Of a DNA stretch of 64,000 nt, positions 1 to 64,000 are shown one piece after another. Under the pieces are notes generated by a model that saw nothing but the letters and a program-made list of their open reading frames with translations, was not told where the DNA came from and searched no databases. The first letter of the stretch is position 1, and each line of letters starts with the position of its first letter. The position numbers and the translations under genes are program-made. The stretch lies in the NCBI GenBank assembly GCA_947650365.1, contig CANTAL010000139.1, forward strand, positions 310,001 to 374,000, read 5' to 3'. The DNA is from Chamaelirium japonicum (Eukaryota > Streptophyta > Magnoliopsida > Liliales > Melanthiaceae).

Positions 1-256
1 CACTCGGCCTGTCGAGGTCACTTCAACAGAAGTGTTAGTGAATTCGGGTGCTCCCTATAGCACGGAGACGTAGGCTTCGGCTGAACTCCGAGATCACATC
101 TCGTGTCACAATTTCTCTGATTGCATTCCTCTGTTTGCATATCAAAAGGCTTCGACTTCAATCAACAGATCGATCAACGATCTTCGACGTCAACTTCGAC
201 TTTAACTGACTGGTGCTGTGAGAATCTTCGGGTCGGCACGAAGATTTTCCCCCACA
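1..256 (+). repeat. 5' LTR of element A, 3' portion only
   Basis: Bases 1-256 match 14636-14891 with two differences (both transitions, near 190 and 202). The LTR ends in CCCACA, the inverse of the TGTGGG that starts the 3' LTR. A CACTTC/GAAGTG stem with an AACA loop lies at 19-34. The U3 part with the promoter is beyond the window. Confidence 0.95.
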
Positions 257-259
257 GTT

Positions 260-277
260 TGGCGCCGTCTGTGGGAT
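260..277 (+). other. Primer binding site of element A
   Basis: TGGCGCCGTCTGTGGGAT follows the LTR end after GTT. It starts with TGG, as a site complementary to a tRNA CCA tail should, and its first nine bases match the start of tRNA-Asp-type sites of other plant gypsy elements. I cannot assign the tRNA. The rest of the leader up to the gag ATG at 405 holds no other feature I recognise. Confidence 0.8.
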
Positions 278-404
278 TACGAGCGAAAAGCTGTGTTCTC
301 TCTCTACTTCGACTACCAGATCAATAGCCAAACTTCCTCGCCCCCTCGGTTGATCAGACAACTGATCGGACATCGGCAATCTCGTTGTACCCTTCGCACT
401 CTGA

Positions 405-2873
405 ATGGCGAGAACCAAACACCAGGGTCAACCAGAAGGAAGTAACACTCAACATCAACCTCGTCCTGAGACTCGTTCAATGAGTCAAAGGCTCAATTTT
501 GGGCAGCCCCTTGCTGTCCCCGAGATGGGGGTTCATTCAGGAAGCGGGAGATCAGTCGATCGACCGATCGCCCCTCATTCTCATCAATCAATTGGGCAGA
601 CTGTCCCTGCTCCTGCTGAAGATCCTCCATCGACTTACCAGATCTCTGCAATCGATTTCCAACTACTCCAATTGGCGAAGCAAAACGCCACCCTCACTGC
701 TGAGAGGGATGCTCTGAAGAAGGCAGCTTCCGAAGCTGGAATTGCTATTCCGATCCCCTCCGCAAGTGAGAGGGTTGATCCTCCTCGACATTCAATTCAC
801 TCCGAACAACGGAGGTCAATGGGCACTGATGCTCTCGAGAGGATTCGACGCGACCCAACTCCCTCTGCTGCTCCTTGGAAGCAGAGTGTCTGGGATCGTC
901 TTGAAGACGAGTCCTCCCAATCCTCATCTGGTCGTAACTGCGACAAAAGAGCACCATCGAAGCTCAACATGCCAAGGAGGCACCAAATGAAAGGCGCTCC
1001 TTCAAAGAGCAGAGTCTCCCCTTCCATTCCACTCCAACGTGGACTTGGATCGGACCTTCGACACCGACTTCGACCGGCAAACACTTCAATGCCTGAGCAA
1101 GACCTTGCGATCTTGCCTCTTGACCCGCCTCTAGGTCGAGGACACGGTCGTAGGGAAGGTTACTCCTCTGCCGGGCCTCTACATCGAAGTCTCTTCGAGA
1201 CCACCTTTCCAAGAGGATGGAGAACTCCTATCCTCCCCAAATTCAACTGCATCAGAGGAGATCCAAGCCTCCACATACTTGCCTTCAAGCAAGCTCTAAC
1301 GCCACACGAAGAGGAAAACAACGTGCTCTGCCGCACCTTCGCGGGAAGTCTCGATGAGCCTTCGCTCGACTGGTATCACAATCTCCGAGCTGGGTCCATT
1401 TCCCAGTTCGGTGTTTTGGCTAACCTTTTTGTGCAGCACTATCAACTCAATCTAAAGCCAGAGAAGAAACTCGACTCTCTCTACCGACTGCGGATGGGTG
1501 CAGACGAGACTCTTCGCAGCTTCACGAGGAGGTTTCGCAACGAGCATGCTGCTCTCTCTGGAAGACATCTGGATGATGAAGCCATCATGTTGGCTTTCCA
1601 GAACGCTCTCCGCTTCGATCTACACATCTACAACGACTTCATCCGCAATCCCCCTCCTTCTCTGGGAGCAATGTTTGACCGAATTCAAAGAGAGATTGAG
1701 GTGGAAGACAATCAAGTCGCTCGGAAAGGGCGAGAAACTAAGAGAAGGCCTGCTGAAAGAGAAGCTCCTAAGTATGCTGCAAAGGCTCACAACGCTGAAG
1801 CAGCAGCCCCTCCGGCCAACAAAAGATCAAAGAATGATGGACGTCGATCTCCAACGAAGACCACTTTCACCGAGTGGAATATGCCGGTCGAACAGATACT
1901 CGACCGCATTCAACATGAAGAGTTCGTTCGGAGGCCTAATCCTCTTCAGCCGAATTCCAAATTCACAGCAGACAAGACAGTCTACTGCGACTTCCATCGA
2001 AGTCATGGCCATTCCACCGATCGGTGTTTTCGGCTGAAATTCCATCTTGAAGACCTATTGCGAGAAGGCCATCTTCAAGAGTTCGTTAGAGGCGGACACA
2101 ATCAACATCGGACCTCTGCAAAGGGGAAAGAAGTGTGTTGGATACATCAAATCTCCTCTAACCGTCAAACTATCTCTGTGAATGCCAATGTTTTTGGTAT
2201 TCATGGAACATTGCACAATCAAAGTCTGACTGGGAAAGAGGTGGATCGCCAAGTTCGACGCATCTTTCACGTTCGTTCTACTGCGAGCAAAGAAGATACC
2301 TGGATCGAGAAACCCATTGAAGGTCTTTCTTGGCCATCAATCGTCTTCAACGACACTGATCTTCAAGGAGTCCATACTCCACATCGAGACCCTCTGGTCT
2401 TGAAACTCATTGTTGACGGCAGCACTGTCAACCGGATCCTCATCGACACCGGAAGCTCCATCGACATTATGTTCTCAGACTGTTTCAAACGTCTGGGACA
2501 TAAGTATCAAAGCCTCGACGTCGTCCCGACTGTGATCACCGGCTTCAATGGTGAACAAAGCATCACAGTGGGCGAATCCAGATTTACTATCGACCTCAGC
2601 CGAGAGACTCGAGTCTCGGTGAGGTTTGCAATCGTCGAAGGAATGTCTAGCTACAACGCCATTCTTGGGCGACCATTCCTCCATCAGATCAATGCCATCT
2701 CCTCCTCTTACCATCAACTACTCAAGTTTGCAACTGGAGAAGGCATTGTCTGCATTCGAGGCGATCAGCAAGCTGGAAGGTCTTGTGAAGCTGCCGCGGC
2801 AAAGACAGATCGAAAGATTAACATTGCTCCTCCAAAGCGGCCACGAGATGAAGCTGGTCCCTCTTCCAAATAG
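405..2873 (+). CDS. gag: Gag-protease polyprotein of element A
   Basis: An 822-residue frame begins at the first ATG after the primer binding site. A basic, low-complexity N-terminus includes a short coiled coil (about residues 75-110). A retrotransposon Gag domain lies at about 275-440. A zinc-knuckle variant, C-x2-H-x4-H-x4-C, starts at Cys528. An aspartic protease follows, with the catalytic DTGSS at about residue 681 and the flap-side ILGRPF motif near 750. Gag forms the cytoplasmic virus-like particle that packages element RNA; the protease cleaves the polyprotein. The frame ends at a UAG exactly where protease stops and the RT linker begins, and the same frame is open beyond it. The homologous protein in element C ends at the equivalent place. 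Confidence 0.93.
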   Translation: MARTKHQGQPEGSNTQHQPRPETRSMSQRLNFGQPLAVPEMGVHSGSGRSVDRPIAPHSHQSIGQTVPAPAEDPPSTYQISAIDFQLLQLAKQNATLTAERDALKKAASEAGIAIPIPSASERVDPPRHSIHSEQRRSMGTDALERIRRDPTPSAAPWKQSVWDRLEDESSQSSSGRNCDKRAPSKLNMPRRHQMKGAPSKSRVSPSIPLQRGLGSDLRHRLRPANTSMPEQDLAILPLDPPLGRGHGRREGYSSAGPLHRSLFETTFPRGWRTPILPKFNCIRGDPSLHILAFKQALTPHEEENNVLCRTFAGSLDEPSLDWYHNLRAGSISQFGVLANLFVQHYQLNLKPEKKLDSLYRLRMGADETLRSFTRRFRNEHAALSGRHLDDEAIMLAFQNALRFDLHIYNDFIRNPPPSLGAMFDRIQREIEVEDNQVARKGRETKRRPAEREAPKYAAKAHNAEAAAPPANKRSKNDGRRSPTKTTFTEWNMPVEQILDRIQHEEFVRRPNPLQPNSKFTADKTVYCDFHRSHGHSTDRCFRLKFHLEDLLREGHLQEFVRGGHNQHRTSAKGKEVCWIHQISSNRQTISVNANVFGIHGTLHNQSLTGKEVDRQVRRIFHVRSTASKEDTWIEKPIEGLSWPSIVFNDTDLQGVHTPHRDPLVLKLIVDGSTVNRILIDTGSSIDIMFSDCFKRLGHKYQSLDVVPTVITGFNGEQSITVGESRFTIDLSRETRVSVRFAIVEGMSSYNAILGRPFLHQINAISSSYHQLLKFATGEGIVCIRGDQQAGRSCEAAAAKTDRKINIAPPKRPRDEAGPSSK

Positions 2874-2879
2874 CAATCA
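2871..2879 (+). promoter_or_regulatory. Probable leaky UAG stop (readthrough site) between gag-protease and RT
   Basis: The sequence is TAG CAA TCA. The six bases after the stop fit CARYYA, the context that promotes readthrough in Tobacco mosaic virus and in the soybean SIRE1 retroelement. The frame before (405-2870) and after (2874-6269) is the same, with no other stop. Element C has TAG CAA TTA at the equivalent position. A CAG-to-TAG mutation is the alternative, but the shared position and context in two diverged elements argue for a functional recoding site. Confidence 0.75.
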
Positions 2880-5800
2880 AAGGAGATTCCGCTGACCGAA
2901 CCTCCACCAATCGAATGGGAAGCATCACCTTCAATTGAAGAAATCATCCCGATCAACATAGGCAGCGGAGATCTCTCTCGACAAACATTTATTGGTACCG
3001 GTCTTAGCGACGCAGAAGCGCAAGACATGGTATCCTTCCTCCAGTCCAATATCGACGTCTTTGCTTGGTGTTTCGAAGACATGCCTGGTATCAATCCAGA
3101 TGACGCTTGTCACCGACTTGCGATCAAAGAAGAGGTGAAGCCTGTCAAGCAAAAGCCTCGCACCATTCGACCAGAGCTGCAAGTTGCTGTTCAAGAAGAA
3201 ATTACCAAGCTACTCGCAGCCGGATTCATCCGAGAAGTAGAGTATCCAACTTGGATCTCTAATATAGTGGGTGTTCCAAAGAAGAATGGGAAAGTCAGAG
3301 TCTGCATCGACTTTACTAATCTCAACAAGGCTTGCCCCAAAGATCCTTTTCCCATGCCAAGGATAGATAGACTCGTCGACGCCACTGCTGGCCACGAGCT
3401 ATTGTCTTTCATGGATGGGTATTCCGGATATAATCAAATTCCGCTCCACGCAGATGATCAAGAGAAGACATGTTTTGTGACTAGCCGAGGCCTTTATTGC
3501 TACAATGTCATGCCATTCGGCCTCAAAAATGCTGGTTCCACCTATCAAAGGCTAGTCACCAAAATGTTCGAAGATCAGATTGGTCGCAACGTCGAAGTAT
3601 ATGTCGATGATCTCCTCACCAAGAGTTCCGTTCGGAGTAAACATCTATCTGATCTGGCTGAAACCTTCCAAGTCCTTCGAAAGTATCGAATGAAGCTCAA
3701 TCCAGCCAAGTGCGCTTTCGGAGTTCAATCTGGCAAATTCCTGGGTCATCTTGTGACCAGGAGGGGTATTGAAGCCAATCCTGATCAAATTCGAGCCATC
3801 ATCGATATGCCTTCACCTACAAATCGAAAAGAAGTTCAACGCCTCACTGGAAGGTTAGCAGCACTCAATCGATTCATTTCAAAATCTTCCGACAAATGCA
3901 AACCCCTCTTCGACAAACTACGAAAGGCGGATACATCCGGCTGGAGTCCAATCTGTGAAGAGGCATTTCAAAGCATCAAGAAATATCTGGTGCAAGCTCC
4001 CATCCTGACTGCTCCATTGCCAAAAGAAGACTTGTGGCTCTATCTGGCCGTGACCGATCAAGCAATCAGCGCGGTCTTAGTCAGTAGAAGAGAAGGCGTC
4101 GAACATCCAGTCTACTACATCAGCCACACTCTTCTTCCGGCTGAAACTCGCTATTCGAAAACTGAGAAAGTCATCCTGGCCTTGCTCACTGCATCGCGTC
4201 GTCTCCAACCATATTTCGTCTCTCACCAGATCACTGTCATTTCAGAACACTCGCTCAAAGATATCATTGACAAAGCTGGTCGAGCTGGTCGAATGACCAA
4301 ATGGGTGATCGAAATGAGTGCTCTGGGGATTCAATTCGAATCTCGCACTTCTATCAAAGGTCAAGCAATTGCTGATTTTCTAGCTGACTTTCCAGTTGAA
4401 GACCCCATCATTTGGGAAGAAGATGTCGACATGCGCTTGGAAGATGAGGATAATCCTCCGATCAATCCTGCAACAAAAATTGATCCAAGTCTTGAAGTTA
4501 TTGCTGCAACTCCTCCTTGGACAACTCCTCCTTGGAAGCTTTATACTGATGGAGCATCAAGTTCGATCGGTTCGGGAACTGGGATAGTTTTAATATCCCC
4601 CGAACTTGATCATCTCCAGAAGGCCACTCTCCTTGGATTTAGTGCCACCAACAACGAAGCTGAATACGAAGCACTCATTTCCGGACTCGAAATGGCAGAA
4701 TCCCTGGGGGTAGATCGAATCATCATCTATAGCGACTCCCAGTTGATCATAAGGCAAATCAATGGAGAGTACACAGCTCGTGAAGAAAGAATGCAACTCT
4801 ACTTAGCTTTAGTACGACGTCTTCAACAACGTTTTACTACAATTGAGTTCGTTCAAATTCCAAGAGCAGAAAACCAAGAAGCAGATGCCTTAGCTAATGC
4901 TGCCTCAGTTCTGGGAGACTCGCTTGGAGGAAGGCAAGTACAGATCAATTATCAAGAAATGCCCAAGACCATCCCCGATCAACAGATCCTTACTACTACA
5001 AAAGGATCTGGGGGTGGAGATCAGCTTGAAGATTGGAGACGACCAATTCGTGACTTCTTCAAACATGGCAAAATGCCAGAAGATCCAAATCAAGCCCGAA
5101 GACTTCAAAGGAAGCTCCCATGCTACACTATTCAAGGAGAAGATCTGTACTTCAAATCTCACAACGGGATGTTGCTCAAGTGCCTTGGTCCAGAGCAAGC
5201 ACAGTCAATCCTGATTGATATCCACTCTGGAGCTTGTGGAAATCATTCGGGGGGAAGATCTCTTGAAGCCAAGACGAAGCTACAAGGGTACTACTGGCCA
5301 ACAATGGCAAGGGATGCTCAACAAGTCGTTCAAAGATGCGAGCCTTGCCAACGACACGCTCGAGCTATCCATCTCCCTGCAGATGAACTTCATCAATTAT
5401 CAAGCCCCTGGCCTTTCCATCAATGGGGGTTAGATTTCTTGGGTCCTTTCCCTCCAACTCCAAGCAAGAAGAAATATCTACTGCTGGCTACTGATTACTT
5501 CACCAAATGGGTTGAAGCTGTGCCCCTCTTTCGAGAGACTGACGACGAAGTGATCAAATTCATTCGGCACAACATCTTCTCAAGGTTTGGCACACCTCAA
5601 GTTCTTGTTGCTGACAATGGAGCTCAATTTGACTCAGACAAATTCCGAGAGTTCTGTCTGAACAACGGTATCAAGCTATTCTATTCAACTCCAAGATATC
5701 CTCAATGCAATGGTCAAGCTGAAGCCTCAAACAGAGCTATACTTGATATACTCAAGAAGAAACTCAACGACAAGAAAGGATTGTGGGAGCAAGTCCTACC

Positions 5801-6269
5801 TGAAGTTCTTTGGGGGTATCGCACAACTCCGAGAAGATCCACAGGGTTCTCACCCTTTCGTCTAACATATGGATCGGAAGCAATACTCCCAACAGAAAAT
5901 ATATCAAGTACTTTGAAAACCAAAGCTGTTGAAGAAGGAGTCAATGAAGAACTTCGGATCAACGATCTAGACTTCTCTGAAGAACTACGAGATCAAGCTT
6001 CTCTTCGTGTAGCCAAGTATCAACAGAAGATCAAAAGAGCCTATGACAAGAAAGTCCACAAGAGACAGTTCCCAGTGGGTAGTTTAGTTCTCAGAGCAGT
6101 TTTCTACAATACCAAAGAGCACAGCAGTGGAAAGCTTGCTCCCAACTGGGAAGGTCCATATATCATTGAATCAGTAGGAAGCAAAGGTTCTTACAGACTG
6201 ATCACACCAGAAGGAGATAGATTGCCTCGAGCTTGGAATTCTAGACACCTTAAGATGTTCTACCCATGA
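2874..6269 (+). CDS. pol: Pol of element A: reverse transcriptase, dual RNase H, integrase
   Basis: The frame continues from gag without shift; its first ATG is at 3027, and residues here count from that. The linker carries a DVFAW...DMPGI motif. RT has the YVDD centre at 192-195. The first RNase H (about 340-450) has lost catalytic residues: the usual TDAS position reads LAVT. A second, archaeal-type RNase H starts with YTDGAS (Asp508), then has NEAEYEAL and YSDSQL, so it probably supplies the activity. Integrase has an HHCC zinc site (His733, His739, Cys771, Cys774) and a D-D-35-E triad (Asp803, Asp863, Glu899). The protein ends at an intact C-terminus without a chromodomain. It copies element RNA to cDNA and inserts it. 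Expression probably needs readthrough of the UAG just upstream; internal initiation at 3027 is less likely. Confidence 0.94.
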   Translation, partial: QSKEIPLTEPPPIEWEASPSIEEIIPINIGSGDLSRQTFIGTGLSDAEAQDMVSFLQSNIDVFAWCFEDMPGINPDDACHRLAIKEEVKPVKQKPRTIRPELQVAVQEEITKLLAAGFIREVEYPTWISNIVGVPKKNGKVRVCIDFTNLNKACPKDPFPMPRIDRLVDATAGHELLSFMDGYSGYNQIPLHADDQEKTCFVTSRGLYCYNVMPFGLKNAGSTYQRLVTKMFEDQIGRNVEVYVDDLLTKSSVRSKHLSDLAETFQVLRKYRMKLNPAKCAFGVQSGKFLGHLVTRRGIEANPDQIRAIIDMPSPTNRKEVQRLTGRLAALNRFISKSSDKCKPLFDKLRKADTSGWSPICEEAFQSIKKYLVQAPILTAPLPKEDLWLYLAVTDQAISAVLVSRREGVEHPVYYISHTLLPAETRYSKTEKVILALLTASRRLQPYFVSHQITVISEHSLKDIIDKAGRAGRMTKWVIEMSALGIQFESRTSIKGQAIADFLADFPVEDPIIWEEDVDMRLEDEDNPPINPATKIDPSLEVIAATPPWTTPPWKLYTDGASSSIGSGTGIVLISPELDHLQKATLLGFSATNNEAEYEALISGLEMAESLGVDRIIIYSDSQLIIRQINGEYTAREERMQLYLALVRRLQQRFTTIEFVQIPRAENQEADALANAASVLGDSLGGRQVQINYQEMPKTIPDQQILTTTKGSGGGDQLEDWRRPIRDFFKHGKMPEDPNQARRLQRKLPCYTIQGEDLYFKSHNGMLLKCLGPEQAQSILIDIHSGACGNHSGGRSLEAKTKLQGYYWPTMARDAQQVVQRCEPCQRHARAIHLPADELHQLSSPWPFHQWGLDFLGPFPPTPSKKKYLLLATDYFTKWVEAVPLFRETDDEVIKFIRHNIFSRFGTPQVLVADNGAQFDSDKFREFCLNNGIKLFYSTPRYPQCNGQAEASNRAILDILKKKLNDKKGLWEQVLPEVLWGYRTTPRRSTGFSPFRLTYGSEAILPTENISSTLKTKAVEEGVNEELRINDLDFSEELRDQASLRVAKYQQKIKRAYDKKVHKRQFPVGSLVLRAVFYNTKEHSSGKLAPNWEGPYIIESVGSKGSYRLITPEGDRLPRAWNSRHLKMFYP

Positions 6270-6286
6270 TGTAAATTTTTGTGATG

Positions 6287-6292
6287 AATAAA
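6287..6292 (+). terminator. AATAAA 18 bases after pol
   Basis: AATAAA lies just after the pol stop (TGA ending at 6269). It may end a short sense transcript before the antisense gene, but full-length genomic RNA must pass it. The motif is common in A/T-rich DNA. Confidence 0.35.
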
Positions 6293-6390
6293 GTTCTCTT
6301 TCAAAGTGTTCAAATATGCAACTGTTCAATTTTTCAATTCAAGCTCTGAAGCAGTTTCAAGTTATCCATATTCAAGTTACCAGGTCTTTT

Positions 6391-6633
6391 AACAAGTTTG
6401 GGAGTTAGAGTTGCGACTCAACCCCTTACTAGCAAATGTTAAAAACTGACCGCATTCAAGTTATCAAGTCTTAACAAGTTTGGGTGTTAGAGTTGCGACT
6501 CAACCCCTTACTGGCAAATGTTAAACTGACTTTCAAATTTCAATATTCAATTTCAATCAACTTCTATATCGTTTAACAGGTTTGGGTGCTTGAGTTGCGA
6601 CTCAACCCCTCACATTCAAGTGTTATACGAATT
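6391..6633. repeat. Three direct repeats, each with a GAGT-TGCG-ACTC hairpin
   Basis: Three copies of about 50 bases begin near 6391, 6468 and 6573. Each has AAC(A)AGGTTTGGG-like sequence, then GAGTTGCGACTCAACCCCT, then an AAATGTTA-like end. The conserved centre folds as GAGT/ACTC around TGCG. The rest of 6293-6834 is A/T-rich spacer between pol and the end of the antisense gene, with a minus-strand AATAAA at 6758-6753 that could end the antisense transcript. Confidence 0.75.
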
Positions 6634-6834
6634 CAAGTCCAATTTTCAAAGTTACATTCAAAAGATTGTATCTATTCTAATGCTATTGAGATCATGATAG
6701 TCAAAGGCATTCAATTCAAGAGACATTCAATTTTCAAACACCAAGAAGATCTTTTATTATCAAAATATGTCAGATACAAGGAGCTGTTACATTTCAAAAA
6801 TTTACAAGTACAACAACGAAGAAGGAGAAAAGTC

Positions 6835-7376
6835 TCAAGGCTTGGCCACACTCTTTCCATGCGACTTCTCCCCTTCAGATCCAGGACGAGCTTTACTCGC
6901 CACTGATGCCTTGGAGGATCGGACACTGGAAACATGGGCCCTGAGCGCTTCTGCCGCCTTCTCTGCTGTCTCCTTGTAAACCTTGCACTCAGACAACGCG
7001 TGCTCCAGTGCCTTCTTCGAAGTCTCTTCTCTGGCAGTGAAGACAGCGTGCTGGGTAGCAAGTTGTTGCTTCAGCTCTTGAATCTCAATGGTGCGACCAC
7101 AGGACACGCCCTCAACCTTGGAGAGTCGAGTCTTCAAGGATTCGAGCTCGTGACTCTGTGCCTCACACCGATCCTGCAGCCCTTTGATCTCCAGCTTCCC
7201 CTTGCGAAGATCCTCAATTTTGGTTTCGAGAGAGGCTTTCTTCGAAGTCAGGAGCTCTCTCAGCTCATCTCTCTCCGCGGTTACAGCCTCCAGTGTAGCC
7301 GTCAAGCGAGATATTTCAGCTAAGGCTTCTTTTGCTCCCGCCCTCATGGAGAGTTTGGTTGCGACATTCATAACCG
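6835..7376 (-). CDS. Antisense gene of element A, 3' coiled-coil exon
   Basis: Read on the minus strand from 7376 to a stop at 6835, this exon encodes about 180 residues of charged, leucine-heptad sequence (ALAEISRL, KLEIKGLQ, LKTRLSKVEG, ELKQQLA) with a Ser/Lys-rich basic tail. It is the counterpart of the terminal exons of elements B and C. A candidate intron at 7377-7452 (76 nt, ending in AACTCAG) matches the 75-nt and 77-nt introns at the same place in B and C and keeps frame if the donor is TAG|GTGCAT. A coiled coil suggests self-association or binding to a partner. The open frame extends to 7452, but only through intron sequence. Confidence 0.65.
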
Positions 7377-7452
7377 CTGAGTTTTGCAAAAGAACAAAAG
7401 AGTTAGAATTATTATAAAGATACAACTCAGATGATTGATCGAGCAGATGCAC

Positions 7453-7593
7453 CTACCAACAGATCAATTCTTTCAAAAGCTTCATCCAGAGTAGCCCCTG
7501 GGAGGTTGATGAGTTTCCTGATCGCAACTGTGGGGCGGTTGATGTCAACGTCACCCAAGCTTCTTATTGTCGGAGTCAATCCAGCAGGTGCAC
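7453..7593 (-). CDS. Antisense gene of element A, possible small middle exon
   Basis: Between two candidate introns the minus strand encodes about 47 residues, including GAPAGLTPTIRSLGDVD and LINLPGATLDEAFERID. The candidate acceptor is TTGATTGTAG before 7593. Joining the donor CAG|GTAATT at 7675 to this acceptor leaves the protein one base out of frame, so either another splice site is used or there is a frame lesion. The exon is inferred only from splice-like signals and open frame. Confidence 0.4.
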
Positions 7594-7623
7594 CTACAAT
7601 CAACAAGAGATCAAAGTGTTAGA

Positions 7624-9597
7624 TTATTTTCGAGCTTCAGAGACAAGGCATTCAAGGCGAGTTAGTTCAATTACCTGAGGTTTCGACCCTCGGCTCTTTG
7701 CCCTTCCGGCGATCAGAGCCACCCTGAGGGGTCGATTTCTCCTGAGTAGGAGTTGGCGCTGGTTGAAGTTGAGGAGCCCCATCACCCACTCGACTTCCCC
7801 TCTCCAAATGAGTAGGGGGGAAGCATTCCTCGGAGGAGAGACTCTCTCTTCCTCTTGTAATCCGCCAGGCTTGAGCCCTGCCACCATTGCTTCCACCTCC
7901 TCAAGTAGAGAGCGAGAGGGGAGTGGGGGTTGCTCTACTTCAACACCCCCGCTCGTTGTTGCTCCTTCAATACGAGGAACGTCGGGGGGAATCTGATCGA
8001 GGGGTGTGGGGTTGCTTCCAACCCCACCACTCCTCGACAGCTTTATTATCAGGCGCGTCGGCCTCTTCAATTCATCAAATTTGTAGGCGGGAACCACTCT
8101 TTGGCCATCGCCTTCCGCGTCCATAACTCCTTCCATCTGACGGGCCTTAGCCTCGTCAATGGGAACAGGAATTGAATCTTCTCCTGTTACACCAACAGTG
8201 GGGGTGGGAGGAATTTCTTCCTCACCACCCCCATTCTCGATATCTTCACCAGAAGGAGTCGATGACGGATCATCCTCGTCGTCGGCGTCCTCATCTTCGC
8301 CATTGCCACTGTTGTCGTGGCTGGCATTCTCAGTCTCTTCTTCTTCATTTTTCTTCCCTTCTTCTTCCTTTTCGATCTTCTTCCCTTGGTCTTCACCCTC
8401 CTGTTGCTTGATAAGGGTTTTTCGTTTCTTCTTCACTGGGCCTCTTTGGAGCACCAGTTTCTCGTCAAAAGTGGGCAATCGGCGCCTAGCAGTGTAGATC
8501 TTCTTCTCGGCCCGAATCTTTCGAATGACCTTGCCCGAGTGGGGATCCTCTTCATAGTCAGAATATAGGACTTCGTTGTCCTCATATCTATCCTTTGATC
8601 GGTGGAGGAGATTGGCCTTGCCGTATCTCACTGGGCAGTTGGAGAACTGCTTCCACGACCTCGTTCCACAAGTCAGCTCGAGGAATAAGTTGTCTATGGC
8701 TCCAGCCCTCTCAGAATTCCAGGCGAAGATGCCTCCCTCACTGTACATCTTCACGGCATCGTGCACGCTGTCTCGGGGGGTGTCGGGCACTGACATGGAT
8801 GTCCAGGCGCCAGATACAGAGATTGGCCAATCCGTATACAACTTGTCCGAAGGGACTGTATCGGTGAGTGGGCGCAGCGGAGATACTCCAGTCAAATTGT
8901 AGAACGGGCTGTCCCTTCTGTAGGCCCATCTGTAGTGGAAGAAGAAGTATCCAAGTTCGATCCTGGCAACTTCTCCTTCCGGGATACTGGAGTAGCATGC
9001 CCTCAAATCTTCCTGGAAATCTGATTCCACGCGGCAGAATGCGTAGATTATTCGCCAGGCGTTTCCTGTGACCTGCCCCGGGCAAAGGCCAGATGTATTC
9101 AGCAACCTTGCCGCAAAGGGTGGCAGCGGTAAACGCAGACCGCAGTTCATTTGGCCGATGGTCACGATGGTTCCCATGACCTTCTCGTTGCTGGCATAGC
9201 TGGTGAAGACGGTCTTCTTGTCGATGCCGAAAGCCGTCTGGATGCTAGGGAGTGAAGGCTGTGCCCCCTTCCCTTCTGTGAAGAAAGAGAGCAGTGCTTG
9301 CCATTTCTGTCTCTTCGTATCCGTGAACTCACCACCTACATTGTACATGTACTCTGTCTCCTCTGTCAGTGGCATAAGCGGACCCAGAACAAACTTCACT
9401 TTGGGGATGAACTCTGGCCTTGATGGCGCTGAGGCAAACCCTACCCCTTGGTGCCTCTTGCCCAGTTGGCCAAGTTCAGCGAGAGCAGCCTTGCCTTTGC
9501 CACGGCCCCTCGGAGGAGATTGAACCTCGACAATTTCCTTCCCCTTTCTCTTCAAGGGAGCAGTACCAGACTTCTTCGAACTGCCAGATGAAGCCAT
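7624..9597 (-). CDS. Antisense gene of element A, main exon (putative gypsy-type transposon domain)
   Basis: The open frame is longer, but the ATG at 9597 (MASSGSS) is chosen because B and C start the same way (MASAS, MASSA). The protein has a basic N-terminus, then a folded region with GLRLPLPPFAARLL and GLCPGQVTGNAWRIIYAF, matching GLRLPLNHLASELL and GLCPAQLPGNSWGILYGL in C. This resembles the plant 'putative gypsy type transposon' family (Pfam Transposase_28), by memory only. A Lys/Glu-rich acidic stretch and a Pro/Ser-rich tail follow. A donor CAG|GTAATT at 7675 would remove the last 17 codons. Antisense genes at this place are known in Tat elements; their function is not established. Nuclear localisation is plausible from the KKKRKTL cluster but is inference. 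Confidence 0.75.
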   Translation of the reverse strand: MASSGSSKKSGTAPLKRKGKEIVEVQSPPRGRGKGKAALAELGQLGKRHQGVGFASAPSRPEFIPKVKFVLGPLMPLTEETEYMYNVGGEFTDTKRQKWQALLSFFTEGKGAQPSLPSIQTAFGIDKKTVFTSYASNEKVMGTIVTIGQMNCGLRLPLPPFAARLLNTSGLCPGQVTGNAWRIIYAFCRVESDFQEDLRACYSSIPEGEVARIELGYFFFHYRWAYRRDSPFYNLTGVSPLRPLTDTVPSDKLYTDWPISVSGAWTSMSVPDTPRDSVHDAVKMYSEGGIFAWNSERAGAIDNLFLELTCGTRSWKQFSNCPVRYGKANLLHRSKDRYEDNEVLYSDYEEDPHSGKVIRKIRAEKKIYTARRRLPTFDEKLVLQRGPVKKKRKTLIKQQEGEDQGKKIEKEEEGKKNEEEETENASHDNSGNGEDEDADDEDDPSSTPSGEDIENGGGEEEIPPTPTVGVTGEDSIPVPIDEAKARQMEGVMDAEGDGQRVVPAYKFDELKRPTRLIIKLSRSGGVGSNPTPLDQIPPDVPRIEGATTSGGVEVEQPPLPSRSLLEEVEAMVAGLKPGGLQEEERVSPPRNASPLLIWRGEVEWVMGLLNFNQRQLLLRRNRPLRVALIAGRAKSRGSKPQVIELTRLECLVSEARK

Positions 9598-9738
9598 TGG
9601 ACCGATCGAACGAGAACAAGAACAAGAGCAGAAATCAAGAGAACAAGGGTCTGGACTTCGAAAAATTTTGGAAGCGTGAGGCGAAATGACAGCCGGTGAA
9701 AACTTTTGTACCCAGGGTAAAACAGGTGCGCAAATCGA

Positions 9739-9754
9739 GAAGACACGTGTCTTC
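9739..9754. promoter_or_regulatory. 16-bp palindrome with a G-box, upstream of the antisense start
   Basis: GAAGACACGTGTCTTC is a perfect palindrome centred on CACGTG, about 140 bases upstream of the antisense ATG. Elements B and C have GACACGTGTC-type boxes upstream of their antisense genes. G-boxes bind plant bZIP and bHLH factors. I found no clear TATA box on the minus strand here. Confidence 0.55.
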
Positions 9755-10050
9755 ACCATATCAAATCGCGTGTTTTTGTAGGTACACGTGGCATCCATCC
9801 GTAGCAAGCGCAAAATCAGGCGAACAGTCGCGACCAGGCGAAACGTCGGACCTACCGGTCCACATGAACCAACGGTCCAAGCAAGCCACCGGTCTGGGTA
9901 AACCGGACCGCCGGTTCAAAGCAACCATCAAGCCAACCAAGGATTCAAAACAAGAAGAATCAAGCTCCATCAATGTTCAAAACTCTACCAAAATATCGGA
10001 GAACAAAGCAGTAAACCTTCTCTGAAGGACAGGTTCAAAACTTTACTTTG
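9755..10050. other. Spacer between the antisense gene promoter and the 119-bp array
   Basis: This stretch holds several CCGGT/ACCGG motifs, partly as inverted pairs (around 9856-9915), and no coding frame with recognisable content. It probably belongs to the upstream region of the antisense gene. Confidence 0.4.
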
Positions 10051-13000
10051 ATCGGTCAAATTTCTACTGGATCTGGCAAAAAACCAAGGTTTTTTTGCCG
10101 ATCACTCGAACCTTGACCGGATATTTTTTCACCGATCGGACAAACATGTCTGATCGGCGAAAGTTATCTGATCGGTCAAATTTCTACTGGATCTGGCAAA
10201 AAACCAAGGTTTTTTGCCGATCACTCGAACCTTGACCGGATATTTTTTCACCGATCGGACAAACATGTCCGATCGGCGAAAGTTATTTGATCGGTCAAAT
10301 TTCTACTGGATCTGGCAAAAAACCAAGGTTTTTTGCCGATCGCTCGAACCTTGACCGGATATTTTTTCACCGATCGGACAAACATGTCCGATCGGCGAAA
10401 GTTATTTGATCGGTCAAATTTCTACTGGATCTGGCAAAAAACCAAGGTTTTTTGCCGATCACTCAAACCTTGACCGGATATTTTTTCACCGATCGGACAA
10501 ACATGTCCGATCGGCGAAAGTTATTTGATCGGTCAAATTTCTACTGGATCTGGCAAAAAACCAAGGTTTTTTGCCGATCACTCGAACCTTGACCGGATAT
10601 TTTTTCACCGATCGGACAAACATGTCCGATCGGTGAAAGTTATTTGATCGGTCAAATTTCTACTGGATCTGGCAAAAAACCAAGGTTTTTTGCCGATCAC
10701 TCGAACCTTGACCGGATATTTTTTCACCGATCGGACAAACATGTCCGATCGGCGAAAGTTATTTGATCGGTCAAATTTCTACTGGATCTGGCAAAAAACC
10801 AAGGTTTTTTGCCGATCACTCGAACCTTGACCGGATATTTTTTCACCGATCGGACAAACATGTCCGATCGGCGAAAGTTATTTGATCGGTCAAATTTCTA
10901 CTGGATCTGGCAAAAAACCAAGGTTTTTTGCCGATCACTCAAACCTTGACCGGATATTTTTTCACCGATCGGACAAACATGTCCGATCGGCGAAAGTTAT
11001 TTGATCGGTCAAATTTCTACTGGATCTGGCAAAAAACCAAGGTTTTTTGCCGATCACTCGAACCTTGACCGGATATTTTTTCACCGATCGGACAAACATG
11101 TCCGATCGGCGAAAGTTATTTGATCGGTCAAATTTCTACTGGATCTGGCAAAAAACCAAGGTTTTTTGCCGATCACTCGAACCTTGACCGGATATTTTTT
11201 CACCGATCGGACAAACATGTCCGATCGGCGAAAGTTATTTGATCGGTCAAATTTCTACGGGATCTGGCAAAAAACCAAGGTTTTTTGCCGATCGCTCGAA
11301 CCTTGACCGGATATTTTTTCACCGATCGGACAAACATGTCCGATCGGCGAAAATTATTTGATCGGTCAAATTTCTACTGGATCTGGCAAAAAACCAAGGT
11401 TTTTTGCCGATCACTCGAACCTTGACCGGATATTTTTTCACCGATCGGACAAACATGTCCGATCGGCGAAAGTTATTTGATCGGTCAAATTTCTACTGGA
11501 TCTGGCAAAAAACCAAGGTTTTTTGCCGATCGCTCGAACCTTGACCGGATATTTCTTCACCGATCGGACAAACATGTCCGATCGGCGAAAGTTATCTGAT
11601 CGGTCAAATTTCTACGGGATCTGGCAAAAAACCAAGGTTTTTTGCCGATCGCTCGAACCTTGACCGGATATTTTTTCACCGATCGGACAAACATGTCCGA
11701 TCGGCGAAAATTATTTGATCGGTCAAATTTCTACTGGATCTGGCAAAAAACCAAGGTTTTTTGCCGATCACTCGAACCTTGACCGGATATTTTTTCACCG
11801 ATCGGACAAACATGTCCGATCGGCGAAAGTTATTTGATCGGTCAAATTTCTACTGGATCTGGCAAAAAACCAAGGTTTTTTGCCGATCGCTCGAACCTTG
11901 ACCGGATATTTCTTCACCGATCGGACAAACATGTCCGATCGGCGAATGTTATCTGATCGGTCAAATTTCTACTGGATCTGGCAAAAAACCAAGGTTTTTT
12001 GCCGATCACTCGAACCTTGACCGGATATTTTTTCACCGATCGGACAAACATGTCCGATCGGCGAAAGTTATTTGATCGGTCAAATTTCTACTGGATCTGG
12101 CAAAAAACCAAGGTTTTTTGCCGATCACTCGAACCTTGACCGGATATTTTTTCACCGATCGGACAAACATGTCCGATCGGCGAAAGTTATTTGATCGGTC
12201 AAATTTCTACTGGATCTGGCAAAAAACCAAGGTTTTTTGCCGATCACTCGAACCTTGACCGGATATTTTTTCACCGATCGGACAAACATGTCCGATCGGC
12301 GAAAGTTATTTGATCGGTCAAATTTCTACGGGATCTGGCAAAAAACCAAGGTTTTTTGCCGATCGCTCGAACCTTGACCGGATATTTTTTCACCGATCGG
12401 ACAAACATGTCCGATCGGCGAAAATTATTTGATCGGTCAAATTTCTACTGGATCTGGCAAAAAACCAAGGTTTTTTGCCGATCACTCGAACCTTGACCGG
12501 ATATTTTTTCACCGATCGGACAAACATGTCCGATCGGCGAAAGTTATTTGATCGGTCAAATTTCTACTGGATCTGGCAAAAAACCAAGGTTTTTTGCCGA
12601 TCGCTCGAACCTTGACCGGATATTTCTTCACCGATCGGACAAGCATGTCCGATCGGCGAAAGTTATCTGATCGGTCAAATTTCTACGGGATCTGGCAAAA
12701 AACCAAGGTTTTTTGCCGATCGCTCGAGCCTTGACCGGATATTTTTTCACCGATCGGACAAACATGTCCGATCGGCGAAAATTATTTGATCGGTCAAATT
12801 TCTACTGGATCTGGCAAAAAACCAAGGTTTTTTGCCGATCACTCGAACCTTGACCGGATATTTTTTCACCGATCGGACAAACATGTCCGATCGGCGAAAG
12901 TTATTTGATCGGTCAAATTTCTACTGGATCTGGCAAAAAACTAAGGTTTTTTGCCGATCGCGCGAACCTTGACCGGATATTTCTTCACCGATCGGACAAA

Positions 13001-13621
13001 CATGTCCGATCGGCGAAAGTTATCTGATCGGTCAAATTTCTACTGGATCTGGCAAAAAACCAAGGTTTTTTGCCGATCACTCGAACCTTGACCGGATATT
13101 TTTTCACCGATCGGACAAACATGTCCGATCGGCGAAAGTTATTTGATCGGTCAAATTTCTACTGGATCTGGCAAAAAACCAAGGTTTTTTGCCGATCACT
13201 CGAACCTTGACCGGATATTTTTTCACCGATCGGACAAACATGTCCGATCGGCGAAAGTTATTTGATCGGTCAAATTTCTACTGGATCTGGCAAAAAACCA
13301 AGGTTTTTTGCCGATCACTCGAACCTTGACCGGATATTTTTTTACCGATCGGACAAACATGTCCGATCGGCGAAAGTTATTTGATCGGTCAAATTTCTAC
13401 CGGATCTGGCAAAAAACCAAGGTTTTTTGCCGATCACTCGAACCTTGACCGGATATTTTTTCACCGATCGGACAAACATGTCCGATCGGCGAAAGATATT
13501 TGATCGGTCAAATTTCTACCGGATCTGGCAAAAAACCAAGGTTTTTTGCCGATCACTCGAACCTTGACCGGATATTTTTTCACCGATCGGACAAACATGT
13601 CCGATCGGCGAAAGTTATCTG
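10051..13621. repeat. About 30 tandem copies of a 119-bp hairpin-rich unit
   Basis: The period is 120 for the first unit and 119 for the following 29, with only scattered substitutions. Each unit has two strong inverted repeats: GGCAAAAAACC with GGTTTTTTGCC (2-base centre), and CCGATCGGACA with TGTCCGATCGG (4-base loop). The first is enclosed by GGTCAA and TTGACC, an inverted pair of W-box cores. The array lies inside element A, between the antisense gene and the 3' LTR, so it is upstream of the antisense gene. No protein is encoded. Confidence 0.95.
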
Positions 13622-13960
13622 ATCGGTCAAATTTACTACTGGATCGGTCAAAAAACCATGTTTTTTGACCGATCACCCAATTCTTGACCGGTTGAATTTT
13701 GCCCGATCGGTCAAAATTTGACCTATCGGTCAAAAATGACCGATCGGTCAAAAATGACCGATCGGTCAAAATTTAACCGATCGGTCAAAATTCCAGCTGA
13801 TCGGTCAAATTTACTACTGGATCGGTCAAAAAACCTTGTTTTTTGACCGATCACCCGATTCTTGACCGGTTGAATTTTGACCGATCGGTCAAAATTTGAC
13901 CGATCGGTCAAAATTTGACCGATCGGTCAAATTTGACCGATCGGTCCAAATTGACCGATC
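13622..13960. repeat. Two longer diverged units rich in the TTTGACCGATCGGTCAAA palindrome
   Basis: Two units start at 13622 and 13799. Each has a long hairpin (15-bp arms from GATCGGTCAAAAAAC, 3-base loop in the first) and runs of the 18-bp palindrome TTTGACCGATCGGTCAAA or close variants. They look like the less degraded ancestor of the 119-bp unit, whose arms read GGCAAAAAACC instead of GGTCAAAAAAC. 13961-14075 is unremarkable spacer before the polypurine tract. Confidence 0.85.
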
Positions 13961-14075
13961 AGTCCCTTTTTTCTCTAACATGCGATAAGTTTCTTCGTGT
14001 CCGTTTTTCAAAACAGGAAGTGTTGCTATTTTTTGCACCAAGTCCAAGCCAGCCAGAATGCACTCTAGCTAACTT

Positions 14076-14083
14076 GGAGGGGG
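14076..14083 (+). other. Polypurine tract of element A
   Basis: GGAGGGGG followed by TAAC lies directly before the TGTGGG start of the 3' LTR. B and C have AGGAGGGGG then TAA before theirs. It is the plus-strand DNA primer site in reverse transcription. Confidence 0.85.
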
Positions 14084-14117
14084 TAACTGTGGGTGCAAAT
14101 TTTGGCATGTATCCACC

Positions 14118-14400
14118 ACGGGACCCACCGGCCCTGCCTGGTGGGCCCACGAGGACTACCACGGGACCCACCGGCCCTGCCTGGTGGGCCCACGAGGACT
14201 ACCACGGGACCCACCGGCCCTGCCTGGTGGGCCCACGAGGATTACCACGGGACCCACCGGCCCTGCCTGGTGGGCCCACGAGGACTACCACGGGACCCAC
14301 CGGCCCTGCCTGGTGGGCCCACGAGGATTACCACGGGACCCACCGGCCCTGCCTGGTGGGCCCACGAGGACTACCACAGGACCCACCGGTCCTGCCTGGA
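14118..14400 (+). repeat. 43-bp tandem repeat in the U3 of the LTR, about 6.5 copies
   Basis: Unit starts are at 14118, 14161, 14204, 14247, 14290, 14333 and 14376. The core is GGGACCCACCGGCCCTGC. The position just upstream of the TATA box suits an enhancer array. Several overlapping frames are open across it because the unit lacks stops, but no protein is supported. Confidence 0.92.
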
Positions 14401-14461
14401 GGATCCCCAGATACGGCAGCAGAAACCGCCATTTACCTCGGAATTCCCCAACAGAGAATCC

Positions 14462-14470
14462 TATAAATAG
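14462..14470 (+). promoter_or_regulatory. TATA box of the element A LTR promoter
   Basis: TATAAATAG lies about 60 bases after the 43-bp repeats. Transcription would start around 14490-14500, giving the R region shared by both LTRs. Confidence 0.75.
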
Positions 14471-14892
14471 CAGTGCCTTCGAATGTAAAAGGATCGAAAA
14501 TCTAAAATCCTGAATTCTGATTTCCACTCTGAGATCTGACTTTCAGAACCAGAGCTCTGGGATTTTCTAACTCCGATCTACCATCTCTCGTTGATCTTCT
14601 TTTCTCTTTCGAAGGGATCAGAAGATCTCCAGTGACACTCGGCCTGTCGAGGTCACTTCAACAGAAGTGTTAGTGAATTCGGGTGCTCCCTATAGCACGG
14701 AGACGTAGGCTTCGGCTGAACTCCGAGATCACATCTCGTGTCACAATTTCTCTGATTGCATTCCTCTGTTTGCATATCAAAAGGCTTCGACTTCAATCAA
14801 CAGATCGATCAACGATCTTCGACATCAACTTCGACTTCAACTGACTGGTGCTGTGAGAATCTTCGGGTCGGCACGAAGATTTTCCCCCACAG

Positions 14893-15050
14893 GATCCTCA
14901 GAGGCAGCCCGTGGGCGACCTTGAGATTCCCGGGGCAGTCCGCCGTTGTGCGGACTTAAAGCAAGACCAGGATCCTCAGAGGCAGCCAGTGGGCGACCTT
15001 GAGATTCCCGGGGGAGTCCGCTGCCTAGTGGACTCTAAACCTAACCGGGA
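14893..15050 (+). repeat. 78-bp tandem repeat of element B, two copies
   Basis: These match the 78-bp repeats of element C (GGATCCTCAGAGGCAG core). Element A inserted at a GGATC in the first visible copy. Copies to the left would be outside the window. Confidence 0.85.
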
Positions 15051-15200
15051 TCCTTCGCGTTCACCTGCCATGAACGGAAGCATCCTGGCGTGGGCATACC
15101 CCTCAAAGGGCGAGTCCGTTGAACAGGATCATCGAGGGAAATTAACCAGGCAGGGGGCAGCTAGCACTTATTAGTTTCCTTTAAAAATAAAAATGGTTTA

Positions 15201-15267
15201 AGTCTCTGAGTGTAGGGAAGTTTTTGAAGTTATTTGATTCGCTTATCATTTTCCGGACTCAGAGACT
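15201..15267. other. Conserved 11-bp inverted repeat in element B
   Basis: AGTCTCTGAGT (15201-15211) pairs with ACTCAGAGACT (15257-15267). Element C keeps 10 of the 11 pairs while the loop differs, so pairing seems maintained. It lies beyond the 3' end of the antisense gene and could be an RNA end signal or a structural element. The rest of 15051-15498 is A/T-rich spacer with AATAAA-like words and no gene. Confidence 0.6.
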
Positions 15268-15498
15268 ATTTGGGTTTTAGCGAGCATGCCGAGTTTTTCA
15301 TTTGCATATACTTTAAAATAAAAAGGTTGAATCGAATTAGCTGCCTCGCCCGAGGTATCACTCTCGAGATCGCTGCGAAACTCCTAAAGCGGACTCATGA
15401 GCAACACAGAGAGAGAGAGAAACGCATAGGCGAGCTCAAAAAGATGAGAATTTCATTGATTGACAAGAAATTACAAGAGCAGTTACAAGGCTGCAAGT

Positions 15499-16023
15499 TC
15501 AAGGCTTGCTAGGCTCCGCCCCACTGTCGTCCCCTCGGCGCCGCTTCTTCGACCTCTCGGTCTTGTACCTTTCCACAGCGGCCAGGGCGCCCTTTTTGAG
15601 GAGATTATCCAGTTGGGCTTGGAGGCGACCTTGTTGAGCCCGGAGGCCTTCGGCGTGCGTCTCCTTCAGGGCGGCGATCTCTGTCTTCAGAGCAGCGACC
15701 TCGCCTTGCAGTTGAGCCGCCTCCTTCCTAGCGGCCTCTCTGGCAGTGACGGCCTCGTCCCGCTCCGCCACGGCCTTTTTGAGGTCGTCGAAGGTCTTGA
15801 GCTGGGCCGTCTCCAGCTCGGCCATGCCCGACACTAGGGTCGCGACCCTTAGGCGGAGCTCCTCCGTCTCTTTCAGGGCCCCGGCCTGCGAAGCCCGCTG
15901 GAGCTCGTGGATGTGCTCGTCCACCTTGCGCTCAGACCCCCGAAGGGAACCGTCGAACAAGGCGGCCAGCGCCTTCCCGGTCTCAGCGACCTCCGCGGCC
16001 AGTGCCCGGCTCTGTTTCTCCGC
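15499..16023 (-). pseudogene. Antisense gene of element B, coiled-coil terminal exon
   Basis: From 16023 down to the stop at 15499 the minus strand encodes about 174 residues of Ala/Glu/Lys/Leu-rich coiled coil (for example QAGALKETEELRLRVATL) ending in a basic KKRRRGDD tail, like C's KKRKRGDDD. The intron before it is 75 nt (16024-16098), with donor GAG|GTACCT and acceptor CATGCAG, and joins in phase. The exon itself is intact; it is called a pseudogene part because the upstream exon is broken. Confidence 0.7.
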
Positions 16024-16098
16024 CTGCATGAGGAAGATGAAAAAGTTAGAAAGAAAGACTAACGTTTTTGGTGTAAGGCCAGAGAGAGCAAGAGGTAC

Positions 16099-17139
16099 CT
16101 CGGCCAGGCGTTCGCTCTAGGAAGCGAAGGGGGCTCGGGCGAAGACGTTGCGGCCCAGCAGCTGTCGCACGTAATAAGGTGCCCTCCCCTCCTCCGCATA
16201 GGAGCCCGCGCTGGGACCCCCCGGAGCTTCAATAGGAGGTGGCGCACCGGGGGAAGGAGTGGGGGTCGGTACCTCCCCCGGGCCAGCTCCGAGTGCTGCC
16301 GGGCTCGGAGGGTCCGCCCTGGCCACTTTGGCCTCCGGCTCCGAGCTGGAGGACTCGGAGTCAGAGCCAATGTCTACAAAGCTAGGGGATCTGTAGACCA
16401 GGTCCCCCAAGCCCTGCTGGGAGCCCGCTCCCTCCTGGCCCTCTGCTGAAGGAGAGGCCTGAGGGGCGGGAGCCGGAGCTGCCGTCGGCGAGGAGGTCGC
16501 AGCAGTGGCGTTGGGCTCGCCCTGCTGGACCCCTGCCACGGCGGCGGGAGGCGGAAGCTCCTGCCCGCTCGGTCCCGCCCCTGGTGCGGGAACTGGTGGA
16601 GCCGGGGGCTTCTCTACTTGGGCGGAAGCGGAAGGCTCCGCCCGGGAAGGTTGAGGAGCGGGTTCTTCCTCCTCGGAGCCTGATACCTCCTCCTCGGAGT
16701 CCATCCAGCTTGGCTCCGAGTCCAAGCCCGTCTCCTCCAGCGCTTTTCGCCGCTGCTCCGTCTGGACGTTCGAAGGCGCGGGCCTCGCGAGCTTTACCTT
16801 CTTCTTCCCGCGGGCCTCCATCTCCGGCGTCAGCACTGCTACACGGAGAGGAACGGTCAGATCGCCGGGGAAGTTGCCCATTAATATCTGGGCCATCACT
16901 ACACCAAAATCAGGATTTAGTAACGCAGCCAACTGTTATAAATATGTTTAGTAACACAAAAAAACCGTTAGGAATATGGCGTTACAAATATTTGTAACAC
17001 TTTTTGTAACAACCGTTACTAATTGACCGTTACAAATTGTCTGTTTTGGTGTAGTGCATCCCGGATTTGACTTCCGCCATGGTTAGCGGGAGGTCGATGT
17101 TTGGGTCGTCGGGCTCGACCATTTGAATCTTGCGGCGAA
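16099..17139 (-). pseudogene. Antisense gene of element B, acidic Pro/Ala/Ser-rich middle part, split by a MITE
   Basis: The minus strand encodes a linker (VEPDDPNIDLPLTMAEV), then the 160-bp MITE, then NFPGDLTVPLRVAVL matching EFPGDLTKTLFVAVM in C, then Glu-rich and Pro/Ala-rich sequence, and finally YYVRQLLGRNVFARAPF matching FFMREILGRNIFAQTPY in C. A TAG at 16117-16119 stops the frame six codons before the splice donor. The MITE with its target duplication adds 163 bases, so the frame is lost. Confidence 0.7.
16897..17056. mobile_element. 160-bp CACTA-type MITE
   Basis: The ends are perfect 13-bp inverted repeats, CACTACACCAAAA and TTTTGGTGTAGTG, flanked by a 3-bp direct repeat CAT (16894-16896 and 17057-17059). 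CACTA start, inverted ends and 3-bp duplication are diagnostic of CACTA/EnSpm elements. It has no coding capacity. The interior is A/T-rich with repeated GTAAC(A/G)-type words in both orientations. The antisense exon of element C lacks it, giving the empty site. Confidence 0.92.
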
Positions 17140-17161
17140 CTATTGGAGGTGGGGCAGGTGC

Positions 17162-18168
17162 CTAACCTGGGCCGGCGTCCGGGCGAGGAGGCGGTGCAGG
17201 AGCGGAGGTTTCGCCCTGGCGGAGCATCTCCATGGTGTCGGGGTCGTTGAGGCGGATGGGCGAAGCCCGCCTCCGGACCGTCTTCTTGCGAGGGTTGCCT
17301 CCCGAACTCCCCGCCCCCTTACTGGCCCCCTTGGAGGGAGGAGGGGCGTTCTGCATCGGCGGAATAGCGCCGATCTCCTCCTCCTTCTTCCGGACGATCT
17401 TCTGCTTCAGCATAATAGCGCCGGTCTTCCCGTCCTTCAACTGGAAGGCGAAGTCGGGAGCAGTGATCTTCTCCGGAGTCCTCCCTCCGAGGTAGTGGAG
17501 GAACGCCTCGTCCAGAGATCGCTCCCGGTCGGGAGCGATGCACTTCTTCTTCCCCACCCGGAAGAGGGATATCTCCCGGAAGACCGCCGTTAGGGGAACC
17601 CCGAGATGAGCCGGGTCTCTGCTGTGCCGCCCACGCCAGTCGCCGACCACCACGAAAGGGTGGTCCTTCCAGTGGCTGTCCTTGTTCTCGATGGCGGAGA
17701 AGGGGAGCACCTCGCCAGGTCGCCCGGCGAGGTAGAAGTAGCCGCAGCCCGCGGTGCTGAAGACCGGCCCGAGCTTGAGGAGCCACTTTTTGAGCAAGTA
17801 GCTCAGTGGGATCCTCGCCTTCAGGGCGATCTCCAGCTGGGACAGCCCGTAGAGTATCCCCCAGGAGTTTCCTGAGAGCTGGGCGGGGCAAAGCCCGTCA
17901 ACTCCAGGAGCTCCCTGGCGAGATGACTCAGGGGGAACCGCAGCCCAGACCACAGCAGCCCGACAGAAGCTACTGTGCCCTGGGGCGGCCTCCCCGAGAG
18001 TGGCATCTCGGTGACAATGATCTCCCGAGGGAGATCGATCGCCGCCCGGATACTTTCCCCGACGGGCACCCCCATGGGGTTCTGTAGCAAGACCACCGCT
18101 CTCTCAGCAGCGAGCTCAGAAGCTTGGGCGGCGGCAGCAGCAGCGGCAACGTCGGAAGCGGAGGCCAT
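17162..18168 (-). pseudogene. Antisense gene of element B, N-terminal transposon-like domain, frameshifted
   Basis: It starts at the ATG at 18168 (MASASDVAAAA). The domain motif GLRFPLSHLARELLEL is in one frame and GLCPAQLSGNSWGILYGL in the next. Comparison with C shows one base missing near 17893, where C reads GGCTTATGCCCC and B GGCTTTGCCCC. The second frame runs through ENKDSHWKDHPF and a basic KKTVRRRASP segment to a TAG at 17162-17164. The same TAG is present in C. Family assignment as for element A. Confidence 0.75.
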
Positions 18169-18280
18169 TAGAGCAGAAGGGCTAAGGCGAGCTAGAAGCA
18201 AAAGCGATCAAGGCGGGCTGAAAGCAAAGAAGGAAGGGAGAGCTGTTTTCACGTGACGGTAAATATCGCCCCCCATCCCC

Positions 18281-18288
18281 TATTTATA
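18281..18288 (-). promoter_or_regulatory. TATA box for the antisense gene of element B
   Basis: The plus strand reads TATTTATA, so the minus strand has TATAAATA about 113 bases before the antisense ATG at 18168. Element C has the same box 93 bases before its ATG. Confidence 0.7.
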
Positions 18289-18398
18289 GACGGGTGAGAG
18301 GTAGGTGAATCGATCCACAGTTAATGCCCGAGCGCGCTCGGCGAGGCGACATGACGGCAATCGAAGCGACAGCTCGTTTCTTTCCAATCGTCAAGCGC

Positions 18399-18485
18399 CA
18401 CGTGGGCCACGTGGGGAAAAGGCTACGCCGGCACCGACGCTGTCATTTACTGACAGGAGAGAAGCGAATCAGAGCGAGACACGTG
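18399..18485 (-). promoter_or_regulatory. Three G-boxes upstream of the antisense TATA box (element B)
   Basis: CACGTG occurs at 18399-18404, 18408-18413 and 18480-18485, within 200 bases upstream of the TATA box. C keeps the first and third. The rest of 18289-18603 shows nothing else clear. Confidence 0.6.
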
Positions 18486-18603
18486 TCCCGCGGCAGCCGG
18501 AATCTTATAATGAGATTTGCCGTATCAACTTCGTATCTCAGGTCTCGCATCGTATTTACGGTGAAACGACCGCTGGAGATCTGGTGCGAAACCCAAGCCA
18601 CAA

Positions 18604-19215
18604 GATCGCCCACGGCTGGTGCCCGCAGCTCGCCCGAGGTAGACCCTGACCGCGTGTGATGAGCTCGCGCCGGAAAGAGATCGCTCGTGGCTGACGCACC
18701 CGGCCCGCCCAGCGTTTGTGAAATACTTGGAGTCAAAACTCTCGACGCAGATCGCCCACGGCTGGCGCCCAAGCTCGCCCGAAGCAGACCCTGGCCGCGT
18801 GTGACAAGCTCGCACCGGAAGGAGATCGCTCATGGCTGATGCTCCGGCCCGCCCAGCGTTTGTGAAATACTGGCAGTTAAAGCTCTCGGCGCAGATCGCC
18901 CACGGCTGGCACCCAAGCTCGCCCGAAGCAGACCCTGGCCATGTGTGACAAGCTCGCACCGGAAGGAGATCGCTCATGGCTGATGCTCCGGCCTGCCCAG
19001 CGTTTGTGAAATACTGGGAGTCAAAACTCTCGACGCAGATCGCCCACGGCTGGCGCCCAAGCTCGCCCGAAGCAGACCCTGGCCGCGTGTGACAAGCTCG
19101 CACCGGAAGGAGATCGCTCGTGGCTGATGCTCCGGCCCGCCCAGCGTTTGTGAAATACTGACAGTCAAAGCTCTCGGCACAGACCGCCCACGGTTGGTGC
19201 CCGTAGTCCGCCAGG
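18604..19215. repeat. 144-bp tandem repeat of element B, about 4.2 copies
   Basis: Copies begin at 18604, 18750, 18894, 19038 and 19182 (first period 146, then 144), each starting with GA(T/C)CGCCCACGG. Element C has 146-bp homologues at the same place. A minus-strand frame stays open only because 144 is divisible by three; C's 146-bp units do not keep it. Confidence 0.92.
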
Positions 19216-19306
19216 TAGAGGTCACAAATGACTAGAACTCCCAATTCGACCGTCGTGTGCAATAAGACTCCTGAGCAAGCGCCAAAGTCTCCTTGGTCGC
19301 TCCCTC

Positions 19307-19315
19307 AGGAGGGGG
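19307..19315 (+). other. Polypurine tract of element B
   Basis: AGGAGGGGG then TAA lies directly before the LTR start at 19319. Confidence 0.85.
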
Positions 19316-19318
19316 TAA

Positions 19319-20364
19319 TGTTGGGGGTAACTGAAATCTGCCCTGGAGTTCGCACCCCCCCTCCGCGCTCACCAAATCACCTTGACAGGGAGCGAGATCC
19401 ACATTGGGCTGAAGGGGCCTTAGGCTAAAAGCTCGCTCAGGAGCTCGCCCAAGCTCGCGCAGGAGTTCGCTGGAGATGGCAGCGGGAGTTAGACCGTCAT
19501 TCATATAAAGATACCGGCACCACAAACGCCCCTAGCTCATGCAGGAGCTCGCCCAAGCTCGCGCAGGAGCTCGCCCAAGTTCGCCCTTGCCTGTGGATCT
19601 CATATACCCCAGGATTCCAAGGGGTGGGGAACTCGCCCAGGAGCTCGCCCTCCCCCCCATGCTAACCAAATCACCTTGACAGGGAGCGAGCTCCACATTG
19701 AGCCGAAGGGGCCTTAGGCAAAGAGCTCGCTCAGGAGCTCACCCAAGCTCGCTCAGGAGCTCGTCCAAGTTCGCTCAGGAGCTCGATCAAGCTCGCTCAG
19801 GAGCTCGCCCAAGCTCGCCAGAACTCCCCAGTTTATCGAAGAGGTCGCTCCCGCGAGGTCCGACTCTTGATAGATATGGAAGAGAAAGTGAAGCAATGGA
19901 GGGCGAGCTCGCCCTGGCTTCCCACCGGAGGTCGCCCACAGTGCACGAAGATCTCCCAGACTTGAATATTCCAGAATAGCCGCCTGGCAGCAACAAGAAA
20001 GATGCTCTCCCCCACTCAAACCGCCTGGCAGGCTCGACGACAAAGAATGTCAGGGACGCGAGTACCAAGGACTGTCAGAGACCCACGTGAGCCAGAACGT
20101 GGGGGTCTTGAAGGCTCTGGAAAGAATCTCCACGTGTCGGGCCGCGGTAGGTCGCCAATGTCTATAAATGCTCACCCCCAGGCTCCAGAGTACAGGTTCG
20201 AAACCCTTTTCCCTACCACTTTCATCCACTAAAGCTCGCCGTTGTGCACCTGAGACTGACTTGAGCGTCGGAGGGTCTGCGCTCCTAAGGGAGCCAGCCG
20301 TTCTCACGCTTTTTCTTTGTCTTGCAGGTAGCCTGCACGGACCAGCGAAAAAATCCCCCGAACA
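19319..20364 (+). repeat. 3' LTR of element B (1046 bp)
   Basis: It starts TGTTGGGGGTAAC and ends in CCCCCGAACA (TGTT/AACA inverted ends). It is related along its length to C's LTRs, including the many GAGCTCGCC(C)AAGCTCGC-type short repeats and a TATA box (TATAAATG at 20163-20170). GATCA follows it, then satellite. No partner LTR is in the window. Confidence 0.9.
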
Positions 20365-23300
20365 GATCATGCTAATGAATTAGAATGGAACGTACGAATA
20401 AATTAGAATGGATCGTGTGAAAGAATTAGAATGGATTGTATGAATGAATTAGAATGAATTCGTACGATCCATTCGAATTCATTCGCACGATCCATTCTAA
20501 TTCATTCATACGATCCATTCTAATTCATTCGTACGATCCATTCTAATTCATTCGCACAAATGTATCCATTCTAATTCATTCGTACGATTCATTCTTACTC
20601 ATTCGTATGATCCATTCTAATTCATTCGTACGATCCATTCAAATTTATTCATACGATCCATTCTAATTCATTCGTACGATCCATTCTAATTCATTCGCAC
20701 AAATGTATCCATTCTAATTCATTCGTACGATTCATTCTTACTCATTCATATGATCCATTCTAATTCATTCATACGATCCATTCTAATCCATTCGTACGAT
20801 CCATTCTAATTCATTCGCATGAATGTAACCATTCTAATTCATTCATTTGACCCATTCTAATTCATTCGTACGATCCATTCTAATTCATTCGTCCGATCCA
20901 TTCTAATTCATTCGCACGAATGTATCCATTCTAATTCATTCATACGATCCATTCTAATTCATTCGTACGGTCCATTCTAATTCATTCGCACAATCCATTC
21001 TAATTCATTCGTACGATCCATTCTAATTCATTCTAATTCTTTCACACTACGAATGGATTAGAATGGATACCTTTGTGCATATGAATTAGAATGGATCGTA
21101 CGAATGCATTAGAATGGATCATATTAATGAATTAGAATGGATACATTCGTGCGAATGAATTAGAATGGATCGTGCGAATCAATTAGACTGGATCGTGCGA
21201 ATGAATAAGAATAGATCATATGAATGAATTAGAATGGATCGTACGAATTAATTAGAATGGATACATTCGTGCGAATGAATTAGAATGGATTGTATGAATG
21301 AATTAGAATGGATCGTACGAATGAATTAGAATGGATCATACGAATTAATTAGAATGGATCAAACGAATGAATTAGAATGGATCGTACGAATGAATTAGAA
21401 TGGATCGTACGAATGAATTAGAATGGATACATTCGTGCGAATGAATTAGAATGGATTGTGCGAATGAATAAGAACAGATCGTGCGAATGAATTAGAATGG
21501 ATCGTACGAATGAATTAGAATGGATCGTGCGAATGAATTAGAATGGATCGTACGAATGAATTAGAATGGATACATTTGTGCGAATGAATTAGAATGGATC
21601 GTACGAATGAATTAGAATGGATCGTATGAATGAATTAGAATGAATCGTACGAATGAATTAGAATGGATCGTGCGAATGAATTAGAATGGATCGTACGAAT
21701 GAATTAGAATGGATCGTACGAATGAACTAGATTGGATACGTTCGTGCGAATGAATTAGAATGGATCGTACGAATGAATTAGAATGGATCGTACGAATGAA
21801 TTAGAATGGATCAAATGAATGAATTAGAATGGTTACATTCATGCGAATGAATTAGAATGGATCATACGAATGGATTAGAATGGATCGTACGAATGGATTA
21901 GAATGGATACATTCGTGCGAATGAATTAGAATGGATTGTATGAATGAATTAGAATGGATCGTACGAATGAATTAGAATGGATCGTATGAGTGAATTAGAA
22001 TGGATACGAAGGAATTAGAATGGATCGTACGAAGGAATTAGAATGGATCATACGAATGAAATAGAATGGATCGTACGAAGGAATTAGAATGGATTGTACG
22101 AAGGAATTAGAATGGATCGTACGAATGAATTAGAATAGATATATTCGTGCAAATGAATTAGAATGGATCGTATGAATGAATTAGAATGGATCGTATGAGT
22201 GAATTTGAACGGATAGTACGAATGAAGTAGAATGGATCGTATGAATGAATTAGAATGGATACATTCGTGCGAATGAATTAGAATGGATCATACGAATGAG
22301 TAAGAATGGATCGTACGAATGAAATAGAATGGATTGTACGAATGAATTTGAATGGATTCATACGAATGAATTAGAATGGATACATTCGTGCGAATGAATT
22401 AGAATGGATCGTACCAATAAGTAAGAATGGATCGTACGAATGAAATAGAATGGATTGTGCGAATGAATTAGAATGGATCGTACGAATGAATTAGAATGGA
22501 TCGTGTGAAAGAATTTGAATGGATTGTATGAATGAATTAGAATAGATCGTATGAATGAATAAGAACAGATCGTGCGAATGAATTAGAATGGATCGTACGA
22601 CTGAATTAGAATGGATCGTGCGAATGAATTAGAATAGATCGTACGAATGAATTACAATGGATACATTTGTGCGAATGAATTAGAGTGGATCGTACGAATG
22701 AATTAGAATGGATCGTGTGAAAGAATTAGAATGGATTGTATGAATGAATTAGAATAGATCGTATGAATGAATTAGAATGGATCGTACGAATGAATTAGAA
22801 TGGGTCATACGAATGAATTAGAATGGATCGTACGAATGAATTAGAATGGATACATTCGTGCGAATGAATTAGAATGGATACATTCGTGCGAAAGAATTAG
22901 AATAGATCGTATGAATGAATTAGAATAGATCCTATGAATGAATTAGAATGGATCGTGCGAATGAATTAGAATGGATCGTACGAATGAATTAGAATGGATC
23001 ATGCTAATGAATTAGAATTGATCGAACGAATGAATTAGCATGGATCGTGCTAATGAATTAGAATGGAACGTACGAATGAATTAGAATGGATCGTGTGAAA
23101 GAATAAGAATGGATTGTATGAATGAATTAGAATGGATCGTACGAATGAATTAGAATGGATCGTGTGAAAGAATTAGAATGGATTGTATGAGTGAATTAGA
23201 ATAGATTGTATGAATGAATTAGAATGGATCGTACGAAGGAATTAGAATGGATTGTACGAATGAATTAGAATGGATCGTACGAATGAATTAGAATAGATCG

Positions 23301-26300
23301 TACGAATAAACTAGAATGGATCGTACGAATGAATTAGAATGGATCGTGTGAAAGAATTAGAATGGATCGTACGAATGAATTAGAATGGATCGTGCGAATG
23401 AATAAGAATGGATCGTACGAATGAATTAGAATGGATCGTGCTAACGAATTAGAATTGATCGAACGAATGAATTAGCATGGATCGTGCATTCGTACGATCC
23501 ATTCTAATTCATTCGTAAAATCCATTCTAATTCATTCGTACGATCCATTCTAATTCATTCGTACGATCCATTCTAATTCATTCGCACGAATGTATCCATT
23601 CTAGTTCATTCGTACGATCCATTCTAATTCATTCGTACGATCCATTCTAATTCATTCATACGATCTATTCTAATTCATTCATACAATCCATTCTAATTCT
23701 TTCACACGATCCATTCTAATTCATTCGTATGATCCATTCTAATTCATTCGTACGATCCATTCTAATTCATTTGTACGATCCATTCTAATTCATTCGTACA
23801 ATCCATTCTATTTCATTCGTACGATCCATTCTTACTCATTCGTATGATCCATTCTAATTTATTCGCACGAATGTATCTATTCTAATTCATTCATACAATC
23901 CATTCTAATTCATTCCGTACGATCCATTCTAATTCATTCGCATGAATGTAACCATTCTAATTCATTCATTTGATCCATTCTAATTCATTCGTACGATCCA
24001 TTCTAATTCATTCGTCCGATCCATTCTAATTTATTCGCACGAATGTATCCATTCTAATTCATTCGTACGATCCATTCTAATTCATTCGTACGATCCATTC
24101 TAATTCATCCGTAAGATCCATTCTAATTCATTCGTACGATCCATTCTAATTCATTCGTACAATCGATTCTATTTCATTCGCACGAATGTATCCATTCTAG
24201 TTCATTCGTACGATCCATTCTAATTCATTCGTACGATCCATTCTAATTCATTCGCACGATCCATTCTAATTCATTCGTACGATTAATTCTAATTCATTCA
24301 CACGAATGTATCCATTCTAATTCATTCGTACAATCCTGAATTAGAATGGATCGTACGAATGAATTAGAATGGATACCGTTGTGCATATGAATTAGAATGG
24401 ATCGTACGAATGAATTAGAATGGATCATATTAATGAATTAGAATGGATCGTACGAATGAATTAGAATGGATACATTCGGGCGAATGAATTAGAATGGATC
24501 ATGCACGAATGTATCCATTCTAATTCATTCGTACGATCCATTCTAATTCATTAATATGATGCATTCTAATTCATTCGTACGATCCATTCTAATCCATTCG
24601 TAGGATCCATTCTAATCCATTCGTACGATCCATTCTAATTCATTCGTATGATCCATTCTAATTCATTCGCTCGAATGTATCCATTCTAATCCATTCGTAC
24701 GATCCATTCTAATTCATTCGCATGAATGTAACCATTCTAATTCATTCATTTGATCCATTCTAATTCATTCGTACGATCCATTCTAATTCATTCGTCCGAT
24801 CCATTCTAATTCATTCGCACGAATGTATCCATTCTAATTCATTCGTACGATCCATTCTAATTCATTTGTACGATCCATTCTAATTCGTTCATAAGATCTA
24901 TTCTAATTCATTCGTACGATCCATTCTAATTCATTCGCACGATCCATTTTAATTCATTCACACGAATGTATCTATTCTAGTTCATTCGCACGATCCATTC
25001 TAATTCATTCGTACGATCAATTCTAATTCATTCGCACGAATGTATCCACTCTAATTCATTCATATGATCCATTCTAATTCATTCGTACGATCCATTCTAA
25101 TTCATTCGTCCGATCCATTCTAATTCATTCACACGAATGTATCCATTCTAATTCATTCGTACGATCCATTCTAATTCATTCGTACGATCCATTCTAATTC
25201 ATTCGTAAGATCCAATCTAATTCATTCGTACGATCCATTCTAATTCATTCGCACGATCCATTCTAATTCATTCGCACGATCCATTCTAATTCATTCGTAC
25301 GATCAATTCTAATTCATTCGTACGATCCATTCTAATTCACTCATACGATCCATTCTCATTCATTCATACGATCCATTCTAATTCATATGCACAAAGGTAT
25401 CCATTCTAATCCATTCGTAGGATCCATTCTAATTCATTCGTACGATCCATTCTAATTCATTCGCACGATCCATTCTAATTCATTCGCACGAATGTATCCA
25501 TTCTAGTTCATTCGCACGATCCATTCTAATTCATTCGTACGATCAATTCTAATTCATTCGCACGAATGTATCCATTCTAATTCATTCGTACGATCGATTC
25601 TAATTCATTCGTCCGATCCATTCTAATTCATTCGTCCGATCCATTCTAATTCATTCGCACGAATGTATCCATTCTAATTCATTCGTACGATCCATTCTAA
25701 TTCATTCGTACGATCTATTCTAATTCATTCGCACGAATGTATCCATTCTAGTTCATTCGTACGTTCCATTCTAATTCATTCGTACGATCCATTCTAATTC
25801 ATTCGTACGATCAATTCTAATTCATTCGTACGATCCATTCTAATTCACTCATACGATCCATTCTAATACATTCATACGATCCATTCTAATTCATTTGCAC
25901 GAATATATCCATTCTAATTCATTCGTACGATCCATTCTAATTCCTTCGTACGATCTATTCTAATTCATTTGTACGATCTATTCTAATTCATTCATACGAT
26001 CCATTCTAATTCATTCGTACGATCCATTCTAATTCCTTCGTACGATCCATTCTAATTCATTCGTACGATCCATTCTAATTCATTCATACAATCCATTCTA
26101 ATTCTTTCACACGATCCACTCTAATTCATTCGTACGATGCATTCTAATTCATTCGTGCAATCCATTCTATTTCATTCGTACGATCCATTCTTACTCATTC
26201 GTACGATCCATTCTAATTCATTCACACGAATGTATCCATTCGTACTAATGAATTAGAATAGATTGTACGAATGAATTAGAATGGATCGTACGAATGAATT

Positions 26301-29300
26301 AGAATGGATCGTACGAAGGAATTAGAATGGATCGTACGAATGAATTAGAATAGATCGTACGAATGAATTAGAATGGATCGTACGAATGAATTAGAATGGA
26401 TCGTACGAATGAATTAGAATGGATCATACGAATTAATTAGAATGGATCATACGAATGAATTAGAATGGATCGTACGAATGAATTAGAATGGATCGTACGA
26501 ATGAATTAGTATGGATACATTCGTACGAATGAATTAGAATGGATTGTTCGAATGAATAAGAACAGATCGTGCGAATGAATTAGAATGGATCGTACGAATG
26601 AATTAGAATGGATCGTACGAATGAATTAGTATGGATACATTCGTACGAATGAATTAGAATGGATTGTGCGAATGAATAAGAACAGATCGTGCGAATGAAT
26701 TAGAATGAATCGTACGAATGAATTAGAATGGATCGTGCGGATGAATTAGAATGGATCGTACGAATGAATTAGAATGGATACATTTGTGCGAATGAATTAG
26801 AATGGATTGTACGAATGAATTAGAATGGATCGTATGAATGAATCAGAATGGATCGTACGAATGAATTAGAATGGATCGTGCGAATGAATTAGAATGGATC
26901 GTACGAATGAATTAGAATGGATCGTACGAATGAACTATAATGGATACATTCGTACAAATGAATTAGAATGGATCGTACGAATGAATTAGACTGGATCGTA
27001 CGAATGATTTAGAATGGATCTTACGAATGAATTAGAACGGATCGTACGAATGAATTAGAATGGATCGTACGAATGAATTAGAATGGATACATTCGTGCGA
27101 ATGAATTAGAATGGATCGGACGAATGAATTAGAATGGATCGTACGAATGAATTAGAATTGATCGTACGAATGAATTAGAATGGATCGTACGAATAAATTA
27201 GAATGGATACATTCGTCCGAATGAATTAGAATGGGTCATACGAATGAGTAAGAATGGATCGTACGAATGAAATAGAATAGATTGTACGAATGAATTAGAA
27301 TGGATCCTACGAATGAATTAGAATGGATCGTGTGAAAGAATTAGAATGGATTGTATGAATGAATTAGAATGGATCGTATGAATGAATTAGAATGGATCGT
27401 GTGAATGAATTCGAATGGATCGTACGAATTCATTCTAATTCATTCATACAATCCATTCTAATTCTTTCACACGATCTATTCTAATTCATTCGTACGATCC
27501 ATTCTAATTCATTCGTATGATCCATTCTAATTTATTCGTACGATCCATTCTAATTCATTCGTAAGATCCATTCTAATTCATTCGTACGATCCATTCTAAT
27601 TCATTCGCACGAATGTATCCATTCTAGTTCATTCGTACGATCCATTCTAATTCATTCGTACGATCCATTCTAATTCATTCGCACGATCCATTCTTACTCA
27701 TTCGTATGATCCATTCTAATTCATTCGCACGAATGTATCCATAATGGATCATACGAATGAGTACGAATGGATCGTACAAATGAAATAGAATGGATTGTGC
27801 GATGGATCATACGAATGAGTAAGAATGGATCGTACGAATGAAATAGAATGGATTGTACGAATGAATTAGAATGGATCGTGCGAATGAATTTGAATGGATC
27901 ATACGAATGAATTAGAATGGATCGTGCTAATGAATTAGAATTGATCGTACGAATGAAATAGAATGGATTGTACGAATGATTTAGAATGGATCGTACGAAT
28001 GAATTAGAATGGATACATTCGTGCGAATGAATTAGAATGAATACATTCATGCAAAGAATTAGAATAGATCGTATGAATGAATTAGAATGGATCCTATGAA
28101 TGAATTAGAATGGATCGTGCGATAAATTAGAATGGATCGTACGAATGAATTAGAATGGATCGTGCTAATGAATTAGAATTGATCGAACGAATGAATTAGC
28201 ATGGATCGTGCTAATGAATTAGAATAGAACGTACGAATGAATTAGAATGGATCGTGTGAAAGAATTAGAATGGATTGTATGAATGAATTAGAATGAATTC
28301 GTACGATCCATTCGAATTCATTCGCACGATCTATTCTAATTCATTCATACGATCCATTCTAATTCATTCATACAATCCATTCTAATTCATTCGTACGATC
28401 CATTCTAATTCATTCGTACGATCCATTCTAATTCATTCGTAGGATCTTAGAATGGAATATACGAATGAATTAGAATGGATCGTATGAATGAATTAGAATG
28501 GATCGTACGAATGAATTATAATGGATCGTGCTAATGAATTAGAATTGTTCGTACGAATGAAATAGAATGGATTGTACGAATGATTTAGAATAGATCGTAC
28601 GAATGAATTAGAATGGATACATCTGTGCGAATGAATTAGAATGGATACATTCGTGCGAAAGAATTAGAATAGATCGTATGAATGAATTAGAATGGATCCT
28701 ATGAATGAATTAGAATGGATCGTGCGAATGAATTAGAATGGATCGTACGAATGAATTAGAATGGATCGTACGAATGAATTAGAATGGATCGTGCTAATGA
28801 ATTAGAATTGATCGAACGAATGAATTAGCATGGATCGTGCAAATGAATTAGAATGGAACGTACGAATGAATTAGAATGGATCATGTGAAAGAATTATAAT
28901 GGATTAGAATGGATTAGAATGGATCGTGTGAAAAAATTAGAATGAATTAGAATGGATCTTACGAATGAATTAGAATGGATTGTGCGAATGAATTAGAATG
29001 GACCGTACGAATGAATTAGAATAGATCGTATGAATAAATTAGAATGGATACATTCGTGCGAATGAATTTGAATGGATCGGACGAATGAATTAGAATGGAT
29101 CCTACGAATAAATTAGAATGGATCAAATGAATGAATTAGAATGGTTACATTCATGCGAATGAATTAGAATGGATCGTACGAATGGATTATAATGGATCAT
29201 ACGAATGAATTAGAATGGATCATACGAATGAGTAAGAATGAATCGTACGAATGAATTAGAATGGATACATTTGTGCGAATGAATTAGAATGGATCGTACG

Positions 29301-32300
29301 AATGAATTAGAATGGATCGTACGAATGAATTAGAATGGATACATTTGTGCGAATGAATTAGAATGGATCGTACGAATGAATTAGAATGGATCGTATGAAT
29401 GAATTAGAATGGATCGTATGAATGAATTGGAATGGATGGTACGAATGAATTAGAATGGATCGTACGAATGAATTAGAATAGCTCATACGAATGAATCAGA
29501 ATTAATCGTATGAATGAATTAGAATGGTTACATTCGTGCGAATGAATTAGAATAGATCGTACGAATGAATTAGAATGGATCGTACGAATAAATTAGAATG
29601 GATCGTGGGAATGAATTAGAATGGATCGTACGAATGAATTAGAATGGATCCACCGAATGAGTTAGAATGGATCATACGAATGAATTAGAATGGATTGTAC
29701 GAATGAATTAGAATGGATTGTGCGAATGAATTAGAATGGATCGTATGAATGAATAAGAATGGATCGTACGAATGAATTAGAATGGATCGTGCGAATGAAT
29801 TAGCATGAATCGTACGAATGTATTAGAATGGATCGTATGAATGAATTAGAATGAATCGTACGATCCATTCTAATTCATTTGTACGATCCATTCTAATTCA
29901 TTCGCACGAATGTATCCATTCTAGTTCATTCGTACGATCCATTCTAGTTCATTCGTATGATCCATTCTAATTCATTCGTACGATCCATTCTAATTCATTC
30001 GTATGATCCATTCTAATTAATTTGTATGATCCATTCTAAGTCATTCGTACGATCCATTCTAATTCATTCATACAATCCATTCTAATTCATTCGCACGAAG
30101 GTATCCATTCTAATTAATTCGTATGATCCATTCTAATTCATTCGTATGATCCATTCTTTTTCATTCGCACGATCCAGTCTAATGGATTCGCACGATCCAT
30201 TCTAATTCATTCGCACGAATGTATCCATTCAAATTCATTCGTACGTTCCATTCTAATTCATTAATATGATCCATTCTAATTCATTCGCACGATCCATTCT
30301 AATTCATTCGTACGATCCATTCTAATTCATTCGTACGATCCATTCTAATTCATTCGCACGATCCATTCTAATTCATTCGTACAATCTATTCTATTTCATT
30401 CGTACGATCCATTCTTACTCATTCGTATGATCCATTCTAATTGATTTGGACGAATGTATCCATTCTAATTTATTCGTACGATCCATTCTAATTCATTCGT
30501 ACGATCCATTCTAATTCATTCGTACGATCCATTCTAATTCATTCGTCCGATCCATTCTAATTCATTCGCACGAATGTATCCATTCTAATTCATTCATACG
30601 GTCCATTCTAATTCATTCGCACAATCCATTCTATTTCATTCGTACGATCCATTCTTACTCATTCGTATGATCCATTATGGATACATTCGTGCGAATGAAT
30701 TAGAATGGATCATACGAATGAGTAAGAATGGATCGTACGAATGAAATAGAATGGATTATGCGAATGAATTAGAATGGATCGTACGAATGAATTAGAATGG
30801 ATCGTGTGAAAGAATTAGAATGGTTTATATGAATGAATTAGAATAGATCGTATGAATGAATTAGAATGGATCGTACGAATGAATTAGAATGGATCGTACG
30901 AATGAACTAGAATGGATACATTCGTGCGAATGAATTAGAATGGATCGTACGAATGAATTAGAATGGATCGTACGAATGAATTAGAATGGATCTTACGAAT
31001 GAATTAGAATGGATCGTACGAATGCACGATCCATGCTAATTCATTCGTTCGATCAATTCTAATTCATTAGCACGATCCATTCTAATTCATTCGTGCGATC
31101 CATTCTAATTCATTCGCACGATCCATTCTAATTCATTCGTACGATCCATTCTAATTCTTTCACACGATCCATTCTAATTCATTCGTACGATCCATTCTAA
31201 TTCATTCGTACGATCTCTTCTAATTCGTTCGTACGATCCATTCTAATTTCATTCGTACGATCCATTCTAATTCATTCTCTCGAATGTATCCATTCTAATC
31301 CATTCGTACGATCCATTCTAATCCATTCGTACGATCCATTCTAATTCATTCGCATGTATGTAACAATTCTAATTCATTCATTTGATCCATTCTAATTCAT
31401 TCGTACGATCCATTCTAATTCATTCGTCCGATCCATTCTAATTCATTCGCACGAATGTATCCATTCTAATCCATTCGTAAGATCCATTCTAATTCATTCG
31501 TACGATCCATTCTAATTCATTCGTACGATCCATTCTAATTCATTAATATGATCCATTCTAATTCATTCGTACGTCCATTCTAATTCATATGCACAAAGGT
31601 ATCCATTCTAATTCATTCATACGATCCATTCTAATTCTGGATCGTACGAATGAATTAGAATGGATACATTCGTGCGAATGAATTAGAATTGATCGTACGA
31701 ATGAATTATAATGGATCGTGCGAATGAATTAGAATGGATCGTACGAATGAATTAGAATGGATCGTACGAATGAACTAGAATGGATACATTCATGCGAATG
31801 AATTAGAATGGATCGTACGAATGAATTAGAATGGATCGTACAAATGAATTAGAATGGATCTTACGAATGAATTAGAATGGATCGTACGAATGAATTAGAA
31901 TGGATACATTCGTGCGAATGAATTAGAATGGATCGGACGAATGATTTACAATAGATCGTATGAATGAATTAGAATGGATCAAATGAATGAATTGGAATGG
32001 TTACATTCATGCGAATGAATTAGAATGGATCGTACGAATGGATTAGAATGGATCGTACGAATGGATTAGAGTGGATACATTCGAGCGAATGAATTAGAAT
32101 GGATCGTACGAATGAAATTAGAATGGATCGTACGAATGAATTAGAATAGATAGTACGAATGAATTAGAATGGATCGTACGAATGAATTAGAATGGATCGT
32201 ACGAATAAATTAGAATGGATACATTCGTCCGAATGAATTAGAATGGATCATACGAATGATTAAGAATGGATCGTACGAATGAAATAGAATAGATTGTACG

Positions 32301-35300
32301 AATGAATTATAATGGATCCTACGAATGAATTAGAATAGATCGTGTGAAAGAATTAGAATGGATTATATGAATGAATTAGAATGGATCGTATGAATGAATT
32401 AGAATGGATCGTGCGAATTAATTCGAATGGATCGTACGAATTCATTCTAATTCATTCATACAATCCATTCTTATTCTTTCACACGATCCATTCTAATTCC
32501 TTCGTACGTTCCATTCTAATTCATTAGCACGATCCATGCTAATTTATTCGTTCGATCAATTCTAATTCATTAGCACGATCCATTCGAATTCATTCGTACA
32601 ATCCATTCTAATTCCTTCGTACGATCCATTCCAATTCATTCGTACGATCTATTCTAATTAATTCGTACGATCCATTCTAATTCATTCGTACGATCCATTC
32701 TAATTCCTTCGTACGATCCATTCTAATTCATTCGTATGATCCATTCTAATTAATTCGTATGATCCATTCTAATTCATTCGTATGAATGTATCCATTCTAG
32801 TTCATTTGTACGAATGAAATAGAATAGATTGAACGAATGAATTAGAATGGATTAGAATGAATTAGAATGGATCGTGTGAAAGAATTAGAATGGATCGTAC
32901 AAATGAATTAGAATGGATTAGAATGGATCGTGCAAATGAATTAGAATGGTTCGTACGAATGAATTAGAATGGATTGTATGAATGAATTAGAATGGATCTT
33001 ACGAATGAATTATAATGGATCGTACGAATGAATTAGAATGGATCGTACGAATAAATTAAAATGGATCTTACGAATGAATTAGAATGGGTCGTACGAATAA
33101 TTTAGAATAGCTCATACGAATGAATTAGAATGAATCGTACGAATGAATTAGAATGGATCGTATAAATGAATTAGAATGGATACATTCGTGCGAATGAATT
33201 AGAATGGATCGTATGAATGAATTAGAATAGATTTTGTGAATGAATTAGAATGGATCGTACGAATGAATTAGAATAGATCCTATGAATTAGAACGGATTGT
33301 ACGAATTAATTAGAATGGATACATTCGTGCGAGCACAAAGTTATCCATTCTAATTCATTCGTACGATCAATTCTAATTCAGGATCGTACGAATGAATTAG
33401 AATGGATATATTCGTGCAAATGAATTCGAATGGATCGTATGAATGAATTAGAATGTATCGTATGAGTGAATTAGAACGGATAGTACGAATGAAGTAGAAT
33501 GGATCGTATGAATGAATTACAATGGATACATTCGTGCGAATGAATTAGAATGGATCGTATGAATGAATTAGAATAGATTGTGCGTATGACTTAGAATGGA
33601 TCGTACGAATGAATTAGAATGGATACATTCGTGCGAATAAATTAGAATGGATTGTATGAATGAATTAGAATGGATCGTACGAATGAATTAGAATGGATCG
33701 TACGAATGAACTAGAATAGATTGCGCGAATGAATTAGAATGGATTGTGCGAATGAAATAGAATCGATACAAATGAATTAGAATGGATCATACGAATGAAT
33801 TAGAATGACGATCCATTCTTACTCATTCGTATGATCCATTCTAATTTATTCGCACGAATCTATCCATTCTAATTCATTCGTACGTCTATTTCATTCGTAC
33901 GGTCCATTCTAATTCATTCGCACAATCCATTCTATTTCATTCGTACGATCCATTCTTACTCATTCGTATGATCCATTATGGATACATTCGTGCGAATGAA
34001 TTAGAATGGATCATACGAATGAGTAAGAATGAATTAGAATGGATCCTACGAATAAATTAGAATGGATCGTGTGAAAGAATTAGAATGGATTGTATGAATG
34101 AATTAGAATGGATCGTATAATGGATCGTACGAATGAATTAGAATGAATTAGAATGGATCGTACGAATGAATTAGAATGGATCATATTAATGAATTAGAAT
34201 GGATCGTACGATTGAATTAGAATGGATACATTCGTGCGAATGAATTAGAATGGATCGTATGAATGAATTAGAATAGATTTTGTGAATGAATTTGAACTGA
34301 TCATACGAATGAATTAGAATGGATCGTGCGAATGAAATAGAATGGATCGTACGAATGAAATAGAATGGATTGTACGAATGAAATAGAATGGATTGTGCGA
34401 ATGAATTAGAATGGATCGTACGAATGAATTAGAATGGATCGTGTGAAAGAATTAGAATGGATTGTATGAATGAATTAGAATAGATCGTTTGAATGAATTA
34501 GAATGGATCGTACGAATGAATTAGAATGGATCGTACGAATGAATTAGAATGGATCGTACGAATGAAATAGAATGGATACATTCACGAATGAATTAGAATG
34601 GATCGTACGAATGAATTAGAATGGATCGTACGAATGAATTAGAATGGATCTTACGAATGAATTAGAATGGATCGTACGAATTAATTAGAATGGATCGTAC
34701 GAATGAATTAGAATGGATACATTTGTGCGAATGAATTAGAATGGATCGTACGAATGAATTATAATGGATCGTACGAATGAATTAGAATGGATCGTACGAA
34801 TGAATTAGAATGGATCGTATGAAGGAATTAGAATGGATCGTACGAATGAATTAGAATGGATATATTCGTGCAAATGAATTAGAATGGATCGTATGAATGT
34901 ATTAGAATGGATCGTATGAGTGAATTAGAATGGATCGTGCGAATGAATTAGAATGGATTGTATGAATGAATTAGAATGGATCGTACGAATGAATTAGAAT
35001 GGATCATACGAATTAATTAGAATGGATCATACGAATGAATTAGAATGGTTTCGTACGAATGAATTAGAATTAGAATGGATATATTCGTGTGAATGAATTA
35101 GAATGGATACATTCGTGCGAAAGAATTAGAATGGATCGGACGAATGAATTAGAATGGATCGTACGAATGAATTAGAATGGATCAAATGAATGAATTAGAA
35201 TGGTTACATTCATGCGAATGAATTAGAATGGATCATACGAATGGATTAGAATGGATCGTACGAATGTATTAGAATGGATACATTCGAGCGAATGAATTAG

Positions 35301-36540
35301 AATGGATCGTACGAATGAAATTAGAATGGATCGTATGAATGAATTAGAATAGATCGTACGAATGAATTAGAATGGATCGTACGAATGAATTAGAATGGAC
35401 CGTGTGAAAGAATTAGAATGGATCATACGAATGAATTAGAATGGATCGTGCGAACGAATTAGAATGGATCGTACGAATGAATTAGAATGGATACATTCGT
35501 GCGAATGAATTAGAATGGATACATTCGTGCGAAAGAATTAGAATAGATCGTATGAATGAATTAGAATGGATCCTATGAATGAATTAGAATGGATCGTGCG
35601 AATGAATTAGAATGGATCGTACGAATGAATTAGAATGGATCGTGTGAAAGAATTAGAATGGATCGTACGAATGAATTAGAATGGATCGTGCGAATGAATT
35701 AGAATGGATCGTACGAATGAATTAGAATGGATACATTTGTGCGAATGAATTAGAATGGATCGTACAAATGAATTAGAATGGATCGTGCTAATGAATTAGA
35801 ATTGATCGAACGAATGAATTAGCATGAATCGTGCTAATGAATTAGAATGGATCGTACGAATGAATTAGAATGGATCGTGCGAATGAATTAGAATGGATCG
35901 TAAGAATGAATTAGAATGGATCGTGCTAATGAATTAGAATTCATCGAACGAATGAATTAGCATGGATCGTGCTAATGAATTAGAATGGATCGTACGAATG
36001 AATTAGAATGGATCAAATGAACGAATTAAAATTGTTACATTCATGCGAATGAATTAGAATGGATCGTACGAATGGATTAGAATGGATACATTCAAGCGAA
36101 TGAATTAGAATGGATCATATGAATGAATTAGAATGGATCGTGCGAATGAATTAGAATGGATCGTATGAATGAATTAGAATGGATCGTACGAATGAATTAG
36201 AATGGATCATACGAATGAATTAGAATGGATCATACGAATGAGTAAGAATGGATCGTACGAATGAAATAGAATGGATTGTACGAATGATTAGAATGGAGAC
36301 ATTCGTGCGAATGAATTAGAATTGATCGTACGAATGAATTAGAATGGATCGTACGAATGAATTAAAATGGATCGTACGAATGAATTAGAATGAATCGTGC
36401 GAATGAATTAGAATGGATCGTACGAATGAATTAGACTGGATCGTACGAATGAATTTCAATAGATACATTTGTGCGAATGAATCTAAATGGATTGTATGAA
36501 TGAATTACAATGGACCGTACGAATGAATTAGAATGAATCG

Positions 36541-37865
36541 TACGAATGAATTATAATAGCTCATACGAATGAATTAGAATGAATCGTATGAATGAATTAG
36601 AATGGTTACATTCGTGCGAATGAATTAGAATAGATCGTACGAATGAATTAGAATGGATCGTACGAATAAATTAGAATGGATCGTGGGAATGAATTAGAAT
36701 GGATCGTACGAATGAATTAGAATGGATCCACCGAATGAGTTAGAATGGATCATACGAATGAATTAGAATGGATTGTACGAATGAATTAGAATGGATTGTG
36801 CGAATGAATTAGAATGGATCGTATGAATGAATAAGAATGGATCGTACGAATGAATTAGAATGGATCGTGCGAATGAATTAGCATGAATCGTACAAATGTA
36901 TTAGAATGGATCGTACGAATGAATTAGAATGAATCGTACGATCCATTCTAATTCATTCGTACGATCCATTCTAATTCATTCGCACGAATATATCCATTCT
37001 AATTCATTCATACGATCTATTCTAATTCATTCATACAATCCCTTCTAATTCTTTCACACGATCCATTCTAATTCATTCGTACGATCCATTCTAATTCATT
37101 CGTATGATCCATTGTAATTCATTTGTATGATCCATTCTAATTCATTCCTACGATCTATTCTAATTCATTCGCTCGAATATATCCATTCTAATTCATTCGT
37201 TCGATCCATTCTAATTCATTCGCACGATCCATTCTAATTCAATCATATGATCCATTCTAATCCATTCGTACGATCCAATGAATGAAATAGAATGGATCAA
37301 ATGAATGAATTAGAATGGATCGAACGAATGAATTAGAATGGATCGTACGAATGAATTAGAATGGATCGTACGAATGAATTAGAATGGATCGTACGAATGA
37401 ACTAGAATGGATACATTCGTGCGAATGAATTAGAATGGATCGTACGAATGAATTAGAATGGATCGTACGATTCATTCTAATTCATTCATACGATCCATTC
37501 TAATACATTCGTATGATTCATGCTAATTCATTCGCACGATCCATTCTAATTCATTCCTACGATCCATTCTTATTCATTCATATGATCCATTCTAATTCAT
37601 TCGCACAATCCATTCTAATTCATTCGTACAATCCATTCTAATTCATTCGTATGATCCATTCTAACTCATTCGGTGGATCCATTCTAATTCATTCGTACGA
37701 TCCATTCTAATTCATTCCCACGATCCATTCTAATTTATTCGTACGATCCATTCTAATTCATTCGTACGATCTATTCTAATTAATTCGCAAGAATGTAACT
37801 ATTCTAATTCATTCATACGATTCATTCTAATTCATTCGTATGAGCTATTCTAATTCATTCGTACG
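36541..37865. repeat. Large inverted repeat within the satellite (arms about 405 bp)
   Basis: 36541-36945 is matched in reverse complement by 37461-37865, including rare variants (GGATCCACCGAATGAGTTAG, a GTGGGAATG unit, AGCATGAATCG). The spacer is about 515 bp. A third, direct copy of the left arm lies at about 29470-29865. Confidence 0.85.
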
Positions 37866-40800
37866 ATCCATTCTAATTCATTCTTACGATCCATTGTAAT
37901 TCATTCATACAATCCATTTAAATTCATTTGCACAAATGTATCCATTCAAATTCATTCGTACGATCCAGTCTAATTCATTCGTACGATCCATTCTAATTCA
38001 TTCGCACGAATATATCCATTCTAATTCTTTCGTATCATGCATTCTAATTCATTCATACGATCCATTCTAATTCATTCATTTGATCCATTCTAATTCATTC
38101 GTACAATACATTCTAATTCATTCGTCCGATCCATTCTAATTCATTCGCACAAATGTATCCATTCTAATTCATTCGTACGATCCATTCTAATTCATTCGTA
38201 CGATCCATTCTAATTCATTCGTAAGATCCATTCTAATTCATTCGTACGATCCATTCTATTTCATTCGTACGATCCATTCTAATTCATTCGCACGAATGTA
38301 TCCATTCTAGTTCATTCGTACGATCCATTCTAATTCATTCGTACGATCCATTCTAATTCATTCCGTACGATCCATTCTAATTCATTCGTACGATCGTACG
38401 AATGAATTAGAATGAATTAGAATGGATCGTACGAATGAATTAGAATGGATCTTACGAATGAATTAGAATGGATCGTACGAATGAATTAGAATGGATCGTA
38501 CGAATGAATTAGAATGGATACATTCGTGCGAATGAATTAGAATGGATCGGACTAATGAATTAGAATGGATCATACGAATGAATTAGAATGGATCATATGA
38601 ATTCATTAGAATGGTTACATTCATGCGAATGAATTAGAATGGATCGTACGAATGGATTAGAATGGATCGTACAAATGGATTAGAATGGATACATTCGAGC
38701 GAATGAATTAGAATGGATCGTACGAATGAATTAGAATGGATCGTACGAATGGATTAGAATGGATCCAACGAATGGATTAGAATGGATACCTTTGTGCATA
38801 TGAATTAGAATGGATCGTATGAATGAATTAGAATGGATCGTAGAATGGATCGTACGAATGAATTAGAATGGATCGTACGAATGAATTAGAATAGATCATA
38901 GGAATGAATTAGAATGGATCGTGCAAATGAATTAGAATGGATACATTCGTACGAATGAATTAGAATGGATCGTACGAATGAATTAGAATGGATCTTACGA
39001 ATGAATTAGAATGGATCATACGAATGAATTAGAATGGATCATACGAATGTGTAAGAATGGATCGTACGAATGAAATAGAATGGATTGTACGAATGAATTA
39101 GAATGGATCGTACGAATGAATTAGAATGGATCGTGTGAAAGAATTAGAATGGATTGTATGAATGAATTAGAATGGATCATATGAATGAATTAGAATGGAT
39201 CGTGCGAATGAATTCGAATGGATCGTACGAATGAATTAGAATGGATCGTACGATCCATTCTAATTCATTCGCACGATCCATTCTAATTCATTCATAGGAT
39301 CCATTCTAATTCATTCGTACGATCCATTCTAATTCATTCGCACGATCCATTCTAATTCATTCATACAATCCATTCTAATTCATTCGTACGATCTATTCTA
39401 ATTCATTCGTACGATCCATTCTAATTTACTCATACGATCCATTCTAATACATTTATACGATCCATTCTAATTCATTTGCACGAATATATCCATTCTAATT
39501 CATTCGTACGATCCATTCTAATTCCTTCGTACGATCCATTCTAATTCATTTGTACGATCTATTCTAATTCATTTGTACGATCCATTCTAATTCATTCGTA
39601 CGATCCATTCTAATTCCTTCGTACAATCCATTCTAATTCATTCGTACGATCCATTCTAATTCATTCGTACGATCCATTCTAATTCACTCATACGATCCAT
39701 TCTAATACATTCATACGATCCATTCTAATTCATTTGCATGAATATATCCATTCTAATTCATTCGTACGATCCATTCTAATTCCTTCGTACGATCCATTCT
39801 AATTCATTCGTACGATCCATTCTAATTCATTCGTACGATCCATTCTAATTCCTTCGTACGATCCATTCTAATTCCTTCGTACGATCCATTCCATTCTAAT
39901 TCATTCGTACGATCTATTCTAAATCATTCGTGCAATCCATTCTATTTCATTCGTACGATCAATTCTAATTCATTAGAATGGATCATACGAATGAATTAGA
40001 ATGGATCATATTAATGAATTAGAATGGATCGTACGAATGAATTAGAATGGATCGTACGAATGAATTAGAATGGATCGTACGAATGAATTAGAATAGATCA
40101 TACGAATGAATTAGAATGGATCATACGAATGAGTAAGAATGGATCGTACGAATGAATAAGAATGGATTAGAATGGATCGTACGAATGAAATAGAATAGAT
40201 TGTACGAATGAATTAGAATGGATTCGTACGAATGAATTAGAATGGATACATTCGTGCGAATGAATTAGAATGGATCGTACCAATGAGTAAGAATGGATCG
40301 TACGAATGAAATAGAATGGATTATGCGAATGAATTAGAATGGATCGTACGAATGAATTAGAATGGATCGTGTGAAAGAATTAGAATGGATTGTATGAATG
40401 AATTAGAATAGATTGTATGAATGAATTAGAATGGATCGTACGAATGAATTAGAATGGATCGTGCGAATGAATTAGAATGGATCGTACGAATGAATTAGAA
40501 TGGATACATTCGTGCGAATGAATTAGAATGGATCGGACGAATGAATTAGAATGGATCGTACGAATGAATTAGAATGGATTAAATGAATGAATTAGAATGG
40601 ATCGTACGAATGAATTAGAATGCATCGTACGAAAGAATTAGAATGGATATATTTGTGCGAATGAATTAGAATGGATCGTATGAATGAATTAGAATGGATC
40701 GTATGAGTGAATTAGAACGATAGTACGAATGAAGTAGAATGGATCGTATGAATGAATTAGAATGGATACATTCGTGCGAATGAATTAGAATGGATCGTAT

Positions 40801-42714
40801 GAATGAATTAGAATAGATTGTGCGAATGAATTAGAATGGATCGTACGAATGAATTAGAATAGATACATTCGTGCAAATAAATTAGAATGGATTGCATGAA
40901 TGAATTAGAATGGATCGTACGAATGAATTAGAATGGATCGTACGAATGAATTAGAATAGATTGCGCGAATAAATTAGAATGGATCGTGCGAATGAAATAG
41001 AATTGATACAAATGAATTAGAATGGATCATACGAATGAATTAGAATGACGATCCATTCTTACTCATTCGTATGATCCATTCTAATTTATTCGCACGAATG
41101 TATCCATTCTAATTCATTCGTACATCTAATTCATTCGTACGGTCCATTCTAATTCATTCGCACAATCCATTCTATTTCATTCGTACGATCCATTCTTACT
41201 CATTCGTATGATCCATTATGGATACATTCGTGCGAATGAATTAGAATGGATCATACGAATGAGTAAGAATGGATCGTACGAATGAAATAGAATGGATTGT
41301 GCGAATGAATTAGAATGGATCGTACGAATGAATTAGAATGGATCGTGTGAAAGAATTAGAATGGATTGTATGAATGAATTAGAATAGATCGTATGAATGA
41401 ATTAGAATGGATCGTACGAATGAATTAGAATGGATCGTACGAATGAATTAGAATGGATCGTACGAATGAATTAGAATGGATACATTCGTGCGACTAAATT
41501 AGAATGGATACATTCATTCGAAAGAATTAGAATAGATTGTATGAATGAATTAGAATGGATCCTATGAATGAATTAGAATGGATCGTGCGAATGAATTAGA
41601 ATGGATCGTACGAATGAATTAGAATGGATCGTGCTAATGAATTAGAATTGATCGAACGAATGAATTAGCATGGATCGTGCTAATGAATTAGAATGGAACG
41701 TACAAATGAATTAGAATGGATCGTGTGAAAGAATTAGAATGGATTGTATGAATGAATTAGAATGAATTCGTACGATCCATTCGAATTCATTCGCACGATC
41801 CATTCTAATTCATTCATACGATCCATTCTAATTTATTCATACAATCCATTCTAATTCTTTCACATGATCCATTCTAATTCATTCGTAGGATCCATTCTAA
41901 TTCATTCGTACAATCTATTCTATTTCATTCGTACGATCCATTCTAATTCATTCGTACAAGCTATTCTAATTCATTCATACGAATGGATACATTCGTGTGA
42001 ATGAGTTAGAATGGATCGTACGAATGAGTAAGAATGGATCGTACGAATGAAATAGAATGGATTGTGCGAATGAATTAGAATGGATCCTACGAATGAATTA
42101 GAATGGATCGTGTGAAAGAATTAGAATGGATTGTATGAATGAATTAGAATGGATCATATGAATGAATTAGAATGGATCGTGCGAATGAATTCGAATGGAT
42201 CGTACGAATTCATTCTAATTCATTCATACAATCCATTCTAATTCTTTCACACGATCCATTCTAATTCATTCGTACGTTCCATTCTAATTCATTAGCACAA
42301 TCCATGCTAATTCATTCGTTCGATCAATTCTAATTCATTAGCACGATCAATTCTAATTCATTCGTACGATCCATTCTAATACATTCGTACGATCCATTCT
42401 AATTCATTCGCACGATCCATTCTAATTCATTCGTAGGATCCATTCTAATTAATTCAAACGATCTATTCTAATTCTTTCGCACGAATGTATCCATTCTAAT
42501 TCATTCGCACGAATTTATCCATTCTAATTCATTCGTACGATCCATTCTAATTCATTCGTACGATCCATTCTAATTCATTCATACGATCTATTCTAATTCA
42601 TTCATACAATCCATTCTAATTCTTTCACACGATCCATTCTAATTCATTCGTACGATCCATTCTAATTCATTCGCACAATCCATTCTATTTTATTCGTACG
42701 ATCCATTCTTACTC

Positions 42715-44613
42715 ACGTACGATCCATTCTAATTCCTTCGTACGATCCATTCTAATTCATTCATAATATCCATTCTAATTCTTTCACACGATCCATTCTA
42801 ATTCATTCGTACGATCCATTCTAATTCATTCGTGCAATCCATTCTATTTCATTCGTACGATCCATTCTTACTCATTCGTACGATCCATTCTAACTCATTC
42901 ACACGAATGTATCCATTCGTATGAATGAATTAGAATAGATTGTACGAATGAATTAGAATGGATCGTATGAATGAATTAGAATGGATCGTACGAAGGAATT
43001 AGAATGGATCGTACGAATGAATTAGAATGGATCGTACGAATGAATTAGAATAGATCGTACGAATGAATTAGAATGGATCGTACGAAGGAATTAGAATGGA
43101 TCGTACGAATGAATTAGAATGGATATATTCGTGCAAATGAATTAGAATGGATCGTATGAATGTATTAGAATGGATCGTATGAGTGAATTAGAATGGATCG
43201 TACGAATGAATTAGAATGGATTGTATGAATGAATTAGAATGGATCGTACGAATGAATTAGAATGGATCGTGTGAAAGAATTAGAATGGATTGTACGAATG
43301 AATTAGAATGGATCCTATGAATGAATTAGAATGGATCGTGCGAATGAATTAGAATGGATCGTACGAATGAATTAGAATGGATCAAATGAATGAATTAGAA
43401 TGGTTATATTCATGCGAATGAATTAGAATGGATCGTATGAATGGATTAGAATGGATCGTACGAATGGATTAGAATGGATACATTCGAGCGAATGAATTAG
43501 AATGGATCGTACGAATGAATTAGAATGGATCGTACGAATGGATTAGAACGGATCCTACGAATGGATTAGAATGGATACCTTTGTGCATATGAATTAGAAT
43601 GGATCGTACGAATGAATTAGAATGGATCATATTAATGAATTAGAATGGATCGTACGAATGAATTAGAATGGATCGTGCGAATGGATTCGAATGGATACAA
43701 ATGAATTAGAATGGATTAGAATAAATTAGCATGGATCGTGCTAATGAATTAGAATGGAACGTACGAATGAATTAGAATGGATCTTGTGAAAGAATTAGAA
43801 TGGATTGTATGAATGAATTAGAATGAATTCGTTCGATCAATTCTAATTCATTAGCATGATCCATTCTAATTCATTCGTACGATCCATTCTAATTCATTCG
43901 CACGATCCATTCTAATTCATTCGTACGATCCATTCTAATTCTTTCACACGATCCATTCTAATTCATTTGTACGATCCATTCTAATTCATTCGTACGATCC
44001 ATTCTAATTCCTTCGTACGGTCCATTCTAATTCATTCGTACGATCCATTCTAATTCCTTCGTACGATCCATTCTAATTCATTCATACAATCCATTCTAAT
44101 TCTTTCACACGATCCATTCTAATTCATTCGTACGACCCATTCTAATTCATTCATGCAATCCATTCTATTTCATTCGTACGATCCATTTTTACTCATTCGT
44201 ACGATCCATTCTAATTCATTCACACGAATGTATCCATTCGTACGAATGAATTAGAATAGATTGTACGAATGAATTAGAATGGATCGTACGAATGAATTAG
44301 AATGGATCGTACGAAGGAATTAGAATGGATCGTACGAATGAATTAGAATGGATCGTACGAATGAATTAGAATAGATCGTACGATTGAATTAGAATGGATC
44401 ATACGAAGGAATTAGAATGGATCGTACGAATGAATTAGAATGGATATATTCGTGCAAATGAATTAGAATGGATCGTATGAATGTATTAGAATGGATCGTC
44501 TGAGTGAATTAGAATGGATCGTACGAATGAATTAGAATGGATTGTATGAATGAATTAGAATGGATCGTACGAATGAATTAGAATGGATCGTGTGAAAGAA
44601 TTAGAATGGATTG
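42715..44613. repeat. 1321-bp tandem duplication in the satellite
   Basis: 42715-43675 is repeated 1321 bases later, from about 44036, including the R-to-F junction (42921 and 44241). The second copy is interrupted at 44613 by element C and resumes at 55070, diverging near 55452. Confidence 0.8.
44609..44613. repeat. Target site duplication of element C (left copy)
   Basis: GATTG before the 5' LTR is repeated exactly at 55065-55069 after the 3' LTR. The uninterrupted paralogous satellite copy has GATTG at 43288-43292. Confidence 0.95.
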
Positions 44614-45881
44614 TGTTGGGGGTAGCTGAAATCGGCCCTGGAGTTCGCCCCCCCCCCCCCCCCCCCCCCGTGCTCACCAAATCACCTTGACAGGGAGCGA
44701 GATCCATATTGGGCTGAAGGGGCCTAGGCCAAGGGCACTCATCGGAGCTCGCCTAAGCTCGTTCAGGAGCTCGCCTAAGCTCTTTCATGAGCTCGCTCAA
44801 GCTCGTTCAGGAGCTCGCCAAGCTCGCCCCGGAGCTCGCCAAGCCCGCGCGAGAACTCGCTTGCAGTGGTAGCGGGAGTTAGACCGTCATGCATAACAAA
44901 GACACCGGCATCGCAAACGCCCATGGCTCATGCAGGAGCTCGCCCAAGATCGCACAGGAGCTCGCCCAAGTTCACCCTTGCCTGTGGATCTCATAGACCC
45001 TAGGATTCCAAGGGTGGGGAACTCGCCCAGGAGCCCGCTTGAACTCGCCCAGGGGCCCGCCTAAACTCGCCCAGGAGCCCACCTAAGCTCGCTCGGGAGC
45101 TCGCCAAGCTCACCCCGGAGCTCGCCTAAGCTCGTCATGCAGGAGCTCGCCCAAGTTCGCCCTTGCCTGTGGATCTCATAGACCCTAGGATTCCAAGGGG
45201 TGGGGAACTCGCCCAAGCTCGCTGGAGCTCGCCTGAGTTCACCCAGGAGCCTGCCTAAGCTCGCTCGGGAGCTCGTCAAGCTCGATCAGGAGCTCGCCTA
45301 AGCTCTCTCAGGAGTTCGCCAAGCTCGCTCAGGAGCTCGCTTAGCTCGCTCCGGAGCTCGCCCCGACCCCTGTTTTTCGAAGAGGTTGCCCCTGCGAGGT
45401 CCGACTCTTGATAAATATGGGCGAAAGGACGGAGCAGTATCGGGCGAGCTGGCTTTCGCTTCCTCCGTGAGACCGCCCGGACTTGAACATTCCAGAATGG
45501 CCACCTGGCCACGACAAGAAAGATGCCCTCCCCCACTTAAACCGTCTGGCAGGCTTGACGACAGAATGTCAGGGCGCGAGTACCAAGGACTGTCAGACCC
45601 ACGCGAGCCAGAACGTGGGGGTCTAGAAGGCCCTGGAAGAATCTCCACGTGTCGGGCCACGGTAGGCCGCCGATTGCTATAAATGCTCACCCCCAGGCTC
45701 CATAGTACAGGTTCGAAATCCTTTTCCCTACCACTTTGGTATACAACAGCTCGCCGTTGTGCTACTGTGACTGACTTGAGTGTCGGAGGGTCTGCGCTCC
45801 TAAAGGAGCCAGCCGTTCTCACGTTCTCTTTTCTTTGTCTTGCAGGCAGCCCGCACAGACCAGTGAAAAATCCCCCGAACA
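44614..45881 (+). repeat. 5' LTR of element C (1268 bp)
   Basis: It runs from TGTTGGGGGTAGC to CCCCCGAACA. A run of 22 C lies at 44648-44669. From about 44740 to 45360 it is built of short GAGCTCGCC/AAGCTCG words that are self-complementary (GAGCTC). A TATA box lies at 45678. Minus-strand open frames here are by-products of the repeats. Confidence 0.95.
45678..45685 (+). promoter_or_regulatory. TATA box of the element C LTR
   Basis: TATAAATG, conserved in element B (20163) and in C's 3' LTR (54861), follows the repeat-rich U3. Confidence 0.7.
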
Positions 45882-45883
45882 TT

Positions 45884-45901
45884 TAGCGCCGTCTGTGGGA
45901 T
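45884..45901 (+). other. Primer binding site of element C
   Basis: TAGCGCCGTCTGTGGGAT follows the LTR after two T. It equals the site of element A except for A in place of G at its second base, which would mispair with the CCA tail of a tRNA. The 45902-45971 leader shows nothing else. Confidence 0.75.
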
Positions 45902-45971
45902 CTTCGACCGGTTCCTGCGAGAACGCCCACAACCACGCGGTTGAGCACCGTTGGCTCTCATAACCCCAAAG

Positions 45972-48296
45972 ATGGCTCCGGCGATAAGGGGACGCAGGCG
46001 ACCGAGGACTCGTGCGAGATCTGCGCGCAGTGAGCCTCCTGTTGAGACCCCTCAGCCCCAGGTCCCGCTCAGTGACCAACTCTTGTTGGAGGTGTTGGCC
46101 ACCCAGCGGGCCATGATGGAGGAACTAACACGATTGCGTCAGGCTTCAGCGGCCAGCCGACGGTCTGGGCCAACGAAGACGGCGTCTCCGGTGCGACCAC
46201 CGGCGTCAATATCGCGCCCGCCCACGATCGCTCCGGCACGGCAGGTTTCCCATCCGGAACCCCCAGTCGGGAGAGCGGCTGTGCGCGGGGTGCCGGAAAC
46301 CCCGCTCACGAGGTTGCAGAAGCTAGTAACCCAGCGGTCTAGCAACCAGGCGACCTCGCGCGCGACCATCCCTTGCCACCGTAGCCGGAGCGTCGATTCT
46401 GACGGGTCGGAGGCAAGGTCTCTAGAGCGGGATCGCGACCCGCGCCATCGGCGACGAGGGAAAGAGCCTGCGGTGGCTATACCTTCCGAAGCTCGCGAGG
46501 CAACTGCCTCCCACAGACCAACTGACGCGCTGGAGGAATCCACGGGCGGACAGCAAGGAGGCCGCCGAGCGGTAGCCCCTGAGGGTCGCCGCGGGGTGGG
46601 TCCGACCTTGCCACGAGGGAGCGTACGAGACCGCCTAGGACCTGCGCAACCGCCTCTGGGAGTTCTCCCCGGGCACTGGCAGCGATCTAGTGCGCTAGTA
46701 GATTTACTGGAAGATCTCGCCGCCCACGGAGGTAGCTCGCCTTTCACCAGCAAGGTCCACCAAGGGGGTTTTCCGCACCACTGGACCCCCCCGAAGTTTG
46801 TATTGTTCGACGGGTCGCAGGATCCCGTTGACCATCTCTTGGCCTACAGAAAGCTTCTGTTTTTCCGGGACCAAGACCACGTCTTGTGCCGAGCATTCCC
46901 GAGCAGTTTGATCGGCTCGGCATTGAACTGGTTCCACAAGTTGCCGCCCGACATGATCCCCGACTTTCCAACTCTCTCTAGGCTATTCCTGGAGCAGTAT
47001 CACTGCAATAGGCAGCCCCCGAAGAGAATCGAGTCTCTATTTACCTTAGCCATGGGAGCTCGCGAGACGCTCCGGTGCTTCGCAACGCGATTCCGAAGCG
47101 CCTACCTCGCTCTGGAAGACGCGGCGGGCCAAGATCGTATCGTGGTGAGCGCTTTCAGAAGCGCCCTCCCCGAGGGGGGCAAGCTTCATGACGCTCTAGT
47201 GATCAAAGATCCTCGCATGATGGTTGAACTATTTGCCCTGGTCCAGCATCACATCAAGCTCGAAGACGCTGTGTTAGATCGGAAGGGAAAGGCAGTCGAG
47301 CAGCGACCTCCTCCGGCCCTGCGACCACTTGTCGTTAAGGCCGTGGAGAGGAGGGAGGTGCCACTGGCGGTGCCTTTGCCCGGACCGCCCGCAGCTCCTG
47401 CTGTACAGCCCGCTGAAGCCCCCGCGGCGGTCGCTGGAAGGCCGGCGAACTGGCGCCAGCCTCCGGGACCCGGGGAGCGGGACTTCACCGTGCTAACCCA
47501 TTCCCCAGGGCAAATCTTTTATCAGATTCGGAATGAACCTTTCTTCCAGTACCCGCCACCCCTGCAGGTCGGAGAGCCCGGCTCTATCGACAACTCGCGG
47601 CGGTGTGCTTTTCATCGAAGCCCTAGGCATCACACTAACAGATGCCGGGCTTTGAAGAACCACCTCGAGGATTTGGTCACCCAGGGCCATTTGAATCAGT
47701 TTATTTCGCCTCTAAGGAGGTTCGAGGTGATACCGGCACGGGCTCCTCGGGAGGGAGATCGCCTGGGGCCCGCTGAGCCCGCCTTACCTCCGCCTCCCCC
47801 GGGAGGACCGGCGATCTGCCATACCATTAGCGGGCGGCTGAGCGGCCCGAGATCCAGTAACGAAGCCCGCCGGCGAGTTAGGGAGATAGAGCGGGCACAG
47901 AAGGTATTTTCCGTCTCGCTAACTCCTACTTTACTTCAAGCACCGAGGGTGGAAGCCCGCGATTTTCTCTGGTTTTCGGAAGATGACATGGCTGGGGTCG
48001 TTACGCCCCACAATGACCCCCTCGTCGTACGCCTGATGATGGCTAACATCGAAGTGAGGCGAGCTCTGGTTGATTCGGGGAGCGCCGTTGATATCCTTTT
48101 TCTGTCGGCCTACTTGCGAATGGGGTTGAGACTTGCCGACCTGTCTCCCTCGACGAGCTCCCTCAGTGGATTCACCGGCGAGGTCGCCAAAGTGGCAGGA
48201 GAGATAACCCTTACTGTGACCGCGGGCCCGGAGGTTCGCCAAGTCCGCTTCGCGGTAGTGAACGGAAGTTCCGCATTTAATGCCATCCTTGGGTGA
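45972..48296 (+). pseudogene. gag: Gag-protease of element C, stopped in the protease by a TGA
   Basis: The ATG at 45972 (MAPAIRGRRRP, with A at -3 and G at +4) is the likely start; the frame extends upstream only from a TTG. Residues count from this ATG. A basic Arg/Pro-rich N-terminus is followed by the Gag domain at about 274-440, homologous to element A's (for example LFLEQYHCNRQPPKRIESL). A C-x2-H-x4-H-x4-C zinc knuckle starts at Cys545. The protease active site DSGSAVD is at about 701. The frame stops with TGA after AILG, where element A continues with Arg (CGA expected), so a single C-to-T change truncates the protease by 60 codons. Gag itself is intact and could still form particles. 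Confidence 0.85.
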
Positions 48297-48596
48297 CCTT
48301 GGCTAAGGCAAATGAATGCGGTATCTTCACCCAACCATCAGGCCCTCAAATTCCCAACCACGAGCGGGGTCGTAGTTATTCGGGGTGATCAGGTAGCCGC
48401 TACCAGATGCGAGCAGGATGTTCTTCACCTCATGGACATGGAGGTCGCCGAGGCCAAGAGGCCCGCGCCCTCCTAGCAATTACCGCTCGCTACGAGCGAG
48501 CTGATGGGGAGCCCGCTGGGGGCCTCCTCACTTAAGTCCCCTACTCTATCCCCGGGTGGGAGCGGCGTGGATCTTAAGTTGGAGGAGGAAGGTTAA
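48297..48596 (+). pseudogene. Protease tail, UAG, and short in-frame remnant where pol should follow
   Basis: After the TGA the same frame continues through the protease C-terminus (MNAVSSPNHQALKF, VVVIRGDQ) to a TAG at 48474-48476, then stays open 39 more codons to a TAA at 48594. None of this extension resembles RT. 48520-48590 holds an inverted pair, CCTCCTCACTTAAG and CTTAAGTTGGAGGAGG. The 48597-48640 junction leads into the 78-bp repeats. Pol was evidently lost by deletion or template switching. Confidence 0.75.
48474..48482 (+). promoter_or_regulatory. UAG CAATTA leaky-stop motif at the end of gag-protease (element C)
   Basis: TAG CAA TTA is identical to the Tobacco mosaic virus readthrough context and sits at the same distance class after the protease RGDQ motif as the UAG of element A. 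Here it has no pol to express, so it looks like a relic of the autonomous ancestor. Confidence 0.75.
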
Positions 48597-48640
48597 CTTG
48601 GAAGCTCGGTACAGACAGAGCCCGCAAGATCTATAGTGTG

Positions 48641-49060
48641 CAGTCCGCCGTTGTGCGGACTAAAAACAAGACCGGGACCCTCAGAGGCAGCCAGTGGGCA
48701 ACCTTGAGCTTCCCGGGGCAGTCCGCCGTCGTGCAGACTTAAAGCAAGACCGGGATCCTCAGAGGCAGCCAGTGGGCAACCTTGAGCTTCCCGGGGCAGT
48801 CCGCTGTCGTGCGGACTTAAAGCAAGACCGGGATCCTCAAAGGCAGCCAGTGGGCGACCTTGAGCTTCCCGGGGTAGTCCGCCGTTGTGCGGACTTAAAG
48901 CAAGACCAGGATCCTCAGAGGCAGCCAGTGGGCGACCTTGAGCTTCTCGGGGCAGTCCGTCATTGTGCGGACTTAAAGCAAGACTGGGATCCTCAGAGGC
49001 AGCAAGTGGGCGACCTTGAGATTCCCGGGGAAGTCCGCTGCCTAGTGGACTCTAAACCTG
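48641..49060 (+). repeat. 78-bp tandem repeat of element C, about 5.4 copies
   Basis: Copies begin at 48641, 48719, 48797, 48875, 48953 and 49031, each with CAGTCCGCC...GCGGAC. As 78 equals 26 codons, one frame is open across about 165 codons (48694-49191), encoding 26-residue units with a PGAVRRRADLKQDRDPQRQ-type core. No start signal or known domain supports translation. Confidence 0.93.
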
Positions 49061-49217
49061 ACCAGGATCCTTCGCGTTCACCTGCCATGAACGGAAGCAT
49101 CCTGGCGTTGGCATACCCCTCAAAGGGCGAGCCCGCCGAACAGGATTCTCGAGGGAAATTAACCGGGCAGGGGGCAGCTAGCACTTATTAGTTTCCTTTT
49201 AAAATAAAAATGGTTTA

Positions 49218-49284
49218 AGTCTCTGAGTGTAGGGAACTTTTTAGTCTTTTGGTTCACTTATCATTTTTTCCGGGCTCAGAGACT
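49218..49284. other. Conserved inverted repeat in element C
   Basis: AGTCTCTGAG (49218-49227) pairs with CTCAGAGACT (49275-49284), as in element B. The remaining spacer 49285-49506 has no gene. Confidence 0.6.
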
Positions 49285-49506
49285 ATTGAGTTTTAGCGAG
49301 CATGCCGAGCTTTTCGTTTGCATGTGTTTTAAAATAAAATGGTTGAATCGAATTAGTTGCCTCGCCCGGGGTATCACTCTCGAGATCGCTGCGAACTCCT
49401 AGAGCGGACTCATAAGTGGCATAGAGAAAGAAAGAAACATAGAGGCGAGCTCAAAGAGAACATTTCATTCATTGTTAAAAGTTACAACAGGGTTACAAGA
49501 GAGACC

Positions 49507-50055
49507 CTAGGCTGGGCCAGCACCCGCACCGTCGTCATCGCCGCGCTTCCTCTTTTTCGACCTTTCGGCCTTGTACTTCTCGATGGCATCGAGCGCGCCT
49601 TTCCGCAGGAGCTCGACGAGCTGCGCCTGGAGGCGGCTTTGCTGAGAGTGGAGGTCTTGGAGGTGTGTTTCCCTCAGAGACGCGATCTCATCCCTAGAAG
49701 CCGCCAACTGACGTCGAAGCTCGGAGATTTCCTTTTGGGCGGCCTCTTCAGCTCGACGGGCCCCTTGCACGTCGGATAGGGCGCGGTCGCGGGCGTCCTC
49801 AGCCGAAGCTAGCGTGGTGGTAAAGGTGGCGGCCCGCTGGCGCAGTTCGTCAACCTCCGTGTTGGAGGAGGCGACCTGCTGGCGCAGCCGGTCCACTTCA
49901 GCCCGCAGCTCGCCCGACCGGTCCATTTGGCGAATACGAAGGATGTGCTCGTCTACTCTCCTCTCCGAGTCATGGAGAGTGTCATCATAAAGGGCGACAG
50001 TATCCCCCGCGACGCCCGCGACCTCGTCGGTGAGAGCCCGGCTGACCCACTCTAC
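49507..50055 (-). CDS. Antisense gene of element C, coiled-coil terminal exon
   Basis: From 50055 to the TAG at 49507 the minus strand encodes about 182 residues. The start VEWVSRALTDEV aligns with AEKQSRALAAEV in B, a coiled coil follows (LRAEVDRLRQQVASSNTEV), and the end is a basic KKRKRGDDD. The intron upstream is 77 nt (50056-50132) with donor GAG|GTAAGA and acceptor TTTCCGTAG, a textbook plant intron, and splicing keeps frame. This is the clearest splice junction of the three elements and shows that the antisense strand is the coding one. Confidence 0.78.
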   Translation of the reverse strand, partial: VEWVSRALTDEVAGVAGDTVALYDDTLHDSERRVDEHILRIRQMDRSGELRAEVDRLRQQVASSNTEVDELRQRAATFTTTLASAEDARDRALSDVQGARRAEEAAQKEISELRRQLAASRDEIASLRETHLQDLHSQQSRLQAQLVELLRKGALDAIEKYKAERSKKRKRGDDDGAGAGPA

Positions 50056-50132
50056 CTACGGAAAGGGAAAACAGTTAAGAGTTAGAAGTTAGAACAGGGG
50101 TTTGGGACAAAGAAGTATGAAGGTAATCTTAC

Positions 50133-51500
50133 CTCGAGGAGTCGGTTGATGAGAGCGATATAGGGAGTCTGGGCGAAGATGTTGCGTCCCAGGATCTCCC
50201 GCATGAAGAAAGGGGCACGCTCGGGGTCGCCAGAGGAGGAGCCCGCTTGGCTCGCCTCGGTGGGAGCAGCTGGAGGGGGCGCACTGATGACAGCAGCGGC
50301 GGGCTCGGCCCCTTGAGCACCGGCAACCCCTTCATTGATAGGGGAAGGCACGGCGGCTCCCCTTCGCCCAGGCAAGTCCGGGTCCGAGGCTTCCGAGCTG
50401 GAACACGGAAGGTCGTCCAGGATGGCCCCCAGGTCCGGAGACCAGTAGACCAACCCGCCCAGCTCTGGGAGAGGAGGAACCTCAAGAGTGGCAGGCGCGG
50501 GCTCAGGCGCGGGCGCGCTAGGAGCCATAGGCGCGGGCTCGGGCGCGAGCGCGCTGAGAGCAGGCGCAGGCGCGGGCTCGGACGTGGGCGCGCTGATAGC
50601 AGGCTCAGGCGCGGGCTCGGGCGCGGGCGTGCTGGGCGCGGGCTCGGGCGCAGGCGCGGGCTCGGGCACGAGCGCGCTGAGAGCAGGCGCAGGCGCGGGC
50701 TCGGACGCGGGCGCGCTGATAGCAGGCTCAGGTGCGGGCTCGGGCGCGGGTTCGGGCGCGGGCGTGCTGGGCGCAGGCTCGGGCGCAGGCGCGGGCTCGG
50801 GCGCGGGCGCGCTGAGGGCAGGCGCAGGCGCGGGCGCGGGCTCGGGCGCAGGCGTGCTGGCAGGCGCGGGCTCGGGCGCGGGCACGGGCGCGGGCGCAGG
50901 CGCGGGCTCGGGCGCGAGCTCGGGGGAAGTAGGCGCGCTGGCAGCAGAGGGCGCAGGCGCGGGCGCGGGCATGCTGGGAGCAGGCGCGGCCGGTGTTGGT
51001 GTCGCGCTCAGAGTGAGCGGAAGGGTTGAGCCCGCCGGAGCTGGTCCCTCGAAGGGCGGGGGAAGCCCCGCAGTTGTAGCCGCGGGCTCATCTTCCGTAG
51101 CCCGCTCCTCGTCGTTTGAGCTGGAGGTCGTGCTGAGATCATCGGCTGATCCCAAGCCCGCCTCCGCGAGGGCGGCCTTCCTCCGCTCCTCGAGGACCTA
51201 TTGGAAGGCTTCGCGAGCCTCCCGAACAGTGTTGTCCTCTCCAGATGGGCGGGCTGAGGAGGTCTTCTTCTTCCTCGCCTTCTTCTGCGAGGCACCCTCT
51301 GGATTCATCACCGCAACAAACAAAGTTTTAGTCAGATCGCCTGGGAACTCGCGCATCAGCACTTCAGCCATTGGGGACTCTACTTCCGCCATGCTGAGAA
51401 GAAGCTCGACGCGCGGATCCTCGGGCTCGACGAAGGAAATGCGACGTCGCCGAGGCTCCGGGACTGGGGCCCTCGGAGAAATGACAGAAAGAGAGGTTGC
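50133..51500 (-). CDS. Antisense gene of element C, Ala/Pro/Glu-rich middle part
   Basis: In one frame with the exon upstream, it encodes a basic linker (RRRRISFVEPEDP), MAEV...EFPGDLTKTLFVAVM, a basic KKARKKKTSSARP segment, an acidic stretch, then over 150 residues of Pro-Ala-Glu repeats (PAPEPAPAP) and the conserved FFMREILGRNIFAQTPY before the splice donor at 50133. A TAG at 51198-51200 interrupts it after REAFQ; B reads through here. GC-rich low-complexity DNA makes opposite-strand frames open too; those are shadows. The repeat region varies in length among A, B and C. Confidence 0.65.
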
Positions 51501-52520
51501 CTAACCTAGGGCTGCTTCGCGGGTTGGTGGCGGCGGTGGCGTGACATCCTCCTCGTGGAGCATCTCGAGAGTGTCCTTGTCGGTGACCTGGATAGGGGAA
51601 GCCCGCTTCTTCCCCTTCCTCGCCGAGGTCCCCGCAGCGGAGGTCACGGTAGCAGGCCGGGAGACCGCGACCTTCTTCCGCATCACCTTCTGCCGGGTGG
51701 TGATGGTTCCGGTCCGTAGATCCTTCCAGAGGAAGGAGAAGTCCGACGGGAGGACCTTCTCGAGGGTTCGACCCCCGAGGAAGTCCAGAATCGCCTCGTC
51801 GAGCGATCTTTCGCGGGCTGCGGCGATGCACTTCTTCCCCTTTGCCCGATACTCCGTGATCTCCTTAAAGACAGGGAGAGGCGGTCTACCGGGAAGAGAG
51901 GGGACACCGGCTCGAGGACCTCGCCACTCGCTGTCGATCACGAACGGGTACGCTTTCTAGTACCGATCTTTGTTCTCGACGGCAGTGAACGGAAGCATCT
52001 CGCCGGAGCGGCCCGTGAGGTAGAACTGTCCACAGTCTACCTCGCCAAAGAAGGGCCCCGGTTTGAGGAACCACTTCTTCAGGAGGTAGGCTAGGGGGGT
52101 CCTCACGTTTAGGGATTCCTCGATGCGAGCAAGCCCATAGAGGATCCCCCACGAGTTTCCTGGAAGCTGGGCGGGGCATAAGCCCGCCAGTTCCAGGAGC
52201 TCGCTGGCCAGATGGTTCAGGGGCAGCCGGAGCCCTGACCATAACTGCCCCACGGAGACCACGGTCCCCGAGAGCGGCCTCCCGGAGCTCGGAAGAGGAA
52301 GAATGGCGAGCTCTTGGGGAATGCCCACCGCGGTTCGCAGGCTATCGGGGATGGGCGCACCCCCGATGACATGGAACCAAACGACGGCGGGCTCCTTCGG
52401 AGGTGCCTCTTCTCCTGAGCCCGGAGTCCGCACCGAGATGGGGGCGACATTTAGAGGCCCCTCTCGGGAGGACGCAGCAGCAGCAGCAGCCGAAGAAGCA
52501 GCAGCGGCAGAGGAAGCCAT
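51501..52520 (-). pseudogene. Antisense gene of element C, N-terminal transposon-like domain with one nonsense codon
   Basis: It starts at the ATG at 52520 (MASSAAAASS). The domain carries GLRLPLNHLASELLEL, GLCPAQLPGNSWGILYGL and a YLLKKWFLKPGPFF segment. A TAG at 51958-51960 after ENKDRY replaces the Trp codon that B has (ENKDSHWK). The same frame continues through SLDEAILDFLGGRTLEK and KKRASPIQVTDKDTLEML to a TAG at 51501-51503, which B shares at the same site. Function is unknown; family resemblance as for element A. Confidence 0.75.
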
Positions 52521-52612
52521 GAGCAGGAAGGCGCTAGCGAGCTGCGAGCAGAAGGCAAAGAAGGAAGGGAGAGCTGTTTTTCACGCAGCGATAAAAATCG
52601 CCCCCCGTCCCC

Positions 52613-52620
52613 TATTTATA
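52613..52620 (-). promoter_or_regulatory. TATA box for the antisense gene of element C
   Basis: TATAAATA on the minus strand, 93 bases before the ATG at 52520, conserved with element B. Confidence 0.7.
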
Positions 52621-52730
52621 GGCAAGTGAGAGACAGGTGAATCGATCCGCAGTTAATGCCCAAGCGCGCTCGGTGAGGCAACGTGACGGTAATCGAAGTG
52701 ATAGCTTGTTTCTTTCCAATCGTCAAGCGC

Positions 52731-52821
52731 CACGTGGGCCACGCGTGGAAAAGGCTGCGCCGGCATCGACACTGTCATTTACTGATAGAAGAAGAGCGAA
52801 TGAGGAGGAGACACGTGTCTC
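52731..52821 (-). promoter_or_regulatory. G-boxes upstream of the antisense TATA box (element C)
   Basis: CACGTG lies at 52731-52736 and within the 14-bp palindrome GAGACACGTGTCTC at 52808-52821. Both positions match G-boxes of element B. Confidence 0.6.
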
Positions 52822-52928
52822 GCGCCGATCGGGATCTCATGATGAGATTCGCTGTATCAGCATTGAGCCTCGCGTCGCATTTAAGGTGAAGCGACCGTTG
52901 GAGATTTGGTGCGATACCCAAGTCACAA

Positions 52929-53690
52929 GATCGCTCGTGGCAGGTGCCCGCAGCTCGCCCGAGGCAGACCCTGACCGCGTGTGACAAGCTCGCACCGGAA
53001 GGAGATCGCTCGCGGCTGACGCTCCCGGCCCGCCCAGCGTTTGTGAAATACTGGGAGTCAAAGCTCTCAGCATAGACCGCCCACGGCAGGCGCCCAAGCT
53101 CGCCCGAAGCAGACCCTGACCGCGTGTGACAAACTCGCACCGGAAGGAGATCGCTCAAGGCTGACGCTCGCGGCCCGCCCGGCTTTTTGTGGAGTACTGA
53201 GAGTCAAAACTCTCAACGCAGACCGCTCACGGCAGGTGCCCGCAGCTCGCTCGAGGCAGACCCTGACCGCATGTGACAAGCTCGCATCGGAAGGAGATCG
53301 CTCGTGGCTGATGCTCGTGGCCCGCCCAGCGTTTGGGAAGTACTGGCAGTCAAAAGCTCTCGGCACAGACCGCCTACGGCAGGTGCCCGCAGCTCGCTCG
53401 AGGCAGACCCTGACCGCATGTGACAAGCTCGCATCGGAAGGAGATCGCTCGTGGCTGATGCTCGTGGCCCGCCCAGCGTTTGAGAAGTACTGAGAGTCAA
53501 AACTCTCGACGCAGATCGCCCATGGCTGGAGCCCGCAGCTCACCCGACGCAGACCCTGACCGTGCGTGGCAAGCTCGCACCGGAAGGAGATCGCTCGTGG
53601 CTGGCGCTCCCGGCCCGCCCCGCATTTTGAATATACTGACAGTCAAAGCTCTCGACGCAAATCGCCCATGGCATGTGCCCACAGCCCATC
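52929..53690. repeat. 146-bp tandem repeat of element C, about 5.2 copies
   Basis: Copies start at 52929, 53075, 53221, 53368, 53514 and about 53660, homologous to the 144-bp repeats of B. They lie between the antisense promoter and the polypurine tract. Confidence 0.9.
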
Positions 53691-53784
53691 AGGTTGAGGT
53701 CGCCAATGACTGGTACTCCCAGTCCGACCGGCTTGTGCAATGAGACTCCTGAGCAAGCGCCAAAGTCTCCTTGGTCGCTTCCTC

Positions 53785-53793
53785 AGGAGGGGG
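53785..53793 (+). other. Polypurine tract of element C
   Basis: AGGAGGGGG then TAA directly before the 3' LTR. Confidence 0.87.
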
Positions 53794-53796
53794 TAA

Positions 53797-55064
53797 TGTT
53801 GGGGGTAGCTGAAATCGGCCCTGGAGTTCGCCCCCCCCCCCCCCCCCCCTCGTGCTCACCAAATCACCTTGACAGGGAGCGAGATCCACATTGGGCTGAA
53901 GGGGCCTAGGCCAAGGGTACTCATCGGAGCTCGCCTAAGCTCGTTCAGGAGCTCGCCTAAGCTCTTTCAGGAGCTCGCTCAAGCTCGTTCAGGAGCTCGC
54001 CAAGCTCGCCCCGGAGCTCGCCAAGCCCGCGCGAGAACTCGCTTGCAGTGGTAGCGGGAGTTAGACCGTCATGCATAACAAAGACACCGGCATCGCAAAC
54101 GCCCCTAGCTCATGCAGGAGCTCGCCCAAGATCACGCAGGAGCTCGCCCAAGTTCGCCCTTGCCTGTGGATCTCATAGACCCTAGGATTCCAAGGGTGGG
54201 GAACTCGCCCAGGAGCCCGCCTGAACTCGCCCAGGGGCCCGCCTAAACTCGCCCAGGAGCCCACCTAAGCTCGCTCGGGAGCTCGCCAAGCTCGCCCCAG
54301 AGCTCGCCTAAGCTCGTCATGCAGGAGCTCGCCCAAGTTCGCCCTTGCCTGTGGATCTCATAGACCCTAGGATTCCAAGGGGTGGGGAACTCGCCCAAGC
54401 TCGCTGGAGCTCGCCTGAGTTCGCCCAGGAGCCCGCCTAAGCTCGCTCGGGAGCTCGTCAAGCTCGATCAGGAGCTCGGCTAAGCTCGTTCAGGAGCTCG
54501 CCTAAGCTCTCTCAGGAGTTCGCCAAGCTCGCTCAGGAGCTCGCCCCGACCCCTATTTTTTGAAGAGGTTGCCCCCGCGAGGTCCGACTCTTGATAAATA
54601 TGGGCGAAAGGACGGAGCAGTACCAGGCGAGCTGGCTTTCGCTTCCTCCCTGAGACCGCCCGGACTTGAACATTCCAGAATGGCTACCTGGCCACGACAA
54701 GAAAGATGCCCGCCCCCACTCAAACCGTCTGGCAGGCTTGACGACAGAATGTCAGGGCGCGAGTACCAAGGACTGTCAGACCCACGCGAGCCAGAACGTG
54801 GGGGTCTAGAAGGCCCTGGAAGAATCTCCACGTGTCGGGCCACGGTAGGCCGCCGATTGCTATAAATGCTCACCCCCAGGCTCCATAGTACAGGTTCGAA
54901 ATCCTTTTCCCTACCACTTTGGTATACAACAGCTCGCCGTTGTGCTACTGTGACTGACTTGAGCGTCGGAGGGTCTGCGCTCCTAAGGGAGCCAGCCATT
55001 CTCACGTTCTCTTTTCTTTGTCTTGCAGGCAGCCCACACGGACCAGCGAAAAATCCCTCGAACA
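53797..55064 (+). repeat. 3' LTR of element C (1268 bp)
   Basis: It has the same length as the 5' LTR although its short-repeat region gained and lost units (an extra CTAAGCTCGTTCAGGAG unit near 54480, one fewer near 54540) and its C run is 19 (53831-53849) instead of 22. Most base differences are C/T or G/A. It ends CCCTCGAACA and is followed by the GATTG duplication. Confidence 0.95.
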
Positions 55065-58000
55065 GATTGTACGAATGAATTAGAATGGATCCTATGAATG
55101 AATTAGAATGGATCGTGCGAATGAATTAGAATGGATCGTACGAATGAATTAGAATGGATCAAATGAATGAATTAGAATGATTACATTCATGCGAATGAAT
55201 TAGAATGTATCGTACGAATGGATTAGAATGGATCGTATGAATGGATTAGAATGGATACATTCGAGCGAATGAATTAGAATGGATCGTACGAATGAATTAG
55301 AATGGATCGTACGAATGGATTAGAATGGATCCTACGAATGGATTAGAATGGATACCTTTGTGCATATGAATTAGAATGGATCGTACGAATGAATTAGAAT
55401 GGATCATATTAATGAATTAGAATGGATCGTACGAATGAATTAGAATGGATCGTGTGAAAGAATTAGAATGAATTGTATGAATGAATTAGAATGGATCGTA
55501 TGAATGAATTAGAATGGATCGTGCGAATGAATTCGAATGGATCGCATGATCCATTCGAATAGAATGGATCGTATGAATGAATTAGAATGGATCGGGCGAA
55601 TGAATTAGAATGGATTGTAGGAATGAATTAGAATGGATCGTATGAATGAATTAGAATGGATCGTATGAATGAATTAGAATGGATCGTGCGAATGAATTAG
55701 AATGGATCGTACGAATGAATTAGAATGGATCGTACGAATGAATTAGAATGGATCATACGAATGAATTAGAATGGATCATACGAATGAGTAAGAATGGATC
55801 GTACGAATGAAATAGAATGGATTGTACGAATGAATTAGAATGGATACATTCGTGCGAATGAATTAGAATGGATCGTACGAATGAATTAGAATGGATCATA
55901 CGAATGAATTAGAATGCATCGTACGAAAGAATTAGAATGGATATATTCGTGCGAATGAATTAGAATGGATCGTATGAATGAATTAGACTGGATCGTACGA
56001 ATGAATTTGAATGGATACATTTGTGCAAATGCATCTAAATGGATTGTATGAATGAATTACAATGGATCGTACGAATGAATTAGAATGGATCGTACGATTG
56101 AATTAGAATGGATCAACTGAATGAATTAGAATGGTTAAATTCATGCGAAAGAATTAGAATGGATCGTACGAATGGATTAGAATGGATCGTATGGGTGAAT
56201 TAGAATGGATACGAAGGAATTAGAATGGATCGTACGAAGGAATTAGAATGGATCATACGAATGAAATAGAATGGATCGTACAAAGGATTTAGAATGGATC
56301 GTACGAAGGAATTAGAATGCATTCGTATGATCCATTCTAATTCATTCGGACGAATGTATCCATTCTAATTTGTTCGTACGATCCATTCTAATTCATTCGT
56401 ACTATCCATTCTAATTCATTCGTACGATCCATTCTTACTCATTCGTATGATCCATTCTAATTCATTCGTACGATCCATTCTAATTCATTCGCACGAATGT
56501 ATCCATTCCATTCGTACGATCCATTCATACGATCCATTCTAATTCATTCATACAATCCATTCTAATTCTTTCACACGATCCATTCTAATTCATTCGTCCG
56601 ATCCATTCTAATTCATTAGCATGGATCGTGCTAATAAATTAGAATGTAATATACGAATGAATTAGAATGGATCGTAGAATGGATCGTACGAATGAATTAG
56701 AATGAATTAGAATGGATCGTACGAATGAATTAGAATGGATCGTACGAATGAATTAGAATGGATCGTGTGAAAGAATTAGAATGGATTGTATGAATGAATT
56801 AGAATAGATCGTATGAATGGATCGTACGAATGGAATGGATACATTCGTGCGAATGAATTAGAATGGATCGTACGAATGAATTAGAATGGATCATACGAAT
56901 GAGTAAGAATGGATTGTACGAATGAATTAGAATGGATCGTACGAATGAATTAGAATGGATCTTACGAATGAATTAGAATGGATCATACGAATGAATTAGA
57001 ATGGATCGTACGAATGAATTAGAATGGATACATTCGTGCGAATGAATTAGAATGGATCGGTCGAATGAATTAGAATGGATCATACGAATGAATTAGAATG
57101 GATCAAATGAATGAATTAGAATGGTTACATTCATGCGAATGAATTAGAATGGATCGTACGAATGGATTAGAATGGATCGTACGAATGGATTAGAATGGAT
57201 ACATTCGAGCGAATGAATTAGAATGGATCGTACGAATGAATTAGAATGGATCGTACGAATGGATTAGAATGGATCCTACGAATGGATTAGAATGGATACC
57301 TTTGTGCATATGAATTAGAATGGATCGAACGAATGAATTAGAATGGATCATATTAATGAATTAGAATGGATCGTACGAATGAATTAGAATGGGTACATTC
57401 GTGCACGATCCATTCTAATTCATTCGCACGAATGTATCCATTCTAATTCATTCGTACGATCCATTCTAATTCATTAATATGATCCATTCTAATTCATTCG
57501 TACGATCCATTCTAATTCATTCGCACAATCCATTCTAATTCATTCGCACGAATGTATCCATTCTAATTCATTCGTACGATCCATTCTAATTCATTCGTAC
57601 GATCCATTCTAATATATTCGTATGATCCATTCTAATTAATTCGTATGATCCATTCTAATTCATTCGTACGATCCATTCTAATTCATTCGTACGATCCATC
57701 CTAATTCATTCGTACGATCCATTCTAATTCCTTCGTACGATCCATTCTAATTCAATCGTACGATCCATTCTAATTCATTCATACAATCCATTCTAATTCT
57801 TTCACACAATCCATTCTAATTCATTCGTAAGATCCATTCTAATTCATTCGTACGATCCATTCTAATTCATTCGTACGATCCATTCTAATTCTTTCGTCTG
57901 ATCCATTCTAATTCATTCGTGCGATCCATTCTAATGAATTAGAATTGATCGTACGAATGAAATAGAATGGATTGCACGAATGATTTAGAATGGATCGTAC

Positions 58001-61000
58001 GAATGAATTAGAATGGATCGTGTGAAAAAATTAGAATGGATTGTATGAATGAATTAGAATGGATCGTACGAATGAATTAGAATGGATCGTACGAAGGAAT
58101 TAGAATGGATCGTACGAATGAATTAGAATGGATCGTACGAATGAATTAGAATAGATCGTACGAATGAATTAGAATGGATCGTACGAAGGAATTAGAATGG
58201 ATCATACGAATGAATTAGAATACATATATTCGTGCAAATGAATTATAATGGATCGTATGAATGTATTAGAATGGATCGTATGAGTGAATTAGAATGGATC
58301 ATACGAATGAATTAGAATAGATCGTACGAATGAATTAGAATGGATCGTACGAAGGAATTAGAATGGATCGTACGAATGAATTAGAATGGATATATTCGTG
58401 CAAACGAATGTATTAGAATGGATCGTATGAGTGAATTAGAATGGCTCGTACGAATGAATTAGAATGGATTGTATGAATGAATTAGAATGGATCGTACGAA
58501 TGAATTAGAATGGATCGTATGAATGAATGGATCATATGAATGAATTAGAATGGATCGTACGAATGAATTAGAATGGATAGTGCGAATGAATTAGAATCGA
58601 TCGAGCGAATGAATTAGAATGGATCGTACGAATGAATTAGAATAGATCATAGGAATGAATTAGAATGGATCGTGCAAATGAATTAGAATGGATACATTCG
58701 TGCGAATGAATTAGAATGGATCGTGCGAATGAATTAGAATGGATCATACGAATTAGAATGGATATATTTGAACGAATAAATTAGAATGGATCATACGAAT
58801 GAACTAGAATGGATCGTACGAATGAATTATAATGGATAGTGCGAATGAATTAGAATGGATCGTACGAATGAATTAGAATGGATACATTCGTGCGAATGAA
58901 TTAGAATGGATCATACAAATGAGTAAGAATGGATCGTACGAATGAAATAGAATGGATTATACAAATGAATTAGAATAGATACATTCGTGCGAATGAATTA
59001 GAATGAATCGTATGTACGAATGAATTAGAATGGATACATTCGTGCGAATGAATTAGAATGGATCGTACGAATGAATTTGAACGGATCGTACGAATGAATT
59101 AGAATGGATCGTGTGAAAGAATTAGAATGGATTGTATGAATGAATTAGAATAGATCGTATGAATGAATTAGAATGGATCGTATGAGTGAATTAGAATGGA
59201 TACGAAGGAATTAGAATGGATCGTACGAAGGAATTAGAATGGATCATACGAATGAAATAGAATGGATCGTACGAATGAATTAGAATGCATATATTCGTGC
59301 AAATGAATTAGAATGGATCGTATGAATGTATTAGAATGGATCGTATGAGTGAATTAGAATGGATCGTGCGAATGAATTAGAATGGATTGTATGAATGAAT
59401 TAGAAGGGATCGTGCGAATGAATTAGAATGGATCGTATGAATGAATTAGAATGGATCGTGCTAATGAATTAGAATGGAATAGAATAGATCGTATGAATGA
59501 ATTAGAATGGATCGTACGAATGAATTAGAATGGATCTTACGAATGAATTAGAATGGATCATACGAATGAATTAGAATAGCTCATACGAATGAATTAGAAT
59601 GAATCGTATGAATGAATTAGAATGGTTACATTTGTGCGAATGAATTATAATAGATCGTACGAAGGAATTAGAATGGATCGTGCGAATGAATTAGAATGGA
59701 TCGTACGAATGAATTAGAATGGATCATACGAATGAGTAAGAATGGATTGTACGAATGAATTAGAATGGATCGTACGAATGAATTAGAATGGATCTTACGA
59801 ATGAATCAGAATGGATCATACGAATGAATTAGAATGGATCGTACGAATGAATTAGAATGGATACATTCGTGCGAATGAATTAGAATGGATCGGACGAATG
59901 AATTAGAATGGATCGTACGAATGAATTAGAATGGATCAAATGAATGAATTAGAATGGTTACATTCATGCGAATGAATTAGAATGGATCGTACGAATGGAT
60001 TAGAATGGATCGTACGAATGGATTAGAATGGATACATTCGAGCGAATGAATTAGAATGGATCGTACGAATGAATTAGAATGGATCGTACGAATGGATTAG
60101 AATGGATCCTACGAATGGATTAGAATGGATACCTTTGTGCATATGAATTAAATGGATCGTACGAATGAATTAGAATGGATCATATTAATGAATTTGAATG
60201 GATCGTACGAATGAATTAGAATGGATACATTCGTGCACGATCCATTCTAATTCATTCGGACGAATGTATCCATTCTAATTCATTCGTACGATCCATTCTA
60301 ATTCATTAATATGATCCATTCTAATTCATTCGTACGATCCATTCTAATTCATTCGCACAATCCATTCTAATTCATTCGCATGAATGTATCCATTCTATTT
60401 CATTCGTACGATCCATTCTAATTCATTCGTATGATCCATTCTAATTCATTCGTACGATCCATTCTAATTCATTCATACAATCTATTCTAATTCATTCGTA
60501 CGATCCATCCTAATTCATTCATACTATCCATTCTAATTCCTTCGTACGATCCATTCTAATTCAATCGTACGATCCATTCTAATTCATTCATACAATCCAT
60601 TCTAATTCTTTCACACGATCCATTCTAATTCATTCGTAATATCCATTCTAATTCATTCGTACGATCCATTCTAATTCATTCGTACGATCCATTCTAATTC
60701 ATTCGTATGATCCATTCTAATTCATTCGTACGATCCATTCTAATGAATTAGAATTGATCGTACGAATGAAATAGAATGGATTGCACGAATGATTTAGAAT
60801 GGATCGTACAAATGAATTAGAATGGATCGTGTGAAAGAATTAGAATGGATTGTATGAATGAATTAGAATGGATCGTACGAATGAATTAGAATGGATCGTA
60901 CGAAGGAATTAGAATGGATCGTACGAATGAATTAGAATGGATCGTACGAATGAATTAGAATAGATCGTACGAATGAATTAGAATGGATCGTACGAAGGAA

Positions 61001-64000
61001 TTAGAATGGATCGTACGAATGAATTAGAATGGATATATTCGTGCAAATGAATTAGAATGGATCGTATGAATGTATTAGAATGGATCATATGAGTGAATTA
61101 GAATGGATCATACGAATGAATTAGAATAGATCGTACGAATGAATTAGAATGGATCGTACGAAGGAATTAGAATGGATCGTACGAATGAATTAGAATGGAT
61201 ATATTCGTGCAAATGAATTAGAATGGATCGTATGAATGTATTAGAATGGATCGTATGAGTGAATTAGAATGGATCGTACGAATGAATTAGAATGGATTGT
61301 ATGAATGAATTAGAATGGATCGTACGAATGAATTAGAATGGATCGTATGAATGAATGGATCATACGAATGAATTAGAATGGATCGTACGAATGAATTAGA
61401 ATGGATAGTGCGAATGAATTAGAATCGATCGAGCGAATGAATTAGAATGGATCGTACGAATGAATTAGAATAGATCATAGGAATGAATTAGAATGGATCG
61501 TGCAAATGAATTAGAATGGATACATTCGTGCGAATGAATTAGAATGGATCGTGCGAATGAATTAGAATGGATCGTACGAATGAATTAGAATGGATATATT
61601 TGAATGAATAAATTAGAATGGATCATACGAATGAATTAGAATGGATCGTACGAATGAATTAGAATGGACAGTGCGAATGAATTAGAATGGATTGTACGAA
61701 TGAATTAGAATGGATACATTCGTGCGAATGAATTAGAATGGATCATATGAATGAGTAAGAAAGGATCGTACGAATGAAATAGAATGGATTATACAAATGA
61801 ATTAGAATGGATACATTCATGCAAATGAATTAGAATGAATCGTATGTACGAATGAATTAGAATGGATACATTCGTGCGAATGAATTAGAATGGATCGTAC
61901 GAATGAATTAGAATGGATCGTACGAATGAATTAGAATGGATTGTGTGAAAGAATTAGAATGGATTGTATGAATGAATTAGAATAGATCGTATGAATGAAT
62001 TAGAATGGATCGTATGAGTGAATTAGAATGGATACGAAGGAATTAGAATGGATCGTACGAAGGAATTAGAATGGATCATACGAATGAAATAGAATGGATC
62101 GTACGAATGAATTAGAATGCATATATTCGTGCAAATGAATTAGAATGGATCGTATGAATGTATTAGAATGGATCGTATGAGTGAATTATAATGGATCGTG
62201 CGAATGAATTAGAATGGATTGTATGAATGAATTAGAAGGGATCGTGCGAATGAATTAGAATGGATCGTACGAATGAATTAGAATGGATCGTGCTAATGAA
62301 TTAGAATGGAATAGAATAGATCGTATGAATGAATTAGAATGGATCGTACGAATGAATTAGAATGGATCTTACGAATGAATTAGAATGGATCGTATGAATG
62401 AATTAGAATAGCTCATACGAATAAATTAGAATGAATCGTATGAATGAATTAGAATGGTTACATTCGTGCGAATGAATTAGAATAGATCGTACGAAGGAAT
62501 TAGAATGGATCGTATGAATGAATTAGAATGGATCGTACGAATGGATTAGAATGGATCGTACGAATGAATTAGAATGGATCGTACGAATGAACTAGAATGG
62601 ATACATTCGTGCGAATGAATTAGAATGGATCGTACGAATGAATTAGAATGGATCGTACGAATGAATTAGAATGGATCTTACGAATGAATTAGAATGGATC
62701 GTACGAATGAATTAGAATGGATCGTATGAATGAATTAGAATAGATCGTACAAATGAATTAGAATGGATCGTACGAAGGAATTGGAATGGATCATACAAAT
62801 GAATTAGAATGGATCGTATGAATGAATTAGAATGGATACATTCGTGCGAATGAATTAGAATGGATTGTATGAATGAATTAGAATGGATCGTACAAATGAA
62901 TAAGAATGGATCGTGTGAAAGAATTAGAATAGATTGTTTGAATGAATTAGAATGGATACATTCGTGCGAATGAATTAGAATGGATCGTACGAATGAATTA
63001 GAATGGATCGTACGAATGAATTAGAATGGATCGTACGAATGAATTAGAATGGATCGTATGAATAAATTAGAATGGTTACATTCATGCGAATAAATTAGAA
63101 TGGATCGTACGAATGGATTAGAATGGATCGTACGAATGGATTAGAATGGATACATTCGAGCGAATGAATTAGAATGGATCGTACGATTGAATTAGAATGG
63201 ATCGTATGAATGGATTAGAATGGATCCTACGAATGGATTAGAATGGATACCTTTGTGCATATGAATTAGAATGGATCGTACGAATGAATTAGAATGGATC
63301 ATATGAATGAATTAGAATGGATCATGTGAAAGAATTAGAATGGATTGTATGAATGAATTAGAATAGATCGTACGAATGAATTAGAATGGATCGTATGAAT
63401 GAATTAGAATGGATCGTACGAATGAATTAGAATGGATCGTACGAATGAATTAGAATGGATACATTCGTGCTAATGAATTAGAATGGATACATTTGTGCGA
63501 AAGAATTAGAATAGATCGTATGAATGAATTAGAATGGATCCTATGAATGAATTAGAATGGATCGTGCGAATGAATTAGAATGGATCGTACGAATGAATTA
63601 GAATAGATCGTACGAATGAATTAGAATGGATCGTACGAATGGATTTGAATGGATCATACGAATGGATTAGAATGGATACATTCGAGCGAATGAATTAGAA
63701 TGGATCGTACGAATGAATTAGAATGGATCGTACGAATAAATTAGAATGGATACATTTGTCCGAATGAATTAGAATGGATCATACGAATGAGTAAGAATGG
63801 ATCGTACGAATGAAATAGAATAGATTGTACGAATGAATTAGAATGGATCCTACGAATGAATTAGAATGGATCGTGTGAAAGAATTAGAATGGATTGTATG
63901 AATGAATTAGAATGGATCGTATGAATGAATTAGAATGGATCGTGCGAATGAATTCGAATGGATCGTACGAATTCATTCTAATTCATTCATACAATCCATT
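55065..64000. repeat. 23-bp satellite array, second segment (8.9 kb, continues past the window)
   Basis: Same unit as the first segment. Approximate block starts: F55065 (a short palindromic switch at 55551-55560), R56320, F56620, R57404, F57935, R60237, F60745, R63970. The first 380 bases continue the satellite copy broken by element C. No genes are visible. Confidence 0.96.
56870..62535. repeat. Tandem duplication of about 2.83 kb within the satellite
   Basis: 56870-59700 is repeated at 59700-62535. Shared rare variants recur at an offset of 2.83 kb: the GAATCGATCGAGCGAATG unit (about 58595 and 61424), CGTATGTACGAATG (about 59012 and 61845), AGAAGGGATCG, and both polarity junctions (57404/60237 and 57935/60745). 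Confidence 0.88.

Follow-up and report, generated by a model that had tools for sequence, protein, structure and literature searches.

The UAG codon that separates the gag-protease frame from the reverse transcriptase (RT) frame of a Ty3 retrotransposon in Chamaelirium japonicum (2871..2873, + strand) probably represents a programmed type I readthrough site, which would act as the switch from Gag-Pro to Pol of this element. According to this explanation, most ribosomes would stop at the UAG and Gag-protease would be released as the main product, while a minority of ribosomes would insert an amino acid at the UAG and would produce a Gag-protease-RT-RNase H-integrase protein as minor product. 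The signal would be bipartite: A-A-UAG-CAA-UCA as type I context would be combined with a predicted 15-bp stem 8 nt past the stop. If readthrough takes place there, its rate would set the ratio of Gag to Pol. As the protease is encoded 5′ of the stop, it is the supply of RT and integrase, and not that of the protease, to which this ratio would apply. In gammaretroviruses, by comparison, the protease is encoded 3′ of the stop.

The retrotransposon, referred to as element A, lies at the start of the window (the entire analyzed stretch of 64,000 nucleotides), by which its left LTR is clipped. The 3′ part of this LTR (1..256, + strand) recurs near the right end of the element (about 14636..14892, + strand), and with 2 differences in 257 aligned bases between these LTR parts element A is a young copy. 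A primer-binding site presumably begins at about 258, right after the left LTR. From the ATG at 405 to the stop codon at 6267-6269 there is one frame of 1,955 codons, in which stops are found at codons 823 and 1955; the UAG at codon 823 is the sole internal stop in 1,954 codons. The gag-protease ORF (405..2873, 822 aa) contains a gag domain (about 1338-1613) and an aspartyl protease domain (about 2409-2678), both identified with Pfam. The pol frame 3′ of the stop (2874..6269, 1131 codons) exhibits Pfam matches, in this order, to RT (about 3273-3749), RNase H (3942-4238; pol residues 357-455), a second RNase H (RVT_3; 4626-4904, pol residues 585-677), an integrase zinc finger (5193-5360; the integrase begins at pol residue 774) and an integrase core (5412-5702), all of them on the + strand. 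The UAG itself falls within the stretch that links protease and RT, with AAA as the preceding codon and CAATCA (2874..2879, + strand) directly 3′ of it; both 5′ and 3′ of this codon the frame is open, and no spacer is present. A check of sequence and frame thus confirmed the observation of the earlier note that gag-protease and RT share one frame, with a single TAG at their boundary followed by CAATCA. At the other end of the gag-protease ORF, the ATG abuts an in-frame TGA directly upstream (TGAATG, 402-407).

UAG-CARYYA is the motif of type I readthrough (PMC3542737) and is present in element A (UAG-CAATCA) as well as in a further element of the window, element C (UAG-CAATTA). Adenines at the two positions 5′ of a stop have been shown in yeast to stimulate readthrough (PMC3542737); unlike element A, element C has no AA ahead of its stop (TCC-UAG). 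A long frame with conserved domains, from RT to integrase, continues beyond the stop of element A, whereas past the TAG of element C 39 codons are followed by a TAA. In the window as a whole TAGCARYYA is not enriched, since it was found three times compared with 1.62 expected, and at least three occurrences were reached in 22 of 100 shuffles. Its bare count was therefore rejected as support. The third occurrence (46340) lies inside the gag of element C and is out of frame. The hexamer CARYYA was observed at 48 of 30,711 + strand positions of non-satellite DNA, i.e., 1 in 640, which is near the chance figure of 1 in 512 that had been given before. What is unusual is the placement of TAG-CARYYA and not the pattern itself. 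In-frame codons that are, or by one transition could become, a stop number 171 in element A and 62 in element C, including the actual TAG in each case. None of the 170 and 61 other codons has CARYYA next to it, which counts against random decay as the source of the stop. Likewise, no CARYYA follows those in-frame codons that are any single-base change away from a stop (0 of 624 in element A and 0 of 209 in element C).

Element C (44614..55064, + strand) has LTRs of 1,268 bp (44614-45881 and 53797-55064), which are 96.8% identical over 1,265 aligned columns, and a 5-bp target duplication (GATTG). Its primer-site-like sequence resembles that of element A, and its gag-protease frame starts at 45945. 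A tblastn search of element C with the pol of element A yielded no match at E up to 1, and RT and integrase were not found in this way. Because of its LTRs, primer-site-like sequence and target duplication together with this lack of a detectable RT or integrase, element C is taken to be a polymerase-less element; with its near-full gag-protease frame it is a candidate for a semi-autonomous family. As judged by coding content alone it resembles RLG_Sabrina_SA of wheat, which has Gag-Pro without a full polyprotein and is called semi-autonomous (PMC9744471). In a local alignment of 685 codons, the gag-protease sequences of elements A and C were identical at 37% of the amino acids; BLASTP gave 31% for 563 columns. 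Their silent sites are saturated, as the identity at third codon positions is 0.288. Between the two, stop and hexamer agree in 8 of 9 bases, and an agreement of at least 8 was found in 9 of 625 three-codon windows; this agreement of the stop context comes from a comparison of two elements, one of which (element C) is without pol. The TAG-CAATTA of element C (48474..48482, + strand; TAG at 48474-48476, CAATTA at 48477-48482) is situated in frame, where the gag-protease frame ends, and at the homologous place, so that the equivalent position claimed in the earlier note holds. However, a premature in-frame TGA in the protease (48294..48296, + strand) ends the open frame before this point is reached. 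As no pol was found and the TGA comes earlier, the TAG-CAATTA context in element C may be a relic or may serve the 39-residue tail.

Between the pol of element A and its right LTR a 119-bp tandem repeat with about 31 copies and 97% matches was observed (10047-13715). The DNA to the right of this LTR matches the tandem repeats and the 3′ region of element C in pieces of about 69-95% identity, and element A was apparently inserted into the tandem repeats of a second element resembling C, referred to as element B (14890-20300). Element C is flanked by large arrays of a 23-bp satellite (20374-44611 and 55065-63972) with the consensus ATGAATTAGAATGGATCGTACGA and 78-79% matches. Flips of the GC skew and reverse-complement consensus units in these arrays suggest strand switches.

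Downstream of the UAG of element A, folding of the 120 nt after the stop predicted a helix of 15 bp with one bulged base per strand (5′ arm 2882..2897, 3′ arm 2961..2976, + strand), which starts 8 nt past the stop. A perfect 7-bp hairpin was predicted at the same distance from the stop of element C (48485..48501, + strand; arms 48485-48491 and 48495-48501). UAG-CAA-UUA and this compact hairpin might thus form the same kind of signal in element C. For element A, eight sequence contexts between 120 and 701 nt in length gave the predicted helix a mean pair probability of 0.79-0.93; for element C the value was 0.86-0.96 in six contexts. When the best helix starting at +9 was compared with those elsewhere, an equal or better one was found for 0.2% of 5,796 starts in the gag-pol of element A and for 1.9% of 10,250 starts in element C. 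None of 3000 synonymous resamplings matched the helix of element A (one of 3000 if starts from +8 to +10 were allowed), and none of 3000 mononucleotide shuffles did so. The hairpin of element C was matched by 105 of 3000 shuffles (3.5%), or by 182 of 3000 with starts from +8 to +10. This test for a helix at +9 was devised after the fold had been seen. The spacing of 8 nt is nevertheless an outside expectation, as structures 3′ of leaky stops are described to begin typically around 8 nt after the stop and to be common, albeit not ubiquitous (PMC3542737). Folding energy as a whole was not accepted as support, since in this respect the stretch after the stop is not unusual for element A: depending on which of five folding-window lengths was used, z-scores lay between -0.5 and -2.7, and 21 of 144 folding windows of its gag-pol had z ≤ -2.19 (25 shuffles each). 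Dinucleotide shuffles folded as well in 8 of 200 cases for the 120 nt of element A, in 48 of 200 for element C and in 164 of 200 for positions 2830-2950 of element A. In a search of Rfam, the region 2700-3300 remained without a match (E up to 1). It should be added that TMV-type readthrough is reported to need local sequence only (PMC3542737), and the stem may therefore be irrelevant.

Other explanations for the stop have to be weighed against readthrough. The UAG could have arisen by random decay of a single ancestral gag-pol frame, in which a sense codon such as CAG was changed to TAG by methylation-driven C to T transition and left a dead copy. Decay of this kind is common in plant elements, as new copies of two wheat families are estimated to carry about 0.3 in-frame stops and those of a third family 1.4 (PMC9744471), and an early TGA is present in element C. 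For element A, decay is yet very improbable: no other internal stop is present in the 1,954 codons and the LTR parts are nearly identical, the TAG at 2871 is the one codon among the 171 actual or one-transition stops with CARYYA next to it, and element C, the third positions of which are saturated relative to element A, has the same type of stop and hexamer.

It is also highly unlikely that the stop lies in an intron which is removed from some transcripts and thereby joins gag-pro to pol, although such splicing was experimentally reported for Ogre, a related Tat lineage (PMC6317226). For introns of 60-400 nt across the stop of element A, 69 GT-AG pairs would indeed keep the frame, counted regardless of stops after joining, but the best of them on a rough, uncalibrated score agrees at 6 of 9 positions for the donor and at 4 of 6 for the acceptor. 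In addition, a single stop codon and no non-coding region separates the two frames, and splicing would leave the CARYYA hexamer unexplained. It appears extremely unlikely that pol starts independently at pol codon 52 (3027), its first in-frame AUG, whether ribosomes would reinitiate there or enter internally. This AUG is positioned upstream of the RT domain, but it is preceded by an out-of-frame AUG at 2915 and by 51 open codons, and neither the hexamer nor the fact that both frames stay in register would be explained. For element A, the leaky UAG which the earlier note had proposed as gag-to-pol switch for the element group is hence retained as the best reading, considering the downstream helix and the young, otherwise open frame. 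It does not extend to element C, which cannot use such a switch, as no pol was found and a TGA lies in its protease.

An additional RNase H (aRH), positioned after the first one and ahead of the integrase, is described as a mark of Tat elements from angiosperms, which are Ogre or Retand (PMC6317226). As the RVT_3 match of element A occupies this position and is read here as aRH, the element can be placed with these Tat elements. Retand is further recognized by a long stretch from pol to the LTR in which an antisense ORF encodes Transposase_28. Between pol and right LTR of element A, an antisense ORF of 763 aa (7624..9915, - strand) has a weak match to Transposase_28 (E 2.6e-4; 21.6 bits, which is below the Pfam cut-off of 26.2), and this points to element A being Retand-like. 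No Pfam match was obtained for the four antisense ORFs of elements B and C that were scanned. Searches for closer relatives were of little help. Viral contigs yielded no relative for the start of the pol of element A, nor for two further motifs; four viral-contig stretches with the motif LNKACPKD were discarded, as they had no tblastn match to element A at E 1e-3. Genome contigs yielded seven stretches, all with bacterial titles, plasmids gave three bacterial records with less than 31% identity, which were not useful as relatives, and a search among phages gave none.

In a survey of Retand elements, gag and pol were reported to be in one ORF in 37 (59%) of 63 clusters, with a share of 29% in "Liliaceae", which we read as Liliopsida (monocots), compared with 83% in eudicots; for the remaining clusters the figures come with the frame relation unstated (PMC11963269). 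A split between gag and pol is by these numbers ordinary in monocot Retand elements. The earlier idea that readthrough here replaces a single fused frame usual in plant Ty3 elements accordingly fits poorly with Retand. RIRE2 of rice (Ohtsubo et al., 1999) is listed under Retand (PMC6317226), and a paper of 2009 refers to it when mentioning candidate genes for readthrough in gypsy-type elements of rice (PMC2754532). With a candidate of the same lineage and with split gag and pol being common in monocot Retand, the idea of readthrough is not new. In our literature search, which covered few subscription journals, we encountered no report of the type I context, alone or together with a stem, for Ty3 elements of plants. 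A paper on a fungal retrotransposon that was found for CARYYA was set aside, as its element is without the motif.

Among known systems, a close counterpart of the stop context is type I viral readthrough, as the tobamovirus replicase and the coat extensions of pomoviruses and benyviruses have UAG-CAA-UYA, like elements A and C. These are, however, RNA viruses, and the extended product is a replicase or a coat protein and not the result of a switch from Gag-Pro to Pol. For the benyvirus coat-protein extension, UAG-CAA-UUA is listed with a compact stem-loop, on the basis of unpublished data (PMC3542737). In leaf assays of such contexts, readthrough reached 32% (TMV) and 11% (BNYVV), and tyrosine is inserted at the UAG of the TMV context in plants (PMC2754532). 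Given these values for similar contexts, the five-percent range suggested for element A in the earlier note is not established. In gammaretroviruses, as in element A, gag and pol share a frame that is interrupted by a UAG, and a structure follows after a spacer of 8 nt, but their signal is of type III, with UAG-G and a compact pseudoknot (PMC3542737). Ogre, from the Tat clade, is divided into Gag-Pro and RT-RH-INT at the same domain border as element A; it differs in that the region between its ORFs, 274 bp on average, is spliced as an intron (PMC6317226).

As of 2009, all experimentally verified readthrough in plants was described as viral (PMC2754532), and later work on readthrough of Arabidopsis mRNAs exists (PMC9293766). 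Retand elements can reach high copy numbers, with 4,800 copies given for Silene latifolia and 15,904 for maize (PMC11963269). We tentatively consider it possible, though not yet the expected outcome, that many two-ORF Retand elements, especially those of monocots, share a conserved UAG-CARYYA with a stem 8 nt downstream and would thus constitute a large family of such signals in host genomes. The signal of element A offers a short testable cassette, for which the TMV context could serve as yardstick. If it is true that a type I signal is conserved in this way, it would explain how Retand elements with split frames produce Pol, and it would mean that TMV-type gag-pol readthrough signals persist even in partners that lack a polymerase, like element C.
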